Both the position numbers and the translations under genes were made by a program. Positions 1-64,000 of a DNA stretch of 64,000 bases are shown here, one piece after another. Every line of letters starts with the position of its first letter. Within the stretch, counting starts at the first letter, position 1. The stretch comes from Desulfuromonadaceae bacterium (GTDB taxonomy: Bacteria > Desulfobacterota > Desulfuromonadia > Geobacterales > Pseudopelobacteraceae). Under the pieces are notes generated by a model, which searched no databases, had not been told where the DNA came from, and saw only the letters and a program-made list of their open reading frames with translations. Where the stretch lies: the NCBI GenBank assembly GCA_028681335.1, contig JAQUIT010000001.1:372001-436000 (forward strand), written 5' to 3'.

Positions 1-1
1 C

Positions 2-322
2 TTGACAACGTACCTGCCGACGCTTGCTTTTGGTCTCTTTGCACTCGCTGCCGTCGGAACCATGGCACAGGCCAGTCCCAACGCAGGCGAAGCTGAGTTC
101 AAGGAATACTGCGCAGCCTGTCATGCCGATGGCGGAAACCTTATCAACCCGGCCAAATCCCTTTCAAAAAAAGATCGTGAAATGAACGGGATAACGACCC
201 ATAGTGACATCATAAAAAAAATGAGGGCTCCCGGAGAGGGCATGCCAACATTTGACGAAAAAACGCTGCCGGAAGCAGAAGCTAAAAAAATTGCTGAATA
301 CATAATCAATACGTTTAAGTAA
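2..322 (+). CDS. Small monoheme c-type cytochrome (5' end probably outside window)
   Basis: Periplasmic electron carrier of the cytochrome c class I (c553/c6-like) type. One heme-attachment motif CAACH is visible (Cys37, Cys40, His41 in the reading from base 2), with a likely distal ligand Met81 in GEGMPTF and a C-terminal helix typical of the fold. The residues before the likely signal cleavage site (AQA|SPNAGE) are hydrophobic but lack the usual positive N-terminus. The TTG at base 2 is therefore probably not the real start, and the gene likely begins before the window. The redox partner cannot be inferred. Confidence 0.85.
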
Positions 323-325
323 TGT

Positions 326-385
326 AACTGGCAGCAGCTCTACATGTGTATATATGTCGGTCAGGCAATATCTCTGTTGCCAGTT
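326..385 (+). other. Inverted repeat after the cytochrome gene
   Basis: Bases 326-337 and 374-385 form a 12-bp inverted repeat with one mismatch (AACTGGCA...TGCCAGTT arms). No T-tract follows, so this is a possible weak terminator or mRNA-stability hairpin rather than a classic terminator. Confidence 0.35.
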
Positions 386-446
386 AGCGCGAAACCATTT
401 ATCCTTACCGGCAACTGCATTTCAACGAATCCGGAGGTTTTCAAGA

Positions 447-887
447 ATGAAGAGTTTGAGCAAAATTGCAGTATCAGTTGTTATGGCACTGTTGCTTGCC
501 GTCCCCGTCTTTGCCGCACAAAATGCGAAGAAGGGTGCCGTCAAGACGGTTGCCACCGCTTCCGGCCTCAAATATATTGACGTCGTTGTCGGCAAGGGGG
601 CAGCTCCGACCGCCGGCAAACCGGTCAAGGTGCACTACACCGGCACACTCGAAAACGGTAAGAAGTTTGACAGTTCGGTTGACCGTAACGAGCCGTTCTC
701 GTTTGTAATCGGCGTTGGCCAGGTTATTCCGGGGTGGGATGAAGGTGTCATGACGATGAAAGTCGGCGGCAAGCGCAAGCTGATCATCCCTGCCAAGCTT
801 GGTTATGGTTCGCGTGGAGCCGGTGGAGTCATTCCTCCGAATGCCACCCTGCTGTTTGATGTGGAGCTGCTCGACGTCGCAAAGTAG
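447..887 (+). CDS. FKBP-type peptidyl-prolyl cis-trans isomerase, exported
   Basis: Folding helper that interconverts cis and trans prolyl bonds. The 146-residue protein has a cleavable signal peptide (residues 1-23, ending VFA|A), so it acts in the periplasm. One FKBP domain fills residues 40-146. Signature pocket residues are present: Tyr64 (HYTG), Phe74-Asp75 (FDSS), the VIPGWDEG segment at 93-100, Tyr120 and the closing [14 protein letters not shown] strand. The ATG at 447 is chosen because GGAGG lies nine bases upstream; the longer reading from 354 lacks a ribosome site and would bury the signal peptide. It is a single-domain form, shorter than E. coli FkpA. Confidence 0.92.
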
Positions 888-910
888 TTTGTTTCGATAC
901 TCTTCACCAG

Positions 911-939
911 ACAGCCCGCCTGCGCGGGCTGTCTTTTTT
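911..939 (+). terminator. Rho-independent terminator after the FKBP gene
   Basis: GC-rich hairpin with arms ACAGCCCGC and GCGGGCTGT at 911-932, followed by a run of T to 939. It sits 24 bases past the FKBP stop codon and ends just before the greB ribosome site. Confidence 0.9.
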
Positions 940-958
940 CTGCTGCACCGGAGTGTTA

Positions 959-1435
959 ATGACTAATCTGATTTCTGCTGAAGGTCTCAAAAAACTGTGT
1001 GACGAGTATGACTACCTCTGGAAAGTGGAGCGCCCCAAAGTTGTGCGAGGTGTTGCCGACGCGGCGGCGGAGGGTGACCGTTCGGAGAATGCCGAATATA
1101 TTTACGGCAAAAAGAGACTGCGCGAGATTGACAGCAAGCTGAAACACCTTACCCTGCGTCTGAAAGTGCTGAAAGTTGCCTCGGTGCCGATGAATCCGAA
1201 GCAGATTACATTTGGGTGCTGGGTTACCTATGAAGAGGAAACGGGAGATACGCGCTGTTATCAGTTGGTCGGCCCTGACGAAATAGATGTCAGCATCGGC
1301 AGGATCAGTATCGATTCACCGGTGGGGCAGGCGTTGCTGCACAAAAAGGTTGATGACGAAATAATCGTCCGTAAGCCGAGCGGTGATATGACGGTGTATA
1401 TCACCGGGGTAAGTTCGACGCGGCCAAAACTGTAG
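959..1435 (+). CDS. greB: Transcript cleavage factor GreB
   Basis: Rescues backtracked RNA polymerase by inserting an acidic coiled-coil tip into the secondary channel and stimulating transcript cleavage. The 158-residue length and the two-domain plan match GreA/GreB: an N-terminal antiparallel coiled coil carrying the acidic tip (EGDRSENAEY), then a C-terminal FKBP-like domain from about residue 80 (ITFGCWVTYEEE...YQLVGPDE...SPVGQALL). It favours GreB over GreA because of the KKRLREIDSKLKHL basic stretch and the C-terminal form. Start ATG 959 has GGAG at 950-953; the GTG at 953 overlaps that ribosome site and is rejected. Confidence 0.88.
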   Translation: MTNLISAEGLKKLCDEYDYLWKVERPKVVRGVADAAAEGDRSENAEYIYGKKRLREIDSKLKHLTLRLKVLKVASVPMNPKQITFGCWVTYEEETGDTRCYQLVGPDEIDVSIGRISIDSPVGQALLHKKVDDEIIVRKPSGDMTVYITGVSSTRPKL

Positions 1436-1452
1436 ACGAGGGGTCGGAGGTC

Positions 1453-1896
1453 CTATGAGTCTTTCTCGGACTCCAGCACCCTGACGCGTTCCTTCAGCTC
1501 TTTTTCCCGCTGCCAGCGTGACGAGACGTCGCGGATGATGGCGGCAACCCCCAGCATAATCCCTGCATCATCCTTAACCATCACCATGGAAAACTCGGTT
1601 GAGAGACGTGTGCCGTCCTTGCGTATGGCCGGTGCAGTGAGCAGGTCGGCGCTGTAACGGCTGCTGCCGCTCTCCATGACGCGGGCGTAGCCGTCCCAAT
1701 GTCTCCCGCGCAGGTTCTCCGGAATGATCAGGTCCAGTGACTGTCCCAGAGCTTCAGCCGCACTGAAGCCGAACATCCGTTCCGCCCCACTGTTCCAGAG
1801 GCGGATGATCCCCTCCCGGTCGGCACACATGACCGCATCGCTGCTCGCACTGACGATGTAACCGGCAAGCCATTCCTGTGTCGGTGTTTCTTGCAT
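1453..1896 (-). CDS. Single PAS-domain protein
   Basis: A 147-residue soluble protein made almost entirely of one PAS fold with its PAC extension (ADREGIIRLWNSGAERMFGFS... then SMVMVKDDAGIMLGVAAIIRDVS). It ends in a short predicted coiled coil (REKELKERVRVLESEKDS). There is no histidine kinase, GGDEF or HTH domain, so it is probably a stand-alone sensor or dimerising partner. The ligand (heme, flavin or none) cannot be read from sequence. Start ATG 1896 is preferred because GGGGAGAG precedes it; that stretch lies inside the longer reading from 1914. Confidence 0.75.
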   Translation of the reverse strand: MQETPTQEWLAGYIVSASSDAVMCADREGIIRLWNSGAERMFGFSAAEALGQSLDLIIPENLRGRHWDGYARVMESGSSRYSADLLTAPAIRKDGTRLSTEFSMVMVKDDAGIMLGVAAIIRDVSSRWQREKELKERVRVLESEKDS

Positions 1897-1937
1897 GATG
1901 TCTCTCCCCCTCATAAACGCGAAATATTTAAAAGCAG

Positions 1938-2051
1938 TTATCCGCAGATTAACGCAGACAAGCGCAGATTAAATTGACTGTCTAAAGCAAATGCCGGTTT
2001 AAGCGAAAAAATAATAACTATCGGTTTTTATCTGCGTTAATCTGCGGATAA
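1938..2051. repeat. Palindromic repeat with perfect 21-bp arms
   Basis: Bases 1938-1958 (starting TTATCCGCAGATTAACG) are the exact reverse complement of 2031-2051, with a 72-base AT-rich loop between. A partial third copy (GCAGATTAA) lies at about 1963-1971. It sits between the start of the PAS gene and the end of the hemerythrin gene. The form resembles REP/BIME-type dispersed intergenic repeats; membership in a genome-wide family is inferred. Confidence 0.75.
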
Positions 2052-2066
2052 ACAGCCGTTACGGGA

Positions 2067-2633
2067 TTATTCCTGTTCGTAGCTGACTACCACCGCTTCG
2101 TACTTTGCGCTGAAATCAGCCGCTGTCCGGGCTTCTGCCGCAGCATACCCGGCGATGATGTCATCCCTCATGGTATCAGGAATAACCCGCTCCGCAAGGG
2201 GATAAAGAACCTCATCCTCCTTGGCGATATGTTCCCGTAGCAGCGCCGCATACGCCAGGGCGTTGGTGGCGATGGTCTGCTCCCTGCCGCTCTGGCCGTC
2301 CAGTGCTTCTAAGGCGGCCGTCTCCATTGCCTTGACAAAAGCGCGCCCCTGGTCATGTTCCATCAGCATCGCCGCTATCGGGCTATGCTCACGTGGCATG
2401 CCGTTTTTTACCAGCGCCTCGAAGAGCACATCCTCCTCCTTGGCATGGTGGAAGCGGTCGGCGAAATTGCGGATGAAATCGACGCCATCAAGATAAAACT
2501 GCCAGTTGGAATAGCTGCCGTCGGCGGTTCGTGGCGCGTTACGCTCCATCAGGGCGATCATCCGCAGGATCAGGCGATGCTCGTTAACCAGCGCCTGGGT
2601 AATATCCTTCTTTTGGGCACATTGATTATTCAT
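2067..2633 (-). CDS. Hemerythrin HHE-domain protein
   Basis: Predicted di-iron four-helix protein that binds oxygen or nitric oxide or repairs damaged iron centres. The 188 residues carry the spaced His/Glu ligands of the family: NEHRLIL, FHHAKEEDVLFEAL, MEHDQGR and REHIAKEDEVLYPL. The start codon overlaps the stop of the upstream iron-sulfur gene by one base (TGATG), which indicates translational coupling. Being last in an operon with a DUF1858-type protein and a cysteine-rich protein suggests nitrosative or oxidative stress defence; that role is inferred from context. Confidence 0.88.
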   Translation of the reverse strand: MNNQCAQKKDITQALVNEHRLILRMIALMERNAPRTADGSYSNWQFYLDGVDFIRNFADRFHHAKEEDVLFEALVKNGMPREHSPIAAMLMEHDQGRAFVKAMETAALEALDGQSGREQTIATNALAYAALLREHIAKEDEVLYPLAERVIPDTMRDDIIAGYAAAEARTAADFSAKYEAVVVSYEQE

Positions 2634-3088
2634 CAGTTCCTCCGCTCTCCATCGATGCCGATAACGATGCTCTCCAGCGGGATGTCCATGCCGCTTTTCT
2701 GCAGTGCCTCCCGGACCATGATATCCATGCCGCGGCAGCAGGGCACTTCCATAATGGCCACGGTAACGCTTTTGACTGTGTTGGCGCTGAAAATGTGGGC
2801 CAGCTTATCTACATAAGCGCTGGTGTCATCCAGTTTGGGGCAGGCGACCGCCAGTGCCTTCCCCTTGAGCAGTTCGTGGTGCATGCTCCCCATGGCAAAA
2901 GCCACGCAGTCGGCACAGACAAGGATATCCGCGTTCTGGAAATAGGGGGCGTTTGGCGGCACCAGGTGAAGTTGTACCGGCCACTGGCGGAGTTCCGAAG
3001 GTGCCTTGCCCTGTGTCGTGTCTGTTGTTTCCGGCCGTTCAATTACTTTTGCCATGCTGCCTGAACAGCCGCATCCGAGATTTCCCAT
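2633..3088 (-). CDS. Cysteine-rich ferredoxin-like iron-sulfur protein
   Basis: A 151-residue cytoplasmic protein with Cys clusters able to hold an iron-sulfur centre: CGCSG near the N-terminus, ILVCADCVAFAMG, VACPKLDD and EVPCCRGM. The CPKLDD and EVPCCRG motifs occur in a family often annotated only as 4Fe-4S or ferredoxin-domain protein in anaerobes. It lies between a DUF1858-type gene (3 bases upstream) and the hemerythrin gene (1-base overlap). A role in handling NO or O2 damage with these partners is inference. Confidence 0.7.
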   Translation of the reverse strand: MGNLGCGCSGSMAKVIERPETTDTTQGKAPSELRQWPVQLHLVPPNAPYFQNADILVCADCVAFAMGSMHHELLKGKALAVACPKLDDTSAYVDKLAHIFSANTVKSVTVAIMEVPCCRGMDIMVREALQKSGMDIPLESIVIGIDGERRN

Positions 3089-3091
3089 GAT

Positions 3092-3313
3092 TTATTCTCC
3101 TTTTTGAGTCAAGTGTTCATTTATTTCCCGTTCAATTTTTGCTTCGTCATCTTTGCTTAGTCCATGGATCGAAACGACGTCTTTGAGCAGACAGATGCCG
3201 ACCTTGCAGGTGGTGCAACCGATATCGAACCTACCCAGAATTTCACCTATCTCCGGATAACTCTGCATTACATCCTGAATAGCTCTGTCGCCAAGATTGT
3301 TTTTGAATTCCAT
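3092..3313 (-). CDS. DUF1858-type small protein
   Basis: First gene of the three-gene operon. The 73 residues show the DUF1858/ScdA-N-like pattern: a short helix with a potential ligand pair (MQSYPEIGEILGRFDIGC) followed by CTTCKVGICLLKDVVSIHGLS. Proteins of this type often accompany hybrid-cluster proteins and hemerythrins. Four cysteines (GCTTCKVGIC) could bind metal. The ATG has AGG-rich sequence just upstream. Confidence 0.75.
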   Translation of the reverse strand: MEFKNNLGDRAIQDVMQSYPEIGEILGRFDIGCTTCKVGICLLKDVVSIHGLSKDDEAKIEREINEHLTQKGE

Positions 3314-3370
3314 CTCTGCACCTCCCCGCTTGTGATGTTTCCACCATAACGGAATTGGCTGACAATTTTG

Positions 3371-3384
3371 ATGACTTGGGTCAA
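3371..3384 (-). promoter_or_regulatory. Candidate FNR/HcpR-type operator upstream of the hemerythrin operon
   Basis: ATGACTTGGGTCAA contains the perfect palindrome TGAC-N4-GTCA and differs by one base from TTGAC-N4-GTCAA. It lies 58 bases upstream of the first gene. CRP/FNR-family regulators, including HcpR, which controls nitrosative-stress genes, bind dyads of this shape. The assignment to HcpR is inference. Confidence 0.45.
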
Positions 3385-3598
3385 TGTTTGAGAGTATTTC
3401 TGAAAAGGTCGGTAATTCAGTTAAATGTATTGATGAGATGCTGAACCTTAATGGGAATTTAAATCCGTGGCAAAAGAGGGTTAAATCTGTTATGGCAACA
3501 GAGCGGAGCGGATGGTGGTATTTCGGGATTGATAAATGTGGGTAGTATACGTTGGCCGGATCTTATTAATTACGAGTTGAAAATGACAGGAGAGCACC

Positions 3599-3811
3599 AT
3601 GAACATAACATATATTTTACGCCAATCAGATAGCCTGGTTTTTACTGCCGATAGTGAAACAATTACCTTTACGGCCAGGAGATTAGCGGATGTAAAACGC
3701 AGGGCATTTCGTAAACAGTACCATGAAGATTCAAATCTGCGGCTTGAGGATGAGAACGGTAACGTTCTCAGCATTAAGCGCAGCGGTTTCAAATGGGAAG
3801 ATAAACGATAA
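3599..3811 (+). CDS. Small conserved-looking hypothetical protein (70 aa)
   Basis: Not recognised. An ATG with a good ribosome site (AGGAGAG, 6 bases upstream) opens a 70-residue, strongly charged protein with no signal peptide or membrane segment. The composition suggests a small beta-rich domain (YILRQSDSLVFTADSETITF) followed by a basic helix and a second strand pair. It stands alone between the hemerythrin operon and a flavoprotein gene. A larger minus-strand open frame overlaps it but has no start signal. Confidence 0.6.
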   Translation: MNITYILRQSDSLVFTADSETITFTARRLADVKRRAFRKQYHEDSNLRLEDENGNVLSIKRSGFKWEDKR

Positions 3812-3893
3812 TCCGGCCCAAAACCGGGTTGATCAGTTTTTTGGGCTATGTGCGGATAGAATGGCAGATCCGTAATTAAAGGAGGAACCGAAG

Positions 3894-4559
3894 GTGAAAG
3901 TGATCGCAATTAATGGTAGCCCGCGGAAAAAATGGAATACCGCGACGCTGCTTGAAAAGGCACTTGAAGGGGCTGCATCACAAGGGGGCACGACAGAACT
4001 TATACATCTCTACGATCTTGATTTTAAGGGCTGTACGAGCTGCTTTGCGTGCAAATTGAAAGGTGGGAAGAGTTACGGGAAATGCGCCATGAAAGATGGA
4101 CTTACCCCCGTCCTGGAAAAACTTGCGCTGGCTGATGCTATCCTCTTCGGCTCACCGATCTACTTCGGAACGGTGACAGGAGAGATGCGCTCATTCATGG
4201 AGCGGTTGCTCTTCCAATACCTGACCTACACCCGGCCGCCGGGATCGCTGTTCGAACGGAAGATACCAACGGCGTTTATCTACACCATGAATGTTTCGGA
4301 AGAGCAAATGACGGAGTATCAGTACCCACTCCATTTCAATAAGAACGAATATTACCTGTCCCGAATCTTTGGGGAGACGGAAACGTTGTGCGCCTATGAA
4401 ACGTTACAGTTTGAGGATTATGACAAGGTTGTTTTCGACTACTTCGACCCGGAAGAGCGCCGGGAAAAACACAAAACAGTCTTCCCGGATGAGTGCCGGA
4501 AAGCGTTTGAGCTGGGTGCCCGTTTGGTTGGCATGGGTGAGGTTGGCGATGTACAGTAA
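3894..4559 (+). CDS. Flavodoxin-fold NAD(P)H-dependent FMN reductase / iron-sulfur flavoprotein-like
   Basis: Redox flavoprotein with a flavodoxin fold. The FMN phosphate loop is clear at the N-terminus (INGSPRKKWNTATLL), and the second flavin loop is FGSPIYFGTVTGEMRSFMERL at about residues 84-104. A CTSCFACK cysteine motif near residues 43-50 followed by GKCAMKD resembles the compact Cys cluster of archaeal-type iron-sulfur flavoproteins. A GTG start at 3894 follows AAAGGAGG. The substrate is unknown and the gene is monocistronic. Confidence 0.8.
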   Translation: MKVIAINGSPRKKWNTATLLEKALEGAASQGGTTELIHLYDLDFKGCTSCFACKLKGGKSYGKCAMKDGLTPVLEKLALADAILFGSPIYFGTVTGEMRSFMERLLFQYLTYTRPPGSLFERKIPTAFIYTMNVSEEQMTEYQYPLHFNKNEYYLSRIFGETETLCAYETLQFEDYDKVVFDYFDPEERREKHKTVFPDECRKAFELGARLVGMGEVGDVQ

Positions 4560-4627
4560 CCGGTTACATTATAACGGAAGGCAAGGGCGCTCGTAGTGAT
4601 GCACATGGATTATGGAGCAGGGCCAGC

Positions 4628-6004
4628 ATGAAAAAGAAGGAAAACCCCGAAAAGAGCGGTTCGGTGATCATTACGCGGCAGGAGCATGGGATCTCCCGCA
4701 AGCTCATGAGCCCGAACGCCCTGCGCATTCTCTACCGGCTGAAGGATAACGGCTATGTCGCATATCTTGTCGGCGGCTGTGTGCGCGACCTTCTCCTTGG
4801 ACGGGAGCCGAAGGATTTTGACGTTGTGACCAACGCCACCCCCGGCGAAGTAAAGCGGATGTTCCGTAACTGCCGTCTTGTCGGGCGACGCTTCCGTCTT
4901 GCCCACCTCCACTTCCACGAAGAGCTCATTGAGGTGGCTACCTTTCGCTCTCAGGCAGCTGATGAGCCGAAGCCCGAGATAGAAGAGAAACGCGGGAGGG
5001 AGAACCGGGAGCGGCATCCACAGATGCTGATGAATGACGATGGCATGATCCTGCGGGACAACGTCTACGGCACCCCCGAAGAAGACGCTCTGCGCCGCGA
5101 CTTCACCGTCAACGCGCTTGCCTATGATATAGCTGATTTCTCGATTATCGACTTCGCCGGCGGTATCGCCGATCTGAACGCGGGGATTATCCGCACTATC
5201 GGCGATCCGGCGGTCCGTTTTCAGGAAGATCCGGTGCGGATGCTGCGGGCGGTGCGCTTTGCCGCAAAGCTCGGCTTCACAATGGAAGAAGAAACCCGTA
5301 AGGCACTGGTATCTGCTGCCGGCACCATCGTCAGTGCCTCACCGCCGCGACTCTATGAAGAGATGCTCAAAATCCTGCTCTCGGGAGAAGGGGCGAAGTG
5401 CTGCGAGCTTCTCCGGCAGACCGGTCTCTTTGCGGCGCTTTTCCCCTTTTTCTCCGCCTGGCTCGACGCGGAAAGTGAGGGCTTCCCCCATACCCGTTTC
5501 GGCGAGATGCTCACCTCCGTCGATTCTCTCGTTCAACAGGGTGATACGGTCTCTCCGCCGCTCCTTCTGGCGCTGCTTTTTGGCGAGTATCTTGAGGAGA
5601 AGGCCGCGAACTTTCGCGCCAAGGGCGCGCCGTGGCAACAGAGTATCGATGCCGCGACAGCGGAGTTCCTGGGTGAGGTTTGCCCGTTCGTGCAGATCGC
5701 GAACCGTGTCGGGCTGGCTCTCCGCGAGATCATTGCCCAGCAGGGGCGCCTGAAGCTGATTCCCGGTCGCCGGCCGCAGGCTTTCATCGCCCGTAAGGAT
5801 TTTGGCGACATCATCGCATACTGTCGGATCACCCGCGGCGACATGAAGGACGTTGCCGCACGACTGGAGTGGTGGTTGGCCGAGGCTGCAGAGCAGGAGT
5901 CGCTGCCGCTGCCCAAACGCACCGAAGAGACCGGGGCCACGCCATTGAAGAAGAAGCGCCGGCGGCGGCGAAAACCGCACGGCTCGCCTCAGTCAACGCA
6001 ATGA
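4628..6004 (+). CDS. pcnB: Poly(A) polymerase / CCA-adding-type nucleotidyltransferase
   Basis: Class II nucleotidyltransferase of the pcnB/cca superfamily. The catalytic head carries VGGCVRDLLLGREPKDFDVVTNA (two Asp in D-x-D) and the downstream RRFRLAHLHF motif, then RRDFTVNALAYD and the basic loop DPVRMLRAVRFAAKLGF. At 458 residues, with the basic tail KKKRRRRRKPHG, it resembles bacterial PcnB, which adds 3' A-tails to RNA for decay, more than shorter CCA enzymes. The tail is a likely RNA-binding extension. Its stop overlaps the next gene (ATGA). Confidence 0.85.
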   Translation: MKKKENPEKSGSVIITRQEHGISRKLMSPNALRILYRLKDNGYVAYLVGGCVRDLLLGREPKDFDVVTNATPGEVKRMFRNCRLVGRRFRLAHLHFHEELIEVATFRSQAADEPKPEIEEKRGRENRERHPQMLMNDDGMILRDNVYGTPEEDALRRDFTVNALAYDIADFSIIDFAGGIADLNAGIIRTIGDPAVRFQEDPVRMLRAVRFAAKLGFTMEEETRKALVSAAGTIVSASPPRLYEEMLKILLSGEGAKCCELLRQTGLFAALFPFFSAWLDAESEGFPHTRFGEMLTSVDSLVQQGDTVSPPLLLALLFGEYLEEKAANFRAKGAPWQQSIDAATAEFLGEVCPFVQIANRVGLALREIIAQQGRLKLIPGRRPQAFIARKDFGDIIAYCRITRGDMKDVAARLEWWLAEAAEQESLPLPKRTEETGATPLKKKRRRRRKPHGSPQSTQ

Positions 6005-6558
6005 TTCAGTCAGCGCCCATCATGCTTGCCGTACTAAAGCTGTTTGTTATCCCGGTTGGCGGCGGAATCCCTGCGGGTGTTTTGCTTGCACACGGTAAAG
6101 GCCTCGCCTGGCCTGTTACTGCGGTGCTCTACCTCGTCTCAGACCTGATGCTGGCTATCGCATTTGAGCCGATTCTGCGGCTTGTCTCGGCGTTGTGTGC
6201 AAAAGTCCCGTTTTTGGCCCGCTTCAGCGCCGCTATAAAGATTGTCATGGCTCGCAGCGCAGAATCGTTCAGTGGCGCCGGTGCCGGTCCCTTTGCGCTT
6301 GTTATGATTGCTTTCGGTGTGGACCCGATGACAGGGCGTGCCACGGCGCTGGCAGCCGGTCACGGCTTCCTTGCCGGTTGGGCTTTTGCCATTGCCGGAG
6401 ACATGCTTTATTTCGCTGTTATCGCGCTCACGACGTTGCGCCTGAACGCATACGTCCGGGACCCAGACACAACCATGCTGGTCGTCCTTGGCGCAATGTT
6501 TGTCGTGCCCATGCTGGTACGTTATGTGAGACGGTCATTTCTGGGACAAGCTGCCTGA
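6001..6558 (+). CDS. Small integral membrane protein, unknown function
   Basis: Not recognised. A 185-residue hydrophobic protein with about four to five membrane segments (around residues 8-30, 36-60, 90-110, 125-145 and 160-178). Start ATG 6001 overlaps the pcnB stop codon, so the two genes are translationally coupled. The longer upstream reading lies inside pcnB and is rejected. The 3' end overlaps the convergent glycosyltransferase gene by 24 bases. No transporter signature was seen. Confidence 0.7.
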   Translation: MIQSAPIMLAVLKLFVIPVGGGIPAGVLLAHGKGLAWPVTAVLYLVSDLMLAIAFEPILRLVSALCAKVPFLARFSAAIKIVMARSAESFSGAGAGPFALVMIAFGVDPMTGRATALAAGHGFLAGWAFAIAGDMLYFAVIALTTLRLNAYVRDPDTTMLVVLGAMFVVPMLVRYVRRSFLGQAA

Positions 6559-7899
6559 CGCAGCGCTGGAATGTTGCTGTATTGAATTGAATTGCTCTGT
6601 GGTGGGGGGCTCTAGTGTTCCCTGCAGGCTGCGGAGTAGCTCAAGTTGTTCAGTGACAGAATCTGGTGCTCTATGCCCGGCACGTTCCAGCAGCGGCGTA
6701 ATTGCTCCCTCCGGCTCGATACGCGGGTACACCTGATCACTTAGTTCGTGAATAAACCGCATGGTGCGGAAGGCGTCAAACCAGCCGTGGAAAGAGGCCA
6801 TTAATTTTGAGCTGTCACGGTTGTTCCTCTTCAGATTATCCCACGCATCCCTGAATCCCGATTGCTCCAGAAAACGGTGCAAAACCGGTGAAATCAATTC
6901 TGCGCCATGTAGTAGTGATGCTGACTCTGCACCGGCGTTACCGGCCACAAATGCCAACCATTCACCCACCAGCGAAAAAACAACCGGCTGATAGAAGAGC
7001 AGGCGTTGCTCTCCATCATTAAGCATATCCCCAACGGAGCGCCCCGTTCCGAACGGAACTCTGGTAGACGAGCGGGGTGAGGGGTGGACGGTTGTTCCAA
7101 CCAGCGGTACGACGACAGATGTTTTGTGAACCTGCTGCAGGAAATAGAAATCCTCTCCGGCCAGGCGGCGGTTCATTCCTCCTGAGGCGACATAAGCAGA
7201 AGCCCGGCAGCCCATGGCGCTGCCGACGGTATGAAAGGCGTAGGGCGACCCGGCCAGCTCAAGCCCCAGTACGTAGACGCGCAGGAACAGTTCATAGCGG
7301 TCAATGGCCGATTGCCCTGCCCGGTCTAATGCTGCGCGGTGGCGGTAGGGAATGCTGGCACCGCCTGCTGTCGTAGCGGCAAAATGCCGGGTGATGGCGT
7401 GAAGATAATCCGGTTGCACCAAGGTGTCGGCGTCAAGGCAGATCAGGAGCGGGTCGCCATCACGGTAGTCGAGCAGTGGCAGCGCCAGGTCGAGGCCGAT
7501 CTTGCGCGCCAGCCCGACCCCCTGCTTGGCGGGGAGTTCTGCGCCTGCTGTCGCGGCATCCACCCAGAACAGGTTGTCCAAGTGGAACTGCTGCTTCCAC
7601 CTGGGCAGCGCTCCCAGCGTGTCACCGTTGTCGGCTGTCTCCGTGGCTGTTGCATCGGCGCGCTGATTGACGACAACCAGGATTAAAAAACGCTCCAGCA
7701 GCTCGGGCGGGTTGCGGGAGAGTGATTCGAGAGTCTGCGGCAGATTGGCGGCTTCGGCCAGCGAGGGGATGACAACCGCGCCGGTGAAGGTCCGAGAGGG
7801 GACTTCGTTGGTTTTCCACGGTTCAGTCTCTGCCCGCTTGCTCAGGTAGGTGGCTATGTTTTTGGGGAGATATGTATCAGGCACGGCACTATTCAGCAC
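6535..7899 (-). CDS. Family 2-type glycosyltransferase
   Basis: Cytoplasmic GT-A enzyme transferring a sugar from an activated donor. The N-terminal sequence TGAVVIPSLAEAANLPQTLESL is the GT2 opening, followed by LLICLDADTLVQPDYL, whose DAD is the metal-binding DxD. A later GGMNRRLAGEDFYFLQQV matches the GT2 acceptor-side ED motif. No membrane segment is evident, so it is not a processive synthase. The start is uncertain: readings beyond 7899 run into a palindromic repeat, and GTG 7899 or 7884 are the best candidates although neither has a strong ribosome site. The acceptor is unknown. Confidence 0.75.
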   Translation of the reverse strand: MLNSAVPDTYLPKNIATYLSKRAETEPWKTNEVPSRTFTGAVVIPSLAEAANLPQTLESLSRNPPELLERFLILVVVNQRADATATETADNGDTLGALPRWKQQFHLDNLFWVDAATAGAELPAKQGVGLARKIGLDLALPLLDYRDGDPLLICLDADTLVQPDYLHAITRHFAATTAGGASIPYRHRAALDRAGQSAIDRYELFLRVYVLGLELAGSPYAFHTVGSAMGCRASAYVASGGMNRRLAGEDFYFLQQVHKTSVVVPLVGTTVHPSPRSSTRVPFGTGRSVGDMLNDGEQRLLFYQPVVFSLVGEWLAFVAGNAGAESASLLHGAELISPVLHRFLEQSGFRDAWDNLKRNNRDSSKLMASFHGWFDAFRTMRFIHELSDQVYPRIEPEGAITPLLERAGHRAPDSVTEQLELLRSLQGTLEPPTTEQFNSIQQHSSAASGSLSQK

Positions 7900-7908
7900 A
7901 TCATTACT

Positions 7909-7996
7909 CACGCAACGACGCAACGACGCGACGAAAGGCTTTTAAACAATGACTTGTTCAAGGTTTTAAAACGTTGCGTCGTAGCGTAGTTGCGTG
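7909..7996. repeat. REP-like long inverted repeat
   Basis: Arms 7909-7929 and 7976-7996 are inverted copies with 19 of 21 matches, built on the CGCAACGA unit. An inner dyad (AACAA...TTGTT) extends the stem. It lies between the ubiX end and the glycosyltransferase start. The form is that of a dispersed palindromic repeat and also fits a transcript-stabilising hairpin. Confidence 0.7.
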
Positions 7997-8031
7997 AAAT
8001 AGATTTTTGGTTCAGTTCCTTCGAGTAATGA

Positions 8032-8637
8032 TTATTCCGTTCCCCACCGCTTGTAGAGATCGTTTTCAACTCCCAGTTGATCCAGCACCTTCCCGACGAC
8101 AAAATCAACCAGATCGAGCACCGTTTCCGGTCTGCCGTAGAAGGCGGGCATTGCCGGAATGATGCGTGCTCCGGAGCGCGAAAGCTTCAGCATGTTCTCG
8201 ATATGGATATCGGACAGCGGCGTTTCCCTTGGAACCAGCAGCAGCGGACGGCGCTCCTTGAGCATGACATCGGCGCTCCGTTCGATCAGGTTGCCGGAGG
8301 TCCCGCAGGCAATACGTGCCAGCGTTCCCATGCTGCAAGGGCAGACCACCATCGCGTCGGGGGCTGACGAGCCGCTGGCGGCGCCGCAGAACAGGTCATC
8401 CGGATGTACCAGGCTGATGCCTGACGTTATTTCGAGATGGTCATACAGCCGCTGCAGCGCTTTATCCAGATCACCGGAGAGGTCGAGACCGGTCTCCTCG
8501 AGACAGACCGCTGTGCCGCTGCAGCTGGCACTAAACGTCACCTGAAAGCCATTCAGGCAGAGCTGTTCCGCCAGACGCAGGCCGTACATTGAACCTGATG
8601 CACCGGTCAGAGCGATGAAGATGTGTTGTGGCACCAT
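8032..8637 (-). CDS. ubiX: UbiX-type flavin prenyltransferase
   Basis: Makes prenylated FMN, the cofactor needed by UbiD-family decarboxylases. The 201-residue length and the motifs fit: ALTGASGSMYGLRLAEQL for FMN binding, VVCPCSMGTLARIACGTSGNLIERSADVMLKERRPLLLVPRETPLSDIHIENML for the catalytic and phosphate region. It sits 3 bases after ubiA and downstream of a ubiD gene, all reading the same way, a classic operon. In futalosine-pathway organisms such paralogues serve menaquinone synthesis, which is the inferred role here. Confidence 0.92.
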   Translation of the reverse strand: MVPQHIFIALTGASGSMYGLRLAEQLCLNGFQVTFSASCSGTAVCLEETGLDLSGDLDKALQRLYDHLEITSGISLVHPDDLFCGAASGSSAPDAMVVCPCSMGTLARIACGTSGNLIERSADVMLKERRPLLLVPRETPLSDIHIENMLKLSRSGARIIPAMPAFYGRPETVLDLVDFVVGKVLDQLGVENDLYKRWGTE

Positions 8638-8640
8638 TGG

Positions 8641-9513
8641 TTACCTCGCCAGAATGTCAGCGGCCGTGAACAGTACGATGGCAACGCTGATGTAGCCGTT
8701 CATGTTGAAGAATGCCGCGTCCAGTTTTGTCAGATCGCCATCCTTGAGCAGCCGGTGTTCGTAGAGCAGCATGGCTGATGTCACCACGATGCCGCTCAGA
8801 AATACCGGTCCCAGAGCCATAAGGTTGTAGAGCGTAACAAGCAGCGCGATCATGATGACATGGAAAATACGCGCCGCCCACAGCGATCCCTTTACTCCGA
8901 GCAGCACAGGAATCGAGTGCAGTCCCGCCGCGCGGTCAAAGTCAAGATCCTGGAGCGCATAGAGGATGTCAAAACCGGCAACCCAGAAGAGCACGACACC
9001 ACCCAGAACCAGCGCCGGAGGGTCAATCGTGCCGCGTATCGCCACCCAGGCGCCGATTGGAGCGGCTGCCAGACAGATGCCGAGCACTACGTGAGCCAGC
9101 GAGGTGAAGCGCTTGCAGTAGGAGTAGAGCAGCAGGAAAAACAGGGCGATCGGCGAAAGCGCGAGGCAGAGCGGGTTGAGCATGTAGGCCGAGAAGAGCA
9201 GCAGGGCTACGGATGCGATAATGAAGATGAAGGTCAGCCCCTTGCCGATCAGGCCGGCCGGGATGGCTCTGACGGCGGTACGGGGGTTGCGGGCATCTAT
9301 TTCGGCGTCGATGAGGCGGTTCATCGCCATTGCCGCCGTGCGTGCGCCGACCATGGCAAGAATGATCCAGGCGGTCTGGCGGAGGGAGGGAAATCCTCCT
9401 GCGGCCAGCAAGGCGCCGGTGAACGCGAACGGCAGGGCAAAGATCGTATGGGTGAATTTGATCATCTCCAGGAAGATGCCGATCTTTGCGAAAGTTTTTG
9501 CAGTGGTGGTCAC
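8641..9513 (-). CDS. ubiA: UbiA-family aromatic prenyltransferase
   Basis: Integral membrane enzyme attaching a polyprenyl chain to an aromatic acid. The first Asp-rich motif, the usual NxxxDxxxD form, is NRLIDAEIDARNPRTA and the second is DILYALQDLDFDRAAGLHSIP; both coordinate Mg-diphosphate. About eight to nine helices fill 290 residues. A GTG start overlaps the ubiD stop (GTGA), giving translational coupling. The substrate could be 4-hydroxybenzoate or, more likely in this anaerobic setting, a 1,4-dihydroxy-6-naphthoate (MqnP-like); sequence alone does not decide. Confidence 0.9.
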   Translation of the reverse strand: MTTTAKTFAKIGIFLEMIKFTHTIFALPFAFTGALLAAGGFPSLRQTAWIILAMVGARTAAMAMNRLIDAEIDARNPRTAVRAIPAGLIGKGLTFIFIIASVALLLFSAYMLNPLCLALSPIALFFLLLYSYCKRFTSLAHVVLGICLAAAPIGAWVAIRGTIDPPALVLGGVVLFWVAGFDILYALQDLDFDRAAGLHSIPVLLGVKGSLWAARIFHVIMIALLVTLYNLMALGPVFLSGIVVTSAMLLYEHRLLKDGDLTKLDAAFFNMNGYISVAIVLFTAADILAR

Positions 9514-10907
9514 GGTAAGCCGTACTCCTTCCAGCGCCCTGCGACGAGGGTAGCTGTTGCGTCAGAAACATGTACCGCCGCTCGCGGCATGTGGCTGCCG
9601 GTTGCATCGATGGCAATCCGAGCGGTGGTCTGGTCATGAATAATGTCGTTGGTGTCGGTCATGTTAATGCCTCTCCAGGCTGAGCGGGAGAGGGTGAGCG
9701 GCTCTGTATCGGCGGTGACGAAAAGCAGCAGTCGTGCCGACCTGAACCATGGTAGAGCCCACAACTGCCCGGAAATGTTCCGTACCACGCCGGGCTGAGG
9801 GTTATCAAGGGAAATGATGGCACTTTGATGGAAAATCCATTCAGCTGGGAAGTGGATGTCATTAATTTCCGGTACCAGGCGATGTAAAAACGCCAGCAGT
9901 AACCGCTCCCAGGCCCTGGCCATCCAGCAGTCCTCCATCGGCGGCGGCCCGACGAGAGTCGCGGGGATGACGGCGTCAAGGCGGTGGCTGATGGCCGTGA
10001 TCCTCATCAGGGCAGCCGGAGCGGCGGGAGAATAGAAGCCGGTGTGGTTGCCGAACGGACCTTCCATCACGGTCTCCCCCGGTTCCACATACCCTTCGAT
10101 GACGACTTCCACGCCGGTCGGAACATGCAGCGGGATACTCCGGCAGGGCGCTGTAGTAAGAGGTGAGTTGCGTAGAAAACCGGCGAAAGTTATCTCGTCA
10201 AGATCGCCCGGAAGCGGAAACATGGCGCTGAACAGTGTTGCCGGATCACCGCCGAGGACAATGGCGACCGGCATCGCTTTTCCGGCCAGGCGGTACTGCT
10301 CGGCGTGCCGTGCTCCGCCACTGCCGGCTTTCCACTGGATTGCGACTTCCAGTCCGCTGCGTAGCTGGACCCGGTACAGTCCGCAATTCGGCGTAGCCCC
10401 ATCCGGATCACACGTAAAAACCTGCGGCAGGGTGATGTAGCGTTGGTGGCCGCTGGCCTCGCCGTCTCCCGGCCAGCTCTGCAGAAAAGGGAAATGTGCA
10501 AGATTCGGGGGATTCATCCCGACCAGTGAGGGGTCCGGTTCCATGTCAGCATGGGGGGCAAAGCGGCTGAATTCGGGCAGAGCGGCAATCTGGCGGTCAA
10601 GTGTTGGGACATCCAGCTCAACTATCTGGCCAAGCAGGGCGTTCATTCGGGCAGTCAACTCACCGAGTGTCGTGACGCCGAGCGCTTGACAGGTGCGCTT
10701 CTCTGACCCGAACAGGTTGGTTGCCACGGGAAAGGTGCTTCCTGCCGGCTGCTCAAAGAGCAGTGCTCTGCCGCCGTCCTGCTGTTTACAGACCCGGTCG
10801 GTTATGGCGGCGATCTCCAGGAGGGGATCGACTTCAGCAGTGATGCGGCTTAGCTCGTGGTCGGCTTCGAGGGTGGCGATAAAGTGGTGGAGATCGTTGG
10901 CAGACAT
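9510..10907 (-). CDS. ubiD: UbiD-family prenyl-FMN-dependent decarboxylase
   Basis: Removes the carboxyl group from the prenylated aromatic ring during quinone synthesis, using the cofactor made by UbiX. Family features include ITAEVDPLLEIAAITDRV near the N-terminus, the P-F-L-x-S segment, PCRSIPLHVPTGVEVVIEGYVEPGE and EGPFGNHTGFYSP with the conserved Glu. The 465-residue length is normal. It is the first of three overlapping genes (ubiD-ubiA-ubiX). An MqnL-like role in menaquinone synthesis is an alternative to ubiquinone-type function. Confidence 0.9.
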   Translation of the reverse strand: MSANDLHHFIATLEADHELSRITAEVDPLLEIAAITDRVCKQQDGGRALLFEQPAGSTFPVATNLFGSEKRTCQALGVTTLGELTARMNALLGQIVELDVPTLDRQIAALPEFSRFAPHADMEPDPSLVGMNPPNLAHFPFLQSWPGDGEASGHQRYITLPQVFTCDPDGATPNCGLYRVQLRSGLEVAIQWKAGSGGARHAEQYRLAGKAMPVAIVLGGDPATLFSAMFPLPGDLDEITFAGFLRNSPLTTAPCRSIPLHVPTGVEVVIEGYVEPGETVMEGPFGNHTGFYSPAAPAALMRITAISHRLDAVIPATLVGPPPMEDCWMARAWERLLLAFLHRLVPEINDIHFPAEWIFHQSAIISLDNPQPGVVRNISGQLWALPWFRSARLLLFVTADTEPLTLSRSAWRGINMTDTNDIIHDQTTARIAIDATGSHMPRAAVHVSDATATLVAGRWKEYGLP

Positions 10908-10961
10908 GGGGGAACTATAGCAGCTTTCAGGCGTTTTTGCAGGCTTAATCAGCGGCGCCGG

Positions 10962-12491
10962 TTACCCCGCTGCCTGCCAGAAACCGTGGTAGCTGAAGGG
11001 ACAGTGGTGGCGCAGATGCACCCGTGCCAGCGGCCCCTCCTCAAGCCGCTGCGCATCCAACACGGCGAGAAAGCTGATGCCTGTCCGGCTGTCCAGGCAT
11101 TCGCTGAGTAACCACCCCTCATCGCTCTTGCCATATGGTTTTGGTACGAAAACAGGCTCGCTGCAGTAGACCTGATTGCCGAAATCATAGCGGTTAAACC
11201 TGCCCCCCAGGGTGTCGAAACGGGCCAGGCTATTCCAGAAGAAGCTCCCTTTATGTGCCTCGCACATATAGGCGTAGCGGTACGGCCCGCAGAGACGGCG
11301 CTCGTCGATGCGCGGCCACTCGTAACTGCTCCCCTCTGCGAGGATCTCGCTGCTGACCTTTTTCTTGTTAACATCAATACGATAGCGCCGCAGCACTCCG
11401 GGATAGGCATAATCTCCCTTGCGCCCCTGCATGACCGCCGAGAGAACCGGATCGTTGCCGACGAAATGGTCCGGGTTGTCGTAACCGATAAAATCAGCCG
11501 TAATCATCCCCCCTTCGTCGAAGGCGTTGATTGAATGCCACATGAAGCAGGCCGGAGCCTCCAACTGGATGGGAGGCGCAACCGGATCGCGCGGTATCAC
11601 CAGCAACAGGTTACCTTTTTCCGGGCGCCAGCGCATGGAGTCTGAAATGCTGCGCAAACCGAGCAGGGCCGGCCAGAAGTCGATCTCCACCGGCTGCAGG
11701 CTGACGATCAGGTAGTTGGTAGAGACGAACCAGTCGTGGAGGTAGACGAAGCGGGGGAGGGGGATTGAACGCCGCCAGGCGAGTGAGCCGCCGGCGCGGA
11801 AGGCCGTCAGCTGTAATAGTGGCGTGGCACCGTAACGGATTCCGAAGTGCAGCCACTCACCGTTACGGGGATCGATTTTGGAGTGGGCCGCGTAGATCGT
11901 CTCTTCGCGAGACACGCCCAAAGTGGTCTCACCCACGGTCGCCAGGGTGTCCGGGTCCAGCTCGTAGGGGAAGGAAGACTCATCAAAGGCGTAGAGTCGG
12001 CCGTTGACCAGGTAGACCGTGATGCCGGCCTGGCTCTTGATTCCGTTGGTTACCCAGAAATTGGGCCACCAACCGCCGGGGGCCTGACTGCTCCAGGTGG
12101 GATGGATGTACCGTCCGGCAGCAGATTCGGAACGGTATTTCTCCGTCTGGACGAAGCGGGTGCGGTAGTGGACCCCGCCCCCCTGAAAGCGGAAATGTTG
12201 GATCATGCCGTCGCCGTCTAGCAGAGTGCGCTTGCGCAGCCCCCCACGATCGAACAAGCCGGGCCCGTTACGGAAAAGAGAGCCGTGCAGACCTTCCGGC
12301 AGGCTCCCTTCGATCCGGCATTCGTAATCCTGTTCCAGGGGGAGGGATTCAGCCAGTGCGTGATAGGGGAGCCGCGCCAGGTTGGACAGAATCCGGTCGT
12401 CCAGTTTTACGTGGGGGCTGGTGGCGCAGCCTTGGGTCATCAGGCTTGTGCCTGTCAGGGCCAGCATTTTTAAAAAATCACGTCGCTGCAA
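10962..12491 (-). CDS. Carotenoid oxygenase (RPE65/CCD family), exported
   Basis: Beta-propeller non-heme iron enzyme that cleaves carotenoid or stilbene-type double bonds with O2. Four iron-ligand histidines are seen: His203 (AAHSK), His252 (YLHDW), His319 (MWHSI) and His502 (YHGFW). The N-terminus is a twin-arginine-type signal (RRDFLKMLALTG) followed by a weak lipobox ending TQGC at Cys22, so a folded, membrane-anchored periplasmic enzyme is likely. The TTG start at 12491 has GGAG seven bases upstream. It overlaps the end of a small upstream gene. An oxygen-dependent enzyme is notable in this setting. Confidence 0.85.
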   Translation of the reverse strand: MQRRDFLKMLALTGTSLMTQGCATSPHVKLDDRILSNLARLPYHALAESLPLEQDYECRIEGSLPEGLHGSLFRNGPGLFDRGGLRKRTLLDGDGMIQHFRFQGGGVHYRTRFVQTEKYRSESAAGRYIHPTWSSQAPGGWWPNFWVTNGIKSQAGITVYLVNGRLYAFDESSFPYELDPDTLATVGETTLGVSREETIYAAHSKIDPRNGEWLHFGIRYGATPLLQLTAFRAGGSLAWRRSIPLPRFVYLHDWFVSTNYLIVSLQPVEIDFWPALLGLRSISDSMRWRPEKGNLLLVIPRDPVAPPIQLEAPACFMWHSINAFDEGGMITADFIGYDNPDHFVGNDPVLSAVMQGRKGDYAYPGVLRRYRIDVNKKKVSSEILAEGSSYEWPRIDERRLCGPYRYAYMCEAHKGSFFWNSLARFDTLGGRFNRYDFGNQVYCSEPVFVPKPYGKSDEGWLLSECLDSRTGISFLAVLDAQRLEEGPLARVHLRHHCPFSYHGFWQAAG

Positions 12492-12711
12492 GGCAGGCTC
12501 CTAGGCGTAGGTTTTGCTCGGTCTCATCATGCTCTTCAGCAAAGCCGGTCGGAGAGGTGTAGTTCTGCTTGCAGTTGTTAAGCAGGTCGCCGGAGTAGAT
12601 GCGCTCCTTGTAGCTGGTCAGGATGGAGAGTGAAGGGTGTTTGTCGCTGAGATGAAAGGCGGCACCCAAGGCTGCGGTGCCGGTGATGCTATCATTGTGG
12701 GTGGACGCCAT
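12478..12711 (-). CDS. Small unknown gene coupled to the carotenoid oxygenase
   Basis: Not recognised. The 77-residue reading starts at an ATG with a near-perfect ribosome site (GGAGGT, 5 bases upstream), the best in this neighbourhood. Its end overlaps the start of the oxygenase by 14 bases, the arrangement expected for translational coupling. The protein is hydrophilic with Ala/Ser-rich N-terminal and charged C-terminal parts, two cysteines and no membrane segment. It lies 30 bases after glgA. Confidence 0.6.
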   Translation of the reverse strand: MASTHNDSITGTAALGAAFHLSDKHPSLSILTSYKERIYSGDLLNNCKQNYTSPTGFAEEHDETEQNLRLGACLAAT

Positions 12712-12741
12712 TGGTGGACCTCCGGAAAAGCCGTTCCGCTC

Positions 12742-14277
12742 TTAACCTCCGAAGCGGTTCCGGTAATACTCGCTACCCCTCCGGCGCAGGATGGCCAGGC
12801 GATAGAGCTCGTCGTATTTATGGGCAGCCGCTTCCCAGGTAAAGCGCTTCTGCATGCCGTTTTTACGCAGCTGAGCTAGCCCCTTGGGGTTGTTGAAAAA
12901 GGTCCAGGCCGCCCAGCCGACCGTGTCGAATAGTGCGGTAGCGCTGTGATTCCAGAACTTGAAGCCATCGCCGGTCATGACCGCCTCGTTGAAGTTCTCG
13001 ACGCTGTCATCAAGGCCGCCGGTGGCGCGGACGATCGGAGGGGTGCCGTAGGCGAGAGAGTACATCTGATTCAGGCCGCACGGTTCAAAGGCGGAGGGCA
13101 TGACGAAAAAGTCGGAGCCCGCTTCAACCTTGTGCGCAAGAGCTTCGTTATAGCCGATATAACAGGCAAATTTTTCAGGATACAGTGCTGCAATATCGCC
13201 GAAGTAGAAATGTGCCCACGGTTCGCCGTTACCGACCACGACAAATTGGCAATCCATCTCCATGATGCGGTGAATTGCCTCGGCCAGGATGTCGGTCCCT
13301 TTCTGCTTGACCATGCGCGAGACGATCCCGAACAGCGGTACATCGTCCCGTTGCGGCAGTCCCATGGCTTCCTGGAGATCTCGTTTGCAGGCCGCCTTCC
13401 CTTTTTTTACGGTGCGCGCCGTATAGTTGGCGGCGATGAAAGGGTCAGTAGCCGGATTCCACTCCTCATAATCGACACCGTTGAGGATGCCGCTCAGATC
13501 GACGGCTCGCTCCCGGATAGTCCCTTCCAGTCCCCAGCCAAAAGCTGCGGTCTGAATTTCCCGGGAATACTCCTCACTGACCGTATTGAGCAGGGTCGCG
13601 TGATAGATACCGCCTTTCAACAGGTTGACCTGGTCGTTCATCTCCAGCTCAAGATAGTTGAAATGCTTCCAGCCGACCCCGAGTACGTCCATCAGGCCGG
13701 GATAGAAGTTTCCCTGGTGCTGCATGTTGTGCAGGGTCAACAGCGAAGCGGCATTGCCGACATAGCGATCGTGCAGGTAAGAGGTGTTGAGCAGCACCGG
13801 AATGACTCCGGTGTGCCAGTCGTGGGCGTGGATCACGTCCGGTGACCAGTCAAGCATCTTGCAGAGTTCAAGCGATGCCTTTGACAGGAAGACAAAGCGG
13901 TTGTCGTTGTCGAGGTAGCCCTCACCCCCCTGCTGATAGAGGCCGGAACGGCCGTAATAGGCTTCGTGCTCGAGGAAATAAACCGGCACGTCGCTCCCCG
14001 GAAGCCGCCCTTCCCAGACACCGCAGTACTGGTGGCCGATGATTCCCATCGGCACGACCAGTGTTCCCGGCAGTAGCTTCAGGCCGTACTTCTCCGGCTT
14101 GATACTGTAGTAGCGTGGCAGCACAATGCGCACATCATGCCCCATGCGGGCCAGATATTTGGGCAGGGCACCGACAACGTCACCGAGACCGCCCTCCTTG
14201 GCAAAGGGGGCGGTCTCGGAGGCGGAGAACAGTATGGAGATCGGCTTGGCCGGTTTCTTTACGTGAGCTGCTGACAT
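12742..14277 (-). CDS. glgA: Glycogen synthase (ADP-glucose type)
   Basis: GT5 enzyme extending alpha-1,4-glucan from ADP-glucose. The N-terminal donor loop is AKEGGLGDVVGALPKYL (KxGGLGD form) and the C-terminal active-site segment is PSAFEPCGLNQMYSLAYGTPPIVRATGGLDDSV. At 511 residues it is full length. It is followed by the oxygenase pair and sits 1 base from the transaldolase stop, so storage-carbon and pentose metabolism genes are cotranscribed here. Confidence 0.95.
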   Translation of the reverse strand: MSAAHVKKPAKPISILFSASETAPFAKEGGLGDVVGALPKYLARMGHDVRIVLPRYYSIKPEKYGLKLLPGTLVVPMGIIGHQYCGVWEGRLPGSDVPVYFLEHEAYYGRSGLYQQGGEGYLDNDNRFVFLSKASLELCKMLDWSPDVIHAHDWHTGVIPVLLNTSYLHDRYVGNAASLLTLHNMQHQGNFYPGLMDVLGVGWKHFNYLELEMNDQVNLLKGGIYHATLLNTVSEEYSREIQTAAFGWGLEGTIRERAVDLSGILNGVDYEEWNPATDPFIAANYTARTVKKGKAACKRDLQEAMGLPQRDDVPLFGIVSRMVKQKGTDILAEAIHRIMEMDCQFVVVGNGEPWAHFYFGDIAALYPEKFACYIGYNEALAHKVEAGSDFFVMPSAFEPCGLNQMYSLAYGTPPIVRATGGLDDSVENFNEAVMTGDGFKFWNHSATALFDTVGWAAWTFFNNPKGLAQLRKNGMQKRFTWEAAAHKYDELYRLAILRRRGSEYYRNRFGG

Positions 14278-14278
14278 G

Positions 14279-14923
14279 TTATTTCGGTACGCTCTCCCAA
14301 TCCTTCAGGAACTTCTCGATACCGGCGTCGGTCAGTGGGTGTTTGGCAAGCTGAATCATGACTGAATAGGGGATTGTCGCGACGTCAGCACCGATCAGGG
14401 CCGAGTCAAGAACATGGATAGGATTGCGGATACTGGCAACGATGATTTCGGCCATGTAGCCGTAGTTGTCAAAGATGGTGCGGATCTCTTCGATGATTCC
14501 CATGCCGTTCTGAGAAATGTCGTCAAGACGACCGACAAAAGGAGAAACGTAAGTGGCACCGGCCTTGGCTGCCAACAGCGCCTGCATTGGTGTAAAAATC
14601 AGCGTTACATTGGTTTTGATCCCTTTTTCGGTGAGTGTCTTACACGCCTTGAGTCCTTCCGGTGTCATCGGCAGCTTGACGACGATGTTCTTGTGGATCT
14701 TGGCAAGTTCCTTGCCTTCCTTGATCATGCCCGGTGCATCCAGAGCGATAACTTCGGCAGAGATAGGGCCGTCAACGATGGAAACGATCTCCTTGATGAC
14801 GTCCTTGAACTTGCGTCCCGATTTGGCAATCAGTGACGGGTTGGTGGTGACGCCGTCTACCAGGCCGAGTGCGTGTGCTTCGCGAATTTCTTTTACATCT
14901 GCTGTGTCGATAAAAAATTTCAT
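14279..14923 (-). CDS. tal: Transaldolase, short MipB/TalC type
   Basis: Exchanges dihydroxyacetone units between sugar phosphates in the non-oxidative pentose phosphate path. The 214 residues form the compact class (fructose-6-phosphate aldolase-like). The Schiff-base lysine is in [10 protein letters not shown], with the expected [13 protein letters not shown] start, [13 protein letters not shown] and [12 protein letters not shown]. The ATG start overlaps the stop of the upstream YHS gene region at 14923/14924 with no gap. Confidence 0.95.
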
Positions 14924-15199
14924 TTATTCCTCCGGATTTGATGGTGAACTATGATCAAGTTGTTCGCGGTATTTTTCAAGGCAGTTCATGGAGCAAAAAT
15001 AGTGGCGTTGGCCGTCAAGTCTGCCGATGATAGCCGTTTCCTCGGTAACATATACGCCGCAGACCGGGTCGCGGTAGGTGTCTACGCCGTGGTCACGGCT
15101 GCCTGATTGACTCGATAGCGGCTTTTTCGCACTTCCGAGTGAAGCAAGTATGCGGTAGCCAATGTAAAATAGCAGGCCAATAACGAGAAATCTGATCAC
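14924..15199 (-). CDS. Membrane-anchored YHS/TRASH-type metal-binding protein
   Basis: A 91-residue protein with one N-terminal membrane helix (residues 1-20) and a C-terminal YHS domain: DPVCGVYVTEETA...GQRHYFCSMNCLEKY, with Cys residues placed to bind a metal ion. Such proteins often serve in metal handling or as small accessory subunits; the target is unknown. It abuts the transaldolase gene, so it is in the same transcript. Confidence 0.8.
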   Translation of the reverse strand: MIRFLVIGLLFYIGYRILASLGSAKKPLSSQSGSRDHGVDTYRDPVCGVYVTEETAIIGRLDGQRHYFCSMNCLEKYREQLDHSSPSNPEE

Positions 15200-15214
15200 A
15201 ACCGCTCCACTGAT

Positions 15215-15703
15215 TTATAGTTTAACAACAGTCTCGTCGGATTTCAGCGAGTCAAGTAGCGCGTGAATTGTCTTCCCGGTCAGCGGGTGCAGCAGATCCG
15301 GTGCAATTTCGCAGAGAGGCTGCAGCACGAAGCGGCGCTCCGTCAGCCGTGGATGGGGTATCACGAGCTTTTCATCGTTAATGCTGCTGTTGCCGTACAG
15401 CAGCAGGTCGAGGTCCATTCTGCGCGGCCCTTGATGGATCGTCCTGACGCGAGCGAAGCTTTCCTCTTCGATTCGTAGAATATGTGTCAGCAGGGAGTGA
15501 GCGTCAAGACGTGTCGTGAGTCTGAGCACCGCATTGTAGAACGAGTCCTGATTTACGTTGCCGACCGGAGATGTCTCGTAAAAGGAGGAGAGCGCCGTAA
15601 CTCTGCTCTCAGGCAGCCTGCCGACTTCTGCAACGGCCCGCAGGAGGTTGAGTTCACGGTCTCCCATATTGGAGCCAAGTGCTATGTAAGCTTCGATTTC
15701 CAC
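15215..15703 (-). CDS. folK: 2-amino-4-hydroxy-6-hydroxymethyldihydropteridine diphosphokinase
   Basis: Transfers pyrophosphate from ATP to the pterin in folate synthesis. HPPK signatures are present: YIALGSNMGDRELNLLRA at the start, SSFYETSPVGN and the catalytic QGPRRMDLDLLLYG, then IPHPRLTERRFVLQPL. The 162-residue length is normal. A GTG start at 15703 gives the family-typical first residues. It is first in the group leading to the YHS gene and transaldolase. Confidence 0.95.
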   Translation of the reverse strand: MEIEAYIALGSNMGDRELNLLRAVAEVGRLPESRVTALSSFYETSPVGNVNQDSFYNAVLRLTTRLDAHSLLTHILRIEEESFARVRTIHQGPRRMDLDLLLYGNSSINDEKLVIPHPRLTERRFVLQPLCEIAPDLLHPLTGKTIHALLDSLKSDETVVKL

Positions 15704-15760
15704 CTTCTGATTAAAGCATAACGGCTACGGTGCGTCAACCGTAACCCCTCCGTTCATTGC

Positions 15761-15800
15761 AAAAAAACACCCTGGCAACTAGGAGGGAAAGTCACCAGGG
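15761..15800 (-). terminator. Terminator of the NAD-epimerase gene
   Basis: On the minus strand, arms CCCTGG (15800-15795) and CCAGGG (15775-15770) flank a 19-base loop, and a T-run follows (A-run 15761-15767 on the plus strand). It isolates folK from the upstream epimerase gene. The rest of 15801-15967 has no recognisable gene or RNA motif. Confidence 0.65.
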
Positions 15801-15967
15801 CAAATGAGGATTCGTTGGAACCCTCGCAAAATTATCTCTACGTTAAATATACCAGTATCACGGCATGATAACAAGCAACAAAGTTGTAACTAGCCGGTAT
15901 GCAACGCAAAACATTTGTTGATGTGGTGCTGTTTACCTCTTGTCGTTACTAAGGCCGGAATAGTTTA

Positions 15968-16867
15968 CTAACTCGGTCTCGCAACCTTGTCCTGATGAAG
16001 GGGGAGAGATGCTGCCAGGCCGTCAGACAGATCAGCATAGCGCAGTGTTACGCCGAGTCGCTCCAGCATTAGTTTGTTGTCCACGATGCGCGACTGACTG
16101 ACGTACGACAACATCAGTGGTGACATGACCTTGTGCGCTTCAGCCATGGTTACCTGGGGTTGACGCGGGTAGCCGAGGAGATCGGCGCAGGCGTTAAAAT
16201 ATGATGTCATGCTCGATGGGTGCCCGTCGCTGATATTGTAGATATCGCCAGCCACCCCTTTTTCTGCCGCCGCGATCGTGACGCTTGTCAGGTCGTCAGC
16301 GTGGATACGGTTGCTGGGGCCGGACTCCGCTTCGTGTAAAAGCGGCTGCCCCTGGCTGATCTGCATCAGCGGCAGGCGCCCGGGACCGTAAATGCCGCTT
16401 ACCCTCAGAATTACCACCGGGACAGAGTTGGCATCGCCGTATTCTCTGAAAGCGGCTTCGGCATCAAGACGGCGTTTACCCATGGCAGAAGCGGGAACCG
16501 TCGGGGATTCTTCCGTTACAGTGTCGCATCCGGTACCGCTGTAAACCGAAGTGGCGCTCATGTAGACGATCTTCAGCGGTTTCCCGCTTTTCGCTATCCT
16601 GGTGATAAAGTTTCTGGCCCGGCTGTCAATAATCCCCCCGCCCGGAGGTGGTGCGAGGTAGAAAAGAACCGAATCCGTCAAATTCAGAGGAGGAAGAACA
16701 GCCGGGTCATCAAGGGTGGTGATAACGGTTGTAAAGCCGGCTGATTCGAGTCTTGCTCCGTTTTCTGCGGATCTGACAAGACAGGTTACGCTCGCACCCG
16801 ATTCAAGGCATGCCTGCGCAATCCTTTCGCCAATATAGCCGCATCCTGCGATAAATACCTTCTGCAT
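15968..16867 (-). CDS. NAD(P)-dependent epimerase/dehydratase-like protein
   Basis: Extended short-chain dehydrogenase fold. The Rossmann loop is FIAGCGYIGERIAQACLESGA (GxGxxG) at residues 4-24, and YMSATSVYSG carries the Ser/Tyr region, although the classical YxxxK is not clear, as in YeeZ-like members. HPSSMTSYFNAC follows near residue 220. The substrate is unknown. ATG 16867 is chosen because GGTGGAG lies just upstream; the reading from 16882 contains that ribosome site. Confidence 0.78.
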   Translation of the reverse strand: MQKVFIAGCGYIGERIAQACLESGASVTCLVRSAENGARLESAGFTTVITTLDDPAVLPPLNLTDSVLFYLAPPPGGGIIDSRARNFITRIAKSGKPLKIVYMSATSVYSGTGCDTVTEESPTVPASAMGKRRLDAEAAFREYGDANSVPVVILRVSGIYGPGRLPLMQISQGQPLLHEAESGPSNRIHADDLTSVTIAAAEKGVAGDIYNISDGHPSSMTSYFNACADLLGYPRQPQVTMAEAHKVMSPLMLSYVSQSRIVDNKLMLERLGVTLRYADLSDGLAASLPLHQDKVARPS

Positions 16868-16955
16868 GCTGTTCTCCACCATTTTGAGTCGTTAAAAGCA
16901 GGGCAGTATGTTTCTCTCCGGCTCGGGGAACTGTTCTGGAGAAAAAATAGTACCG

Positions 16956-17222
16956 CTAGGAAAGCAGTGATTTCACAATCGGTTGCATTGAATCGGATGC
17001 CGACTCAATGGCTGACTGACGTTCTGCTTCGCTCAAAAACTGTTTGAGGTATTTTTTAGCTTTCTTTTTGTCGCCGGCAATAGTTTCGGTCATCTTGCAC
17101 AATATTCCGACCGGGACACCGCTGCGGAACCCCTGCACAAGCTTTTCTATTTCAGCACTGCGCTGTTTCTCGGTCCAGGTTTTGAACAGTGCTGCGCCCA
17201 AGTCGTTGTTGTCGTTAAGCAT
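16956..17222 (-). CDS. Small unknown protein (88 aa)
   Basis: Not recognised. A charged, mostly helical 88-residue protein (LFKTWTEKQRSAEIEKLVQ...KKKAKKYLKQFLSEAER). ATG 17222 has GGAG six bases upstream and falls after the PFOR terminator, so it is likely transcribed from its own promoter. A single Cys is present and there is no signal peptide. The 24-residue extension to 17294 runs through the terminator and is rejected. Confidence 0.6.
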   Translation of the reverse strand: MLNDNNDLGAALFKTWTEKQRSAEIEKLVQGFRSGVPVGILCKMTETIAGDKKKAKKYLKQFLSEAERQSAIESASDSMQPIVKSLLS

Positions 17223-17244
17223 GATTTTCTCCAGATAATAAATT

Positions 17245-17274
17245 AAAAAAACCCCGCAGATTGCTCTGCGGGGC
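17245..17274 (-). terminator. Terminator of the PFOR gene
   Basis: Minus-strand hairpin with nine-base arms CCCCGCAGA and TCTGCGGGG (17252-17273), four-base loop and a T-run (17251-17245). It lies 30 bases past the PFOR stop codon. Confidence 0.92.
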
Positions 17275-17303
17275 AGGAATATATCATTTATCAAGCCAGG
17301 AAA

Positions 17304-20300
17304 CTACTTTTTCTCATACGTGAGTGCAGCCAGTTTCTGGTAGTACTCGAAGCGGCTGGCGGTCCAGGCGGTTGCCTTCTTCATCAATAGTGCGGCACCT
17401 TCCGGATTCGACTTCTGCAGTACTTTGTAGCGGTTCTCACCGTAGGCATAGTCCTCAAACGAAGTTGTCGGGGACTTGCTGTCCAGCTGCAGCGGGTTCT
17501 TGCCTTCTGCTGTCAGGGCTGGATTATAGCGGTACAGCGGCCAGTAACCGCATGAAACCGCATTTTTCTGCTCATCTACGGCGGTGGTCATGTTGATGCC
17601 GTGGGCGATGCAGTGGGCGTAGGCGATGATGATAGACGGGCCGTCATAGGCTTCCGCTTCCATGAATGCCTTAACAACCTGAGCCGGGTTGGAAAGGGCA
17701 ACGTTGGCAACGTAAACATTGCCGTAAGCCATTGCCATCATGCCGAGGTCTTTCTTGGCCATTGCCTTGCCGCTAGCTGCGAACTGCGCAACGGCACCGG
17801 TTGGAGTCGCTTTTGATGCCTGGCCGCCGGTGTTGGAGTAAACCTCGGTGTCGAGAACCAGAATGTTGACGTTCTTGCCGGAAGCGATAACATGATCGAG
17901 ACCGCCGTAACCGATGTCATATGCCCAGCCGTCGCCACCGACGCACCAGACAGATTTCTTGACAAGGTAGTCGGCCAGTGGCAGCAATTGAACGGCAGTC
18001 TGCTCCTTGCTTCCCTTGAGAGCTTTCTTGAGGGCTACAACGCGCTCACGCTGTTTTTCGATGCCGGTCTGGTTTGACTGGTCGGCAGCGAGGATTTCTT
18101 TTACCAGCGGCTGGAACGTTTTTGAAGCTTTGCCGGCGGCGAGTTCTGCTGCCAGTTCACGTGCTGATTCGGTGAACTTGTCCACTGCCAGACGCATACC
18201 GAAACCGAATTCGGCGTTGTCTTCAAACAGTGAGTTGGACCATGCCGGTCCGCGGCCGTCGGCACGCTTTGCCCACGGTGTGGTCGGCAGGTTGCCGCCG
18301 TAGATGGATGTACAGCCGGTGGCGTTGGCGATCATGGCCCGGTCGCCGAACAGCTGGGACAGCAGTTTCAGGTATGGGGTCTCGCCACAGCCGGCACAGG
18401 CACCGGAGTATTCGAATGTCGGACGGACCAGCTGGCTGCCACGCAGGGTGTCGAGCTTGAGAGCCGTAGGATCCATATCAGGCAGTGCGAGGAAGAAGTC
18501 GTAGTTGGCGGCTTCAGTGGCACGCAGCGGAGCCTGGAACTGCATGTTGATGGCCTTGTGCTTTGGATCTTCCTTGCTCTTGGCCGGACAGTTGTGTACG
18601 CAGGCGCCACAGCCGGTGCAATCTTCCGGAGCAACCTGGATCGTATATTTCATCCCCTTGAATTCAGGCAGCTTGCAGTCAGTTGACTTGAAGGTGCTTG
18701 GTGCGCCCTTCAGCAGTTTGCCGTCATATGCCTTCATGCGGATGGTGGCGTGAGGGCAGACGAACGAGCAGATACCGCACTGGATGCAGAGTTGCTCATC
18801 CCATACCGGAATATCGACAGCGATGTTGCGCTTCTCGTACTGCGAAGTGGCGGTCGGGAAGGTGCCGTCGGCAGGCATGAGGGAGACGGGCAGATCGTCG
18901 CCGAAGCCGGCGATGATACGGCCGGTGACGTCCTGAACGAATTTAGGTGCGGTTTTAGCAACAGCAGGCGGCATCTTGAGCTTGCTGGTGGCTTTGGCCG
19001 GAACCTTGACTTCGTGGATGTTTTTGAGTGCTTCGTCCACGGCGGCGTTGTTCATGGCGACAACCTTGTCACCTGATTTGCCGTAGCTCTTTTTAATGGC
19101 GCCTTTGATTTCTTTGAGCGCAGTCGCCAGCGGGATGATGCTGGAGATTTTGAAGAAGGCGGTTTGCATGATGACGTTGATGCGCGCGCCCAATCCAAGT
19201 TCCTCGCCCAGCTTGATGGCGTTAATGACGTAGAATTTCAGCTTTTTGTCGATGATCTGCTGCTGTACCTCTTTGGGCATTTTATCCCATACTTCGCCAT
19301 GCTCGAACGGTGAGCAGAGCAGGAAAGTGCCGCCCGGTTTCACTTTGCTGACCATGTCGTATTTTTCCAGGAAGGAAAAATTGTGACAGGCGATAAAGTC
19401 GGCGTGGTCGATGAGGTAAGGAGCATTGATTGTCTTCTTGCCGAAGCGCAGGTGCGAAATGGTGATTGTGCCGGCTTTCTTGGAGTCGTAGACGAAGTAG
19501 GCCTGCGCGAAGTTTTTGGTGGTCTCACCAATGATTTTGATGGTGTTTTTATTGGCGCCGACAGTGCCGTCGGAACCCAAACCGAAGAACATTGCTTCGT
19601 AGGTGCCTTCCATAGCTGTGCGGAATGACGGTGTATAGTCGAGGCTGCAGTTGGTGACGTCTTCTTTGATGCCAACGACGAAGTGGTTTTTCGGTTTGGC
19701 TTTTTTGAGGTTGTCCAGTACGGACTTAGCCATGGCCGGGGTGAATTCCTTGGAGCCGAGACCGTAACGGCCGCCAACGATTACCGGGTATCCTTTGAAA
19801 CTGAATTTGCCGGTTGCCATGGCTTCGCCGATGGCGGTGCGAACATCAAGATAGAGCGGCTCGCCCAATGAGCCCGGCTCTTTGGTGCGGTCGAGGACAG
19901 CAATGCTTTTGACGGTTTTAGGCAGCGCCTTGATGAAAGCGTCCAGCGGGAATGGGCGGTAGAGGTGGACTTTTACAACGCCGACTTTCTCGCCTTTTTT
20001 GTTGAGGGTCTTAACTGTTTCCTCGACGGTGTCAGCGGCGGAGCCCATGACAACAACGACACGCTCAGCGTCTTTGGCGCCGGCGTAGTCTACGAGTTTG
20101 TATTTGCGGCCGGTGATTTTGGCGAATTTGTTCATCTCTTCCTGCACGATGTTGATGCAGGGGGCATAGAACTGGTTGACCGTTTCACGGCCCTGGAAGT
20201 AGACATCAGGATTCTGGGCGGTGCCGCGCATAACAGGACGGTCCGGGGAGAGTCCGCGGCTTCTGTGAGCGTTGACCAGATCATTGTCAATCATGGCACG

Positions 20301-20873
20301 CATGTCGTCATAAGTAAGCTCTTCAACCTTCTGGACCTCGTGTGAGGTACGGAAGCCGTCGAAGAAATGGAGGAACGGGATGCGGCTGCGTAGCGTGGCG
20401 GCCTGTGAAATCAGGGCAAAGTCCATGACTTCCTGGACGTTGTTGGAGCAGAGCATCGCCCAGCCGGTGGAGCGGCATGACATGACATCGGAATGATCGC
20501 CAAAGATGTTCAGGGCGGCTGCAGAGATCGCACGGGCAGAAACATGAAAGACGGTCGAGGTCAGCTCGCCGGCGATCTTGTACATGTTTGGTATCATCAG
20601 CAGGAGGCCCTGGCTGGCGGTAAAGGTTGTGGTTAATGCACCTGATTGAAGAGCGCCGTGAACGGTACCGGCTGCGCCACCTTCGGACTGCAGTTCGGCG
20701 ACCAGTGGTACGGTGCCCCAGATGTTCTTCTCGCCGGCGGCGCTTTTGGCGTCGGAGATCTCGCCCATAACCGATGACGGCGTGATTGGGTAGATGGCGA
20801 TAACTTCGTTGGTGGCGTGGGCCACGTGGGCGGCGGCGGTGTTGCCGTCGATGGTTACCATTTTTCTGCTCAT
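17304..20873 (-). CDS. nifJ: Pyruvate:ferredoxin (flavodoxin) oxidoreductase, single-chain
   Basis: Interconverts pyruvate and acetyl-CoA + CO2 with ferredoxin. The 1,189-residue single polypeptide has the homodimeric domain order: pyrimidine-binding TPP domain I (residues 1-about 250), domain II, gamma/CoA domain (about 400-620), two ferredoxin [4Fe-4S] motifs (CIQCGICSFVCPHA and CTGCGACVHNCPAK), and TPP-binding domain VI with GCAGCGETPY and the GDGWAYDIGYGG motif. Start ATG 20873 follows GAGGAGGAA; the 31-residue extension is rejected. A central carbon enzyme of acetate-oxidising anaerobes. Confidence 0.96.
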   Translation of the reverse strand: MSRKMVTIDGNTAAAHVAHATNEVIAIYPITPSSVMGEISDAKSAAGEKNIWGTVPLVAELQSEGGAAGTVHGALQSGALTTTFTASQGLLLMIPNMYKIAGELTSTVFHVSARAISAAALNIFGDHSDVMSCRSTGWAMLCSNNVQEVMDFALISQAATLRSRIPFLHFFDGFRTSHEVQKVEELTYDDMRAMIDNDLVNAHRSRGLSPDRPVMRGTAQNPDVYFQGRETVNQFYAPCINIVQEEMNKFAKITGRKYKLVDYAGAKDAERVVVVMGSAADTVEETVKTLNKKGEKVGVVKVHLYRPFPLDAFIKALPKTVKSIAVLDRTKEPGSLGEPLYLDVRTAIGEAMATGKFSFKGYPVIVGGRYGLGSKEFTPAMAKSVLDNLKKAKPKNHFVVGIKEDVTNCSLDYTPSFRTAMEGTYEAMFFGLGSDGTVGANKNTIKIIGETTKNFAQAYFVYDSKKAGTITISHLRFGKKTINAPYLIDHADFIACHNFSFLEKYDMVSKVKPGGTFLLCSPFEHGEVWDKMPKEVQQQIIDKKLKFYVINAIKLGEELGLGARINVIMQTAFFKISSIIPLATALKEIKGAIKKSYGKSGDKVVAMNNAAVDEALKNIHEVKVPAKATSKLKMPPAVAKTAPKFVQDVTGRIIAGFGDDLPVSLMPADGTFPTATSQYEKRNIAVDIPVWDEQLCIQCGICSFVCPHATIRMKAYDGKLLKGAPSTFKSTDCKLPEFKGMKYTIQVAPEDCTGCGACVHNCPAKSKEDPKHKAINMQFQAPLRATEAANYDFFLALPDMDPTALKLDTLRGSQLVRPTFEYSGACAGCGETPYLKLLSQLFGDRAMIANATGCTSIYGGNLPTTPWAKRADGRGPAWSNSLFEDNAEFGFGMRLAVDKFTESARELAAELAAGKASKTFQPLVKEILAADQSNQTGIEKQRERVVALKKALKGSKEQTAVQLLPLADYLVKKSVWCVGGDGWAYDIGYGGLDHVIASGKNVNILVLDTEVYSNTGGQASKATPTGAVAQFAASGKAMAKKDLGMMAMAYGNVYVANVALSNPAQVVKAFMEAEAYDGPSIIIAYAHCIAHGINMTTAVDEQKNAVSCGYWPLYRYNPALTAEGKNPLQLDSKSPTTSFEDYAYGENRYKVLQKSNPEGAALLMKKATAWTASRFEYYQKLAALTYEKK

Positions 20874-20907
20874 GTGTTCCTCCTCTGTTTGGTGTATGTG
20901 ATCGTGT

Positions 20908-21501
20908 TTATAACTCGTTTCTACCCTGAAGCGCCCACTGTACCGTAGCCGCATCGACAAACTCAATATCGCTCCCGAGCGGGATGCCGTGTGCCAGACG
21001 GCTTATTCTGACTCCGGTCGGCTTCAGTATCCTGGTCAGGTAGAGTGCCGTTGCTTCACCTTCTACGGTGAAGTTGGTGGCAATCACCACTTCATTGACC
21101 TGTCCGGCCTCAATGCGCTTGACAAGCTCGGTGATCCTCAGGTCGGAAGGCCCGATGCCGGATAGTGGCGAGATGGCCCCCTCAAGAACATGGTACACAC
21201 CCTGGTAGGCGTTGCTCCGTTCCAGAGCCATCAGATCCTGTGAGTTTTCTACTACACAGATGATACTTGAATCCCGGTTGCCTGAACAGATGGCACAAGG
21301 ATCGTTTTCCGTGATAGCAAAACAGGTCGAGCAGGGACGAACCCGGTCTCTGACCTCACAAAGAGACTCTGACAGTGCTGTCAGGTTGCGGGGAGATTTG
21401 AGAAGATGAAATGCGAGACGGAGCGCGGTTCGTTCTCCGACACCCGGCAACTTCTTCAATTCTCCTACCAATCGCATCAATGAGGATGATTTTGTTAACA
21501 T
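20908..21501 (-). CDS. recR: Recombination protein RecR
   Basis: Works with RecO/RecF to load RecA on gapped DNA. The 197 residues have the HhH region (LKKLPGVGERTALRLAFHLL), a C4 zinc finger (CSTCFAITENDPCAICSG), the Toprim segment (ICVVENSQDLMALE) and the C-terminal GSDIEFVDAATVQWAL. ATG 21501 has GGAA upstream and is preferred to GTG 21513. It lies near ybaB and dnaX in the usual dnaX-ybaB-recR order, but a 254-base gap with RNA structure separates it from ybaB. Confidence 0.93.
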   Translation of the reverse strand: MLTKSSSLMRLVGELKKLPGVGERTALRLAFHLLKSPRNLTALSESLCEVRDRVRPCSTCFAITENDPCAICSGNRDSSIICVVENSQDLMALERSNAYQGVYHVLEGAISPLSGIGPSDLRITELVKRIEAGQVNEVVIATNFTVEGEATALYLTRILKPTGVRISRLAHGIPLGSDIEFVDAATVQWALQGRNEL

Positions 21502-21533
21502 AAATTCCGGCACAAATAAAACATTTTTTTAGT

Positions 21534-21606
21534 ATTATAGCGTGGTTAAAAAAGAAGCTCCCCCGCACTGGACGGGTCAAGCTGTGACCGAAAACCACGG
21601 AGGAGC
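21534..21606 (-). promoter_or_regulatory. Structured leader with alternative hairpins and a -10-like box before recR
   Basis: Reading the minus strand, GCTCC (21606-21602) can pair with GGAGC (21561-21557) just before TTCTTTTTT, a terminator form. CGTGGTT (21599-21593) can instead pair with AACCACG (21547-21541). The two pairings interleave, so they exclude each other or form a pseudoknot. A GGTCA...TGACC hairpin sits inside (21575-21589). TATAAT at 21539-21534 is a good -10 box, and GGAA-N4-ATG of recR follows. A terminator plus recR promoter is the simplest reading; attenuation is a hypothesis. Confidence 0.5.
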
Positions 21607-21755
21607 ATTAAAATCAGGAATCTTTGGCAGTAACAATACATTATATTATGGTGTTGTATACTCGGGTTACTATTAGTCGAACTAAAACATTTAGTCAAAT
21701 CAAAGCATCGTGTCGTGTGACTGGATGCATAAAGCTGTGCAACATGCCAATATTG

Positions 21756-22070
21756 TTAGAAAAGGCCTGGTATGTTCATGCCGCCGGTGATTTTGGACAT
21801 TTCATCGCCCATTTCGGCGTGAACTTTCTTCAGAGCCTCGTTGGCGGCAGTAATGACGAGGTCTTGAAGCATTTCAACATCGTTAGGGTCGACGGCCTCT
21901 TTTTTTATTTCCAGTGAAATAATTTCGTTTTTACCATTAACCTTGATTGTTACGGCTCCGCCGCCTGACGTTGCCACGGCAGTTTTCAAGCTGGCTTCTT
22001 CCTGCAGTTTGGACATCTTCTGCTGAATCATCTGAGCCTGCTTCATGATGTTCGCTAATCCCTTTGACAT
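21756..22070 (-). CDS. ybaB: YbaB/EbfC nucleoid-associated protein
   Basis: Small DNA-binding dimer found between dnaX and recR in most bacteria. The 104 residues show the expected N-terminal helix (ANIMKQAQMIQQKMSKLQEE) and core (AVTIKVNGKNEIISLEI, VEMLQDLVITAANEALKKV). Start ATG 22070 has GAGGGGGAAGAAG upstream; the longer reading lies in the dnaX tail. Confidence 0.95.
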   Translation of the reverse strand: MSKGLANIMKQAQMIQQKMSKLQEEASLKTAVATSGGGAVTIKVNGKNEIISLEIKKEAVDPNDVEMLQDLVITAANEALKKVHAEMGDEMSKITGGMNIPGLF

Positions 22071-22122
22071 ATCTTCTTCCCCCTCTTTTTTGTTGTAGTA
22101 ATGTTCGTAAGGTCGGGTTTCG

Positions 22123-23835
22123 CTACAATTCCCGTACGTCGGATATGCTGCAGCCAAACACACGTTCTGCTTCTTTTATCACCGGGTGGTTTATGGCTTC
22201 CTGTTTCAGTTCTGCCAGGTGCTGTTCGGTGTCACTCTTTTTTTTTTCTGCCAAAGAGAGTGGCGCGTCAGCGAAGCCGCTTTCAATGGATTTTACCCGG
22301 ATAGCGGTGTTGCCTCCGGAAAAGCTGCAGGCCAGAGTTTGCACATCGGCAATGAATTCATCGTCCTGGGCGGCGGTCAGGTAGTAGCTGCCTGCGGGAA
22401 AGCCGATTTCAATCACGCCGCTTTCCTGTTTGAGTGGGCTGCCATGCTCAAGTATTGACCCCAGTTGGCGGTCCTTCCCGTTAACGAATGCTACAAAACG
22501 GCTCCAGTCCCCACCCTGTCCACCGGCAGGTGCAGGGGTCGATGCGACCGCAACTGCCGCAGGCGCTGACGAAGTTGGCTGGGCAGGCGCAGTCGGCATC
22601 GTGCTGCGCTGTTCCGGTTGCGGTGTCAGCGGCGTGGGGGTAGTTCTGGTCGCGTCCCATGGCAGCGCCGGCGTGTGAACCGCCGCTGTTTCAAGTGTTT
22701 TTATTTTTTCAATCAGCTCCTGGATGGGAACCAGTGGTGCCAGAAGGGTAGCCTTCAGAAGCGCCATCTCGACAATCAGGCGCGGGAAGCTGGCATATGC
22801 CATTTCAGACTCGGCTTTTATCAGCAGCGTCAAGCGGCGCTGAACATCCAGTGCGCTGATGTGGAGTGACTGCTTCTGCAATTCTTCAAGTTCAGCTGCT
22901 GCAAGATCGAGTATCTCTTCCGGCTTTTTGACCGAGCGGATTACCAGCAGATTGCGGAAATGCTCGATCAGCTCCTGGCAGAACTGGCGCATATTATACC
23001 CGACCAGATCAACCTGTTTGATTCCCGCAAGTGCCCCCTGGGTGTCACCACCAAAAACCGCCGCCGAAATATCGGCCAGCAGGCGCCGGTCGATGGTTCC
23101 CAAAAGTGTCGCGACATCCTCATCATTAACGCTGTTTCCGCAGAAGGCCAGCACCTGGTCGAACGCAGTCAGCGAATCGCGCATGCTGCCATCGCCTTTG
23201 CGGGCAATCAGCGCGAGCGAAGCATCGGAGACGGTTACCGACTCTTTTCCGGCAATTTCCCGCAGCCTGGCGATGATCTTCGGCAGGGTGACCCGTTTAA
23301 AGTCGAAGCGCTGACAGCGCGACAGGATCGTTACCGGCAGTTTGTGTGGCTCGGTAGTGGCAAAGATGAACTTGACGTGCTCAGGCGGCTCTTCGAGCGT
23401 CTTTAGTAATGCGTTGAACGCATTGGTGGAGAGCATGTGGACTTCGTCAATGATGATAATGCGGTAGCGACTATGTGAAGGGAGGTATTTAATGTTGTCG
23501 CGCAGATCGCGGACATCGTCGACGCCGTTGTTGGAGGCGCCGTCGATCTCGAAGACATCGGTCGAGGTGCCCTTGGTTATCTCGATGCACTGCGGGCAGA
23601 CGTTGCACGGCTCGTGGGTGACCCCTCTTTCGCAGTTGAGGGTCTTGGCCATGATGCGGGCGGTGCTGGTCTTGCCGACGCCCCGGGCTCCGGTGAAGAG
23701 GAAAGCATGGGCTACCCGTCCTGAGTCAATCGCATTCTGCAGGGTACGGCTGACATGTTCCTGGCCTGCCAGTTCGGAGAAGCTTTGGGGGCGATATTTC
23801 CTTGCCAGGACTTCATAGTGCGTGCCGTTGGACAA
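22123..23835 (-). CDS. dnaX: DNA polymerase III subunit gamma/tau
   Basis: Clamp-loader ATPase. Walker A is GARGVGKT at residues 49-56, followed by a zinc module (CERGVTHEPCNVCPQC), Walker B/DExx (IIIDEVHMLS), the SRC motif (ILSRCQRFDF) and a Pro/Ala/Thr-rich linker around residues 390-450 before a C-terminal tau-like domain. The 570-residue length is normal. The TTG start at 23835 has GAGG ten bases upstream. No strong frameshift site for a gamma form was identified by eye. Confidence 0.94.
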   Translation of the reverse strand: MSNGTHYEVLARKYRPQSFSELAGQEHVSRTLQNAIDSGRVAHAFLFTGARGVGKTSTARIMAKTLNCERGVTHEPCNVCPQCIEITKGTSTDVFEIDGASNNGVDDVRDLRDNIKYLPSHSRYRIIIIDEVHMLSTNAFNALLKTLEEPPEHVKFIFATTEPHKLPVTILSRCQRFDFKRVTLPKIIARLREIAGKESVTVSDASLALIARKGDGSMRDSLTAFDQVLAFCGNSVNDEDVATLLGTIDRRLLADISAAVFGGDTQGALAGIKQVDLVGYNMRQFCQELIEHFRNLLVIRSVKKPEEILDLAAAELEELQKQSLHISALDVQRRLTLLIKAESEMAYASFPRLIVEMALLKATLLAPLVPIQELIEKIKTLETAAVHTPALPWDATRTTPTPLTPQPEQRSTMPTAPAQPTSSAPAAVAVASTPAPAGGQGGDWSRFVAFVNGKDRQLGSILEHGSPLKQESGVIEIGFPAGSYYLTAAQDDEFIADVQTLACSFSGGNTAIRVKSIESGFADAPLSLAEKKKSDTEQHLAELKQEAINHPVIKEAERVFGCSISDVREL

Positions 23836-23936
23836 GAGATCTAACCTCGCAGGTGGTCTGATTCGCCACGCAACAAAGCGGGGAATCAGCGGTTGGTTCA
23901 GGGGGATGTGAAAGGGAAAAGAGTTTGCAAACGCAG

Positions 23937-24042
23937 ATGATAGCCGGGTTTACCCGCGGCACACGGCAGGAGCCGCTGCCGTTGCTTCCTTCCGGACCTG
24001 GCGGAGTTCACGGCGTGCCGTTGCGCGAGGCCCGGCTATCAT
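23937..24042 (-). ncRNA. ffs: Signal recognition particle RNA, small bacterial (4.5S) type
   Basis: The minus strand reads as the conserved SRP apical domain, with CCGCCAGGTCCGGAAGGAAG followed by CAACGG, framed by long pairing ends (GATAGCCGGG / CCCGGCTATC). The length of about 106 bases matches the 4.5S class that binds Ffh. It lies just upstream of dnaX, a common place for it. Confidence 0.95.
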
Positions 24043-24194
24043 CTTCGCCTGCAAACCGGACGGCTTCGCCAAAAGCCCATCTGCTGTGTTACGCTCAACC
24101 CTCGTCACTGCGGCGTACCTGATAGTACGCCTCATTCCTCGGATTTCGCAAGCCTTGCATATGAACTTTTTGCTGTGCCGAAAAAACTAAATAA

Positions 24195-24285
24195 TGGCGG
24201 AGAGAGAGGGATTCGAACCCTCGGTACGCTATTAACGTACACACGCTTTCCAGGCGTGCTCCTTCAACCGCTCGGACATCTCTCC
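24195..24285 (-). tRNA. tRNA-Ser(GGA)
   Basis: A 91-base cloverleaf: acceptor GGAGAGA/TCTCTCC, long variable arm (TACGTTAATAGCGTA) typical of serine tRNA, anticodon loop CTGGAAA with GGA, T-loop GGTTCGAATCC, discriminator G and an encoded CCA end. The bases between SRP RNA and tRNA (24043-24194) hold nothing else recognised. Confidence 0.97.
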
Positions 24286-24396
24286 ACAAAATTGAACAGT
24301 ACATATATTATATCAAATACCATTTGTCCAGCATTTCATATTATGCTTTGAAATAAATACGGGGAAATTGTACAGTCCGTGCAGGAGAACGTGTTT

Positions 24397-25140
24397 ATGA
24401 AGATTGCCGTCATAACTGCCATGCCGGAGGAGTTCAACGCTATTGCCCGATCTCTGGGGGGTGGTACTGACATGCGGATTGGCGGACTCAAAGCCTTATG
24501 CTGCCATGTTGGCGGGCACGATTTCATGCTGCTGATGTCCGGTATGGGTTTTGATAATGCTGCCCGGGCCACAGAGGCGGCCATTCGTGAGTGGCAGCCC
24601 AATCTGTTGATTTCTGCCGGTCTCTGCGGGGGGATAGCAGCTCAACTCAAGGTTGGAGATGTAGTGGTGGCGAAGCAGATGGTGATTGTGACCAATCATG
24701 GCTTCGACGAGGTACCGGTGCTCTTTTCCACCGCCGGGCAGAACCTTGTGGCGCGTGAAAGCGGCATGCGGGTATTCGGAGGGGTGTTTGCCGGTACACC
24801 GGTCATCATGTCAAAAACACGGCTGGCCGGAATGCTGCCGTCTGGAAGCACCAATGCGGTGGTAGAGATGGAGAGCGCGGCAGTTGCCATTATCGCTGTT
24901 GAAAACAGTATCCCGCTGCTTGCCATACGAGCGGTCAGCGACCCGGCCGATGAAGAGCTCGGTTTCTCTCTGGATGAATTCTGCGACCGTGACCTGCGCC
25001 GCATCAGATCTTACAAAGTGCTGCTGACGGTCCTGAAAAAACCATGTATTATCCCGCAGCTGTTTCGCCTGGCCGGCAACGGCCGGATCGCAGCAAAGAG
25101 TCTGACCGTGGCTATGGAGCAGTTACTACCCCTTTTGTGA
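24397..25140 (+). CDS. Nucleoside phosphorylase/hydrolase-superfamily protein (MTAN/MqnB-like)
   Basis: PNP/UDP-phosphorylase fold enzyme that splits or phosphorolyses a nucleoside. Features are the start IAVITAMPEEFNAIA, the GMGFDNAARATEAAI phosphate/nucleoside loop, LISAGLCGGIAAQLKVGDVVVA and the substrate motif VVEMESAAVAIIA followed by RAVSDPADEE, whose Asp is the expected acid. The specificity is open: futalosine hydrolase (MqnB), MTA/SAH nucleosidase or hopanoid-associated HpnG. ATG 24397 has GGAG upstream. The end overlaps the convergent CruF-like gene by 15 bases. Confidence 0.8.
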   Translation: MKIAVITAMPEEFNAIARSLGGGTDMRIGGLKALCCHVGGHDFMLLMSGMGFDNAARATEAAIREWQPNLLISAGLCGGIAAQLKVGDVVVAKQMVIVTNHGFDEVPVLFSTAGQNLVARESGMRVFGGVFAGTPVIMSKTRLAGMLPSGSTNAVVEMESAAVAIIAVENSIPLLAIRAVSDPADEELGFSLDEFCDRDLRRIRSYKVLLTVLKKPCIIPQLFRLAGNGRIAAKSLTVAMEQLLPLL

Positions 25141-25992
25141 CGCACTCCCTGCCGCCGACCAGGGGTAATCCCGCAGGTGCCCTCCCAGCTCATCCTTGCT
25201 GTAGCGATTGGCCCGTCTCAGGGCCAGAACCAGCACCATCAGAATCGGCAGCGTGAACATCAGTGCGGCACAAAGCGCCATGAAACGCTCACCGATCATC
25301 AGCATCATGGCGATGTTAAAGAGCAGCACCGAAAGATAGAGGATCGGTCCCAACAGCGAACGGAAGGGAAGGTTGATCGCTCCCTTCGGTGCGTCATCGA
25401 GACGCCTGGCATCAACCAGCTGCAACGCCGCAATCAGGCAAAAGCTGGTCAGCAGCCACCCTACATAGTTGGAAAGCGGCACGCCGAAGTGGAGCCCCGC
25501 TTCGCGATAGCCGTAGATCTGTCCCAGAAACCAGCGCCGTCCCTGAAGGGCCACCGGGTCGATCACGATGTCGAGGAAGGTTTGCAGGAATGATCCAAGC
25601 AGTAGCGCACTAAACGAGCGCCTGATCGCACGGGTTTCCAGAGTGATCAGGTTCCAACGCCAGCTTTTGAGCGGTGAGAGGATAAAAAGTGCGGTGGCGT
25701 AGCTGCAGTAGGAGAGGAAAACGTAGGAGAGTGAGTCGAAGAACGGCACCCCGGCAATCCAGAGCTCGCGGCAGCTGGTGGTGTCGATGTAATAGTACCA
25801 ACCATAGGGGAAGCCGGTGTTGATGGAGAGCCACTCGGAGCCGAAGGCGATAAAATAGCCGGCCAGCGTGAAGATGCCCGTTCGTCGCCAGCCGATGTGG
25901 GGCACACATGCCAGCAAAAACGCTGCGAAAAATGCAAAGACATACGGGCGCATGGTAAAAGTGCCGATGGCGATTTCAAGAAAATGGGGCAT
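25126..25992 (-). CDS. CruF-like carotenoid hydratase family membrane protein
   Basis: Integral membrane protein of the CruF/bacterioruberin-hydratase family (carotenoid biosynthesis, DUF422-type). The 288 residues contain about seven membrane segments with the family's FIAFGSEWLSINTGFPYGWYYY and GSFLQTFLDIVIDPVALQGRRW blocks, which hold conserved acidic and aromatic residues. It would add water to a carotenoid end group. No phytoene synthase is in the window, so whether this organism makes carotenoids cannot be told here. Confidence 0.75.
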   Translation of the reverse strand: MPHFLEIAIGTFTMRPYVFAFFAAFLLACVPHIGWRRTGIFTLAGYFIAFGSEWLSINTGFPYGWYYYIDTTSCRELWIAGVPFFDSLSYVFLSYCSYATALFILSPLKSWRWNLITLETRAIRRSFSALLLGSFLQTFLDIVIDPVALQGRRWFLGQIYGYREAGLHFGVPLSNYVGWLLTSFCLIAALQLVDARRLDDAPKGAINLPFRSLLGPILYLSVLLFNIAMMLMIGERFMALCAALMFTLPILMVLVLALRRANRYSKDELGGHLRDYPWSAAGSASQKG

Positions 25993-26136
25993 TTATTGCT
26001 CTTTAGTAGTGTTCAGGTTGTGGTGCTTAAGGCGCACAGCGACAATTAATGTTTCACCGGGAGGCTTGAGAGTTGTGGTTCTATAGCCATAATTGCAACT
26101 TGCGCTGTTGTGGTTCGCCGTGATTGCCCAAAAAGC

Positions 26137-26619
26137 CTAATTCAGTCCAAATAGCCGTGGACCTCGCTGACTTTGCAGTTTGTAGATGTCTTCTACAGCT
26201 ACGAAAATAAGTGAAGTTTCCTTTGTTTCGTTTTTGGTCCGACCGGTTTTGATGTCGGTCCAGCTACGGGTAAAGGTTATGGCAACAAAAGCTTTGGCTC
26301 CGGTGTCATCAAAGGTAATATTGTTGACGGTATAGCGTAGTGAAAGGTCGTGATAGACACTGAAGTCCCGCAGGGCAGACGTTGCAAGAATTCTTGCCTC
26401 ACCGCTGTAACTATCACTCACCAAATCTGAAAACTGACGGCTGTTCTTGGCTTCGTAGGCGGCAATGAGCTGGTCAAGCGATTGTCTGACTTGGCTATGG
26501 CGCTTCGCTGCAAGAGCTGAGGATGAATCACTGCTACCGCCAATTTGTAGCCCGGCACAGGCCGGAAGTATGGTGCAGGCAAACAGCAGAAACATTCCTG
26601 TAATAATCTGTTTTTTCAT
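26137..26619 (-). CDS. Operon gene C: lipoprotein with NTF2-like module
   Basis: Not a named family. A 160-residue lipoprotein: signal peptide with lipobox LPAC at Cys21, then one NTF2/SnoaL-like domain from about residue 40 (VRQSLDQLIAAYEAKNSRQF...DLSLRYTVNNITF...AFVAITFTRSW). The same domain, with LRYTxNN conserved, occurs in genes A1 and A2 and in diverged form at the C-termini of B1 and B2. ATG 26619 follows GGAGGGAA. It is last in the six-gene operon, 25 bases after B1, and is probably anchored in a membrane leaflet. Confidence 0.75.
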   Translation of the reverse strand: MKKQIITGMFLLFACTILPACAGLQIGGSSDSSSALAAKRHSQVRQSLDQLIAAYEAKNSRQFSDLVSDSYSGEARILATSALRDFSVYHDLSLRYTVNNITFDDTGAKAFVAITFTRSWTDIKTGRTKNETKETSLIFVAVEDIYKLQSQRGPRLFGLN

Positions 26620-26644
26620 GTGAGTTCCCTCCGGGTATTTTCTC

Positions 26645-29600
26645 TTATTCAACAAGCCAGTAGCGACCATTCAGCGTTCTTGCGATCCGGGGTGCGCCAT
26701 TGCCTCCGAAAGATACCAGTTCACTTACCGCTGATTTTTCCTGATGGCGCAGATTTTTTTTGTAGATCCGGCTTGTGATGGTCACGTCGTATGTTACCAT
26801 GAACCCCTGCGGTACTGGGCTGATCTGCATATTCTGGATATCCATCTTCATCTCGTCGAATTTCCTGAAGATTCGGTTCAGGTTAACCTGCATGTCAGAA
26901 AGTGTGGTGCCGTCGCCTGCCTCCCAGTCATCCCCCATGAAACTCATGATACGCGAATCATCCCTGGTTTCATAGGCTTCCCTGAACTGGGCATAGAGAT
27001 CGCGCACAGCCTGGAGTTGTACAGGGTTTCCTGCTGAAAACGGTGTCTCTGACGGTGACTTGCTGCGTGAATCTTCAACCAGTTTGTCAAGCCTTGCAAA
27101 GGCGTCGTCCACATCTTGACGGGTAGAACCGATGGCCTTATATTCCAAACGTACGTCGCTGATGAATGAGGAACGTCCCAATACTCCCAGATAGTAGCCT
27201 GAATCATAGTCTCCCTGCATTGGCTTGATGAGCTGATAAACTTTATTTAATACCATGTCGAAGCGGGCTTTACGTTCGTCTATGATGCTCTGGTTCTTAC
27301 GTGCCACTTCCTGCCTTTCAGTAAACAGGCTGAATAGCTTGGTCGCAGCATCTGCCAGTTTCGGGTCGTCCTGGAATATGGCGGAAAAGGTATTGCCGCT
27401 TCTCAGTAAAAGCCCCATGATAATCCCCGCTCCATTCGGCTCACCGGCGACTGCGTATAGTTTTTGGAAAAACAGGGCATACTCGCTGACCGGAGCGGAT
27501 TGCACCTTCCCGAGGACGTAACTGAAATCAGCGGCATAAATATCTACAAGACCACTCTTACCCTGCATTTCAAGGAAGGGTTCCTTGACCAGCTCTTCAA
27601 TCCCGAGTTCAAGTCTTTTGCTCTGCTCCAGCGCCCCTGAATCCTCCAGGATCTTTACCAGCGTACCACTGTTCAGTATCCTGTTTTGGGTGTCCTTTGA
27701 CTGTATCAGAAAAGTGGCAATGGTGACAGACAGTGCCTGTTTGGCCTTTGATAAATCACGCAGAACCGGTGTGATAACCTCTGAATCCTCGGCGATTTGT
27801 GAATTGTTACGTAATGCCTTGACGTTGTAGGCTTCAAGACGACTGCTCAAGCCACTTGCTTTGGAAAGCAATTTTCCATCCCTTACCATGCCATCGCGCA
27901 TTAAGCTCAATTGCTCAAGCATCTGAAGGTATCGTTCCTTAAAGGTCTCCGGAATGTCGTTTTGATCTGTTTTTTTCAGCGCGGACATGGCAGCATCGAT
28001 AGCGGCTTGAACCACTTTGATATCTTCGCGGGGTGCTGCCGACTCCATGTAGCTGAGCGAAGGTATGGTCTGCGTTTCCCAAGAGCTGGAGTACGGTATG
28101 CGGTATGCGTACATGGAGTTGACATAGGCCATCAGAGCCTCGGCCATGCCGCTGACCGACTGCAGGATGTTCCGCGAGCGCGGCGCACCCTTTTCGTTCA
28201 CAAAATGTTTTTTCAGGAACTCGAAGGACAGGCCTGCATAACTGTCAGGGTTGTCGCGGATAAGCGCTTGAAGCCGTTCCTGTTCATTTGCAGAGATAAT
28301 TTGCCGAGAGGGGGACTGATGGTTTGTGTAGAAGGCGTCATACTTGTCATTGGCGTCTTTGTAGATTGCTGTGAGAGACGCTTGAATTGCCCCCTGTCGA
28401 TTACTGTTTTCCTTTACAAAATCGTCGATTTCTTTAAGGGCACCCTGGCAGAAATCAGTGTCGACCCCGGAGTTGACCTGATACAGTTTGGTATAGCTCG
28501 CAAAACGATTTTTAAGTGCGGCGGTTTGATTTTCCACACCAAGAATCTGATTGCGAAGTTGGTTCAACTGTTCGTTCAGACGCTTAATCTCCTGCTGACT
28601 TGTTGCTCTGCCAAGGTCCGCCTTAATTTTATTCCAAAGTTCATTCAGGCGCTGGCGTTGCTCAATCAACTCTGTCAGGGATTGCTGATATTTGTCACGG
28701 TTTTCCGTAGAATCCTTGCTGTAGTCGGTAGATAGCTTTTCCAGAATTTTATTGATTTCCACCTTTGCTTTACTTACAGCTTCTCCGGCATCAGCGGCAC
28801 CGCTTACAACCTTGCTGTCAAAGCCGCTTTTCACATCCTCAAAAATTTTGGTGCATTCATGGCGGGTGAACGTGAACTCTGTTTCAGAAATTTCCAGTTT
28901 TTTGGATTCAGCTATAAGTCTGGTATTAATCTCTGCTCGAGTTGCGATGTTAAGTAGTCCCGCTAGTTCGCCATAGTTTTTTTGTAATTTGGTCAACAGT
29001 TCCTGTCGCTTGGCCGCGCTACGTCCGGTTGACGGCAGAAGTCGCACGGTTTGCGCCTTGTAGCTGATTTCCGCCAGTACGGCAAAGATTTCTTTTTCAC
29101 GGATGCTGATCAGTTCTGTTACTGGTGCCTTGGCAATCCGGTTGCTATAGTTGGTGACTTGGTCAGGGAGACCGGCGAGATAGGTTTCAATGGCTGGTAG
29201 CTCCTGAAGAGCACGGTGGTAGCCTCGGAGCGCCTTCTCAAGCTCAGCTGTTGAGATCTTCCCCGCAACAGCTGCTACTTCCGCCATCTGTTGGGCCAGT
29301 ATAACCCTGGCTTCTTCTTTTTGAATTACCTTGCCGGTTTCTTTAAGCAGTCCGGCAATGTGATTCTTTAGCGTTGTTCTTTCTTCGAGAAGTTTGGCTT
29401 CCACGAGATTGTCAGAGCTGATAGTCCATCGTTCCCAGGTGGTTGGTTCGGGCCACGCATCTGACCCAAACTGATTTGTGACATAGTTTTTGAACAAACC
29501 ACGCCACTGCTCATCCATCAACACTTTCCGCCAGAGATGTTCAACAGTACTTTGGGTGATGAGAATCGGCTCTCCTTCTCCCAGTTTACGTCCTTTTACC

Positions 29601-30106
29601 TTGAGCACCGGGTCATGCAGTATCGAATAAGAGAATCTCTCCAGATCCACGGCAGCTTTGCTGGCAGCAACCGCATCGTATGATTTACGGGTGATGTCGA
29701 GAGTTGTTGCCAGGAGTGTCAGAGGGAAGGCCCCGACGCTGACACTGCCAAAGACTATCTTCTTGGTTACTTCATCCTTGAATTTGTTGATAGCCAGACC
29801 GACGACGACGGTAGCAGCATCAAGGGCAGCTCCACTATTATCACCGCCCCCCAGCTTGGAGCTTATATCACCAACAGCTTTCAGAGTATTGATAACATCA
29901 ATCACCTTAAGGACTTTAGAGATGTCCTTCATTTCATCCGCAGGCAAGCGGTCAATTATCTCTGCGTAGACCGGCGGGTAGGCGGGGACGAAATAGTTAT
30001 CCATGTCTGCGGCTGCAGACTTGTAATCGTAGCTGTTGGCAGGGGAGCTAACGGTAAGGATTAAGACCGTGATGCAGATCAGGCTGGTCAAAGTTCTCAG
30101 AATCAT
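26645..30106 (-). CDS. Operon gene B1: giant exported helical protein with C-terminal NTF2-like domain
   Basis: Not recognised. The 1,153-residue protein has a signal peptide (1-25), a small-residue hydrophobic stretch near 95-135, the motif LWRKVLMDEQWRGLFKNYV at 191-209 shared with B2, and long predicted helices and coiled coils (about 240-930). The last 110 residues form an NTF2-like domain ending in LNGRYWLVE (B2 ends LNGRFWYVQ). It is predicted periplasmic or surface exposed with no catalytic motif. It is paralogous to B2 and lies 66 bases downstream of A1 across a 13-bp hairpin. Confidence 0.78.
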   Translation of the reverse strand: MILRTLTSLICITVLILTVSSPANSYDYKSAAADMDNYFVPAYPPVYAEIIDRLPADEMKDISKVLKVIDVINTLKAVGDISSKLGGGDNSGAALDAATVVVGLAINKFKDEVTKKIVFGSVSVGAFPLTLLATTLDITRKSYDAVAASKAAVDLERFSYSILHDPVLKVKGRKLGEGEPILITQSTVEHLWRKVLMDEQWRGLFKNYVTNQFGSDAWPEPTTWERWTISSDNLVEAKLLEERTTLKNHIAGLLKETGKVIQKEEARVILAQQMAEVAAVAGKISTAELEKALRGYHRALQELPAIETYLAGLPDQVTNYSNRIAKAPVTELISIREKEIFAVLAEISYKAQTVRLLPSTGRSAAKRQELLTKLQKNYGELAGLLNIATRAEINTRLIAESKKLEISETEFTFTRHECTKIFEDVKSGFDSKVVSGAADAGEAVSKAKVEINKILEKLSTDYSKDSTENRDKYQQSLTELIEQRQRLNELWNKIKADLGRATSQQEIKRLNEQLNQLRNQILGVENQTAALKNRFASYTKLYQVNSGVDTDFCQGALKEIDDFVKENSNRQGAIQASLTAIYKDANDKYDAFYTNHQSPSRQIISANEQERLQALIRDNPDSYAGLSFEFLKKHFVNEKGAPRSRNILQSVSGMAEALMAYVNSMYAYRIPYSSSWETQTIPSLSYMESAAPREDIKVVQAAIDAAMSALKKTDQNDIPETFKERYLQMLEQLSLMRDGMVRDGKLLSKASGLSSRLEAYNVKALRNNSQIAEDSEVITPVLRDLSKAKQALSVTIATFLIQSKDTQNRILNSGTLVKILEDSGALEQSKRLELGIEELVKEPFLEMQGKSGLVDIYAADFSYVLGKVQSAPVSEYALFFQKLYAVAGEPNGAGIIMGLLLRSGNTFSAIFQDDPKLADAATKLFSLFTERQEVARKNQSIIDERKARFDMVLNKVYQLIKPMQGDYDSGYYLGVLGRSSFISDVRLEYKAIGSTRQDVDDAFARLDKLVEDSRSKSPSETPFSAGNPVQLQAVRDLYAQFREAYETRDDSRIMSFMGDDWEAGDGTTLSDMQVNLNRIFRKFDEMKMDIQNMQISPVPQGFMVTYDVTITSRIYKKNLRHQEKSAVSELVSFGGNGAPRIARTLNGRYWLVE

Positions 30107-30125
30107 AATGGCTCCGTTTACAACA

Positions 30126-30164
30126 CACCGGGCAGTGACCTTACTGTGCGTTCACTGCCCGGTG
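30126..30164 (-). other. Strong 13-bp hairpin between genes A1 and B1
   Basis: CACCGGGCAGTGA (30126-30138) is perfectly inverted at 30152-30164 with a 13-base loop. No T-run follows, so full termination is unlikely; mRNA processing, stabilisation of the A1 side or partial attenuation is possible. Confidence 0.6.
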
Positions 30165-30172
30165 AGGGTAAA

Positions 30173-31531
30173 TCAAAAGTTGCGGCTGCCGTTTGGTTGA
30201 TATTTGTAATCGATTCGCATCGTCGTTGTCGGATACCCGGTAATGCCGGCCGGAGGATAGCTTATGATGACGCTTTTAACCTCCATGAGTGCGTATTTAC
30301 CGTTGTTCAACAAGAAGGCGTATGTGTGATTGGGGACAAAATTATAACCGAGAGTCAAGTTGCTGTCATAACCGCTTTCAGGCGCCTGGCTGACAGAACT
30401 TAGCGATACGCTACCGAGGTCTTTGATTGCAGCCCCGTTCTGGAGGAATCCGTAGGCGGCCTGCAATGCCTCGTCGCCGCCGGTGATGATGAAGGCTACG
30501 GAGCCGGAAATATCACTCACTTCACCGGAGACAAAATCAAATCCTTGGGGAGGTTGCTGGGTTTGGCCGCCACCAATTGTGGTTGCAATTACGATGTTAA
30601 AGCCTGATTCAATGGTTGCGTCGGCAGTAATGCCGTTGACGGCTTCGTTGAATGGGACGATTTCGATGTTGCCACTGCTGGTAACCACGATGGTAGGTTC
30701 GTTGCTGCTGGCGTTGACAGTGCCGGTAGCAATCTCCTCACTGTCGGAGAGACCGAAAATCAGCGGGAACTTCATGCTGAAAACCTTGGGGCCTTGGTCG
30801 GTAAGTCTAAAGACAAATTCGGTGGTACCCTTATCGCGATAGGTCTTTCCGTCCCGGCTGCTTGTAATTTGGCGGCTGAACGAAATAGATGTAAAGAGAC
30901 CGCCGCTTCCACTGGCTACATTGTTAAGAGTATAACGGAGGTCAATATTGTCAAAAAGGGCGAAATCCCGCCGGATCGCCCGGTCCAGTACCGCCGGATC
31001 AGGAGTAAAATCTTCACTGACATACTTCATGAAAGCGGCCGGATCCTCGGCCCGATAAGCGGCAATCATGGCGTCAAGCGACTCACGCAGCTGATTTTGG
31101 AATGATCCTTCACTCACGGTCAGTTCCTTGCGGGTACTCTCGATGTCATTTGACTTTCCGGTGGTATCTACCACTTCCACATACATGACGTAGGTCTTGC
31201 CTGGCTCGGGGCGGAAACGGTATTCAAAGGCGCCGTCGGTGCTGGACTGGGCCTCCTTCCAGGTTTCACGGTTGTCGAGGCTGATGCTGACGCCGCCGAT
31301 CTTCCCCTTGCTGACCCGTGCCTTGCCGCGCAGGATGACTTCGCCGTTGGTGAGCATGTCACGGTAGACGATCAATTTCTGGCCGCTCTCTTCGTAAGGG
31401 ATGTCATTGATGTAGAGGTAACTGATGCTCACGTCTTCATTGGCCTGGCCGAAAATCCACCATTTGGCCTCTGCTTCACTGGTTAATGTCATGCAAAATA
31501 AAATAACTGCAAATAGTTTTAATATATTCAT
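30173..31531 (-). CDS. Operon gene A1: exported Ig-like plus NTF2-like protein
   Basis: Not recognised. The 452-residue protein has a signal peptide (1-22, ending AEA|KWWIFG). A beta-sandwich with Ig-like features follows at about 40-130 (GEVILRGKARVS...VSISLDNRETWKEA...YVMYVEVVDTTGKSND), then an NTF2-like module at about 140-270 (ESLDAMIAAYRAEDPAAF, IDLRYTLNNV), then a C-terminal beta-rich region unlike that of A2. Its first 270 residues are clearly paralogous to A2. GGGAG precedes ATG 31531. It lies 34 bases after the barrel gene. Confidence 0.78.
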   Translation of the reverse strand: MNILKLFAVILFCMTLTSEAEAKWWIFGQANEDVSISYLYINDIPYEESGQKLIVYRDMLTNGEVILRGKARVSKGKIGGVSISLDNRETWKEAQSSTDGAFEYRFRPEPGKTYVMYVEVVDTTGKSNDIESTRKELTVSEGSFQNQLRESLDAMIAAYRAEDPAAFMKYVSEDFTPDPAVLDRAIRRDFALFDNIDLRYTLNNVASGSGGLFTSISFSRQITSSRDGKTYRDKGTTEFVFRLTDQGPKVFSMKFPLIFGLSDSEEIATGTVNASSNEPTIVVTSSGNIEIVPFNEAVNGITADATIESGFNIVIATTIGGGQTQQPPQGFDFVSGEVSDISGSVAFIITGGDEALQAAYGFLQNGAAIKDLGSVSLSSVSQAPESGYDSNLTLGYNFVPNHTYAFLLNNGKYALMEVKSVIISYPPAGITGYPTTTMRIDYKYQPNGSRNF

Positions 31532-31565
31532 GGAAGTGACTCCCTTAATGTTGGCTGGAATAGGT

Positions 31566-33173
31566 TCAGAATTGCATGCTAATGCCACTCGTGAGGCTTG
31601 TCTCGCGGAAATCCTGGCTGCCGCCTATACTATTCGGGGCATAGCTGAAATCATTGGTCGAGGCTTTGCCATAGATCATCCCCTGCATACTGGCCAGCAT
31701 TTCAGGTCGCCAGTAAATGTTCATAGTGGCAAAGATCTTGGTCGTGTCGGTGCCGGCCTCTTTTACCAGGCGGTTTTCACCGACCTTGGCATTGGAGGTG
31801 ATCTTGAGATCGGGAATGTCTACACCAAGGCCGACGGAATATTCATAAATCTGGTCAGAGGCCTGTGGTGCTGCAAGCTCCTCATTAGACGTCCAGCCGC
31901 CCAGGTAGACGGTGGGCTTTAGTACGACCCGCCCAAGGGTGTGGCGACTGGAAAGAGATGTATTATAGGTGTACTCCTGCGCACGGCGGCTACTCTTGGT
32001 ATCGTATAAGATAATGCCGAAGTTGGTATCGCTGTCTAAGATGCCAAAGCGGTCGCGATAGCTTGTATTGATAAACTGGTCAAGGGTGTTGACCGCCTGA
32101 CTGTAGGTGTGATCGAGTTTGTAGCTGACATCAGCCACGGCGTACTGCCTTTTGAAAGGGCGCTTGATGGTAACGCTGATCTCCGGCTTGTAGTGGTCAG
32201 TGGTGTAACTCTTCTGTCCATCTACGTTGTCATGGTACCAGAGCATGGCGCTGGTGATGGATAGATTTTTTGTGTACTTGTAGCGCCACTTGGCCTTGGC
32301 TTTTTCCCTGTCGGGGGTTGCCGATCCAAGCATCGTCCTGAAGTTCGGCTCAACCCGCTCATATTCAAGCGTTACCCTGCTTGGTCCTCCGTCTCCGATC
32401 GCAACAAGCTTGCTGGCGTTACCGCTGAAATCTGTGTATAGGCCATCCTGGGTAGAAACTCCGCCGTCTGCCCAGGAAGATTCGCCCTGGAGGGTAAGGC
32501 CGGGGATGGGGCGGTATTCAAAATCAAGAGTATAGGTTTGTTCGTCGACCAGCTCACTTCCCATGACGCGGACATGGTCAGTGGTCTGGACGCCACTGAA
32601 GCCGACCCAGAGGTTGGAACCGAGGTTCTGTTTGATTTTGCCGCCGTATACCTGCCGTTCCACGGCATCCACCCCCCAAAAGTTATCCCAACGGCTATAG
32701 GCGATCCCCGAAACGGCAGTAACGGATGTGCCAAATTCCCCCTCACGCGTGTACTTGTAGGAACCACCCTTTACGGCGGTGTTGAGAGCATACTGTGAGA
32801 ATGACTCAAAGGTGTCGCCTACCGTAAGAGTGTGGACTTTGTTGGTAAAGCGTCCCTGCAGGTTTGTCAGCGAGGTGTTTTTGATGTCGTTGCGTTTGTC
32901 GTCACTGGATTTGGCACCTACGGTCCAGTTGTAGTCAAATTCGCCCAAGCGACCATTGCCGAAGAGATTAAGAATCTCAAGGTAGCGGCCACCTTCGGTG
33001 AGTGACGATTGGCTTCCTGCGCCGGGTCCGGTAACATTGTTGTAGGTAAGGGAAAAGTCGTTGGAACCGTGGATCTCATGTTCGGCAGCCTCAGATGCCG
33101 CTGGTGCCAGGGCAACAACCGTTGCCAGTGCCGAGGCCAGGTGCAATTGCCGTACGCTTCTCAATTTAAACAT
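31566..33173 (-). CDS. Operon gene OMP: predicted outer-membrane beta-barrel
   Basis: No specific family recognised. The 535 residues have a signal peptide (about 1-30, Ala-rich, ending SEA|AEHE). The rest alternates polar and hydrophobic residues in strands rich in aromatic girdle residues (FDYNWTVGAKSS, YTLDFEYRPIPGLTLQGESSW, KWRYKYTKNLSITSAMLWY) and ends in Phe, the classical C-terminal residue for barrel assembly. Perhaps 18-22 strands. ATG 33173 follows AAAAGGAGAG; the 57-residue extension overlaps B2 and is rejected. It is the only gene in the operon without the shared NTF2-like module. Confidence 0.8.
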   Translation of the reverse strand: MFKLRSVRQLHLASALATVVALAPAASEAAEHEIHGSNDFSLTYNNVTGPGAGSQSSLTEGGRYLEILNLFGNGRLGEFDYNWTVGAKSSDDKRNDIKNTSLTNLQGRFTNKVHTLTVGDTFESFSQYALNTAVKGGSYKYTREGEFGTSVTAVSGIAYSRWDNFWGVDAVERQVYGGKIKQNLGSNLWVGFSGVQTTDHVRVMGSELVDEQTYTLDFEYRPIPGLTLQGESSWADGGVSTQDGLYTDFSGNASKLVAIGDGGPSRVTLEYERVEPNFRTMLGSATPDREKAKAKWRYKYTKNLSITSAMLWYHDNVDGQKSYTTDHYKPEISVTIKRPFKRQYAVADVSYKLDHTYSQAVNTLDQFINTSYRDRFGILDSDTNFGIILYDTKSSRRAQEYTYNTSLSSRHTLGRVVLKPTVYLGGWTSNEELAAPQASDQIYEYSVGLGVDIPDLKITSNAKVGENRLVKEAGTDTTKIFATMNIYWRPEMLASMQGMIYGKASTNDFSYAPNSIGGSQDFRETSLTSGISMQF

Positions 33174-33243
33174 AGATTCTCTCCTTTTGTGCGTTGTTGA
33201 TTTCTGTTGTAGGTTAAAACTGCATAAGATTAGTCCTGAGGCG

Positions 33244-36200
33244 TTACTGCACATACCAGAAGCGCCCGTTAAGGGTTCGGCTGATGCGCGGTTTGCCGTG
33301 GCTGTCCAGAGAAACCTCCTCGTTGACACTTGATTTTTCCTCATGTTTCAGATTGTGGCGGAAGTTGCGGCCGGTTATGGTCACATCGTAAGAGACGCCA
33401 TATGCCGAGCCGTTCCAGGAATACTTTGGATTCGATATCTGATAGGTGATCTGATCGAATACGGTGAAGCTGTTGTGCAGGTACCCCTGCAAGTCGTCCA
33501 GTGTCGTGCCGTCGCCGGATTCCCATTCATCGCCGATCATTGCCATGACTGCAGATTCGTTGCGGGATTCGTAGGCTTGCTTAAACTGGTCGTAAAATGT
33601 GTGTGCAAGACTTTCATCGAAAGTTTTTGGCGGGGAAGCCGATGGTTTAGCGGCCCATTGTCGAATAAAGAAAAACCGCTGTTTATACTCACTATTTTGC
33701 CGGGCAAAAAAATCCTGCCGGTCGGGAGACAGCTTCGGATCGCTGACTGCCGAGGCCAGAAAGCCCATGACGGCAGATTCTTTGCCTGCTGCCTGCTTAT
33801 AAAGCTCACTTACTGCAGGATCGTACATGTTCTTGTTGTAGGCGGCCTGGGCATCAAATTCGAGGGACGACAGGTTGCCGACAACGTCGCTGAACCGTCC
33901 CTTCAGTTTCTCAAAATAGACTTCTGCGTCTTTCCACTGGCGGAAAGCCTTCAGCTTCTCATCAAAAACGGTCACCACTCCCAGAATACTGGCCCGTGTT
34001 TGATCTTCCCAACAGTTTGCCGCAACCTCCCGGAGATAATCCAACCCATTGTCGGGGTAATTGGCAAGGTTGATATTTACGCTGTTCACGGGGGGACTGA
34101 GCTTGGGGATGGATAGCAACTCCAGGTAATCTCCTCTGACCGCTTTCTCCATGTTTCGTTCAAAGAAAATGTCGACCTTGTCAATTTTTTCCAGTTCAGG
34201 TTTTATTTTATCGAAATAATCCTTGGTAATGATGCGGCACTCGCCCAGACGTTCGATAAAGGTATAATGCTCAGGGGCCGACATGCGGACCAGACCGGTA
34301 CGGTCGGCAATATACATGTTCACGAAGTCCTGAAGCCCCAGGTTGAAATTCTGATCCATCCAGATAAGGCGGTTCTCAGCCAGCGAGCGGTCAAGTTGCT
34401 GCCGTGCGAGGCGAATATCGCTTGCCGACATGAAAACCTGTCGTCCTGTAAGAGCACTGCATTTGCCGGTTTTGTAAGCTGCTGCGACCTCGGGACGAAA
34501 AACAAAGGTGCCGTTCATTCCGTTAATACTGACACCCGGGTAGTGCGTTGCAAATTCTCTCAACACCGGCCCAAGTCGCCCGAGGGTCAACCGCAATTGG
34601 CTGAGATAGGCCTGGTCGTTTTCCATATTGCCCAGATCGGTTTGGTAGAGTTGCTGTGCTGACCGTGCCGGTCCTTTGAGTGACTCCCCCTTGTTCAGCA
34701 ACTCTCGGAGCTTTTTCACAAAAGGTCTTTGCTTCTCCTGCAGATTTATTGACCGATATCCCATGAGCCGTTGGTTTGAATTCCAGGTGCTTTCTGTCAG
34801 TAATTTTTCCAGCTCCAGCACCTTTTCCTCGAGAATGGCAATTTCCCCTTTTCTCTCCGCCACGTTATCAACCAGGACAATCATCCCGTCGATACCGCTG
34901 ATCAGTGATGGCACGTAAGCTTTGCCCCCACAAAAGGGGATGTACCTTGACTCCTCGCCTATTTTTCGGCTTAACGACTCCAGATAAGATCCATGTTGTC
35001 CGGTAAATGAGCCAACATCATCGCCTGACGTAAAGGTGATCCGGGGAAACTTCAACTTGCCAAGCCCCACATAGCCTGTAGAGGGGAAGTCTCCGCAATA
35101 TCCCGCCAGAATCTCTTCAATTTCTATTATCCCTCCGTTTTGACTTCCTGGTCTCCATTTGGTGGTTTGAAATAGCTGGATAAGATCATCTATGCTCCTG
35201 GAAAGATCCTCTATCTTTTCCCCGTCAAGTTTTGCTTGCGACGTGAGAGTGCCAACATATGCCCCGACCTCCTCATTCAGATCGTTCAGCAGTTGTTGGT
35301 CTATGGTGCGATACGCTGACAGTTGAAGGCCGAACTGCTCTAATGCCTCTTTACTCCTTTCGGGAGGGGGCGGTTGCATCTGTTGGGCCTGATCAAATTC
35401 TGCACGGGCTGCCGCCGCTTGATCATCGTAACTTTTTTTCATGTTTTTGGTCTGTTCAGCGATACGGTTCTGAACGGCGACAAGTGCTCCTGTTCGCTGA
35501 AATTCTTCTTTGATTGCCCCCTGCACATCGGCAAAATTTAAAGAGAAGCCGTATGGACTGGCACGCCAGACAGTGACTTTGGCATTCTGGGCCTTGCGTA
35601 GTTCTTCGCGTTGTCGTTTCTCCTGCAAAGCCTCACGAGCCGTCCAAGCCTGGTCATGGTATTTGCGCAGATTCTCAAGGAGTGATGAGCGCTCTGTCCC
35701 GAGTTTGCCGGTGGTCGGAATCCAGGCCAACACATCAACCGCGTAACGCTTGGAGTTGTTGATTACCTGAATCAATGGAGAAAGGTCGTTGCCGTTAACC
35801 CCCTGTTGGATACGTGCCGGGCAGTTTTTAACAAACTCACGAACCTCGGGAAGCTTGCCGACCGCGCTTATGTATTTCTCCAGTATGCTGACGGAGCTCA
35901 TGCCGCTCGCTTTTTGTTTCAACTCATCCGCGTATTTGCGCATGACGTACTGCTGCTCACGAACCTTTGCAGCCCGGTTTAAATAACTCAATAACCCGGC
36001 AATATAGCTCTTGAATTCATCCCGGCGATTATACATTTCAGATTCTTCGATCACGTTTCCGGGCAGAGTCCAGCGACTCCAAATGCCGGTTTCAGGCCAA
36101 TCATCTTTGCCGAGTTCTTCGACAACGTACGTCTTAAACAGGTCGCGCCAACTATTATCCAGAAGCACTTTGCGCCAGAGATATTCAAGAGCTTCGGGCG

Positions 36201-36786
36201 TCACCGGGATGGGGTCGCCCACGCCAACATCCCGGTTGCGGTTCTTAAGGGTTGGATCACTTTCAATCATGCCGTAGAGGCTCTCTAATTTAAGGCCAAC
36301 GGTACTCTTTTTCAGCTCTGAAGCCGAAACCTGATAAACCTGGTAGGCGGTGATCAGGGTTGTTACCGGCAGAGTGGTCAATCCCATCGCGCTAAGATAG
36401 GCCTTGCCCGACGCGCTGCCGGCTACCTCCCCGAGGACGAGCAGTCCGCCAGAAATCGCCGCCTCCTGGTTTTCGCCGAGATAGAGCTTGCCGCCGATAT
36501 CAAGGGCTCCGGAGATCCGACCGATGGCCTGATTATAAAAACTCAGCTTGTCGGAGATCTCTTTTACCGCTGCTGGTGCCCCACTACTCAGGGAATCACC
36601 ATAAATGTTAAGCAGTTCACCATAGGCGGCAGGGAAGGTGGTGGTCACCACCTGCTCAAAAGGGGCTGGAGCTTCCGCCGAAGCTTTGGACGGCATCAAA
36701 GCCAGACAGACAAGAGCCGTAAGCAGAACCAGAGCACAAAGTCTGTCAACCCTTTGGATGAAAATGGTACGTACCTTCATCTCCAT
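33244..36786 (-). CDS. Operon gene B2: giant exported helical protein with C-terminal NTF2-like domain
   Basis: Not recognised. The 1,180-residue paralogue of B1 has a signal peptide (to about residue 38), a hydrophobic Gly/Ala-rich stretch near 105-150, the shared motif LWRKVLLDNSWRDLFKTYV at 203-221, long charged helices and a C-terminal NTF2-like module of about 115 residues (QFKQAYESRNESAVMAMIGDEW...GVSYDVTITGRNF). Several Cys are scattered in the middle. It is 81 bases after A2, with an imperfect hairpin (36828-36847) in the gap. The similar order A2-B2 and A1-B1 points to duplication of an A-B pair. Confidence 0.78.
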   Translation of the reverse strand: MEMKVRTIFIQRVDRLCALVLLTALVCLALMPSKASAEAPAPFEQVVTTTFPAAYGELLNIYGDSLSSGAPAAVKEISDKLSFYNQAIGRISGALDIGGKLYLGENQEAAISGGLLVLGEVAGSASGKAYLSAMGLTTLPVTTLITAYQVYQVSASELKKSTVGLKLESLYGMIESDPTLKNRNRDVGVGDPIPVTPEALEYLWRKVLLDNSWRDLFKTYVVEELGKDDWPETGIWSRWTLPGNVIEESEMYNRRDEFKSYIAGLLSYLNRAAKVREQQYVMRKYADELKQKASGMSSVSILEKYISAVGKLPEVREFVKNCPARIQQGVNGNDLSPLIQVINNSKRYAVDVLAWIPTTGKLGTERSSLLENLRKYHDQAWTAREALQEKRQREELRKAQNAKVTVWRASPYGFSLNFADVQGAIKEEFQRTGALVAVQNRIAEQTKNMKKSYDDQAAAARAEFDQAQQMQPPPPERSKEALEQFGLQLSAYRTIDQQLLNDLNEEVGAYVGTLTSQAKLDGEKIEDLSRSIDDLIQLFQTTKWRPGSQNGGIIEIEEILAGYCGDFPSTGYVGLGKLKFPRITFTSGDDVGSFTGQHGSYLESLSRKIGEESRYIPFCGGKAYVPSLISGIDGMIVLVDNVAERKGEIAILEEKVLELEKLLTESTWNSNQRLMGYRSINLQEKQRPFVKKLRELLNKGESLKGPARSAQQLYQTDLGNMENDQAYLSQLRLTLGRLGPVLREFATHYPGVSINGMNGTFVFRPEVAAAYKTGKCSALTGRQVFMSASDIRLARQQLDRSLAENRLIWMDQNFNLGLQDFVNMYIADRTGLVRMSAPEHYTFIERLGECRIITKDYFDKIKPELEKIDKVDIFFERNMEKAVRGDYLELLSIPKLSPPVNSVNINLANYPDNGLDYLREVAANCWEDQTRASILGVVTVFDEKLKAFRQWKDAEVYFEKLKGRFSDVVGNLSSLEFDAQAAYNKNMYDPAVSELYKQAAGKESAVMGFLASAVSDPKLSPDRQDFFARQNSEYKQRFFFIRQWAAKPSASPPKTFDESLAHTFYDQFKQAYESRNESAVMAMIGDEWESGDGTTLDDLQGYLHNSFTVFDQITYQISNPKYSWNGSAYGVSYDVTITGRNFRHNLKHEEKSSVNEEVSLDSHGKPRISRTLNGRFWYVQ

Positions 36787-36867
36787 ACTTGTCCCCTGCA
36801 GAGTTTTTTCTCGTGTTTTTTACATCGCCGGGTGGACACCACCCCGGATTCTATCTAAGAACAGCGT

Positions 36868-38079
36868 CTATGGAGTGGCGCCTACACTTACGACGTTGCT
36901 CCAACTGCTGCGTTCACCGCTGGAGATCTTTTCCAGAGCAAGGCGGTAGTAAATGGTCCCGGCAGCCCAGATTTCTCCCCGGCAATGGACGGTAAATGTT
37001 GTTAAGGAGACTTGGGAAAAGACCGGATCAGTGTCGTCGTTCCAGGGGCCGATTTGCGAAGTACTCCATTGCAGGGCCCGTTTATAGTCGCTTGAGGTGA
37101 CTGAGGCCGGCGCATCAAAGGTCAGGGTCAGCTCCGGATAGATTAGAGACACAACAGCCAGATTAGTGGGGTTAGCCCCAGTTGCTTCATCCTCTCCGTA
37201 AGGCAGATTGGATAAAATAATTTCGTCATTGGAAATCCGGATGGTTGGTTCGCTGCTGGGCACTGACCCGGTCGCCACATTTTCGGCATCGGATAAACCA
37301 AAAATCAGCGGATTTTTCATGCTGAAGACCTTTGCCGTATTACCCTCCAGGGAAAAAACAAACTCGGTTGATGCTTTGTCGCTCAATGTTTTGCCAGACT
37401 TGGTGGACGTTATGCTTCTGGCAAAAGAGATAGCCACAAAGACCTTTCCACCTGAACTGGCAGAGACATTGTTGAGCGTATAGCGCAGGTCGATGTTATC
37501 GAAAGTGGTGAAGTCCCGGCGGATGGCACTGTCGAGAATGGATGCATCAGCGGCAAAATCCGGACTGACCTGGGCCATGAAACCGCGTGGATCTTCACCT
37601 CGGTAGGCGCTGACCAAGGCATCCATTGCTTTTCTGATGACGGCTGAAATGTTCTGATCGGAGACGGTGACCTCCTTACGGGTTGCTTCCACGTCATTGG
37701 ATTTGCCGGTGGTGTCCATGATCTTCACATACATGAGGTAGCTTTTGCCGATTTCAGGTTTAAAACCATACTCGAAGGTGCCGTCATCGCTCCGCGCAGC
37801 TTCCTGCCAGGTCGCTTTGCCGTCATGGCTTACCTGGACGACCCCCACCTGAGACGACGTAGTCCCCGCCTTGCCTCGCAGCACCAGGCGCCCGTCCGGC
37901 AAAGTTTCCCGATAGACGGTCACCTTGTCCCCAAGCTCATCGTAGGAGACACCGTTCAAATACAGATACCGCGTTGAAATTTCATTTTCAGTTTGGCCGA
38001 AAATCCACCATTTGGCCTCTGCAACACCGGTAAAGGCAAGGCAAATGAAAGCAATAGCGAATAGTTTTAGCGTGCTCAT
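36868..38079 (-). CDS. Operon gene A2: exported Ig-like plus NTF2-like protein
   Basis: Not recognised. First gene of the operon. The 403-residue paralogue of A1 has a signal peptide (1-22, AEA|KWWIFG), an Ig-like sandwich (GRLVLRGKAG...VQVSHDGKATWQEA...YLMYVKIMDTTGKSND), an NTF2-like module (KAMDALVSAYRGEDPRGF, IDLRYTLNNVS) and a C-terminal tail resembling a fibronectin-type strand set (LTLTFDAPASVTSSDYKRALQWSTS) in place of A1's different tail. GGGAG lies nine bases before ATG 38079. Confidence 0.78.
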   Translation of the reverse strand: MSTLKLFAIAFICLAFTGVAEAKWWIFGQTENEISTRYLYLNGVSYDELGDKVTVYRETLPDGRLVLRGKAGTTSSQVGVVQVSHDGKATWQEAARSDDGTFEYGFKPEIGKSYLMYVKIMDTTGKSNDVEATRKEVTVSDQNISAVIRKAMDALVSAYRGEDPRGFMAQVSPDFAADASILDSAIRRDFTTFDNIDLRYTLNNVSASSGGKVFVAISFARSITSTKSGKTLSDKASTEFVFSLEGNTAKVFSMKNPLIFGLSDAENVATGSVPSSEPTIRISNDEIILSNLPYGEDEATGANPTNLAVVSLIYPELTLTFDAPASVTSSDYKRALQWSTSQIGPWNDDTDPVFSQVSLTTFTVHCRGEIWAAGTIYYRLALEKISSGERSSWSNVVSVGATP

Positions 38080-38806
38080 GACAGTAACTCCCTTGATTCT
38101 GAGGATGAGGTAAAAATGCAGTTTCTTAACGAAAGATAAAGCAATCTATTGAGGGTAAATCTTTTGTGAATATCAGGCCGGAGGAGCCCGTGGTGACGTG
38201 ACACTGGCTACAAATGCAATTGGAGGGATGAGAAGTGAGGATGGTGATGGTTGTGGTGGAGGGGATGATGACCACTCTGGATAAACAGTCGAGTCTTCCT
38301 GGTGGAGGACAGCCAGGACTGGTGCATCCTTGATGCTTATCGTCAAACTTGTCTCGCAGTCTGGTTGGAAGTTGGGGATGTTTTCACTTGAAAAGGTAAT
38401 GGGGGCAAGGAGCAGCAGGATGATAATCAATAGTTTGGATAGACATTTTTTCGGAGAATTGGCTTGCAGAAAAGGGCATTTTGAGACGCGGGAATGCGTG
38501 TCTCTAAAAGTATGTTTGTATGCAGTTGACGAGGGTAGCATATGGATTAAGATATACGTCCTTTATTAGAAAATCTCCTGTATACGGCTATGTATGTTGA
38601 TGTTGTTTGTGATGTCAAGGTTTTAATGTCGTTTTATTCTATTTTACTAAAATTTGCCGTAGATATCTATTCGCCGCTGTGTAATACGGTGATCTCTTCA
38701 TGCTCGTGCGTGATATGCAGGCGGCCCACCATTTTTGGTGGGCCGCTCCAGGTTCCTTATCTGTTATGCTGCGTCTTGACTCGACTCTGCCGGATGGGGA
38801 GTCGAT
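38080..38806. other. Gap between the A/B operon and dcuB
   Basis: About 727 bases without a convincing gene. A minus-strand frame at 38173-38541 (122 aa) could encode a short exported peptide (hydrophobic SKLLIIILLLLAPITF, then a Pro/Ser-rich tail), but it lacks a ribosome site and its C-terminus looks like low-complexity noise. The A2 promoter should lie here; no clear -35/-10 pair or sigma-54 box was seen. A strong hairpin near the dcuB end is listed separately. Confidence 0.5.
38721..38746 (-). terminator. Probable dcuB terminator hairpin
   Basis: Perfect 10-bp arms GCGGCCCACC and GGTGGGCCGC with a six-base loop, 61 bases after the dcuB stop. No T-run follows, so it may act with Rho or as a 3' stabiliser. 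Confidence 0.5.
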
Positions 38807-40135
38807 TTAAAATATAATCCGCGAAATTGTATACGCGACAACCGTTGATGTGCAGACTCCGATGAAACCGGGGACCATGAAGCTGTGGTTGAGCAGGTAC
38901 TTGCCGATGTGGGTCGTGCCGGTGCGGTCCATGTTGATCGCGGCCAGGTCACTGGGGTAGAAGGCAAAGAAGAAGTAGGCGTAGCTGGCCGGCATCAAGC
39001 CAAGGAGCAACGGTACCGGCAGGCCGAGTGCCAGTCCCAGCGGCAGTGTGATTGCGAGGGTGGCTGCCTGGCTTTTGACGAAGGCAGAGATGCAGAAGGT
39101 GGCGATGGCGAAGGTCCAAGGTGCCATTTTTACCATAATGCCGATGTTGTCCACCAGAAACTTTTTGTTGGCGGTGATGAACGTATCACTCATCCAGGCG
39201 ATGCCGAAGATTGATACGACCGCGATCATGCCGGCGATGAAGACGCTGGAGTGGGCGATGTCCTTGGCCTTGACGTTGGAGGAGAACATAATGAAGGCAC
39301 CGAAGGCGAGCATGACGAACTGGACGACCGTGGTCATGGCGACCGGTTTATTGCCTGCCGTCATTGGCAGCAGTTCGGGAACGCTGGCCAACAGGATGAT
39401 TGAGCCGACGCCGGTGAAGAAGAGTGCTACCGAAATCTTGGCGTTGATGGAAATTTTTTTATCAAGTGTGGTAACGTCGGCATCAAGTGCTTTCTTGAAA
39501 TCAGGGTCCTTCAGCCGCTCCTGAAATTCCGGGTCCTTGTCCAGGTCCTTGCCACGATTGAAGCTCCAGGCTGCTGCAGCCAGCACGCCTATAACGCCGG
39601 CCGGCATTGTGACCATGATAATATCGATCAGGGTTACCGGATAACCGGCTTTGGCAGCAAAGCCGAGAAAAAAGGTTACGGCCGCTGCGACCGGGCTGGC
39701 GGTGATACCCATCTGTGAGGCCACGCTGGAAATTGCCATAGGGCGCTCGGGGCGGATGCCGGTCTTGAGAGCTACATCGGAGATAACCGGCAGCAGGGCG
39801 TAAACGGCATGGCCGGTGCCACAGCATACCGTGAGGAAGAAGGTCGAGAGCGGTGCCAGAACCGTCACATATTTGGGGTGGGCGCGCAGCAGTTTTTCCG
39901 TCAGCTGCACCAGGTAATCAAGGCCGCCTGCTACCTGTAGTGTTGCCGATGCCGTTACGACCGCCAGGATGATAAGCATGACGGCAATCGGCGGTTCCGA
40001 CGGAGGACTGCGGAAGCCGAGCACCAGCACAGAAACTCCGAGGCCGCCGATCAGGCCGAGTGCGACACCTCCTCTGCGGATACCGATAAGAACGGCACCC
40101 AGTACGAGCACAAATTGAATCCAGAACATTGCCAT
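38807..40135 (-). CDS. dcuB: Anaerobic C4-dicarboxylate exchanger (DcuA/DcuB family)
   Basis: Inner-membrane antiporter for fumarate/succinate and similar acids. The 442 residues with 10-12 membrane segments carry family motifs close to E. coli DcuB: IGIRRGGVALGLIGGLG, VVTASATLQVAGGLD, CCGTGHAVYALLPVI, IRPERPMAISSVASQMGI, FNRGKDLDKDPEFQ and YPSDLAAINMDRTGTTHIG. ATG 40135 has GGAGGT upstream; the GTG at 40147 is rejected. A sigma-54 promoter and operator array lie upstream. In Geobacter-type bacteria this exchanger supports fumarate respiration. Confidence 0.93.
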   Translation of the reverse strand: MAMFWIQFVLVLGAVLIGIRRGGVALGLIGGLGVSVLVLGFRSPPSEPPIAVMLIILAVVTASATLQVAGGLDYLVQLTEKLLRAHPKYVTVLAPLSTFFLTVCCGTGHAVYALLPVISDVALKTGIRPERPMAISSVASQMGITASPVAAAVTFFLGFAAKAGYPVTLIDIIMVTMPAGVIGVLAAAAWSFNRGKDLDKDPEFQERLKDPDFKKALDADVTTLDKKISINAKISVALFFTGVGSIILLASVPELLPMTAGNKPVAMTTVVQFVMLAFGAFIMFSSNVKAKDIAHSSVFIAGMIAVVSIFGIAWMSDTFITANKKFLVDNIGIMVKMAPWTFAIATFCISAFVKSQAATLAITLPLGLALGLPVPLLLGLMPASYAYFFFAFYPSDLAAINMDRTGTTHIGKYLLNHSFMVPGFIGVCTSTVVAYTISRIIF

Positions 40136-40207
40136 GACGACCTCCACGGTGAGGATTAGGATGTGCGGAGCCGCGAAGCCGCCGCAGTGATACTGACCTT
40201 AGTAAAA

Positions 40208-40222
40208 GCATGGAGAATGCCA
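40208..40222 (-). promoter_or_regulatory. Sigma-54 promoter of dcuB
   Basis: The minus strand reads TGGCATTCTCCATGC, matching the -24/-12 signature TGGCA-N7-TGC with exactly ten bases between GG and GC. It lies 73 bases before the dcuB ATG, so transcription would start about 60 bases upstream of the gene. Four dyad operators sit just upstream, where an enhancer-binding activator would bind. Confidence 0.75.
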
Positions 40223-40237
40223 AAAACAGATTATTTT

Positions 40238-40404
40238 ATAACCATCCGTAATTGCTCGTTAAAATAGGTCTTGTGGCGATTCGGAGATGATGCGTTTTTA
40301 TAACCAGGGGTTATGGAAAACAGACATAACTTTGGATAAATACTTTGTTTCCAGTATGATAGGCGCCGTTATAACCGGAGGTTATAATTATAATCTCCGG
40401 TTAT
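40238..40404. promoter_or_regulatory. Four-copy ATAACC-N3-GGTTAT operator array upstream of dcuB
   Basis: Fifteen-base dyads: ATAACCATCCGTAAT (40238-40252, degenerate), ATAACCAGGGGTTAT (40300-40314), ATAACCGGAGGTTAT (40371-40385) and ATAATCTCCGGTTAT (40390-40404). The two strongest sites are 19 bases apart, about two helical turns. They lie 16-196 bases upstream of the sigma-54 box, fitting binding sites for an enhancer-binding protein. The protein itself is not in the window. Confidence 0.7.
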
Positions 40405-40437
40405 GATTCGTGGGTAAGGAGCTTTGCAGCGGATTGC

Positions 40438-40442
40438 TAATT
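40438..40442. repeat. Target site duplication TAATT (left)
   Basis: TAATT immediately precedes the left TGT terminus of the Tn7-like element. The same five bases follow the right terminus at 58147-58151. Confidence 0.9.
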
Positions 40443-40564
40443 TGTCACTACAACCATAAAATGGCAAAAGTGACATCTTATGCTTGTTTCTTCTATTGAC
40501 ACTTTATGCTTGTTTCTTTGTATCAGGTTTCCTGTTAAACATCAGGCCATCTGAAGCTGAAGAA
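40443..40564. repeat. Left transposon end with transposase-site-like repeats
   Basis: Terminal repeat 40443-40466 reads CAACCATAAAATGGCA at its inner part. Two 22-base direct repeats starting TGACATCTTATGCTTG (40471) and TGACACTTTATGCTTG (40497) lie 26 bases apart, and a weaker match GCCATCTGAAGCT starts at 40546. They fit the consensus TG-N-CAT-N-TTATG-N-TT of the right end. The two or three inner copies point the same way as the right-end sites rather than inverted, which is unusual. The rest, to 40721, holds no convincing gene. Confidence 0.75.
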
Positions 40565-40721
40565 AGTTTTCTTATCGTGAGTGTCAATACCGAGGTGTTC
40601 AAGGAGGGGAACAAATATCCCGTGGGGACTGTTCAGTTAGAAATCCACGTTCTGTTCTTAGATACGTTGCTTATTTTTGGGTTAGTTTGATTAGTCGCAT
40701 CGTTGTCTCCTATTAGATCAA

Positions 40722-43700
40722 TTACGCCGCCGCCCGTAGCCCAATCTCTTCCAGCAGATGAATGATCTTCGTCGCTCCTGCATCACCAAATACTCCATCC
40801 AAACCTTCATTATGGATGTCGGTAAAAGGTGGCTCGTACAGCAGGCCAGGGTCCATGGTTCCGTTCTGGGTAAGGTAGCTGACCACCTGATCGATGAACC
40901 TGATCTGTGCCGCCGAATAGGTGGTGTTTTGCAGAAACTCACCGAAGGCCTCGCTGGCCGCCCCGCGATCCAGTCCTACCAGCTTGCGGATAAACGCTCC
41001 GAGGCTCTGCTGGTGACCGAAGACCTTTTCGAAACGCTCCCGATTGCCCACCTCTTCTGCAGTGAACAATAGCCGTTCCAGCTCTTCCAGATCCAACTTT
41101 GTAATCTGCCGGTTCATGCGCAGTTTGTTGATGGTGATGTGGTTGGCGTTGTCGCGGATGAAACGCTCCACCTTCAGCCGGTACTGGCTCATCTCCTCGG
41201 CGCTGGCATATCCCGCTACGAATATCTCCGACTGCTCACCGATGGTATCCTCAAAGTCGGTATAGACGATGACAGCTTCGCCCTTGTCCAGGAATTTGAT
41301 CAATGCTCTCAGCCGGACGCGTACATCCTCCAGCAGCGGCAGGGTTATGCCGGACCAATAGCTTTCGGTTTGCAGATCAAGAATCAACTCCATCTGCCGG
41401 GCCACCATCGGAATGGTACCCTTCCCTTCCAACCTGACAGCGATCTCCATGACCTTGTCACGGTTGCGGGAAAAGGTGCCGGACTTTTCCAGCAGCGCCA
41501 GTTGCAGGTTCAACATAAGCAGGTCGAAACGCTTGGCAGTTTCGTCTTCCTGGGGCAGCTCCGCCGGCAATCCCGCCAGATGGAGTGTCACTTCCAATTC
41601 ATCTTCGGCAGTCAGTCTGGACCAGTGCTCCCTGACCGCGTATTTCTCCAGATGGCGGCGATGGGGACGGACGATGAAGTTGTCCGGGTTCATCAGGGTC
41701 ACTTCGCCATGCAGAACATCCTCCAAGCTTCCTCGCAGTCGCTGCAGTCCGTCACCGGTCGGGATGTCCGGTTGTTGCAGCAACAGCAGCAGATTCAGCC
41801 GCTGCTTGAAGATCTTTTTGCCCAGCGATTCCTGACTGGAGCCTTCGATCCCTTCCGGGTTTTCGGCAAAGAACTCGAAGTTCTGGCAGTAGTCGAAGAC
41901 GTAGAAGTTCTCCTTGTCCAGTCCTGGCCCGAACAGATCTTTGCAGAGACGGGTACCGCGTCCCATCATCTGGTGGAACTTGGTCTTGGAGCGGACCAGC
42001 TTAAAGAAGACCAGGTTGACGATCTCCGGCACGTCGATGCCGGTATCCAGCATATCCACTGAGATGGCAATGACCGGGTCGCTCTCCTTCTGGGAAAAGT
42101 CCTCAATCAAGGTCTGGGCGTAGGTCTCGTAGTTGTCGATCACCCGGCAGAACCTGCCCTTCAGGTGCGGATAACTTTTATCGAAACGTTCCTGGATGAA
42201 TAGAGCGTGGTTGTGGTTCTTGGCAAAGATGATCGTCTTGCCGAGCCGGTCGCCTCCGGCCACCTTGACGCCGTAGCGCATCAGGTGTTCCAGCACCTTG
42301 TCCACCGTGTCGATGTTGAACAGCCAGTTGTTCAGCGCCGATGACTCGATCTTCTCCGGCATGCCGCCGTTTTCCTCGTCCCAGAACTTCTCCTCGTACT
42401 CAGCCTGTTCCTCCGGGGAGAGATCGTTGTATTTCACCCCTTCCCGCTGGAACTTAAGCGGCACCGAATGCGCCTTGGGCGGCACCAGAAAGCCGTCTGC
42501 CACCGCCTTTTCCAGTTCATAGTAGAAGGTCGGAACCCCCCTCTCCAGTTCGAAGAGCGAATAGGTGTTGCGATCAACCTCGGAGCGCGGCGTGGCGGTC
42601 AACCCCAGCAGCAGGGCATCGAAATACTCGAAGATGGCGCGGAACTTCTGGTAGACGGAACGATGAGCCTCGTCGATGACTATCAGGTCGAAATGGCCGG
42701 GGCTAAAACGCTTGTTGCCCCCTTTTGCTTCGTCGATACAGTTCATCATGGTCGGATAGGTGGAGAGCACGATGCGGCTGGTGGTGTCGTCCTTGATCTT
42801 GGTGATGTTAACCGGACTGGAGTGCGGCAGATGCTCCTTGAAGGCGTTGCCGGCCTGGGTCAGCAAAGCCGTCCGGTCAGCCAGGAACAGCACCCGCTTG
42901 ATCCAGTTGCATTTCTGCAGCAGTTCGATCAAAGCGATTACGGTGCGGGTCTTGCCGGTTCCGGTGGCCATGACCAACAGAGCTTTGCGCAGCTTGCGCC
43001 GTTGGAAGTCCTCAGCCGTGCGGCGGATGGCCTCGTACTGGTAAGGTCGCTCGACAATAGCCTTGTTGATGGTGGCGCTCGTGATCTCCTGGATGCTGGT
43101 GCGGCGGTTAATGAGGAGTTGCAGTTCATCCTTCTTGTAGAACCCCTGCACCTTGCGGGGCGGATAGTTCAGATCATCCCAAAGCCAGGTTTCGTAGCCG
43201 TTGGTAAAGAAAATGATCGGGCGTTGCCCCTTCATCCGTTCCAGGCAGTCGGCATACAGCTTGGCCTGCTGCTGGCCGATGCGCGAGTCTTTCCTGGTCC
43301 GTTTGGCCTCGACCACCGCCAACGGCAGGCCATCGTCGCCCCACAGCACGTAATCTACAAAGCCTTCGCCCTTGTCGTTGGGCATCCCCACTACCGGGTA
43401 TTCCAGCACATCCGGTGCAGTTAGGTCCCAGCCCACTTCCCGTAAATACAGGTCAATAATGACATTCCTGGTTTCCGCCTCGGAATAGTCATGGTCGTCA
43501 ATAATCTGTTTGTTGCGCTCTTTGCGCTCCGCAAACTCTTGGATTCTAGCCTTGAGCGCTTCAACCTCTTCGATAGTTCTGGCCAGTTCCGCTTCCCTGG
43601 CGGCCAGCCGGGTGTCCTTCTCGGCCTGCTCGGCCTGAAGCTTGGCCAGCTGTTCGGCGTTGCGGTCGGCGACTGTGCTGTCTTTCTGCGGAATGCATGT

Positions 43701-44111
43701 GATGTTGAAGAGCTGTTTGCCGATGGCCGTCGTAGATGGGGAATAGCTGCGGGCCAGCCAGTAGAGGACGTGGAAGAGTTCTTTGAGGGTGTGCAGGGAA
43801 TCGCTGTTGCTGATCGGTTTATCGCTATGAACGGCAAGGTTACCGATTTTCTGGATGGTGAGGATCTTGGGGAAGAGACATGGCTCCAAGTTCTCCCGGA
43901 AGGTCGGTTCGTGAATCAGGGCGGCCAGATTGTCGGCGTATGGTTGCTTGAGATAGGAGTCATTGGCATAGAGCCACTTCACAGCCCGTTCCAGCGAGCG
44001 CCGGGCATAGAAGCAGCTGGTCCGTGGGGCGCTGTTGACGTTCTGCTCAGCTTCACGGGCCGTTTCGTAGAGTTCAGGCCAGTCCTGCTGGAGAAAGGTG
44101 AAGTTGGACAT
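40722..44111 (-). CDS. hsdR: Type I restriction enzyme R subunit
   Basis: Translocating endonuclease subunit that cuts unmodified DNA. The 1,129 residues run: N-terminal DUF4145-like helical domain (1-about 145), coiled coil (150-205), nuclease domain with D253 and E268-x-K270 (VVEAK), helicase with Walker A ATGTGKT at 382-388 and DEAH at 480-483, and a C-terminal EcoEI-R-like domain (about 880-1120). It reads minus, with its stop nearest the left end. It is separated from hsdMS by five other genes, an atypical split, and lies 2 bases after the Sel1 gene. Confidence 0.93.
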   Translation of the reverse strand: MSNFTFLQQDWPELYETAREAEQNVNSAPRTSCFYARRSLERAVKWLYANDSYLKQPYADNLAALIHEPTFRENLEPCLFPKILTIQKIGNLAVHSDKPISNSDSLHTLKELFHVLYWLARSYSPSTTAIGKQLFNITCIPQKDSTVADRNAEQLAKLQAEQAEKDTRLAAREAELARTIEEVEALKARIQEFAERKERNKQIIDDHDYSEAETRNVIIDLYLREVGWDLTAPDVLEYPVVGMPNDKGEGFVDYVLWGDDGLPLAVVEAKRTRKDSRIGQQQAKLYADCLERMKGQRPIIFFTNGYETWLWDDLNYPPRKVQGFYKKDELQLLINRRTSIQEITSATINKAIVERPYQYEAIRRTAEDFQRRKLRKALLVMATGTGKTRTVIALIELLQKCNWIKRVLFLADRTALLTQAGNAFKEHLPHSSPVNITKIKDDTTSRIVLSTYPTMMNCIDEAKGGNKRFSPGHFDLIVIDEAHRSVYQKFRAIFEYFDALLLGLTATPRSEVDRNTYSLFELERGVPTFYYELEKAVADGFLVPPKAHSVPLKFQREGVKYNDLSPEEQAEYEEKFWDEENGGMPEKIESSALNNWLFNIDTVDKVLEHLMRYGVKVAGGDRLGKTIIFAKNHNHALFIQERFDKSYPHLKGRFCRVIDNYETYAQTLIEDFSQKESDPVIAISVDMLDTGIDVPEIVNLVFFKLVRSKTKFHQMMGRGTRLCKDLFGPGLDKENFYVFDYCQNFEFFAENPEGIEGSSQESLGKKIFKQRLNLLLLLQQPDIPTGDGLQRLRGSLEDVLHGEVTLMNPDNFIVRPHRRHLEKYAVREHWSRLTAEDELEVTLHLAGLPAELPQEDETAKRFDLLMLNLQLALLEKSGTFSRNRDKVMEIAVRLEGKGTIPMVARQMELILDLQTESYWSGITLPLLEDVRVRLRALIKFLDKGEAVIVYTDFEDTIGEQSEIFVAGYASAEEMSQYRLKVERFIRDNANHITINKLRMNRQITKLDLEELERLLFTAEEVGNRERFEKVFGHQQSLGAFIRKLVGLDRGAASEAFGEFLQNTTYSAAQIRFIDQVVSYLTQNGTMDPGLLYEPPFTDIHNEGLDGVFGDAGATKIIHLLEEIGLRAAA

Positions 44112-44113
44112 TG

Positions 44114-45055
44114 CTACTCCGGTATATTGGTTTGTTGCTTTACCTTACCAGTTGGTTTTTCCCAAATTAATTTTGCTTTTTGCTGTGCTTGTTCGATCTG
44201 AGCTGAAGTCATTTCCTTGCCAATAAGCGTCATCGCATCCCGAGCTTGTTTTTCTCCGTTTGCAGCAGCCAATGAGACCCAACAATAAGCATCGACAAAG
44301 TTTTCTGGCACACCTTGCCCCAAGCGATACATAATGCCAAGATTTAACTGTGCGTTGGCGTTTCCTCGTTCAGCAGCCATACGATACAACTTCACCGCCA
44401 ATTTGTCGTCTTGTTGCAAACCTTGCCCCTTGCTGTACATGAAACCGAGTGCTGATTGTGCTCTGGCATTACCTTGATCAGCAGCTTTCCACCACCAATT
44501 TATCGCCTCAGTATAATCCTGGGGAATCCCTTGACCTTCATAGTACTTGAAACCCAGGCTACATTGCGCGTCAGAGTAGCCTTGTTCCGCAGCCATACGA
44601 TATAACTTCACTGCTTCTTTGAAGTCCTGTGGCACACTGACACCATCGTTATATTTGAGACCTAGGCTGTACTGTGCCATGACGTTTCTTTGATCAGCAG
44701 CCTTTCGCAACCATTTCACCGCCTCTTTGTTATCCTGTAGCAAACTATCGGCATTCAAGTACAGGAAACCAAGGAGCGCTTGTGCAGAAGCATTTCCTTG
44801 TTCAGCAGCCTGTCTATACAACTTCTCGGCCATTCTATAATTCTGCGGTTGACTTTGCCCGTTTTCGTACATGAGACCAAGGCGTAACTGAGCGTCAGCA
44901 TTTCCTTTTTTTGCTTCAGCTGAATAAATACTGAAAGCCTTGTTGTAATCACGTGAGGAAAGAGATTTATTTGCATCTTCCATTAACCCTGCCCATGAAT
45001 GTTGAGCGATGACCATAACGAGAATGGAGGAAATTATTACGGTGGTATGTTTCAT
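44114..45055 (-). CDS. Exported Sel1-repeat protein
   Basis: The 313-residue protein has a signal peptide (1-22, SWA|G) and about six tandem Sel1-like repeats of about 36 residues between 40 and 290, each with the AxxxYxxAAxxGxAxAQxxLGxxYxxGxG pattern (for example AVKLYRMAAEQGYSDAQ). Such arrays are protein-interaction solenoids. It abuts hsdR (2 bases), so it is cotranscribed. A periplasmic Sel1 protein inside a restriction locus is unexplained; a partner for the neighbouring membrane proteins is a guess. Confidence 0.88.
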   Translation of the reverse strand: MKHTTVIISSILVMVIAQHSWAGLMEDANKSLSSRDYNKAFSIYSAEAKKGNADAQLRLGLMYENGQSQPQNYRMAEKLYRQAAEQGNASAQALLGFLYLNADSLLQDNKEAVKWLRKAADQRNVMAQYSLGLKYNDGVSVPQDFKEAVKLYRMAAEQGYSDAQCSLGFKYYEGQGIPQDYTEAINWWWKAADQGNARAQSALGFMYSKGQGLQQDDKLAVKLYRMAAERGNANAQLNLGIMYRLGQGVPENFVDAYCWVSLAAANGEKQARDAMTLIGKEMTSAQIEQAQQKAKLIWEKPTGKVKQQTNIPE

Positions 45056-45097
45056 ACCTATTCCTTTCCTGGTTCACTTTAAGATGTACCTACGACG

Positions 45098-46192
45098 TTA
45101 ATCGTTAACGTACTCTTCCATACAATTATAAGCATGGTAATTAATTGCACCACCACCCCTCTGTGAGGTGTAATGTTTAAAGTCACGCCCCATTTCAACT
45201 AAACACGATACGGGGTTATCCCTTTGAAGTTTTTTTATCTCTTCTTTGGTATTACTAATATTGAAGAGGCCACCAATTGCAAGTGAACTTGCAAATAGAG
45301 AGACAGACGATGCAAACGGAATATTGAATAATGAGCCAAGTGCTATAGGCGCAGGGAAGCCCATCATCGAAACTCCAAACCATCCTTTGGCTTTTATTAT
45401 ATCAGCCGATTTTTGGTAATTTATTTTAGCTTTTTTGAATTCAACTATCTTATCTTCTATTAAGTCTAGTCTTATCGAATGGTCCTCAATTTGCTGTAAC
45501 TCGCTGTAAACTTCATATATCGCTCTACGTAAATTTTCTATTTCATCTTTTCTCTTTTCTCTAAAAACCACTATTTCACTTGATGGTATCTCGCTAATAT
45601 TAATTGGAGATATTTCACTGAGCAACAGGCTATAATAAAAGAATGGGTTGTCAATATAATCGGCAGCGTAATCGTGTGCAACACACTCATCAAGTCCGCC
45701 CTCTAAGCAAAAATAAGTTGTTCCGGTCCATGGAGCCCAGTCGTTAGTTATTAGTTGTAAATTGTTTCTTCTCGCAATTTCTTTGGCAAGAAATAGCATA
45801 TAGTTTGAAGCCAATTCTGTTGGCACATGCACCCAATTCTCGTCTTGACCGTATCCCAAAGATGAAAAAAGCTCCCGTATTTTATAATCAGTCTTGTCTT
45901 TATGTATTAAAGTTAATTGCTTTTCTTCTTCAACATCGCAAACAAGTGCTGCCGCTGACCAATTTTCCAAACTTTCAAGAAAAATTTCTGATGCCTCTTT
46001 AGAATACGGTATAGGGTCAATTGACTGTCCAATATAGCCAGTTTCTAAAAGAGGAATAATTTCATCACAATCTTTTGTTCCAACTGTGTTTGGGACAATC
46101 CTGTAAATTCTATTATAAAAAAGAGACATTGCTTTTAGCCAACTTGTGTCTTTAAAGTTGATATGTGGGTAATACAAAGCATTGTCGAACAT
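45098..46192 (-). CDS. DUF6236-like protein of unknown function
   Basis: A 364-residue protein whose start (NALYYPHINFKDTSWLKAMSLFYNRIYRIVPN) matches the DUF6236-type pattern recognised from memory; function unknown. It has an alpha/beta N-terminal region, a helical middle (NLRRAIYEVYSELQQIEDHS), then a Gly/Ala/Ser hydrophobic stretch (about 290-335) that could be a membrane hairpin. ATG 46192 has AAGGAG six bases upstream. The low GC of 45.1-46.2 kb differs from the chromosomal flanks and suggests separate acquisition. Confidence 0.6.
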   Translation of the reverse strand: MFDNALYYPHINFKDTSWLKAMSLFYNRIYRIVPNTVGTKDCDEIIPLLETGYIGQSIDPIPYSKEASEIFLESLENWSAAALVCDVEEEKQLTLIHKDKTDYKIRELFSSLGYGQDENWVHVPTELASNYMLFLAKEIARRNNLQLITNDWAPWTGTTYFCLEGGLDECVAHDYAADYIDNPFFYYSLLLSEISPINISEIPSSEIVVFREKRKDEIENLRRAIYEVYSELQQIEDHSIRLDLIEDKIVEFKKAKINYQKSADIIKAKGWFGVSMMGFPAPIALGSLFNIPFASSVSLFASSLAIGGLFNISNTKEEIKKLQRDNPVSCLVEMGRDFKHYTSQRGGGAINYHAYNCMEEYVND

Positions 46193-46319
46193 TGAATTCT
46201 CCTTGCTCATATAGTGCATTTACGCAAGCAAATATATTCATCATTCAGTCGATAGGAAATCAGCCTCATAAGCAGCGACTAAATCAAGCAGTGTGACCAA
46301 TTAGATCACCAAAATTTTG

Positions 46320-46913
46320 CTAGCGATTTATAAGTTCGCGGCAAACCTCTTCTAATTCTCCTATCGTTTTTTCAAGATCAGGAAAGGCACAAGCGAGCTT
46401 GGTTGAAGTAACCGCAGCGATGGCCAGATAAGCAACCAAATGAATCATAAAATACAGGCATATTTCTCTGAGGAGGAGAGATCTATCAGCAAGGAGTGCG
46501 CATCCATATAGGAATATCAAGATGATAGGGACAATCGGTACAAGTGTAAGTTCGCGCCGAATGTACTTACTATACCGGTGGGATTGCGCTTCTTGCGTTA
46601 TAAAATCTTTGATGTCGACATTTTTATCGTAGCCTTGCTTTGAAGCATTATCAATTATTTCACGCAATAGATTGCCCAATTTGTCCCAGGCTTTCAGATA
46701 ATCAAGAACCTCTTTAAGCATGTACTGCCGAAACAGCAGCCCGGAAACGGCTAAAACACCACCAAGAAAAGTTACAAAACCTGTATTCAATTTGGAGGAA
46801 TCCCCAAACCAAGTGAATACGGCTACCCACGCCCCTAGTGTGAGACTTGCGGCGAAGGCCGCAAAAATTAGATCACGTAAAATTGATACGTTAGGTTCAA
46901 TTCGAGTTGCCAT
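46320..46913 (-). CDS. Four-helix membrane protein, unknown
   Basis: Not recognised. The 197 residues hold four predicted membrane helices (about 13-35, 47-67, 122-140 and 147-168) with a cytoplasmic helical loop between helices 2 and 3 and a Glu-rich C-terminus. The pattern of paired helices around a soluble loop is seen in several pore-forming defence effectors, but no family is identified. The start ATG immediately follows the stop of the upstream gene, so the two are coupled. AT-rich like its neighbours. Confidence 0.6.
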   Translation of the reverse strand: MATRIEPNVSILRDLIFAAFAASLTLGAWVAVFTWFGDSSKLNTGFVTFLGGVLAVSGLLFRQYMLKEVLDYLKAWDKLGNLLREIIDNASKQGYDKNVDIKDFITQEAQSHRYSKYIRRELTLVPIVPIILIFLYGCALLADRSLLLREICLYFMIHLVAYLAIAAVTSTKLACAFPDLEKTIGELEEVCRELINR

Positions 46914-47807
46914 TTATTGATACCGATTTCCGAAATACTTTTCCAGATAACCTTTGATTTTCTCAGATAAAGTTCTCGGAGCTGCAAGTTCCACTTCAGT
47001 CAGCTGTATTATAGCCGTCTCGGCTTCTGGCCGTTCTCTACTACTCCAACTCGTTCCAATATTAGATCTAGTCCCCTTGGCTCTCATACGCAGTCTTCGA
47101 TCAGCCACTGCTTGATCAAGCTCCTCGACATCGGCTTCCTCAAGTTGAGGTTCATTGGCAATAAGGTCAACACTTTCAGAATGGAGAGAACTTTTGAACG
47201 ATTTTGCTGTATCCCGAATTGATTGCACCAAGCTGTCAGGCCTGGCAGGAAGGTTTGGTCCAACATAATGTACTGTGATTTTATTGAGATGGTCGAGGCT
47301 TTTATACCACTCGACGAATGAGCCCGTCTTGGCAATGGACTCTACCTCCAACACATAGTGCTGGTCCATTTCAAGCTTTCGGAGTGCCTCATCAAGCAGA
47401 TCAAAAAAGACGGCTGCAAAAGCATTAGCTGATCGAGCAAACCTTGAAACATCAGAAGCTCGGTGTACTACAATAATTTGTAATGGGACATGAACTACAA
47501 TGGGAGTGAAGAATCTCGGCTCTTTTGCATTCTCAAGCTCACCTGGTCGCGGTTCCTCAGCGATACGACCGAGAGGGGGGCGAACGGTAAGTTCAGCAGC
47601 AATGACATCAGTATGAAAAGGTGCAAGGTCCGCAAGCCCCCAGGTACGGTCACCCCTTGTCGAACGTATGCTTGATGGAATCAGCTCAAGAGACTTCCGT
47701 AATAGCTCACTCCTCGATAATGGTTGAGATAGGAGATTCGGTTGTCCGGGGTGCCGTTCTTGATACTGCACCTGAAGCATCCACCAACGCGTTTCATTGT
47801 CAAACAT
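46914..47807 (-). CDS. Soluble unknown protein (297 aa) in the restriction locus
   Basis: Not recognised. No signal peptide or membrane segment. The middle has alternating strands and helices (FFTPIVVHVPLQIIVVHRASD, HYVLEVESIAKTGSFVEWY, ITVHYVGPNLP), then an acidic helix and a charged tail ending KIKGYLEKYFGNRYQ. GAGGGG precedes the ATG. It is coupled to the following membrane protein gene, suggesting a soluble sensor or toxin with a membrane partner; this is speculation from arrangement only. Confidence 0.6.
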   Translation of the reverse strand: MFDNETRWWMLQVQYQERHPGQPNLLSQPLSRSELLRKSLELIPSSIRSTRGDRTWGLADLAPFHTDVIAAELTVRPPLGRIAEEPRPGELENAKEPRFFTPIVVHVPLQIIVVHRASDVSRFARSANAFAAVFFDLLDEALRKLEMDQHYVLEVESIAKTGSFVEWYKSLDHLNKITVHYVGPNLPARPDSLVQSIRDTAKSFKSSLHSESVDLIANEPQLEEADVEELDQAVADRRLRMRAKGTRSNIGTSWSSRERPEAETAIIQLTEVELAAPRTLSEKIKGYLEKYFGNRYQ

Positions 47808-47862
47808 GCAGCCCCCTCTGAGGTGTCATGACACTCAACAGATAATTTATTAGCAGTATAAG

Positions 47863-48879
47863 CTAGTCGGTTGATTTTGTGACGCTTTTCGTCATGAGTT
47901 CAAGAATGGATTTCGAGCCTGATGTTGATTCACCTTTCCCATGAGAGAAACCAGTCTCTTGCGGTGAAAAGATACAAGAAGCCGCATGAGCTAGAACAAT
48001 GTCTTCCGTTCCTTTGTTAGCTGATGCTTCAACAAGAGCACGATATGTCAACAGTGCATTTTGTCGGTGCCGATTCACCACAGCATTATGCTTGTGTGTA
48101 GTGTAATTTCTCGATGCCATTAAAAGTAAATACCCCAACACGCCGAAAATCAGAAATTTACTGCTGATGAGTTGAAACATTTCGGCAGATCCTTCAGGTT
48201 TAATCCATTCAATTTTGTGAAGGAATAAGCTAAAGACAGCAAAAACTCCCACAGCTGCCGCGAACTTGTATGTGTATGTAAGCCACGTGGCAGCCAATAA
48301 TTCTTGATCATCTACCTCCTGTTTAAAATAGCTGGCTTGTTGAGAAACCCCTTGCTCTGCAGCTACTGCACGGATCGCGGCCAATGCCTCGTCTGCATTA
48401 ATCTTAGCAACTTTCAACTGCTCTGTGAGTTTATCCGATTGGTCTTTAATGGATTGTATAGTAGCGCGTGCTTGTGTTTCCAACAGGCTGGTATCAGTGA
48501 TCCTCGCGACTCCGTACGCGACATACTGCCAAAGTTGGTCGAAAAGGGGGTCTCGCCTTGTTTTGAGAGTGGTAAGAATACTGGTGCGGGTGGTAGAGGC
48601 GTCAGCCGTGGTGGCATCAAAGTCGAGTATTTGCTTAAAAACGTTAAAATCGGCTTGTGCCTGTTTGCCAATTGCGTTCAACTGCGTGTCAGAGAAGTCT
48701 TCGAGAGCAGTCAAAGGAATGCGTCTGTAAATGTCTATAAGTGCATTAGCAGGTGCAACTGCTTCCTTGAAATTCAGTTGATTTCCGAGATCAGCTTCAC
48801 GACTAAGTGAAGTGGAGTCAAACTGCTGTACGCGGATTAAAGCTTCACTGGTACTTTCATAAATTGACTCTGTAGCCAT
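47863..48879 (-). CDS. Two-helix membrane protein with coiled-coil N-terminus, unknown
   Basis: Not recognised. The 338 residues have a long helical N-terminal part (coiled coil around 130-200), two membrane helices (about 204-221 and 242-255) and a cytoplasmic C-terminus with RHRQNALLTYRALVEA and a region rich in Gly/Ser. This topology resembles membrane accessory proteins of phage-defence loci. AAGGAG sits before ATG 48879. It follows hsdS, in the gap where accessory genes often sit in type I loci. Confidence 0.6.
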   Translation of the reverse strand: MATESIYESTSEALIRVQQFDSTSLSREADLGNQLNFKEAVAPANALIDIYRRIPLTALEDFSDTQLNAIGKQAQADFNVFKQILDFDATTADASTTRTSILTTLKTRRDPLFDQLWQYVAYGVARITDTSLLETQARATIQSIKDQSDKLTEQLKVAKINADEALAAIRAVAAEQGVSQQASYFKQEVDDQELLAATWLTYTYKFAAAVGVFAVFSLFLHKIEWIKPEGSAEMFQLISSKFLIFGVLGYLLLMASRNYTTHKHNAVVNRHRQNALLTYRALVEASANKGTEDIVLAHAASCIFSPQETGFSHGKGESTSGSKSILELMTKSVTKSTD

Positions 48880-48950
48880 AAATTCTCCTTGTGGTTGCGT
48901 TTAAAAACACGAACACCGATAAACTACAGGGTGAAAATTCGAAATATTAT

Positions 48951-50081
48951 CTACAGTTCCCCCTTAAAGGCACATTGCAGGAGGGAACTGAAGAGATAGC
49001 TGGTGGTCATTTCTGTTTCAATCAATCGTCTTTTCAGTTTCTGGGTGTTTGAAACACTTTTCGCAAATCTCTGCTGCAAGTCCAGAGATGGCATGAGCAC
49101 TGGGAAGTTTTTAAGCTGCGTCGAGTTGATAGAAGCAATACCCGTCGTCTGCTTTGCTGCCCGCAGAAAGTAGCGTTTACCTCTTTCACTGCCGATAAGC
49201 ACACTCAGAAAATCTGGCAATAATTTATAGTATTTTATCCTGACGCGGAATATGTGATTTTGATGTATGCAATCTTCAACGTGTTCCCTCCAGACCGTTC
49301 CACGGCCCAATTTATCCGGGTCGCCGCCTTCTGTCAGTAGGATGTCGCCATCAAGTAGACGGTACTTCACAATATCAGACGGCAATACTTCTATTTCCTT
49401 GATTTCGCTCAGATTCAAATATCCGTCTTGTACGTTGGCCACACGTAAGTAAGGGGCTAAAATCGTCTGCTTGCCGTCAAGGTTTCTCCCTTTGGTAACG
49501 CCAGATACAATCTCGGCAACATCAATCAAGGCGGCTTCCTCCCACCCCTTCGGATTCGAAACTGGATCACCAAACAAATCCAGAAACACCGAGCGCAGCA
49601 AATCATCAGTCAACCGGACCGCCTCCTGCCGCTTGTGCCGGATAGAATCGGCCTTGTCGAGGATGGCAGCGATGCGCTTTTGTTCGGGGAGTGGGGGAAG
49701 AGGGACAACAACATCCGTCAAATAATTAAGCTTAATATATTTAATTACCCCACCGATGCTCATTTCCCGAAGTTTATGCATGTATGTTGAAAGAAAATAG
49801 TACAAATATCTGACATCAAGAATGTTCTTGTCTATCGATTCAACAATATATGTGCGTTGGTACGCATCAAACTTGCCGCTATAGTATTTTGCATTCAAAT
49901 CACCATTTCCGGCGATCAGCACGCATTCACAGTCGTAACTAAACGATGCAATTCGTAATGGTTCAACAGCGCATGTAAAAAACGGATAGTCACCATCAGG
50001 ATCATTTGCGTTTGCGTCTAATTTTCCGGTGCGTATTCGGACATATTTGCCGAGATTATCTGATTTGAAAATCGGACTCAT
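48951..50081 (-). CDS. hsdS: Type I restriction-modification specificity subunit
   Basis: Chooses the bipartite DNA site for the HsdM/HsdR complex. The 376 residues show two target-recognition domains, each followed by a conserved helix: the first half ends LPPLPEQKRIAAILDKADSIRHKRQEAVRLTDDLLRS, the second begins PVSNPKGWEEAALIDVAEIVSG and ends with LDLQQRFAKSVSNTQKLKRRL. Both halves look intact. Its start overlaps the hsdM stop by four bases (ATGA). The recognition sequence cannot be read from the protein. Confidence 0.9.
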   Translation of the reverse strand: MSPIFKSDNLGKYVRIRTGKLDANANDPDGDYPFFTCAVEPLRIASFSYDCECVLIAGNGDLNAKYYSGKFDAYQRTYIVESIDKNILDVRYLYYFLSTYMHKLREMSIGGVIKYIKLNYLTDVVVPLPPLPEQKRIAAILDKADSIRHKRQEAVRLTDDLLRSVFLDLFGDPVSNPKGWEEAALIDVAEIVSGVTKGRNLDGKQTILAPYLRVANVQDGYLNLSEIKEIEVLPSDIVKYRLLDGDILLTEGGDPDKLGRGTVWREHVEDCIHQNHIFRVRIKYYKLLPDFLSVLIGSERGKRYFLRAAKQTTGIASINSTQLKNFPVLMPSLDLQQRFAKSVSNTQKLKRRLIETEMTTSYLFSSLLQCAFKGEL

Positions 50082-51571
50082 CCAACCATCCCCTTCAACT
50101 CCGCCAACTCCCCGGCAATCTCCCGCTCCAACGCCTCCAACCGGGCAATGATAACCTGCGGTGGCTCATAGGGCACCTCCTCATGCTCCACCTTCTTATA
50201 TCTGTTTATGGAGAGGTCATACTTATTGTCACGGATCTCCTGCACCGGCACGAGGAAGGATTTGGCGGTGCGGTCGGAATCTGCCCCATCCCCACCCCGA
50301 CCCTCCCCTTGAAAGGGAGGGAGCTTTAAGGCACTCCATTTAGCAACCACATCAGGTATATCGTTCTGCTCCACCGGAGTGCGCTTGTCATCCAGCGAGA
50401 AACCATCTGTCTGCATGTCGTAGAACCAGACGTGATCCGTGCCGCCGGAGTTGGTCTTGGTGAAGATCAGTATTCCGGTGGAGACGCCCGCATAGGGACG
50501 GAACACGCCGGATGGCATGGAGATCATTGCCTCCAGCTTGTGGCCGTCCACCAGGATCTTGCGAAGGTCCAGGTGTGCCTTGCTTGAGCCGAACAGCACC
50601 CCGTCCGGCACGATCACTGCGCAGCGCCCGCCCGGCTTCAACAGCCGCAGCATCAGGGCGATGAACAGCAGCTCGGTCTTCTTGGTCTTGACAGTGCGTA
50701 GCAGGTCCTTGGCCACGGTCTCCTCATCAAGCGAACCTTTGAAAGGGGGATTGGCCAGGATCAGGGTAAAGGCGTCGGAAATGTCGCCGGCGCTGCCCGA
50801 GAGGGCGTCACGCGCCTCAATGGCCGGATTCTCGACGCCGTGCAGCATCATGTTCATGCTGGCGATGCGCAGCATGGTCGAGTCGAAGTCGAAACCGTTG
50901 AAGAGCTTGCCGTTGAAGTGGCGCTTCAGCTCTTCGTTGTGGAACAGGTCGGCATGGTTTTCTCTCAAGTACTCGCCGGCCGCCACCAGAAAACCGGCAG
51001 TACCGCAGGCCGGGTCGCAGATGATGTCGTCGGGGCGGGGCTGCATCAGCTCCACCATCATCTTGATGATATGACGGGGGGTGCGGAACTGGCCGTTTCT
51101 GCCGGCGGTGGTCAGTTTGGAGAGCATGTACTCGTACAGATCGCCCTTGGTATCCCGGTCTTCCATCGGCACCTGGCTGATCTGCTCCACTACCCTCTCC
51201 AGCAGGCTGGGGGTGGGGATCATGAAGATGGCGTCCTTCATGTGCCGGGCGTAGGCGGTATCCAGGCCGCCGTGCAGGTTCTTGATGAAGGGGAAGACCT
51301 CCTGGCTGACCACGCGGAACATCTCCTCGGCCTCGAACTCGCGGAAGCGCGACCAGCGCAGATGATCCTGGCCCGCAGCAAAGATCGGCTCCTCAATCGG
51401 CTTGCCCAGCCGGTTAGCCTTCTTCTCTTTGCTTGTATGGATGTCATCCAGGCGTTTGATGAACAGCAGGAAGGAGATCTGCTCGATCACCCGCAGGGGA
51501 TCGGATATCCCACCGGACCAGAATGCATCCCATATCTTGTCTATCTTTGATTTGTTTTCACCAGTCAGCAC
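50078..51571 (-). CDS. hsdM: Type I restriction-modification methylase subunit
   Basis: N6-adenine methyltransferase protecting host DNA. The 497 residues contain motif I DPACGTAGF at 186-194 and the catalytic NPPF at 274-277, with an N-terminal HsdM_N helical domain. Residues about 417-431 (LPPFQGEGRGGDGAD) are an odd Gly/Arg-rich insert encoded by a C-rich palindromic repeat (see 50283-50322). The GTG start at 51571 has GGAG ten bases upstream. It is first in the minus-strand cargo operon, divergent from the transposase genes. Confidence 0.93.
   Translation of the reverse strand: MLTGENKSKIDKIWDAFWSGGISDPLRVIEQISFLLFIKRLDDIHTSKEKKANRLGKPIEEPIFAAGQDHLRWSRFREFEAEEMFRVVSQEVFPFIKNLHGGLDTAYARHMKDAIFMIPTPSLLERVVEQISQVPMEDRDTKGDLYEYMLSKLTTAGRNGQFRTPRHIIKMMVELMQPRPDDIICDPACGTAGFLVAAGEYLRENHADLFHNEELKRHFNGKLFNGFDFDSTMLRIASMNMMLHGVENPAIEARDALSGSAGDISDAFTLILANPPFKGSLDEETVAKDLLRTVKTKKTELLFIALMLRLLKPGGRCAVIVPDGVLFGSSKAHLDLRKILVDGHKLEAMISMPSGVFRPYAGVSTGILIFTKTNSGGTDHVWFYDMQTDGFSLDDKRTPVEQNDIPDVVAKWSALKLPPFQGEGRGGDGADSDRTAKSFLVPVQEIRDNKYDLSINRYKKVEHEEVPYEPPQVIIARLEALEREIAGELAELKGMVG
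50283..50322. repeat. C-rich dispersed-type repeat inserted in hsdM
   Basis: A C-rich stretch followed by the near-palindrome CCCTCCCCTTGAAAGGGAGGG (arms around 50302-50322). Its translation, PPFQGEGRGGDG, is typical of a mobile intergenic repeat read through in frame. It keeps the hsdM frame open, so the enzyme may still work. Confidence 0.6.
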
Positions 51572-51948
51572 GTGGGTGTTTCTCCTTCAATATTGATCCT
51601 TGTCACGCTTGTATTGTTGCTAGTTTCAGGAGCGAAAGCGAGGATTGGGAACGGCCTGAGACAAGCTTGCAATCAGGTGGTAGCTCCGAGATTAGTGCTG
51701 ATAGAAATTTGAGAATAGTCCTGGAACTTGTAGGCACATTGTTTTTTGGGACTATATCCCAGTCTTTGCTCAATAACAATATCATTAGAAAATATATAAT
51801 TATCCTTGCTTTCTTGGCCTATTTAAACAAGGCGGAACAGGCCGAGGTAAGCAGACACCATTTGTGTATCAAATCAACAAAAAGTGCAATGATTTTAGTA
51901 GCTTGCACTTAATTCCGATTCCATCTATTATGTTGGGCGGAGGTGCTT
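51572..51948. promoter_or_regulatory. Divergent control region between hsdM and tnsAB
   Basis: 377 bases with no gene. It holds the promoters for both cargo and transposition genes. An 8-bp inverted repeat, AAGTGCAA (51882-51889) and TTGCACTT (51903-51910), lies 38 bases before the tnsAB start and is a candidate operator. AT-rich sequence (51765-51830) could be a promoter. No CRISPR repeat was seen. Confidence 0.5.
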
Positions 51949-54600
51949 ATGACAGATGAAGAATTCAATTCATGGGTTTACAAACACAAAATACCAGCTC
52001 ATGCGGTAAACATTATCCGGCAGGTTCGCGAAAACGAACCGTTCCGTCGTGTGCAGGGCGGCAAGAGCAACGTTGCCGGCCGCTATCCCAGCCGCAAAAT
52101 GGGCTGCATCATCCAGTTCGAGAGTCATCAGGTGGAATTTCCCTTTGCCGTTGATTTTGAAAACGATGAAGAGATCATCGAATTCTACGACCAGCCTGTT
52201 TCCGTAAAATTGACCTATAAAAATATCAAAGGCAGGCATCTTGGAATCATTTCAAGGCCAGATTATTTCCTCATTCAGTCTAATGGCACTGCCGGATGGG
52301 TCGAATGCAAGACCGAAGAAGAATTAATCCGCCTCTCAGAAAAGGCACCAAATCGCTATTGTAAAGATGAGAAGGGATGTTGGCGATCACCGCCTGGCGA
52401 GGAATACGCTAGTCAATACGACTTGTTTTTCAAAATCATGTCTTCTGCAGAGATTAATTGGTTTTTTTTTCGGAATCTTATTTTCCTGCAAGACTACCAG
52501 CGAGAAGAATCAATGGTAGCACCTGAAATCCAGGCATATATCACTACGATAGTTGAATCAAACCAGGGAATTTCGCTGTTGGATCTGCTTCTCGACCAAA
52601 CTAAGTACACTGCAAATGACGTTTATCGCACAATTCTCAATGATGGAATATACGTCGATCTACACCGCTATCCGCTAGGCGAGCCGGAACGAGCCCCGGT
52701 CTTTAGCAGTGAATATAAATCGCTAGCTCACGCTCAGCCTCAGAGAACTCAGAAGTATTTGAGTCTGCCCACGCAGATAATAATTGAACCAGGGACCGGT
52801 GTTATATGGGCTGGGAACCCGTTCACAATTATGACCGTTGGAGAAGGTTTTGTTTGGCTGCAAAATGAACACTGCAGTATCTGCAAGCTGCCCATATCAG
52901 ACTTTGAATCTTTGATCGATAATGGGGAAGTTACAGGTGTTCCGCTCAACACTATGATTGAAAATAACGTTTTAGCGCTCTTAAAGAAAATGTCGGGTGA
53001 TGACCACAAACGGGCATTGAGTCGGAGAGACGAAATAGCTCGCTTCCTGTCTGGCGACGAAAAGCTGACTCCTGACCGTAGTGAATACCGCTGGATTAAG
53101 AAATACAAGGAAGCAGAAGCACTTTTTGGAATTGGTTTTATAGGCCTGTATGACAAAAACTCCAATAAGGGAAATAAGAAACCACGATTACATAAAGATT
53201 CTTATGATCTCATGGATTTATTCATTGAGACCGAACATTTGACCCTCGAAGACTCCAGTGTGAAAACCGCATATGGACAGTATGTTAAAGCGTGTGGCGA
53301 AGCAGGAATTAGTAAAATTAGCTACGAAACCTTTCGTAAGCGGATCAAGGCAATAGATGCCGAACTGAGAGCTGGGAAAAGAAAAGGGAAGCGGTCTGCA
53401 TACCAACTTAAACCTTTTTATACCGCACTCACCTACACAACATCACGCCATGGCGAAAGACCTTTTGAAATTGCACACATCGACCACACCGAGCTTGATA
53501 TCGAACTTATAAATCCAAGAACCTTAGAAAATTTAGGCAGGCCATGGCTAACCCTAATGGCTGATGCATATAGCAGAAGGATTCTTGCTTTTTATCTCAG
53601 TTTTGAACCACCAAGTTATCGATCCTGCATGAACGTAATGCGCATTTGCGGCCTCCGCCACAAATGCCTACCTCAAATTATCGTTGTGGACAATGGCAAG
53701 GAATTCAAATCAACTTATTTTGAACTGCTGTTAGCGTCAAAAGAAATAACTAAAAAAGAACGCCCACCGGCACAATCGCGATTCGGTTCACTCATTGAAC
53801 GTCTGTTTAATACTACAAACAGTGCGTTTATTCACACATTACAGGGCAACACCCAGATTATGAAAGAAGTCAGGGAGGTAACAAAATCAAATAACCCGAA
53901 AAACAGAGCAGTTTGGAATTTTTCAATACTTACAGATAAACTCGCCGAATATTTGTATGAAGTCTATGACTCAATGCATCATACCGGAATCAGGGAATCA
54001 CCACGAGATGCATTCAACCGAGGTCTATTCCTTTTCGGAAAACGTCGGATCATAACGCCAAGCGCTATACAGGGCTTCGTATTCAGTACGATGCCGACTA
54101 CCGACTCGGGTGAGGCAACCGTCATCCAATCCCAGGGAGTTAAGATTAATAACATTTATTATCGTCATGCCGCACTGAACACTCCGGGAGTCGTTGGTTC
54201 CAAAGTACAGGTAAAGTACGATCCGTTCAATCTGGGACATGCCTATGCATATATTGGCAATAACTGGACTGAGTGCATGTCTGAGTATTATGCGCAGTTT
54301 AAAGATCTTACAGAAAAGGAGCTGCAAGTCATCAGTGTGCAGCTGGCTGCAGAATATGCTCAGAACCATTCGAAGACGATTGTAAGCGCTCAAAAAATAG
54401 CCGCATTCATTGCCGCGACAAAGGGCACTGAGAAAGAGCTTATCCAACAGAAATTAGCTGAAGAACAGCGGGGTAAGTTCAGCTTCAAAGAAAATGTCAG
54501 CAATCCCGTTAAATCTGAATCTGCAATGGCTATCGCCGATTTTGATTGGAATAATGATGACAAGACAGAATCAGATGATGAATACCGAATTCTCAGTTAA
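51949..54600 (+). CDS. tnsAB: TnsA-TnsB fusion transposase of a Tn7-like element
   Basis: Cuts both strands at the transposon ends and joins them to the target. The 883 residues fuse a TnsA-like nuclease (about 40-190; candidate catalytic E58, D105, E119-x-K121) to a TnsB-like DDE integrase: D512 (AHIDHT), D581 (VVDNGKEF) and E617 (SLIERLF), spaced as DD35E, preceded by DNA-binding helices (about 200-490) and followed by a basic C-terminal domain. A fused form fits cut-and-paste transposition. GGAGG precedes ATG 51949; the GTG at 51943 overlaps that ribosome site. No frameshift is needed to join the halves. Confidence 0.92.
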   Translation: MTDEEFNSWVYKHKIPAHAVNIIRQVRENEPFRRVQGGKSNVAGRYPSRKMGCIIQFESHQVEFPFAVDFENDEEIIEFYDQPVSVKLTYKNIKGRHLGIISRPDYFLIQSNGTAGWVECKTEEELIRLSEKAPNRYCKDEKGCWRSPPGEEYASQYDLFFKIMSSAEINWFFFRNLIFLQDYQREESMVAPEIQAYITTIVESNQGISLLDLLLDQTKYTANDVYRTILNDGIYVDLHRYPLGEPERAPVFSSEYKSLAHAQPQRTQKYLSLPTQIIIEPGTGVIWAGNPFTIMTVGEGFVWLQNEHCSICKLPISDFESLIDNGEVTGVPLNTMIENNVLALLKKMSGDDHKRALSRRDEIARFLSGDEKLTPDRSEYRWIKKYKEAEALFGIGFIGLYDKNSNKGNKKPRLHKDSYDLMDLFIETEHLTLEDSSVKTAYGQYVKACGEAGISKISYETFRKRIKAIDAELRAGKRKGKRSAYQLKPFYTALTYTTSRHGERPFEIAHIDHTELDIELINPRTLENLGRPWLTLMADAYSRRILAFYLSFEPPSYRSCMNVMRICGLRHKCLPQIIVVDNGKEFKSTYFELLLASKEITKKERPPAQSRFGSLIERLFNTTNSAFIHTLQGNTQIMKEVREVTKSNNPKNRAVWNFSILTDKLAEYLYEVYDSMHHTGIRESPRDAFNRGLFLFGKRRIITPSAIQGFVFSTMPTTDSGEATVIQSQGVKINNIYYRHAALNTPGVVGSKVQVKYDPFNLGHAYAYIGNNWTECMSEYYAQFKDLTEKELQVISVQLAAEYAQNHSKTIVSAQKIAAFIAATKGTEKELIQQKLAEEQRGKFSFKENVSNPVKSESAMAIADFDWNNDDKTESDDEYRILS

Positions 54601-54609
54601 GGAAAAGGC

Positions 54610-55752
54610 ATGGATTTAACAACAGAGGTCTACAACTACAGGGATATTGTCTCAGGACATCCACATTTTAACGCTGCATATAGGAATCTGCGAAGAGCCA
54701 TCCGCCATGCACCCATAGGTAATCTTATATTTTTATACGGACCGACAGGAGTTGGCAAGTCAACACTCCTTAAACATTCAATGAGAGAGATTTTAATAGA
54801 ATCGGCTGAAGAGACATCTGCCAACCCAAGCATATTGCCGATTGTCAGAATTGAGCTCGACTACTCTGATAGTCATAAGTTTTCCTGGATAGAATTCTAT
54901 CGTAGTGGACTTAAAGCGCTTCAGGAGCCGCTGGTCGATAAAAAGCTTAAAAATGTGCCGACCAGATTAAAGCTCGACCTATTGACCAATAATCTCGAAA
55001 CAAGGGCACCGGGACATGCCCTGAAAGCGGCTTTTATAAGCGCTCTTTCAAAGCGAAACGTCAAAGTACTGCTACTCGACGAGGCTCACCACATGGCCAA
55101 GGGTTTTGAGGGTGGAAAACTTGTGGGACAACTTGAATATCTCAAATCCCTGGCCAACAAGAACAACATCATAATCGTGCTGGCTGGGACGTATGATTTG
55201 ATCTCTTTTCGCAACCTGAGCGGCCAGTTAAGCCGAAGGAGTATAGATGTCCATTTCCCACGCTACAGAACTGAAATCAAAGAGGATAATGTCAAGTTCA
55301 GAAAGATAATCAAAGCGTTCAGTGGACAGTCACCTTTGGTATGGGATGCTGAAATACTTAATAATGTTTTATATCTCTATACATACTCCGTGGGATGTGT
55401 CGGCATCCTGAAAAACTGGATTGACAAAGCACATTTAGCTGCTCTGGATAATAAGGCAGAGACATTGTCTCTGGAGCATTTCAAAAGCGCAGAACTCTCT
55501 ATTGTGCAGTTGAAAAAGATCACTGATGAGCTGGTTGCCGGAGAAAAATCTCTAAAGCCTCAAGAAAATGATCTTGAACTTATTCAGGTGCTGCTTGGAA
55601 TCAATGCGCAATTCACTCCTGAAAACGAAACCGCCGGTACTGAATTGATGTCCGCTAAACCAACTGCAATAGTCAAAGCAAAAAGGAAACAGGTCGGAAT
55701 ACGCAATGCAAAACGTGATCTCATCGGCAAAAGGGAAAATGAAATATCATGA
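54610..55752 (+). CDS. tnsC: TnsC, AAA-type transposition regulator
   Basis: ATPase that bridges target selector and transposase. The 380 residues carry Walker A GPTGVGKST at 44-52, Walker B VLLLDEAHH at 153-161, a sensor-like LAGTYD near 191 and SRR at 208-210. A long C-terminal tail rich in Lys/Arg (KAKRKQVGIRNAKRD) likely contacts the transposase or DNA. It starts 9 bases after tnsAB and its stop overlaps the tniQ start (ATGA), so all three genes form one operon. Confidence 0.93.
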   Translation: MDLTTEVYNYRDIVSGHPHFNAAYRNLRRAIRHAPIGNLIFLYGPTGVGKSTLLKHSMREILIESAEETSANPSILPIVRIELDYSDSHKFSWIEFYRSGLKALQEPLVDKKLKNVPTRLKLDLLTNNLETRAPGHALKAAFISALSKRNVKVLLLDEAHHMAKGFEGGKLVGQLEYLKSLANKNNIIIVLAGTYDLISFRNLSGQLSRRSIDVHFPRYRTEIKEDNVKFRKIIKAFSGQSPLVWDAEILNNVLYLYTYSVGCVGILKNWIDKAHLAALDNKAETLSLEHFKSAELSIVQLKKITDELVAGEKSLKPQENDLELIQVLLGINAQFTPENETAGTELMSAKPTAIVKAKRKQVGIRNAKRDLIGKRENEIS

Positions 55753-56903
55753 TTACTGATGCAGCCGGATGGCCAGTTCTGGAGGTAAGTCGCCTTTACA
55801 ACATTGAACCTCAAGGCTTAGGGACACCATTAGTTGAGTGCCTTGCGGGCTATGTGGTCCGTTTGGCGATGGCCCACTTGGTTAGTGCCAGAAATTTGAC
55901 TAAATACGTGAAATCAACTTACCAGTCAAACACATATCTTATTCCGGATAATAGGTTAATTATTTCGGACAAAACGATGAGTTCCATGAACGGGTGTAAC
56001 TCAAGCGCGGAAGCATGGGTGGACGCGCTTGAACAGCTCACATTGAGAAATGATCTCCGCAGGCTTACGCTTCTGCCATTTTCCCATATGTTTTCGGACA
56101 AGAACTTAGTGAAAACATTTAGGAGATGGTGTCCTTCCTGCCTGGATGAATGGCTGAGTAATGGCCTGACGCTCTACGAACCGCTTCTCTGGTGTATAAA
56201 CATGATCAAAATATGCCCTCTGCACCACGAGCCAATTGCGTCAAGTTGTCCACATTGCGGCCATAGATCACTTCATATTCTGCCTTGCACTCAGCCCGGC
56301 TTTTGCAGCCATTGCAATGGATGGCTAGGTCGTACTACTACCATAAAACAAGGTATAGGAGATAATGAGTACCAAATATGGGCTGGCCGGGAAATCGGAG
56401 AACTTCTTGCGTCAAACTCTTTGGAAAATTCTGCGACAAGTGAATCATTACCCACTGTATTGGACTACCTTATTAAAAAAAGAACCAAGCGCGACGGCAT
56501 ATTATTAACATCTAAGTTGATTAATGTCAGTCCGAAGAGGTTGCGAGAATGGCTAGATGGTGAGCGTGTTCCAGAATTACATAACCTTTTACGTCTCTGT
56601 TGGCTATTCAAACTAAAGTTGGTTGAGTTGGAAACACTTGAGGGTTGCTGCGAAAAAAGCGACGGATTTGATGAAAGGATTGCCGATGCATCTTATGAAA
56701 TTTCACAAGGTCGGTCCAAAATTGATTGGATGAAAATTGAGAAACTTCTCCTAAACATTATTTCAGGAGAAGTTGCGCCTATGCGAGTGGTAGACATTGC
56801 TCGGATCAATGACTGCTTCCCAGCCCAAATTTACAGAAGATATTCAGACCTCTGCAAGACCATTTCCAAAAACCGTACTCGGAATAGCCCGTTTTGGGGT
56901 TAG
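55749..56903 (+). CDS. tniQ: TniQ/TnsD-family target selector
   Basis: Recruits TnsC to the chosen site. The 384 residues show the TniQ N-terminal region (GTPLVECLAGYVVRLA) followed by a Zn ribbon cluster: C128-C131, C156-H159, C167-C170 and C186-C189 (CPSC, CPLHH, CPHC, CSHC). A helix-turn-helix-like C-terminal part (about 235-370) could read DNA, as in TnsD. It is the only selector in the element. It is shorter than Tn7 TnsD (508) and close to Tn5053-type TniQ in size. Confidence 0.88.
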   Translation: MITDAAGWPVLEVSRLYNIEPQGLGTPLVECLAGYVVRLAMAHLVSARNLTKYVKSTYQSNTYLIPDNRLIISDKTMSSMNGCNSSAEAWVDALEQLTLRNDLRRLTLLPFSHMFSDKNLVKTFRRWCPSCLDEWLSNGLTLYEPLLWCINMIKICPLHHEPIASSCPHCGHRSLHILPCTQPGFCSHCNGWLGRTTTIKQGIGDNEYQIWAGREIGELLASNSLENSATSESLPTVLDYLIKKRTKRDGILLTSKLINVSPKRLREWLDGERVPELHNLLRLCWLFKLKLVELETLEGCCEKSDGFDERIADASYEISQGRSKIDWMKIEKLLLNIISGEVAPMRVVDIARINDCFPAQIYRRYSDLCKTISKNRTRNSPFWG

Positions 56904-56913
56904 GTAAAATAAT

Positions 56914-57129
56914 ATGTTATTGCGTTGTTTTGAGAGCTTGGCGCTGTCACATCGAGATGGAGGTATCACATGTTATGAGCGGTACCCGTATAACAGAAAT
57001 ATTGTTTATCATTGGGTTTCAACACGAAACCTGGACTTCGATGGGCAACCACCGATTGAGGTCATGAAGGAAGGGTTAGATGGGTTAAGGCGAGTCAGGC
57101 ATTACCTTGATTATCAGCTGCTATGTTGA
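56914..57129 (+). CDS. Small unknown protein after tniQ
   Basis: Not recognised. A 71-residue reading opens 10 bases past the tniQ stop, with only a weak ribosome site (AGG). It is hydrophilic and Tyr/Arg-rich with three Cys. Being in the same transcript and in the expected position for a minor transposition factor is suggestive, but it could be non-coding. Confidence 0.35.
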   Translation: MLLRCFESLALSHRDGGITCYERYPYNRNIVYHWVSTRNLDFDGQPPIEVMKEGLDGLRRVRHYLDYQLLC

Positions 57130-57163
57130 CCGCCTATATTCCAATTTTGTAAGGAGTTCCTGC

Positions 57164-57736
57164 ATGAAACGCGACAAAATAGCGCTGTTTGACCTCGACG
57201 ATACCTTGGCTGATTACAGCGGGCAGCTTCTAAATGACCTTCAATTGCTTGCGTCCGAGTATGAACCCGCACCAGTGCTTTATTCCGGTATCCCTTACTT
57301 GGAAGCTAGGTGCCATGTGATCACCTCGCAGATTGGCTGGTGGCTCAAACTCGATAAATTAAAACTCGGCTGGGACGTACTTGAAGCAGCCAAAGAAATC
57401 GGCTACGAAATTTCTGTCCTCACAAAAGGACCGTCTCGGAAATTCGCCGCATGGGCAGAAAAGGTTGAATGGTGCAATCGCCATCTGTCTGATTATATAG
57501 ACGGAGTTACTGTTACTCACGACAAGGGGTTGGTGTACGGCGCGGTTCTCGTCGATGACTGGCCAGAGTACGTCTTGCGGTGGCTCGAGCACAGACCTCG
57601 GGGGGTAGTTGTTATGCCGGCGCATGATTACAATACAGCTTTTACCCATCCCAATGTAGTTCGCTATGATGGGACGAATATCGATGAAGTCAAGACTCGA
57701 ATGCTGGCCAGGTATCAACCTGCATTTGGAGCATAA
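57164..57736 (+). CDS. HAD-superfamily 5'-nucleotidase-like protein
   Basis: A 190-residue HAD phosphatase with the nucleophile/acid pair D10-x-D12 (LFDLDDTLADY) and later VLTKGPS and VLVDDWPEY motifs, close to the 5'(3')-deoxyribonucleotidase (NT5C) class. It would remove phosphate from nucleotides. ATG 57164 follows AAGGAG; the longer reading from 57107 is rejected. It is the last gene inside the transposon's right end. A link to nucleotide depletion in defence is only a hypothesis. Confidence 0.75.
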   Translation: MKRDKIALFDLDDTLADYSGQLLNDLQLLASEYEPAPVLYSGIPYLEARCHVITSQIGWWLKLDKLKLGWDVLEAAKEIGYEISVLTKGPSRKFAAWAEKVEWCNRHLSDYIDGVTVTHDKGLVYGAVLVDDWPEYVLRWLEHRPRGVVVMPAHDYNTAFTHPNVVRYDGTNIDEVKTRMLARYQPAFGA

Positions 57737-58146
57737 ATACCAATGGAAAGAGTCGGGTCTTTGTTCATATATAATACGATAGAAATTTCGAAGCGGGTAT
57801 CTGTCAGCAGCATCTTGACTCCCACAAAAACCGGGCAAACGAAATACCTAGCTTTAATACCCATCACTTTGGACATGAGAAAATAGAGCGCCCTGAGCCC
57901 CACGTGAGGGGCACTAGACTTCACTTCGCCCCCAGCACAGCCTCCAACGGTTAGCCACCAGAACAGACAAAATACAAAAACCTTCGAGGTAGCTGTAGAT
58001 CTCTTGCCATCTGATGCTTTTTTATTTAACTCTATGTCATCTTATGGTTTTTAAAAAAGGAGCCGCACTGTCCCCTTGAGGGTAAAGTGCGGCTCCTTTT
58101 GTCATTTTATGGTTTTTAAATCTGCCATTTTATGGTTGAAGTTACA
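57737..58146. repeat. Right transposon end with four transposase-site-like repeats
   Basis: Sites on the plus strand begin at 58007 (TGCCATCTGATGCTTTTT), 58037 (TGTCATCTTATGGTTTTT), 58100 (TGTCATTTTATGGTTTTT) and the terminal one at 58123 (TGCCATTTTATGGTTGAAG), all sharing TG-N-CAT-N-T-N-ATG-N-TT. Such clusters are the expected TnsB-binding array. The region before 58007 (57737-58006) holds no clear gene. Confidence 0.8.
58061..58100. terminator. Bidirectional terminator between right-end transposase sites
   Basis: Perfect ten-base arms GGAGCCGCAC (58061-58070) and GTGCGGCTCC (58087-58096), flanked by an A-run (58054-58060) and a T-run (58097-58100). It works on either strand and would insulate transposon genes from the host amidohydrolase transcript. 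It sits between two transposase sites. Confidence 0.88.
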
Positions 58147-58151
58147 TAATT
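58147..58151. repeat. Target site duplication TAATT (right)
   Basis: TAATT directly follows the right terminus and matches 40438-40442, showing where the element inserted. Confidence 0.9.
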
Positions 58152-58226
58152 ACTTTAGTTGACCGGCAATCAAAAGCTCTTCACTATCACCGCAAGCGTA
58201 AATGCTGATTACGGGGGGGAGGCACA

Positions 58227-59015
58227 ATGTCATCACCACAGTGCAGGCCTGGTAGTATTGCTGTTTTCGACAGCCATTTTCACATCATTGACAAGCGGTA
58301 CCCACTGGTTGCCAACAATGGTTACCTGCCGGATGATTACAACTGTGCAGACTATCTTGAGCGAATGTGTGGCTACAACCTTATCGGCGGTGCGGTTGTT
58401 TCCGGTTCATTTCAGGCATTTGATCAAAGCTATCTGATGGATGCACTGCTGGCGCTCGGGCCTCTGTTTGTCGGCGTCACCCAACTGCCTTATACCGTTT
58501 CTGACCAGGAACTGCTGGATCTGAACGATGCCGGTGTTCGTGCCGTCCGCTTTAACATCAGGCGCGGTGGGTCCGAAGAAGTTGTTCATCTTGAGACGAT
58601 GGCAAGGCGGGTACACGAGGTTGTAGGCTGGCATGTGGAGCTGTATGTGGATTCGTCAGAATTGGAGGGGCTTTACGAGACGCTGGTTGTCCTTCCTGCA
58701 GTCAGCGTCGATCACCTCGGACTTTCCAAGGCTGGAATGGGCACTCTTCTCAAGCTGGTGGAAAAAGGGGTGCGCGTGAAGGCCACCGGATTCGGCCGGG
58801 TGGACTTCGATGTGAAGACGGCATTGCGCGAAATCTATGCCGCCAATCCGGATGCGCTGATGTTCGGCAGCGATCTGCCGTCAACCCGTGCTCCCCGTCC
58901 TTATTGTGATAATGACTATGCTCTCGTCATCGAGGCGCTCGGGGAGAATGGGGCAAAAAAGGTTCTCAGCAGCAATGCGGTCACCTTCTACAGGGCCTGG
59001 CCGCAAAAATCATGA
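58227..59015 (+). CDS. Amidohydrolase-family metal-dependent hydrolase
   Basis: TIM-barrel hydrolase of the amidohydrolase_2 type. It opens with FDSHFHIIDKRYP (HxH metal pair), followed by SVDHLG and the C-terminal MFGSDLPSTRAPRPY, whose Asp is the usual catalytic metal ligand. The 262-residue size fits compact members acting on carboxylic or amide substrates; the exact substrate is unknown. ATG 58227 follows GGGGGAGG. The transposon inserted 76 bases upstream of it. Confidence 0.88.
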   Translation: MSSPQCRPGSIAVFDSHFHIIDKRYPLVANNGYLPDDYNCADYLERMCGYNLIGGAVVSGSFQAFDQSYLMDALLALGPLFVGVTQLPYTVSDQELLDLNDAGVRAVRFNIRRGGSEEVVHLETMARRVHEVVGWHVELYVDSSELEGLYETLVVLPAVSVDHLGLSKAGMGTLLKLVEKGVRVKATGFGRVDFDVKTALREIYAANPDALMFGSDLPSTRAPRPYCDNDYALVIEALGENGAKKVLSSNAVTFYRAWPQKS

Positions 59016-59133
59016 GTGCGCATGTCTCTTTAAAATTTCACCTGTTTTGTATATACTTAAAAAGTGGCTGGTACACTGTCACCGTGGAGTTTCCTCACAC
59101 GTCGGTAGCGGATTATGAAACAGGAGGCGCATC

Positions 59134-59601
59134 ATGAAAACTATAGCAATGCTGGTTGTCGTAAGTATCCTTTCTGCGAGTCAGTGTGTCTTCGCCGGGG
59201 AGCCGTCGCCCACTATGGCAACGGTCACCAATGTCCGCGAAGTCTTCAGAATTATCACTATCCGTGAGCCGGTTACTGCCACGGAGGAGGTCTGTGAGGG
59301 TGACAGCGGCATCGGTGGCACCATTCTGGGCGGCGTTATTGGTGGAGTGATTGGAAGCCGCTTTGGCAGAGGACCAGGCAGTGCCGCTATGACAGTGCTG
59401 GGTGCTACAGCCGGCGCGGCAACCGGGCATAGTATAGCTAGCAGCTCAAAGTGTTACCCGCGTGAGAGAATCAACTATATTGAACACGAACGGGAAGTGC
59501 TTGATGGTTTCATCGTCACGATTGAAAGTGGTGAGGAGTTCCGCACAAAAACCCGCTATCATGTCGGCGACCGGGTCAGAATCCGTACCTCCATCGAATA
59601 A
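59134..59601 (+). CDS. Glycine-zipper exported protein
   Basis: The 155-residue protein has a signal peptide (1-21, VFA|G). A central glycine-zipper hydrophobic segment (GGTILGGVIGGVIGSRFG, about residues 65-82, then GATAGAATG) resembles 2TM-glycine-zipper envelope proteins such as SlyB/Rick_17kDa types. The C-terminus is a small beta domain. It lacks a lipobox. Cys54 and Cys108 could pair. GGAGG precedes ATG 59134. Confidence 0.72.
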   Translation: MKTIAMLVVVSILSASQCVFAGEPSPTMATVTNVREVFRIITIREPVTATEEVCEGDSGIGGTILGGVIGGVIGSRFGRGPGSAAMTVLGATAGAATGHSIASSSKCYPRERINYIEHEREVLDGFIVTIESGEEFRTKTRYHVGDRVRIRTSIE

Positions 59602-59673
59602 AAGGGTGTAACGTGAAATGACGCTCTTTGTTTCGAGATGAAATCAACTTGTTCGATGAAAAAGGAAAAAATT

Positions 59674-60291
59674 ATGCGTTTCTGGTTGACTGTTTGCCTG
59701 CTCCTCACTCTTGCCGCTCCGGCGGCTGCTCTCGATCATCGTTTGGGGGAACAGGTCCTGGCGGAGATCAACCTTGCCCGAACTGATCCTCACGCCTATG
59801 CCGGTTTTATCCGCCAGTTCCGCAGTCAATTCCGTGGGAAGTACTATCTGCAACCGGGTGACACAACGCGGATTCAAACGACTGAGGGTGTTCCGGCCGT
59901 TGATGAGGCGATCATCTACCTCTCCCGTCTGAAACCGTTGCCGCCGCTTGCCTGGTCGGACGGGCTTGCCGCCGCTGCGGCCGAACTGGCGAATGAACAG
60001 GAGCGCTCCGGCGCCACCGGTCATAACGGCAGGAAGAGCCACGGGATGCGTGAGCGGATTGAACGCCACGGGAAATGGGCCGGGGTGATCGGCGAAAACA
60101 TAGGCTATGGTCCTGACGGTGCCCGTAATATGGTCATCCAGCTGATCGTTGACGACGGTGTGCCGGGGCGTGGCCATCGGGTAAATACCTTCAGTGGTGA
60201 TTACAGAACTGCCGGAGTCACCTGCGGCACCCATCCTGGTTTCGGGAGCATGTGCGTTATCGATTTTGCAGGGGGCTTCAAGGAAAGATAG
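59674..60291 (+). CDS. CAP/SCP-family exported protein
   Basis: The 205-residue protein has a signal peptide (1-20, AAA|LDHR) and a CAP (CRISP/PR-1) domain: VLAEINLARTDPHAYAGFI at the start, LAWSDGLAAAAAELANEQ, GHNGRKSHGMRERIERH, GENIGYG and the C-terminal HRVNTFSGDYRTAGVTCG. CAP domains act in secreted proteins of varied role. ATG 59674 follows AAAAGGAAA. It is 72 bases after the glycine-zipper gene and probably in its operon. Confidence 0.85.
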   Translation: MRFWLTVCLLLTLAAPAAALDHRLGEQVLAEINLARTDPHAYAGFIRQFRSQFRGKYYLQPGDTTRIQTTEGVPAVDEAIIYLSRLKPLPPLAWSDGLAAAAAELANEQERSGATGHNGRKSHGMRERIERHGKWAGVIGENIGYGPDGARNMVIQLIVDDGVPGRGHRVNTFSGDYRTAGVTCGTHPGFGSMCVIDFAGGFKER

Positions 60292-60367
60292 TTGCAACTA
60301 GGGTGTTAATGCAGACAAAGGACATGCACTGCCCCCGCGCTGCTGTGCGGGGACAGTGCATGTCGAT

Positions 60368-61507
60368 TCAAAATGAGACGCTATTCAGGATTTCTGTGTC
60401 ATCTAAATCATCTGCGAACAATTCAACTTCCAGCGGGTACTCTTCTGCCAGTAACGTATCAAAAGTTGGAAGGTTGCGTAGTATGAGAATTTTTAAAATT
60501 ATGGATTTGAGAACGCTCTTTTGATATTCGTCACAGTTTCTGAAAAACATCCTGATAAGGGCTTCGATAGACTCCATCGGATCGCCCTTTATCTCGGTGA
60601 TATTTCCGTCACTAGCCAGGGTAAATATGGCCGGATAACTGCCGTCTGCATGAAACATTCTCATGGTTTTTGTAACACTCTCTTCTCCTAGAGCCTTTCT
60701 TACCGTCGCAATAATCTCATTCAGTCCGGCAATCATCTCCGGCATAATCTTGTCGAACGTCGTGATAATATCAAGTCCGACTTGAAGATTTTCCATCATA
60801 TCAAGGAAAAATGGTATGTCCTCCCCCTGGATAATCCCGCCGTGCTGCGGTGCAATCATCAGCGGTGCCGGTTGCAGTTCACGAATCCGCTGGACTGCAA
60901 GTCGTATGGCTTCGTTACTCGGCATGTAGAGTTGGTGGAATGCCTTAATGCCAGGCCAGTTAGCGCGGGTTGCAAACAGCTGTGTGGCAGCAATTCCACC
61001 CATGAAATCACCGGAGAAAAGTATCCTTGAGTTCAGGTCGTATAACATGCAGGCGCCACGGAAATGACAAAAAGGAGTTGGAATAAATTGGATTTTATGG
61101 CCGGTAGGCATGACGATTCTCAGGTTTTTGAAGCGCTCAACCGCCCGGAATTTTGTGGCGTCGAGCCCGGAGAGGCAGACGAGGCGCCATGTATCCTCGG
61201 TAGCCAGCATAAGCATATGAGGGTTTGATCTGGCTAGAAACGGTGCGTTACCAACTACATCCGGATCCTGATGGTTCATGAAAACGGCATTTACTTTAGA
61301 TACTGAGCCCAGCACTTCAGTGACTTTATGAATTAAAACATCCACGTCAACGACGGGGCCCGGATCGATAACCAAGGAATTATTTTTTCCGGAACCGTTA
61401 TAGCAGAGCAGGTATGAGTTTCTGCTTAAAAAAGTTTTCGTACCGTTGCCAACCCAATGAATGCCATCACTAATTTCAACTGCCTTCGTGAGATCGTATT
61501 GTTGCAT
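60368..61507 (-). CDS. ODP-type metallo-beta-lactamase-fold di-iron protein
   Basis: Oxygen-binding di-iron (ODP) domain like that of flavodiiron proteins, without the flavodoxin partner. The 379 residues show ligands FMNHQDPDVVG (the usual HxExDH reads H-Q-D-P-D-V, so one histidine is replaced by Val and Glu by Asp), HFRG, SGDFMGG and PQHGG. The altered site suggests O2 sensing rather than fast O2/NO reduction. A C-terminal helical part (about 255-379) replaces flavodoxin. GAGGAAGAAG precedes the ATG. Confidence 0.78.
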   Translation of the reverse strand: MQQYDLTKAVEISDGIHWVGNGTKTFLSRNSYLLCYNGSGKNNSLVIDPGPVVDVDVLIHKVTEVLGSVSKVNAVFMNHQDPDVVGNAPFLARSNPHMLMLATEDTWRLVCLSGLDATKFRAVERFKNLRIVMPTGHKIQFIPTPFCHFRGACMLYDLNSRILFSGDFMGGIAATQLFATRANWPGIKAFHQLYMPSNEAIRLAVQRIRELQPAPLMIAPQHGGIIQGEDIPFFLDMMENLQVGLDIITTFDKIMPEMIAGLNEIIATVRKALGEESVTKTMRMFHADGSYPAIFTLASDGNITEIKGDPMESIEALIRMFFRNCDEYQKSVLKSIILKILILRNLPTFDTLLAEEYPLEVELFADDLDDTEILNSVSF

Positions 61508-61773
61508 CTTCTTCCTCTATCGTTAAAATTATTATTGGATGCAGTGTTAGCTTAAATTTACGTCATTGTCCAGCTTCCAGGCTCAGATACAAACCAATGT
61601 GTTATGGGTGGAGAGGTAAGGAGTTTATCGAAACCGGAGAAAAAATTGGCGAGTCGAGACGGAACCGGTCGGCTCCGTCTCGTGCATATATGGTGACAGG
61701 TTGTTTATCGTATGTATCAAGTGCGTGTGGCATTCTCTGCCAATAATCAACCTTCCGTCCTGTTGACGGCAAT
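61508..61773 (-). other. Gap with a near-palindromic hairpin
   Basis: No gene seen. GAGACGGA (61656-61663) and TCCGTCTC (61674-61681) form a 26-base near-palindrome downstream of the Ycf46-like gene on the minus strand, followed after a few bases by a T-run (A-run around 61640-61645). It may be that gene's terminator. Confidence 0.5.
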
Positions 61774-63264
61774 CTATTTTCCGGATGCGGGGACAGCCCG
61801 TTTAAAGGCCCATGCCTCAATCTTCTTGATCTGTTCGGCCATGGTAACGGAAAGCGGCACCGTCCGACTGATCATGGCGATCAGATCCTGTTGCGTCATG
61901 GGGCGCTGATCGGCATGTGCCTCAAATACCGCCGAATTGACCGCCTGCTCGATCTCGGCCCCGGAAAAGCCCTTGCTCGATCCCGCCAGGAGTGATCTGT
62001 CGATGGCATCACAATCCACATTCACCTTTGCCAGATGAATGTGGAAAATTTGCTCGCGCGCCGCCGTATCAGGCAGCCCGACATAGAAAATCTCGTCAAA
62101 ACGTCCTTTGCGCAGCACTTCGGCCGGGAGCAGCTCAATGGCGTTAGCCGTGGCGGCGACAAACACCGGTGCCTTTTTCTCCTGCATCCAGGTCAGAAAC
62201 GATCCGAGCACACGGGACGCCGCGCCTCCTTCCGATTTGAAACCATGGGTTGTAATGCCTGACTCTATTTCATCGATCCAGAGTACGCAGGGTGCCACCG
62301 CCTCCGCCGTCGTGAATGCCATGTGCAGGCTCGCCTCGGGCGTGCCGAACAGGCCGCCATAAACGGTGGACATATCGAGGCGTATCAGCGGTAACCGCCA
62401 TTCCGCTGCAATGGCCTTGACGAACAGCGATTTGCCGCACCCAGCTATCCCCATCACCAGTACGCCTCTGGGGAGTCCCACGCCCGCAGAAATATTGTCC
62501 AGCCCGAAGGCGTTTTTGCGCCGCTCCAGCCACTGCTTGAGGTTTTCCATACCGCCAAGCTCGTTGTAGCCGGCCACATCAACAACCAGTTCCATGATGC
62601 CGCTCTGCTGAATAATTCGCCGCTTCGTTTCCAGCAGTGCCGCGACCGGATTTGTGTCGTCACCCCTGTCTGTCAGCCGCAACAGTCGCACCGCCCGTTC
62701 CAGATCACTCAGATCCAGGCCTCTGGCGGCCAGTGCCAGGCTGTCAAACAGCGCCGGGTCAGCATGGCACGCTTTGGCCAGCGCCGGATCAACTTTCACC
62801 ATCTGCTTCAGGGCCACCTTGATTTCGTCAACGTCAGGCAGTCCCTGTGTCACGATGGTCACGTTCTCCCTGAGGCGCGGCGGCACCCACTCCTCATCCC
62901 CCAGAATAAAGGTCACCTTCCGTTTTCCGCTCGAGGCGCCGGCGAGATCCTTTAATTTTCTTACCAGAACCGGGTTGTCCCGCCAGAACCAGTGTATATC
63001 TTTCAGAATCAACACGCAGGGGCCTGATAACGCCATGACGTAATCCAGCGCTTTCAGCGGATCCACCGTCTCCGGCAGTACGGCACTACCCTGTTTCAGG
63101 CCGGTGGTGCAGGTCCAGACATAGGGCGTGCCTATCCCTTCAAAGCGAGCTGTCGTCTGGGTCAGGATCCGTTCGCAGCGTTGCTCATTGCCGCTAATGA
63201 CATAAAAGAAAGTCGTGCCGACACTTATTAAGCGTATGAGCTGCTGCTGTGTCAGGTTTTCCAT
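61774..63264 (-). CDS. Ycf46-like AAA ATPase
   Basis: The 496 residues have a poorly conserved N-terminal P-loop-like domain (about 1-220) and one well-conserved AAA module: Walker A GIAGCGKS, Walker [11 protein letters not shown], the SRH segment [28 protein letters not shown] and a C-terminal lid. The pattern matches Ycf46, of uncertain function and often linked to CO2/bicarbonate or stress roles in cyanobacteria. GAGGAGAAATA precedes the ATG. Confidence 0.82.
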
Positions 63265-63313
63265 TATTTCTCCTCAAGTTAGTGCCTCATGCCGCAAGTG
63301 TATCACAATCTGG

Positions 63314-64000
63314 TCATCTTCTCAGCTTTACCCGGTAGATTTCATCCAGCGCTCTTCCGCGTCTCTCCCAACTGTGCTGCTGTTCAACCTGCGCAAGCCC
63401 CAGAGCACGCAAACGACTTCGCTCTTCTCTGTTGGCCGCCAGCCAGGACAGCTTTGCGGCCAGGTCGCTGCATTCGCCATATTCCGCATAGACTCCGGCC
63501 TCTCCCAGCATCTCTTTATTGCCAGGCGTATCAAAAGCAACTGTTGGCAGTCCGCAGGCCAGGTAGTTGAGCAGTTGGCTGTTGGCCCCGGTGAGGGATA
63601 TTGCCGGCGACACACCAAAATCACCTGCTGCAAGGTAGAGTGGGAGTTCCTTGTAGTTAATCGTGCCGGTGAACATAACCATCCGTTCTATGCCGAGGTC
63701 ACGCGCCATGGTCCGGTAGACTTCATAACCACCTCCCATGATCATGAAGCGGAGCGGGCTCTCGATGGATTGAAGTTGAACAATGGCCGAGAGCAGGGTG
63801 TCGATGCCATGGGCCCGGCTGAGGGCCCCGGCATACACCACCAGCGGCACAGTGGGCGGAATCTTCAGCTTGGCACGTGTTTCTGTACGCGGCCCCGGTC
63901 GGAACAGTGCCGTATTGACGCCGTCAATCATCGGGTAGATCGAATTCTTATCAACGCCGCACTGCGTGACCAGGTCTTGCGCCAGCGCGGTGGAGCTGGT
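63314..64000 (-). CDS. Glycosyltransferase family 4-type protein, truncated by window edge
   Basis: C-terminal Rossmann half of a GT-B glycosyltransferase. The frame stays open from 64000 (reading toward ...VDKNSIYPMIDGVNTALFRPG, the classic GT4 linker) and continues with LVVYAGALSRAHGIDTLLSAI, FMIMGGGYEVY, the nucleotide-sugar motif ISLTGANSQLLNYLACGLP and a C-terminal helix. The N-terminal acceptor half lies outside the window. It probably acts in envelope polysaccharide synthesis; the donor is unknown. Confidence 0.85.
   Translation of the reverse strand, partial: TSSTALAQDLVTQCGVDKNSIYPMIDGVNTALFRPGPRTETRAKLKIPPTVPLVVYAGALSRAHGIDTLLSAIVQLQSIESPLRFMIMGGGYEVYRTMARDLGIERMVMFTGTINYKELPLYLAAGDFGVSPAISLTGANSQLLNYLACGLPTVAFDTPGNKEMLGEAGVYAEYGECSDLAAKLSWLAANREERSRLRALGLAQVEQQHSWERRGRALDEIYRVKLRR

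Follow-up and report, generated by a model that had tools for sequence, protein, structure and literature searches.

Iron-reducing bacteria and their relatives encode a gene cluster that has not been described before. It always combines a wide outer-membrane barrel and a conserved adaptor with very large exported proteins. The large proteins (B) consist of a constant C-terminal tag and an exchangeable passenger, and the exchange of their bodies and of the tails of the adaptor (A) was computed here, as were the parts, their homology, predicted folds and distribution. No component could be matched to a known family of secretion, anchoring or respiration proteins. Judging by its composition, the cluster may be a dedicated device for keeping interchangeable proteins on the cell surface. 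The novelty lies in the machinery; its function, including the contacts between the parts, the pairing of NTF2-like modules, the location and the role, we infer.

Results

Reading of the ORFs in the window (the whole stretch of DNA analysed, 64,000 nucleotides) gave six genes on the minus strand between positions 26137 and 38079 in the order A2-B2-barrel-A1-B1-C, with intergenic gaps of 81, 70, 34, 66 and 25 bp in the direction of transcription from A2 to C. The initial annotation of a single-strand operon of six genes with small gaps is borne out by these co-directional genes and gaps of 25-81 bp. Identities in the following list refer to the clusters of G258, a genome of the same genus, and G007, Geobacter sp. 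L1geo.

38721-38746, minus: hairpin (z −3.3) between the operon and the upstream DcuA-type permease gene
38173-38541, minus: possible small gene upstream of A2, 122 aa; membership of the operon uncertain
36868-38079, minus: A2, 403 aa; signal sequence, mature N-terminus KWWIFG, Ig-like domain, NTF2-like module, variable tail
37285-37644, minus: NTF2-like module within A2, assigned by homology and profile comparison
36868-37284, minus: variable tail of A2, 27% identical to G258 and 23% to G007, against 73-96% for the other parts of A2
33244-36786, minus: B2, 1180 aa; large exported protein with N-terminal domain, helical body and C-terminal NTF2-like tag
33619-36654, minus: exchangeable part of B2 (N-terminal domain and body); body 20% identical to G258, which is shuffle level
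33244-33618, minus: C-terminal NTF2-like tag of B2, assigned by profile comparison and structure match
31566-33173, minus: barrel, 535 aa; model of a 26-strand outer-membrane barrel
30173-31531, minus: A1, 452 aa; paralogue of A2 with a tail of another class
30740-31099, minus: NTF2-like module within A1, assigned by homology and profile comparison
26645-30106, minus: B1, 1153 aa; large exported protein
26645-27025, minus: C-terminal NTF2-like tag of B1, assigned by homology and profile comparison
26137-26619, minus: C, putative lipoprotein consisting of a lone NTF2-like module; located between barrel and A1 in G258

The barrel gene starts with ATG at 33173, preceded by AGGAG. Signal peptides or lipoboxes had been ascribed to all six proteins; reading by eye gave Sec-type signal sequences on A, B and the barrel, and the lipobox-like LPACAG on C only. 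The 122-aa ORF upstream of A2, which ends in a C-terminal SPRAPPA, has a counterpart with 75% identity in G007 (L017 1627-2013); it has no Pfam match and is not present at the corresponding place in G258. Further upstream of the operon, the window contains a Type I restriction-modification locus (40722-51571, minus) of hsdM, hsdS and an HsdR-type helicase gene, with a gene for a Sel1-repeat protein and unknown genes between hsdS and hsdR, and Tn7-like transposition genes (TnsB-like, TniB/TnsC-like and TniQ; 51943-56903, plus) in a low-GC stretch. A tRNA-Ser gene lies near the 3' side of the operon (24195-24285) and also near that of G007 (L017 14143-14230), with different anticodons. We regard this as coincidence and not as a sign of an island at tRNA-Ser, as isoacceptor and relative orientation differ between the window and G007.

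A1 and A2 share 55% identity across 296 aa (pairwise BLAST, E 1.8e-117), while the similarity of B1 and B2 is limited to the N-terminal ~380 aa (28%) and the C-terminal 117 aa (50%), with no match between their middle regions in pairwise comparison. The two paralogous pairs proposed initially thus stand for A1/A2 and for both ends of B1/B2, not for the middles of the latter. C matches the A module with 33-36% identity (E 1e-20 to 1e-24). Pairwise BLAST gave no significant match between the module of A and C and the C-terminal module of B; profile comparison with hhalign aligned the two over 105 columns (probability 94%, E 1.2e-7), and the A profile also matches the B C-terminus in many relatives. 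Residues 1055-1174 of the AlphaFold model of B2 are matched by solved NTF2-like proteins at Z 12-14.9, the best match covering 119 residues at 2.1 Å. The C-terminal tag of B is accordingly modelled as an NTF2-like cone fold of ~120 residues, and the module in A and C is probably NTF2-like by its homology to this tag. The profile comparison and the structure matches agree with the earlier suggestion that five of the six proteins share one NTF2-like module. The NTF2-like fold often pairs. In one A protein (L098 4422-5909) the module is split by an insertion of ~55 residues.

The remaining gene had been predicted to encode an outer-membrane barrel, and its AlphaFold model (17 sequences, pLDDT 82) agrees. 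The model has 26 strands without POTRA domains or plug, and only the signal sequence precedes the first strand. The best match among solved structures is MtrB (Z 22.0, 453 residues, 3.9 Å, 11% identity), which is a 26-strand sheath around MtrA of a size similar to LptD and FimD (PMC7198977); the FimD usher is the second match (Z 18.9). A proteins consist of a conserved N-terminus, an Ig-like domain, the NTF2-like module and a variable tail, and A[KA]WWxFG directly follows the presumed signal sequence in all 21 of 21 long-form A proteins. B2 is modelled with moderate confidence (pLDDT 73) as a long helical protein ending in an NTF2-like part of 120 residues.

None of the six proteins scored above any family cut-off of Pfam or NCBIfam, and weak matches of B1 to coiled-coil families were taken as composition artefacts. 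The barrel had no Pfam match at E up to 1, and the genome encodes no PF11854 protein. CxxCH haem motifs are completely absent from all parts of all loci, which led us to reject an MtrCAB-type electron conduit with an MtrB-like barrel. Neither the type IX CTD family at the NTF2-like B C-terminus nor the PorP/SprF family in the barrel was detected with Pfam or NCBIfam. For two-partner (type Vb) secretion, POTRA domains are absent from the barrel model and no TPS domain was found with Pfam; for chaperone-usher systems, no PapD-type chaperone or pilin was found among the six proteins (Pfam, NCBIfam). The layout is not that of polymorphic toxins or contact-dependent inhibition either, as the constant part is C-terminal and no toxin or defence match of note was obtained. 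PADLOC gave no match for the operon proteins and PHROGs none for seven proteins, and no barrel relatives were found in the viral contigs searched. Searches for carriage of the cluster by plasmids, phages or viruses gave no match, and such carriage was rejected. A search of the literature (open papers) returned no description of such a system. The view of the initial annotation that no described system has this shape is therefore upheld against named families and open papers.

The genomes sampled belong to one phylum and are mostly drafts. Among them, the six-gene order is repeated in Geobacter sp. L1geo (L017), that is in another genus, at another locus and with different flanking genes. Single barrel-A-B units are present in several families of the class, and at least two further classes of the phylum have them too. 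Their gene order varies, the number of B genes ranges from 1 to 4, and C or a TPR protein is sometimes included. The six-gene operon had been interpreted as a duplicated unit, with a conserved order in other genomes named as a check, and both points are supported by the single units in other lineages, by the order kept in G007 and by the occurrence of barrel, A and B in three or more classes. Among 395 genomes, those with a strong barrel match are the same as those with a strong B-tag match (6/6 positive genomes; Fisher 2e-13, uncorrected for shared ancestry). In 277 genomes of the class, the barrel is strong in 12, the B tag in 12 and both in 10, and in each of the four exceptions (G105, G112, G153, G229) a contig end cuts the cluster off. 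The linkage of barrel and B tag, with A, is obligate in these data. In the window's own genus the cluster was present in only 3 of the sampled genomes, so its presence is patchy. Genomes with the cluster have 1 to 4 B tags, which, weak partial matches aside, occur only in or near these clusters. Dispersed clients bearing the B tag were rejected, as the genomes searched gave no full-length tag that clearly lay apart from a cluster; five weak partial matches came from distant genomes.

The comparison with G258 separates constant from exchanged parts. Its cluster lies between the same neighbours as in the window (identities: permease 95%, carotenoid-synthesis protein 87%, DnaX 85%), and the barrel (85%), the Ig-like domain (96%) and NTF2 module (73%) of A2 and the B2 tag (83-89%) are conserved. 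In contrast, the bodies of B2 (20%) and B1 (22%) are at the level of shuffled sequence, and the A2 tails share 27% identity. DNA homology extends up to about residue 279 of A2 and resumes from about residue 1070 of B2; the breaks thus coincide with module borders. The relatives G151, G036 and G141 have barrels of 75-76%, A cores of 83-86% and tags of 63-79% identity and unrelated bodies, namely a B2-like one, one of another type and one with ten PASTA domains. Beyond the N-terminal domain, the bodies of 29 B proteins form ten unrelated clusters, one of which carries ten PASTA domains. The large B proteins had been described as helical, but they are not one helical family: the tag is conserved and the bodies are swapped for unrelated ones, which makes B the most exchangeable part and not a fixed core.

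The A2 tail of the window is 70% identical to that of G232, a member of another family, although the cores share only 56%, a sign that segments are exchanged horizontally. The idea that A tail and B body are strictly inherited together was rejected because G007 pairs a G258-like A2 tail (83%) with a window-like B2 body; a looser link between the classes of A tail and B was found (7/7 vs 0/5, Fisher 0.0013, uncorrected for shared ancestry).

Distant relatives of the barrel form a wider tier. Some adjoin a protein that starts with the NTF2 module, in some cases with CARDB or PKD domains; others adjoin FecR-domain or CARDB proteins, some with sigma/anti-sigma factor genes. At four fully read distant loci a giant exported protein of 2,600-2,960 aa has an A-type Ig-like domain as its N-terminus. 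From these neighbours, the barrel, the Ig-like domain and the NTF2 module look like a constant core and the large exported protein like a client. Such giant exported proteins (2,632-2,959 aa), which are rich in repeats, start with an A-type Ig-like domain and have no Pfam family, lie beside distant barrel relatives at L128 (11021-19030), L126, L130 and L132. A conserved protein of ~430 aa with a C-terminal LuxR-type helix-turn-helix is encoded divergently beside the barrel at L019 (15826-17136), L021 (651-1967), L022 (5609-6889) and L044 (3107-4369), and another LuxR-type regulator and an alpha/beta hydrolase precede the barrel at L018, L020 and L131.

Discussion

We tentatively propose, rating it at a little under an even chance, that a barrel-adaptor assembly holds interchangeable large proteins at the outer membrane, where they are probably surface-exposed, by NTF2-NTF2 pairing. 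The wide 26-strand barrel would sit in the outer membrane and, being plugless, would be filled or capped by A, which might bind it through the invariant mature N-terminus (KWWIFG) and the Ig-like domain. The NTF2-like module of A would pair with the NTF2-like C-terminal tag of B, so that any tagged body could be held at the barrel, most likely facing outward, with C as a possible lipid-anchored partner. One barrel in the window would then serve two A-B pairs. The role might be adhesion, or a variable surface coat under pressure from phages or competitors.

In favour of this display we count the gene order kept in another genus at another locus, the barrel-A-B core across families and classes, the coincidence of barrel and B tag, and the confinement of tags to the clusters or their vicinity. 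The constant barrel, Ig-like domain and tag opposite exchanged bodies, with breaks at module borders and ten body clusters, speak for it as well, as do the homology of the A and B modules, their fold, which often pairs, the plugless barrel whose nearest structure is a sheath, and the invariant N-terminal motif of A. Counted against it are the A tail, which is not strictly tied to the B body, and the pLDDT of 73 for B2.

The wholesale replacement of bodies is the strongest reason for placing B on the surface, and the strongest reason for doubt is the PASTA passenger, whose target could be periplasmic peptidoglycan. PASTA domains bind peptidoglycan in other bacteria. B could therefore be a long periplasmic scaffold that links barrel and A with peptidoglycan or with other proteins of the envelope, and structural reasons would then explain why its bodies diverge or are exchanged; the long helical model of the B2 body and the TPR proteins that join the cluster in some genomes would fit. 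For a periplasmic scaffold it would be unusual that close relatives, with flanks of 85-95% identity, have their bodies replaced wholesale at one and the same locus, and we consider this reading quite unlikely. Alternatively, the barrel might be an export channel and the tag a secretion signal read by A, with B crossing the 26-strand pore and perhaps being released. One constant C-terminal tag on unrelated bodies does resemble a secretion signal, the size of the barrel fits secretion barrels, with the FimD usher as next match and MtrB described as similar to LptD and FimD (PMC7198977), and giant exported proteins adjoin the distant barrel relatives. But the tag was found only within the clusters or close to them and not on dispersed clients, and the cluster brings with it neither an energy source nor a chaperone nor a POTRA domain, which makes such a channel unlikely in our view. 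Export and display could also be combined: A would read the tag as an address label by NTF2-NTF2 pairing, the barrel would pass or present the passenger, and the passengers would be cassettes exchanged between species that change the cell surface. We think this rather unlikely as a whole.

The FecR-domain proteins and sigma/anti-sigma genes beside distant barrel relatives recall regulated uptake systems, in which case the barrel would be an uptake porin for a large substrate, A its lid and B a substrate-specific binding or processing protein. Since no part has TonB-dependent or transporter features (Pfam, NCBIfam) and the cluster has no inner-membrane transporter, we judge this improbable. A role of the B proteins as polymorphic weapons, or as the arms that deliver them, with active parts that can be exchanged, is highly improbable. 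The combination of interchangeable bodies with a constant tag would suit such a role, but the variable part is N-terminal and ~900 aa or more in length, no toxin or nuclease family was found in the operon proteins, and no small variable immunity gene lies 3' of B.

The proposed display at the outer membrane is of interest because the machinery is unlike described families, even though several classes have kept its composition. With its layout of constant tag and swappable passenger, the cluster offers a way to test how large proteins are directed to the outer membrane and for what reason bacteria replace exported proteins wholesale, and a portable tag could serve surface display in electroactive bacteria.

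Among known systems, MtrB of MtrCAB resembles the barrel as a 26-strand barrel and best structure match that sheathes another protein (PMC7198977); it differs in the 11% identity, the lack of a PF11854 match and the lack of any haem motif in the parts described here. Chaperone-usher pili likewise use a wide barrel to handle folded exported proteins (FimD, Z 18.9), but FimD has 24 strands with a plug and periplasmic domains and goes with a PapD-type chaperone and pilins, none of which were found here. Polymorphic toxin systems (CDI, Rhs) share the combination of one conserved and one exchanged part and modular recombination, but their layout is reversed relative to the constant C-terminus here, and no toxin/immunity genes were found. 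In type-B cargo anchoring of the type IX system (PorP-PorE-PG1035; SprF-SprB), a conserved C-terminal domain on variable large surface proteins is combined with a partner outer-membrane barrel and an associated periplasmic protein (PMC9143113). The cluster described here differs in its NTF2-like tag, in having no protein that matches a type IX family, and in its hosts, which belong to Desulfuromonadia and relatives and not to Bacteroidota. The proposed assembly would work like type-B cargo anchoring, but is not the same system.

Follow-up and report, generated by a model that had tools for sequence, protein, structure and literature searches.

The dcuB control region in the DNA analysed in this study (the window, a stretch of 64,000 nucleotides) very probably belongs to a two-component, sigma-54-dependent system for C4-dicarboxylates, in which a response regulator would be bound to an array of dyads upstream of a -24/-12 promoter. 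Judged by its sequence, the upstream region appears to be a real and functional-looking sigma-54 enhancer array. Its anatomy, its conservation, the order of the genes around it and a dyad length that follows the clade of the regulator can be read from the DNA of the window and its relatives.

The dcuB promoter and its upstream dyads

The features of the region are listed in Table 1. The dcuB gene is here the succinate/fumarate exchanger gene in a relative of Geobacter; its start is probably the ATG at 40135, which is preceded by GGAGG, and transcription would be expected to begin near 40196. The sigma-54 promoter consensus is TGGCAC-N5-TTGC, and the sequence TGGCATTCTCCATGC, with two mismatches to it, is recognisable as a sigma-54 box. 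By itself the box is not above chance, as the window holds 71 two-mismatch matches to TGGCAC-N5-TTGC versus 76 expected, and this lone, non-significant box carries weight only because of its fixed position in relatives, being present at the corresponding place in 39 of 39 rows of an alignment that was anchored on the box. Sigma-54 is encoded in the same genome (PF04552, E 1.3e-63). The preliminary description was right about this GG-N10-GC box, which lies at 40222-40208 on the minus strand, and had proposed sigma-54 control of dcuB, which is supported by the joint conservation of box and array and by the RpoN promoter of G. sulfurreducens dcuB, mapped by primer extension (PMC2725144, in excerpt).

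Table 1. Positions of the features of the dcuB region, in window coordinates unless otherwise given
Feature	Position	Strand	Basis or remark
dcuB, C4-dicarboxylate exchanger	38807..40135	minus	PF03605, Pfam E 4.1e-141; NCBIfam PRK12489
-24/-12 box TGGCATTCTCCATGC, GG-N10-GC	40208..40222	minus	sequence; same place in relatives
Site 4, weak promoter-proximal dyad ATTACGGATGGTTAT, 10/12	40238..40252	minus	start 30 bp before TGG; place conserved
Site 3, ATAACCCCTGGTTAT, 12/12	40300..40314	minus	dyad match; start 92 bp before TGG
Site 2, ATAACCTCCGGTTAT, 12/12	40371..40385	minus	dyad match; start 163 bp before TGG
Site 1, ATAACCGGAGATTAT, 11/12	40390..40404	minus	dyad match; start 182 bp before TGG
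Tn7-like element, 17,704 bp, between array and regulator gene	40443..58146	.	inverted ends, TAATT duplication, TniA/TniB/TniQ-type genes
Remaining DNA between array and regulator	58147..64000	.	up to window end
Regulator gene of the same genome	G000:C36:436669-438075 (window scale 64669-66075, just outside the window)	minus	orthologue match

The four ATAACC-N3-GGTTAT dyads that had been noted before the box are real, matching 11, 12, 12 and 10 of 12 positions in sites 1 to 4. Sites 1 and 2 form a close pair with a spacing of 19 bp (1.81 turns), and sites 2 and 3, which are the perfect dyads, are separated by 71 bp (6.76 turns); the remark that the two strongest dyads lie two helical turns apart was therefore wrong. 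Positions of 92 to 182 bp before the TGG suit upstream enhancers (about 100-200 bp), and this placement is conserved. When the 240-bp region was simulated 20,000 times under a Markov-1 model, one dyad of at least 11/12 arose in 26 simulations and two arose in none; the real region contains three. The genome (4,005,089 bases in 40 contigs) has two perfect ATAACC-N3-GGTTAT sites, both in the dcuB array, and 10 sites with no more than one mismatch, of which three belong to the array; the reversed control pattern gave three. A wider regulon of perfect sites in this genome was considered and rejected, with six of the seven other near matches lying inside listed reading frames and one (L003) abutting one. 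Some bases are also conserved in the stretch from site 2 to site 3, with no clear match to the IHF consensus, and an IHF site there is at most a possibility.

Conservation was assessed in the best 80 of the 138 dcuB relatives found. The closest set comprised 39 loci with upstream DNA (L012-L049 and L085); L011, which begins too close to the gene to judge, is outside it. An array, sometimes degenerate, was found in all 39 loci. Thirty-five have 15-bp dyads, with at least one at no more than two mismatches, and four (L026, L027, L028 and L039) have the same array built of 14-bp dyads, ATAAC-N4-GTTAT. The ATAACC dyad was absent from the other 40 of the best 80 loci (Holophagaceae, Anaeromyxobacter, beta-/alphaproteobacteria and others). 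The 39 rows of the box-anchored alignment are the window and 38 loci, L020 having been dropped as a near copy of L014. Sites 1 and 2 are 19 bp apart in 29 of the 35 15-bp rows and 18 bp apart in all four 14-bp rows; among the 15-bp rows, sites 2 and 3 are 70-72 bp apart in 31 and site 3 lies 90-94 bp before the TGG in 34, the exception being L023, which was misplaced by a forced fit because its array sits closer to the box. The second dyad is degenerate in three 15-bp rows (L034, L037 and L049). The place of the -30 site, site 4, is conserved as well (mean match of 5.74 of 10 over 35 loci, versus 2.65, sd 0.66, over all offsets).

A candidate regulator separated from its array

In the locus DNA examined, a gene whose product, about 471 residues long, is a sigma-54 response regulator lies upstream of dcuB, on its strand, at 31 of the 39 loci. 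At seven of the other eight, the activator gene is found further upstream on the same contig, for a total of 38 of 39; the sole exception is L020, a 6.7-kb contig. This gene order agrees with the enhancer-binding activator predicted in the preliminary description and supplies a candidate for the regulator that it had called unknown. The check proposed there was to look for activator genes close to further dyads of this kind; it gave a positive result across genomes.

In the genome of the window, the regulator gene shares the strand of the array and lies 24.3 kb further upstream; it is an open frame with no internal stop, and its product is 88% identical to the L019 protein. The protein has a receiver (PF00072), a sigma-54 AAA+ domain (PF00158) and a Fis-type HTH (PF02954), and the regulators of relatives carry a GAFTGA or GAYTGA loop, a make-up of the NtrC/DctD type. 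A kinase gene adjoins it on the far side from the window, with SBP_bac_3 (E 6.8e-39), HisKA and HATPase_c domains; the best solved match to the sensor domain is 3h7m, 'Sensor protein' (E 6.7e-101). The dcuB regulator is likely to be this response regulator of the DctD/NtrC type, paired with its SBP-domain kinase. The AlphaFold model of the regulator is poor overall (mean pLDDT 61.8) and usable for the receiver and DNA-binding domain only, the latter with ten-residue blocks at 80-83 from 431 to 470 and helices at 429-443, 448-455 and 459-470.

Comparison of the loci indicates that the regulator gene is normally next to the array and is here displaced 24 kb by inserted DNA. The gap between the two is variable: many genomes have little there beyond the array, seven have about 4 to 13 kb, and the genome of the window has 24.3 kb. 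The Tn7-like element ends 38 bp from site 1 and is flanked by a 5-bp TAATT target duplication (40438-40442 and 58147-58151), as is characteristic of such elements. Mobile DNA thus parts the array from the regulator gene while the enhancer array stays with the promoter. The element carries a type I R-M system, an 885-aa protein at 51943-54600 that by eye looks like a TnsA-TnsB fusion, and TTATGCTTGTTTCTT repeats near its low end. Also in the gap are an AAA ATPase and glycosyltransferase pair (61774-63264 and 63314-63931 onward). Such a pair was found at dctA loci of other genomes as well (L192:3724-6533; L196:5469-6647, the latter by glycosyltransferase resemblance), and therefore the same cargo may visit both dcuB and dctA gaps. 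On the other side of dcuB, positions 26645-38079 hold two similar-looking large-protein gene sets, 26645-30106 with 30173-31588 and 33244-36786 with 36868-38079, the second of which had no NCBIfam match.

Dyad length and regulator clade

The regulator set comprised 85 family members, scoring over 540 bits, from the loci collected. Dyad length was assigned for 79 of them (E10, E21, E34, E36, E55 and E59 were left out), of which 47 have 15-bp and 32 have 14-bp dyads. Within 700 bp downstream of the 85 regulators, ATAAC-N(gap)-GTTAT, with one mismatch allowed, occurred 1, 2, 56, 89, 6, 3 and 7 times at gaps of 2 to 8, respectively; the dyads concentrate behind the regulator genes at gaps 4 and 5. 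Exact tandem pairs were present in 9 (15 bp) and 17 (14 bp) of 76 family genomes, 23 genomes altogether, and reversed controls gave none. They occurred in 21 of the 50 family genomes with the regulator (E 1e-185) versus two of the 26 without it, both of the latter being incomplete (66% and 73%).

A regulator tree was built from the receiver and AAA+ parts, with the DNA-binding domain excluded (42 and 27 labelled rows, 18 unlabelled). Twenty-one dyad-length labels were set by eye before this regulator-only tree, and 10 were added after it, six from new DNA and four where the -30 site had caused an automatic tie. On the tree, the 15/14-bp length needs one change, compared to shuffled means of 21.5 and 21.7, with 0 of 500 as low. 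Six regulators that were unlabelled at the tree stage (E16, E17, E22, E25, E26 and E56) all had the array length that their clade predicted. The 15-bp targets are dcuB, dcuB2 and the flavocytochrome operon, and the 14-bp targets are dctA and Trichlorobacter-type dcuB; on this evidence, dyad length follows the clade of the regulator and not the target gene. Regulator, array and transporter are linked, and therefore common descent alone could align dyad length with clade, the change being one event on the tree.

The trees disagree on the origin of the Trichlorobacter-type systems. In the DcuB tree the 14-bp dcuB genes are nested inside the 15-bp ones, in conflict with a kinase plus regulator tree (70 of 85 pairs) in which the regulators of 14-bp dcuB genes group next to the 15-bp clade (99*). 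The DcuB and regulator-only trees had suggested that regulators were swapped at Trichlorobacter dcuB. This was not upheld: the ordinary grouping survived an AU test (p 0.234), and the placement in the kinase plus regulator tree also weakens it.

Two further systems of the 15-bp class were observed. The dcuB2 genes (L250, L251 and L252), whose products are 44-46% identical to DcuB, have their own kinase/regulator pair and 15-bp array. In the genome of the window, locus L122 (C6:27000-40000) contains a paralogous kinase/regulator pair followed by a flavocytochrome c fumarate-reductase-like gene, an MFS transporter and an OprD porin. The flavocytochrome array has the same layout and 15-bp dyads with a different half-site, ATAGCC/ATTGCC, and its regulator has a different recognition helix (PSLWKRLK).

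Among the 79 classified Geobacterales regulators, column 435 is the only one that fully splits the length classes, with Phe (45) or Tyr (2) in the 47 of the 15-bp class and Leu in all 32 of the 14-bp class. In the AlphaFold model this residue sits in helix 429-443, the first one of the DNA-binding domain. Other columns split 78 of the 79, and residue 435 is therefore a candidate and not a proven cause, the change counting as one event. The residue after NQT (Leu/Ile) was rejected as a length determinant. It tracks dyad length in most regulators, but E26 has Ile with 15-bp and E52 has Met with 14-bp dyads, and Anaeromyxobacter L063, L068 and L074, which have Leu there with even-length dyads, further contradict it.

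Anaeromyxobacter, a separate lineage, has several dcuB genes with such an activator gene upstream, and the loci examined have a GGCAY-type box. Four of them (L062, L068, L074 and L078) contain a tandem pair 18 bp apart with half-sites of the kind CATGAG-N4-CTCATG, even in length like the 14-bp class; L063 and L080 have two CATGAG-type dyads but no close pair under the strict pattern, and L064 showed neither a readable regulator nor a CATGAG-type pattern. A motif-free count of palindromes gave ratios of odd to even centres of 78:21 at 15-bp loci, 0:7 at 14-bp loci and 4:21 at six Anaeromyxobacter loci. Leu is found at 435 in all six Anaeromyxobacter regulators read. We tentatively suggest, as one possibility, that the distance between half-sites shifted once, by one bp in all strong sites of all arrays, because the first helix changed, with Leu435 reading 14-bp and Phe/Tyr435 reading 15-bp dyads. 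The half-site and recognition helix would otherwise have been largely kept, near-orthogonal dicarboxylate circuits would share one cell, and the promoter-proximal 15-bp site in 14-bp arrays would be read by something else.

Proposed mechanism, alternatives and known systems

Binding, phosphorylation, looping, the inducer and the role of site 4 are what we infer beyond this anatomy. The DctD/NtrC-type activator would be phosphorylated by a membrane kinase whose SBP_bac_3 domain faces the periplasm and, we guess, has a C4-dicarboxylate as its ligand; activator dimers would bind the close pair (sites 1 and 2) and site 3 and oligomerise. The bound AAA+ ring would then loop to RNA polymerase-sigma-54 at the -24/-12 box and open it, turning dcuB on, and the weak -30 site may tune the output in the manner of the glnAp2 governor sites. 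In the genome of the window, the regulator would act from a gene 24 kb away.

It is unlikely that the dyads are instead the site of a non-sigma-54 regulator (a repressor or co-activator) and that the neighbouring activator has its sites elsewhere. The distal dyads differ in length according to the clade of the activator, adjoin activator genes at the dctA, dcuB2 and flavocytochrome loci too, and lie 92 to 182 bp before the TGG, places that suit enhancers. The promoter-proximal site is the point in favour of another protein, since it is 15 bp long even in 14-bp dctA arrays and at least that site may belong to a different binder. In 20 dctA-type 14-bp arrays (E32 and E45 were left out), a -30 site of at least 8/10 was found at gap 5 in 12 and at gap 4 in none, with 6.2% and 4.2%, respectively, in 240 control windows. 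The weak site thus departs from the rule that length follows clade, a single binder does not explain it, and therefore a different protein, or a different mode of reading, may be involved at site 4. The 15-bp regulator was rejected as its reader in dctA arrays, as the site persists in genomes in which only one family member was found (G053, G054, G049 and G041).

It is very unlikely that dcuB is controlled here by a paralogue of the activator, for example the flavocytochrome-linked one (G000:C6:32203-33603), now that the regulator gene is separated from the array. The genome holds 85 matches to the regulator query, some of them receiver domains only, and a related activator could bind the dcuB array instead; the flavocytochrome-linked activator is 69% identical, and the half-sites differ little (ATAACC versus ATAGCC/ATTGCC). 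However, the orthologue is intact, keeps its kinase and matches the 15-bp class, and the paralogue has its own array, another half-site and the PSLWKRLK recognition helix. That box and dyads are chance or relics, with dcuB driven by sigma-70, is highly improbable: taken singly, the box does not exceed chance expectation in the window, but box and array are conserved together and the dcuB promoter of G. sulfurreducens is an RpoN promoter (PMC2725144, in excerpt).

The preferred reading, a two-component activator bound to the array, resembles DctB/DctD at dctA in Rhizobium and DctD in Vibrio vulnificus, where a C4-dicarboxylate carrier is likewise under two-component sigma-54 activation through tandem unequal sites. 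DctB sensing is PAS-like, and the kinase here, with its SBP_bac_3 domain, is not a DctB-type sensor. In the portion of PMC11077940 available, dcuB is among the tentative DctD targets of V. vulnificus, tandem DctD sites appear in a cited title, and DctD sites are given as 18 nt, TGTG-aa----tt-CACA; the TGTG...CACA site differs from ATAACC-N3-GGTTAT, which is therefore not a site of DctB/DctD proper. DcuS/DcuR of E. coli also provide two-component control of C4-dicarboxylate genes (PMC11077940, in excerpt), but E. coli dcuB, itself under a two-component system, uses a sigma-70 promoter, unlike the sigma-54 box here (PMC2725144, in excerpt).

For G. sulfurreducens, sigma-54 control of dcuB and a neighbouring activator gene upstream of it are already known (PMC2725144, in excerpt), and in G. 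bemidjiensis kinase/regulator pairs that are possibly tied to dicarboxylate transport adjoin dcuB, dctA and a porin (PMC2996986, in excerpt); gene, promoter class and neighbouring activator are the same as here. The available parts of these two accounts describe neither a binding site nor an array, and neither spacing nor variation in length, and no published description of the ATAACC dyad motif was found in the literature searched, which covered few subscription journals. Within that literature, the site, the array, its older layout and the one-base length change with clade appear to be new. They provide a concrete candidate regulator and a predicted binding site for a transporter that G. sulfurreducens needs for fumarate respiration. 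In addition, the dcuB, dcuB2, dctA and flavocytochrome systems together amount to a natural experiment in the evolution of half-site spacing, in which a regulator's sites all shift by one base, with residue 435 offered as one candidate for the change.

NtrC at E. coli glnAp2 has two strong distal sites and weak promoter-proximal sites, as here (PMC3870243, in excerpt), and differs from the dcuB array in regulator and site sequence; by this analogy only, a governor role like that of the weak glnAp2 sites is weakly favoured for site 4. The dctA promoters of the 14-bp class (e.g., L199-L224) mostly have GTATAC just upstream of the -24 box, and in most of them a conserved half-dyad, CCGGTTATACCTCTT, replaces site 3.
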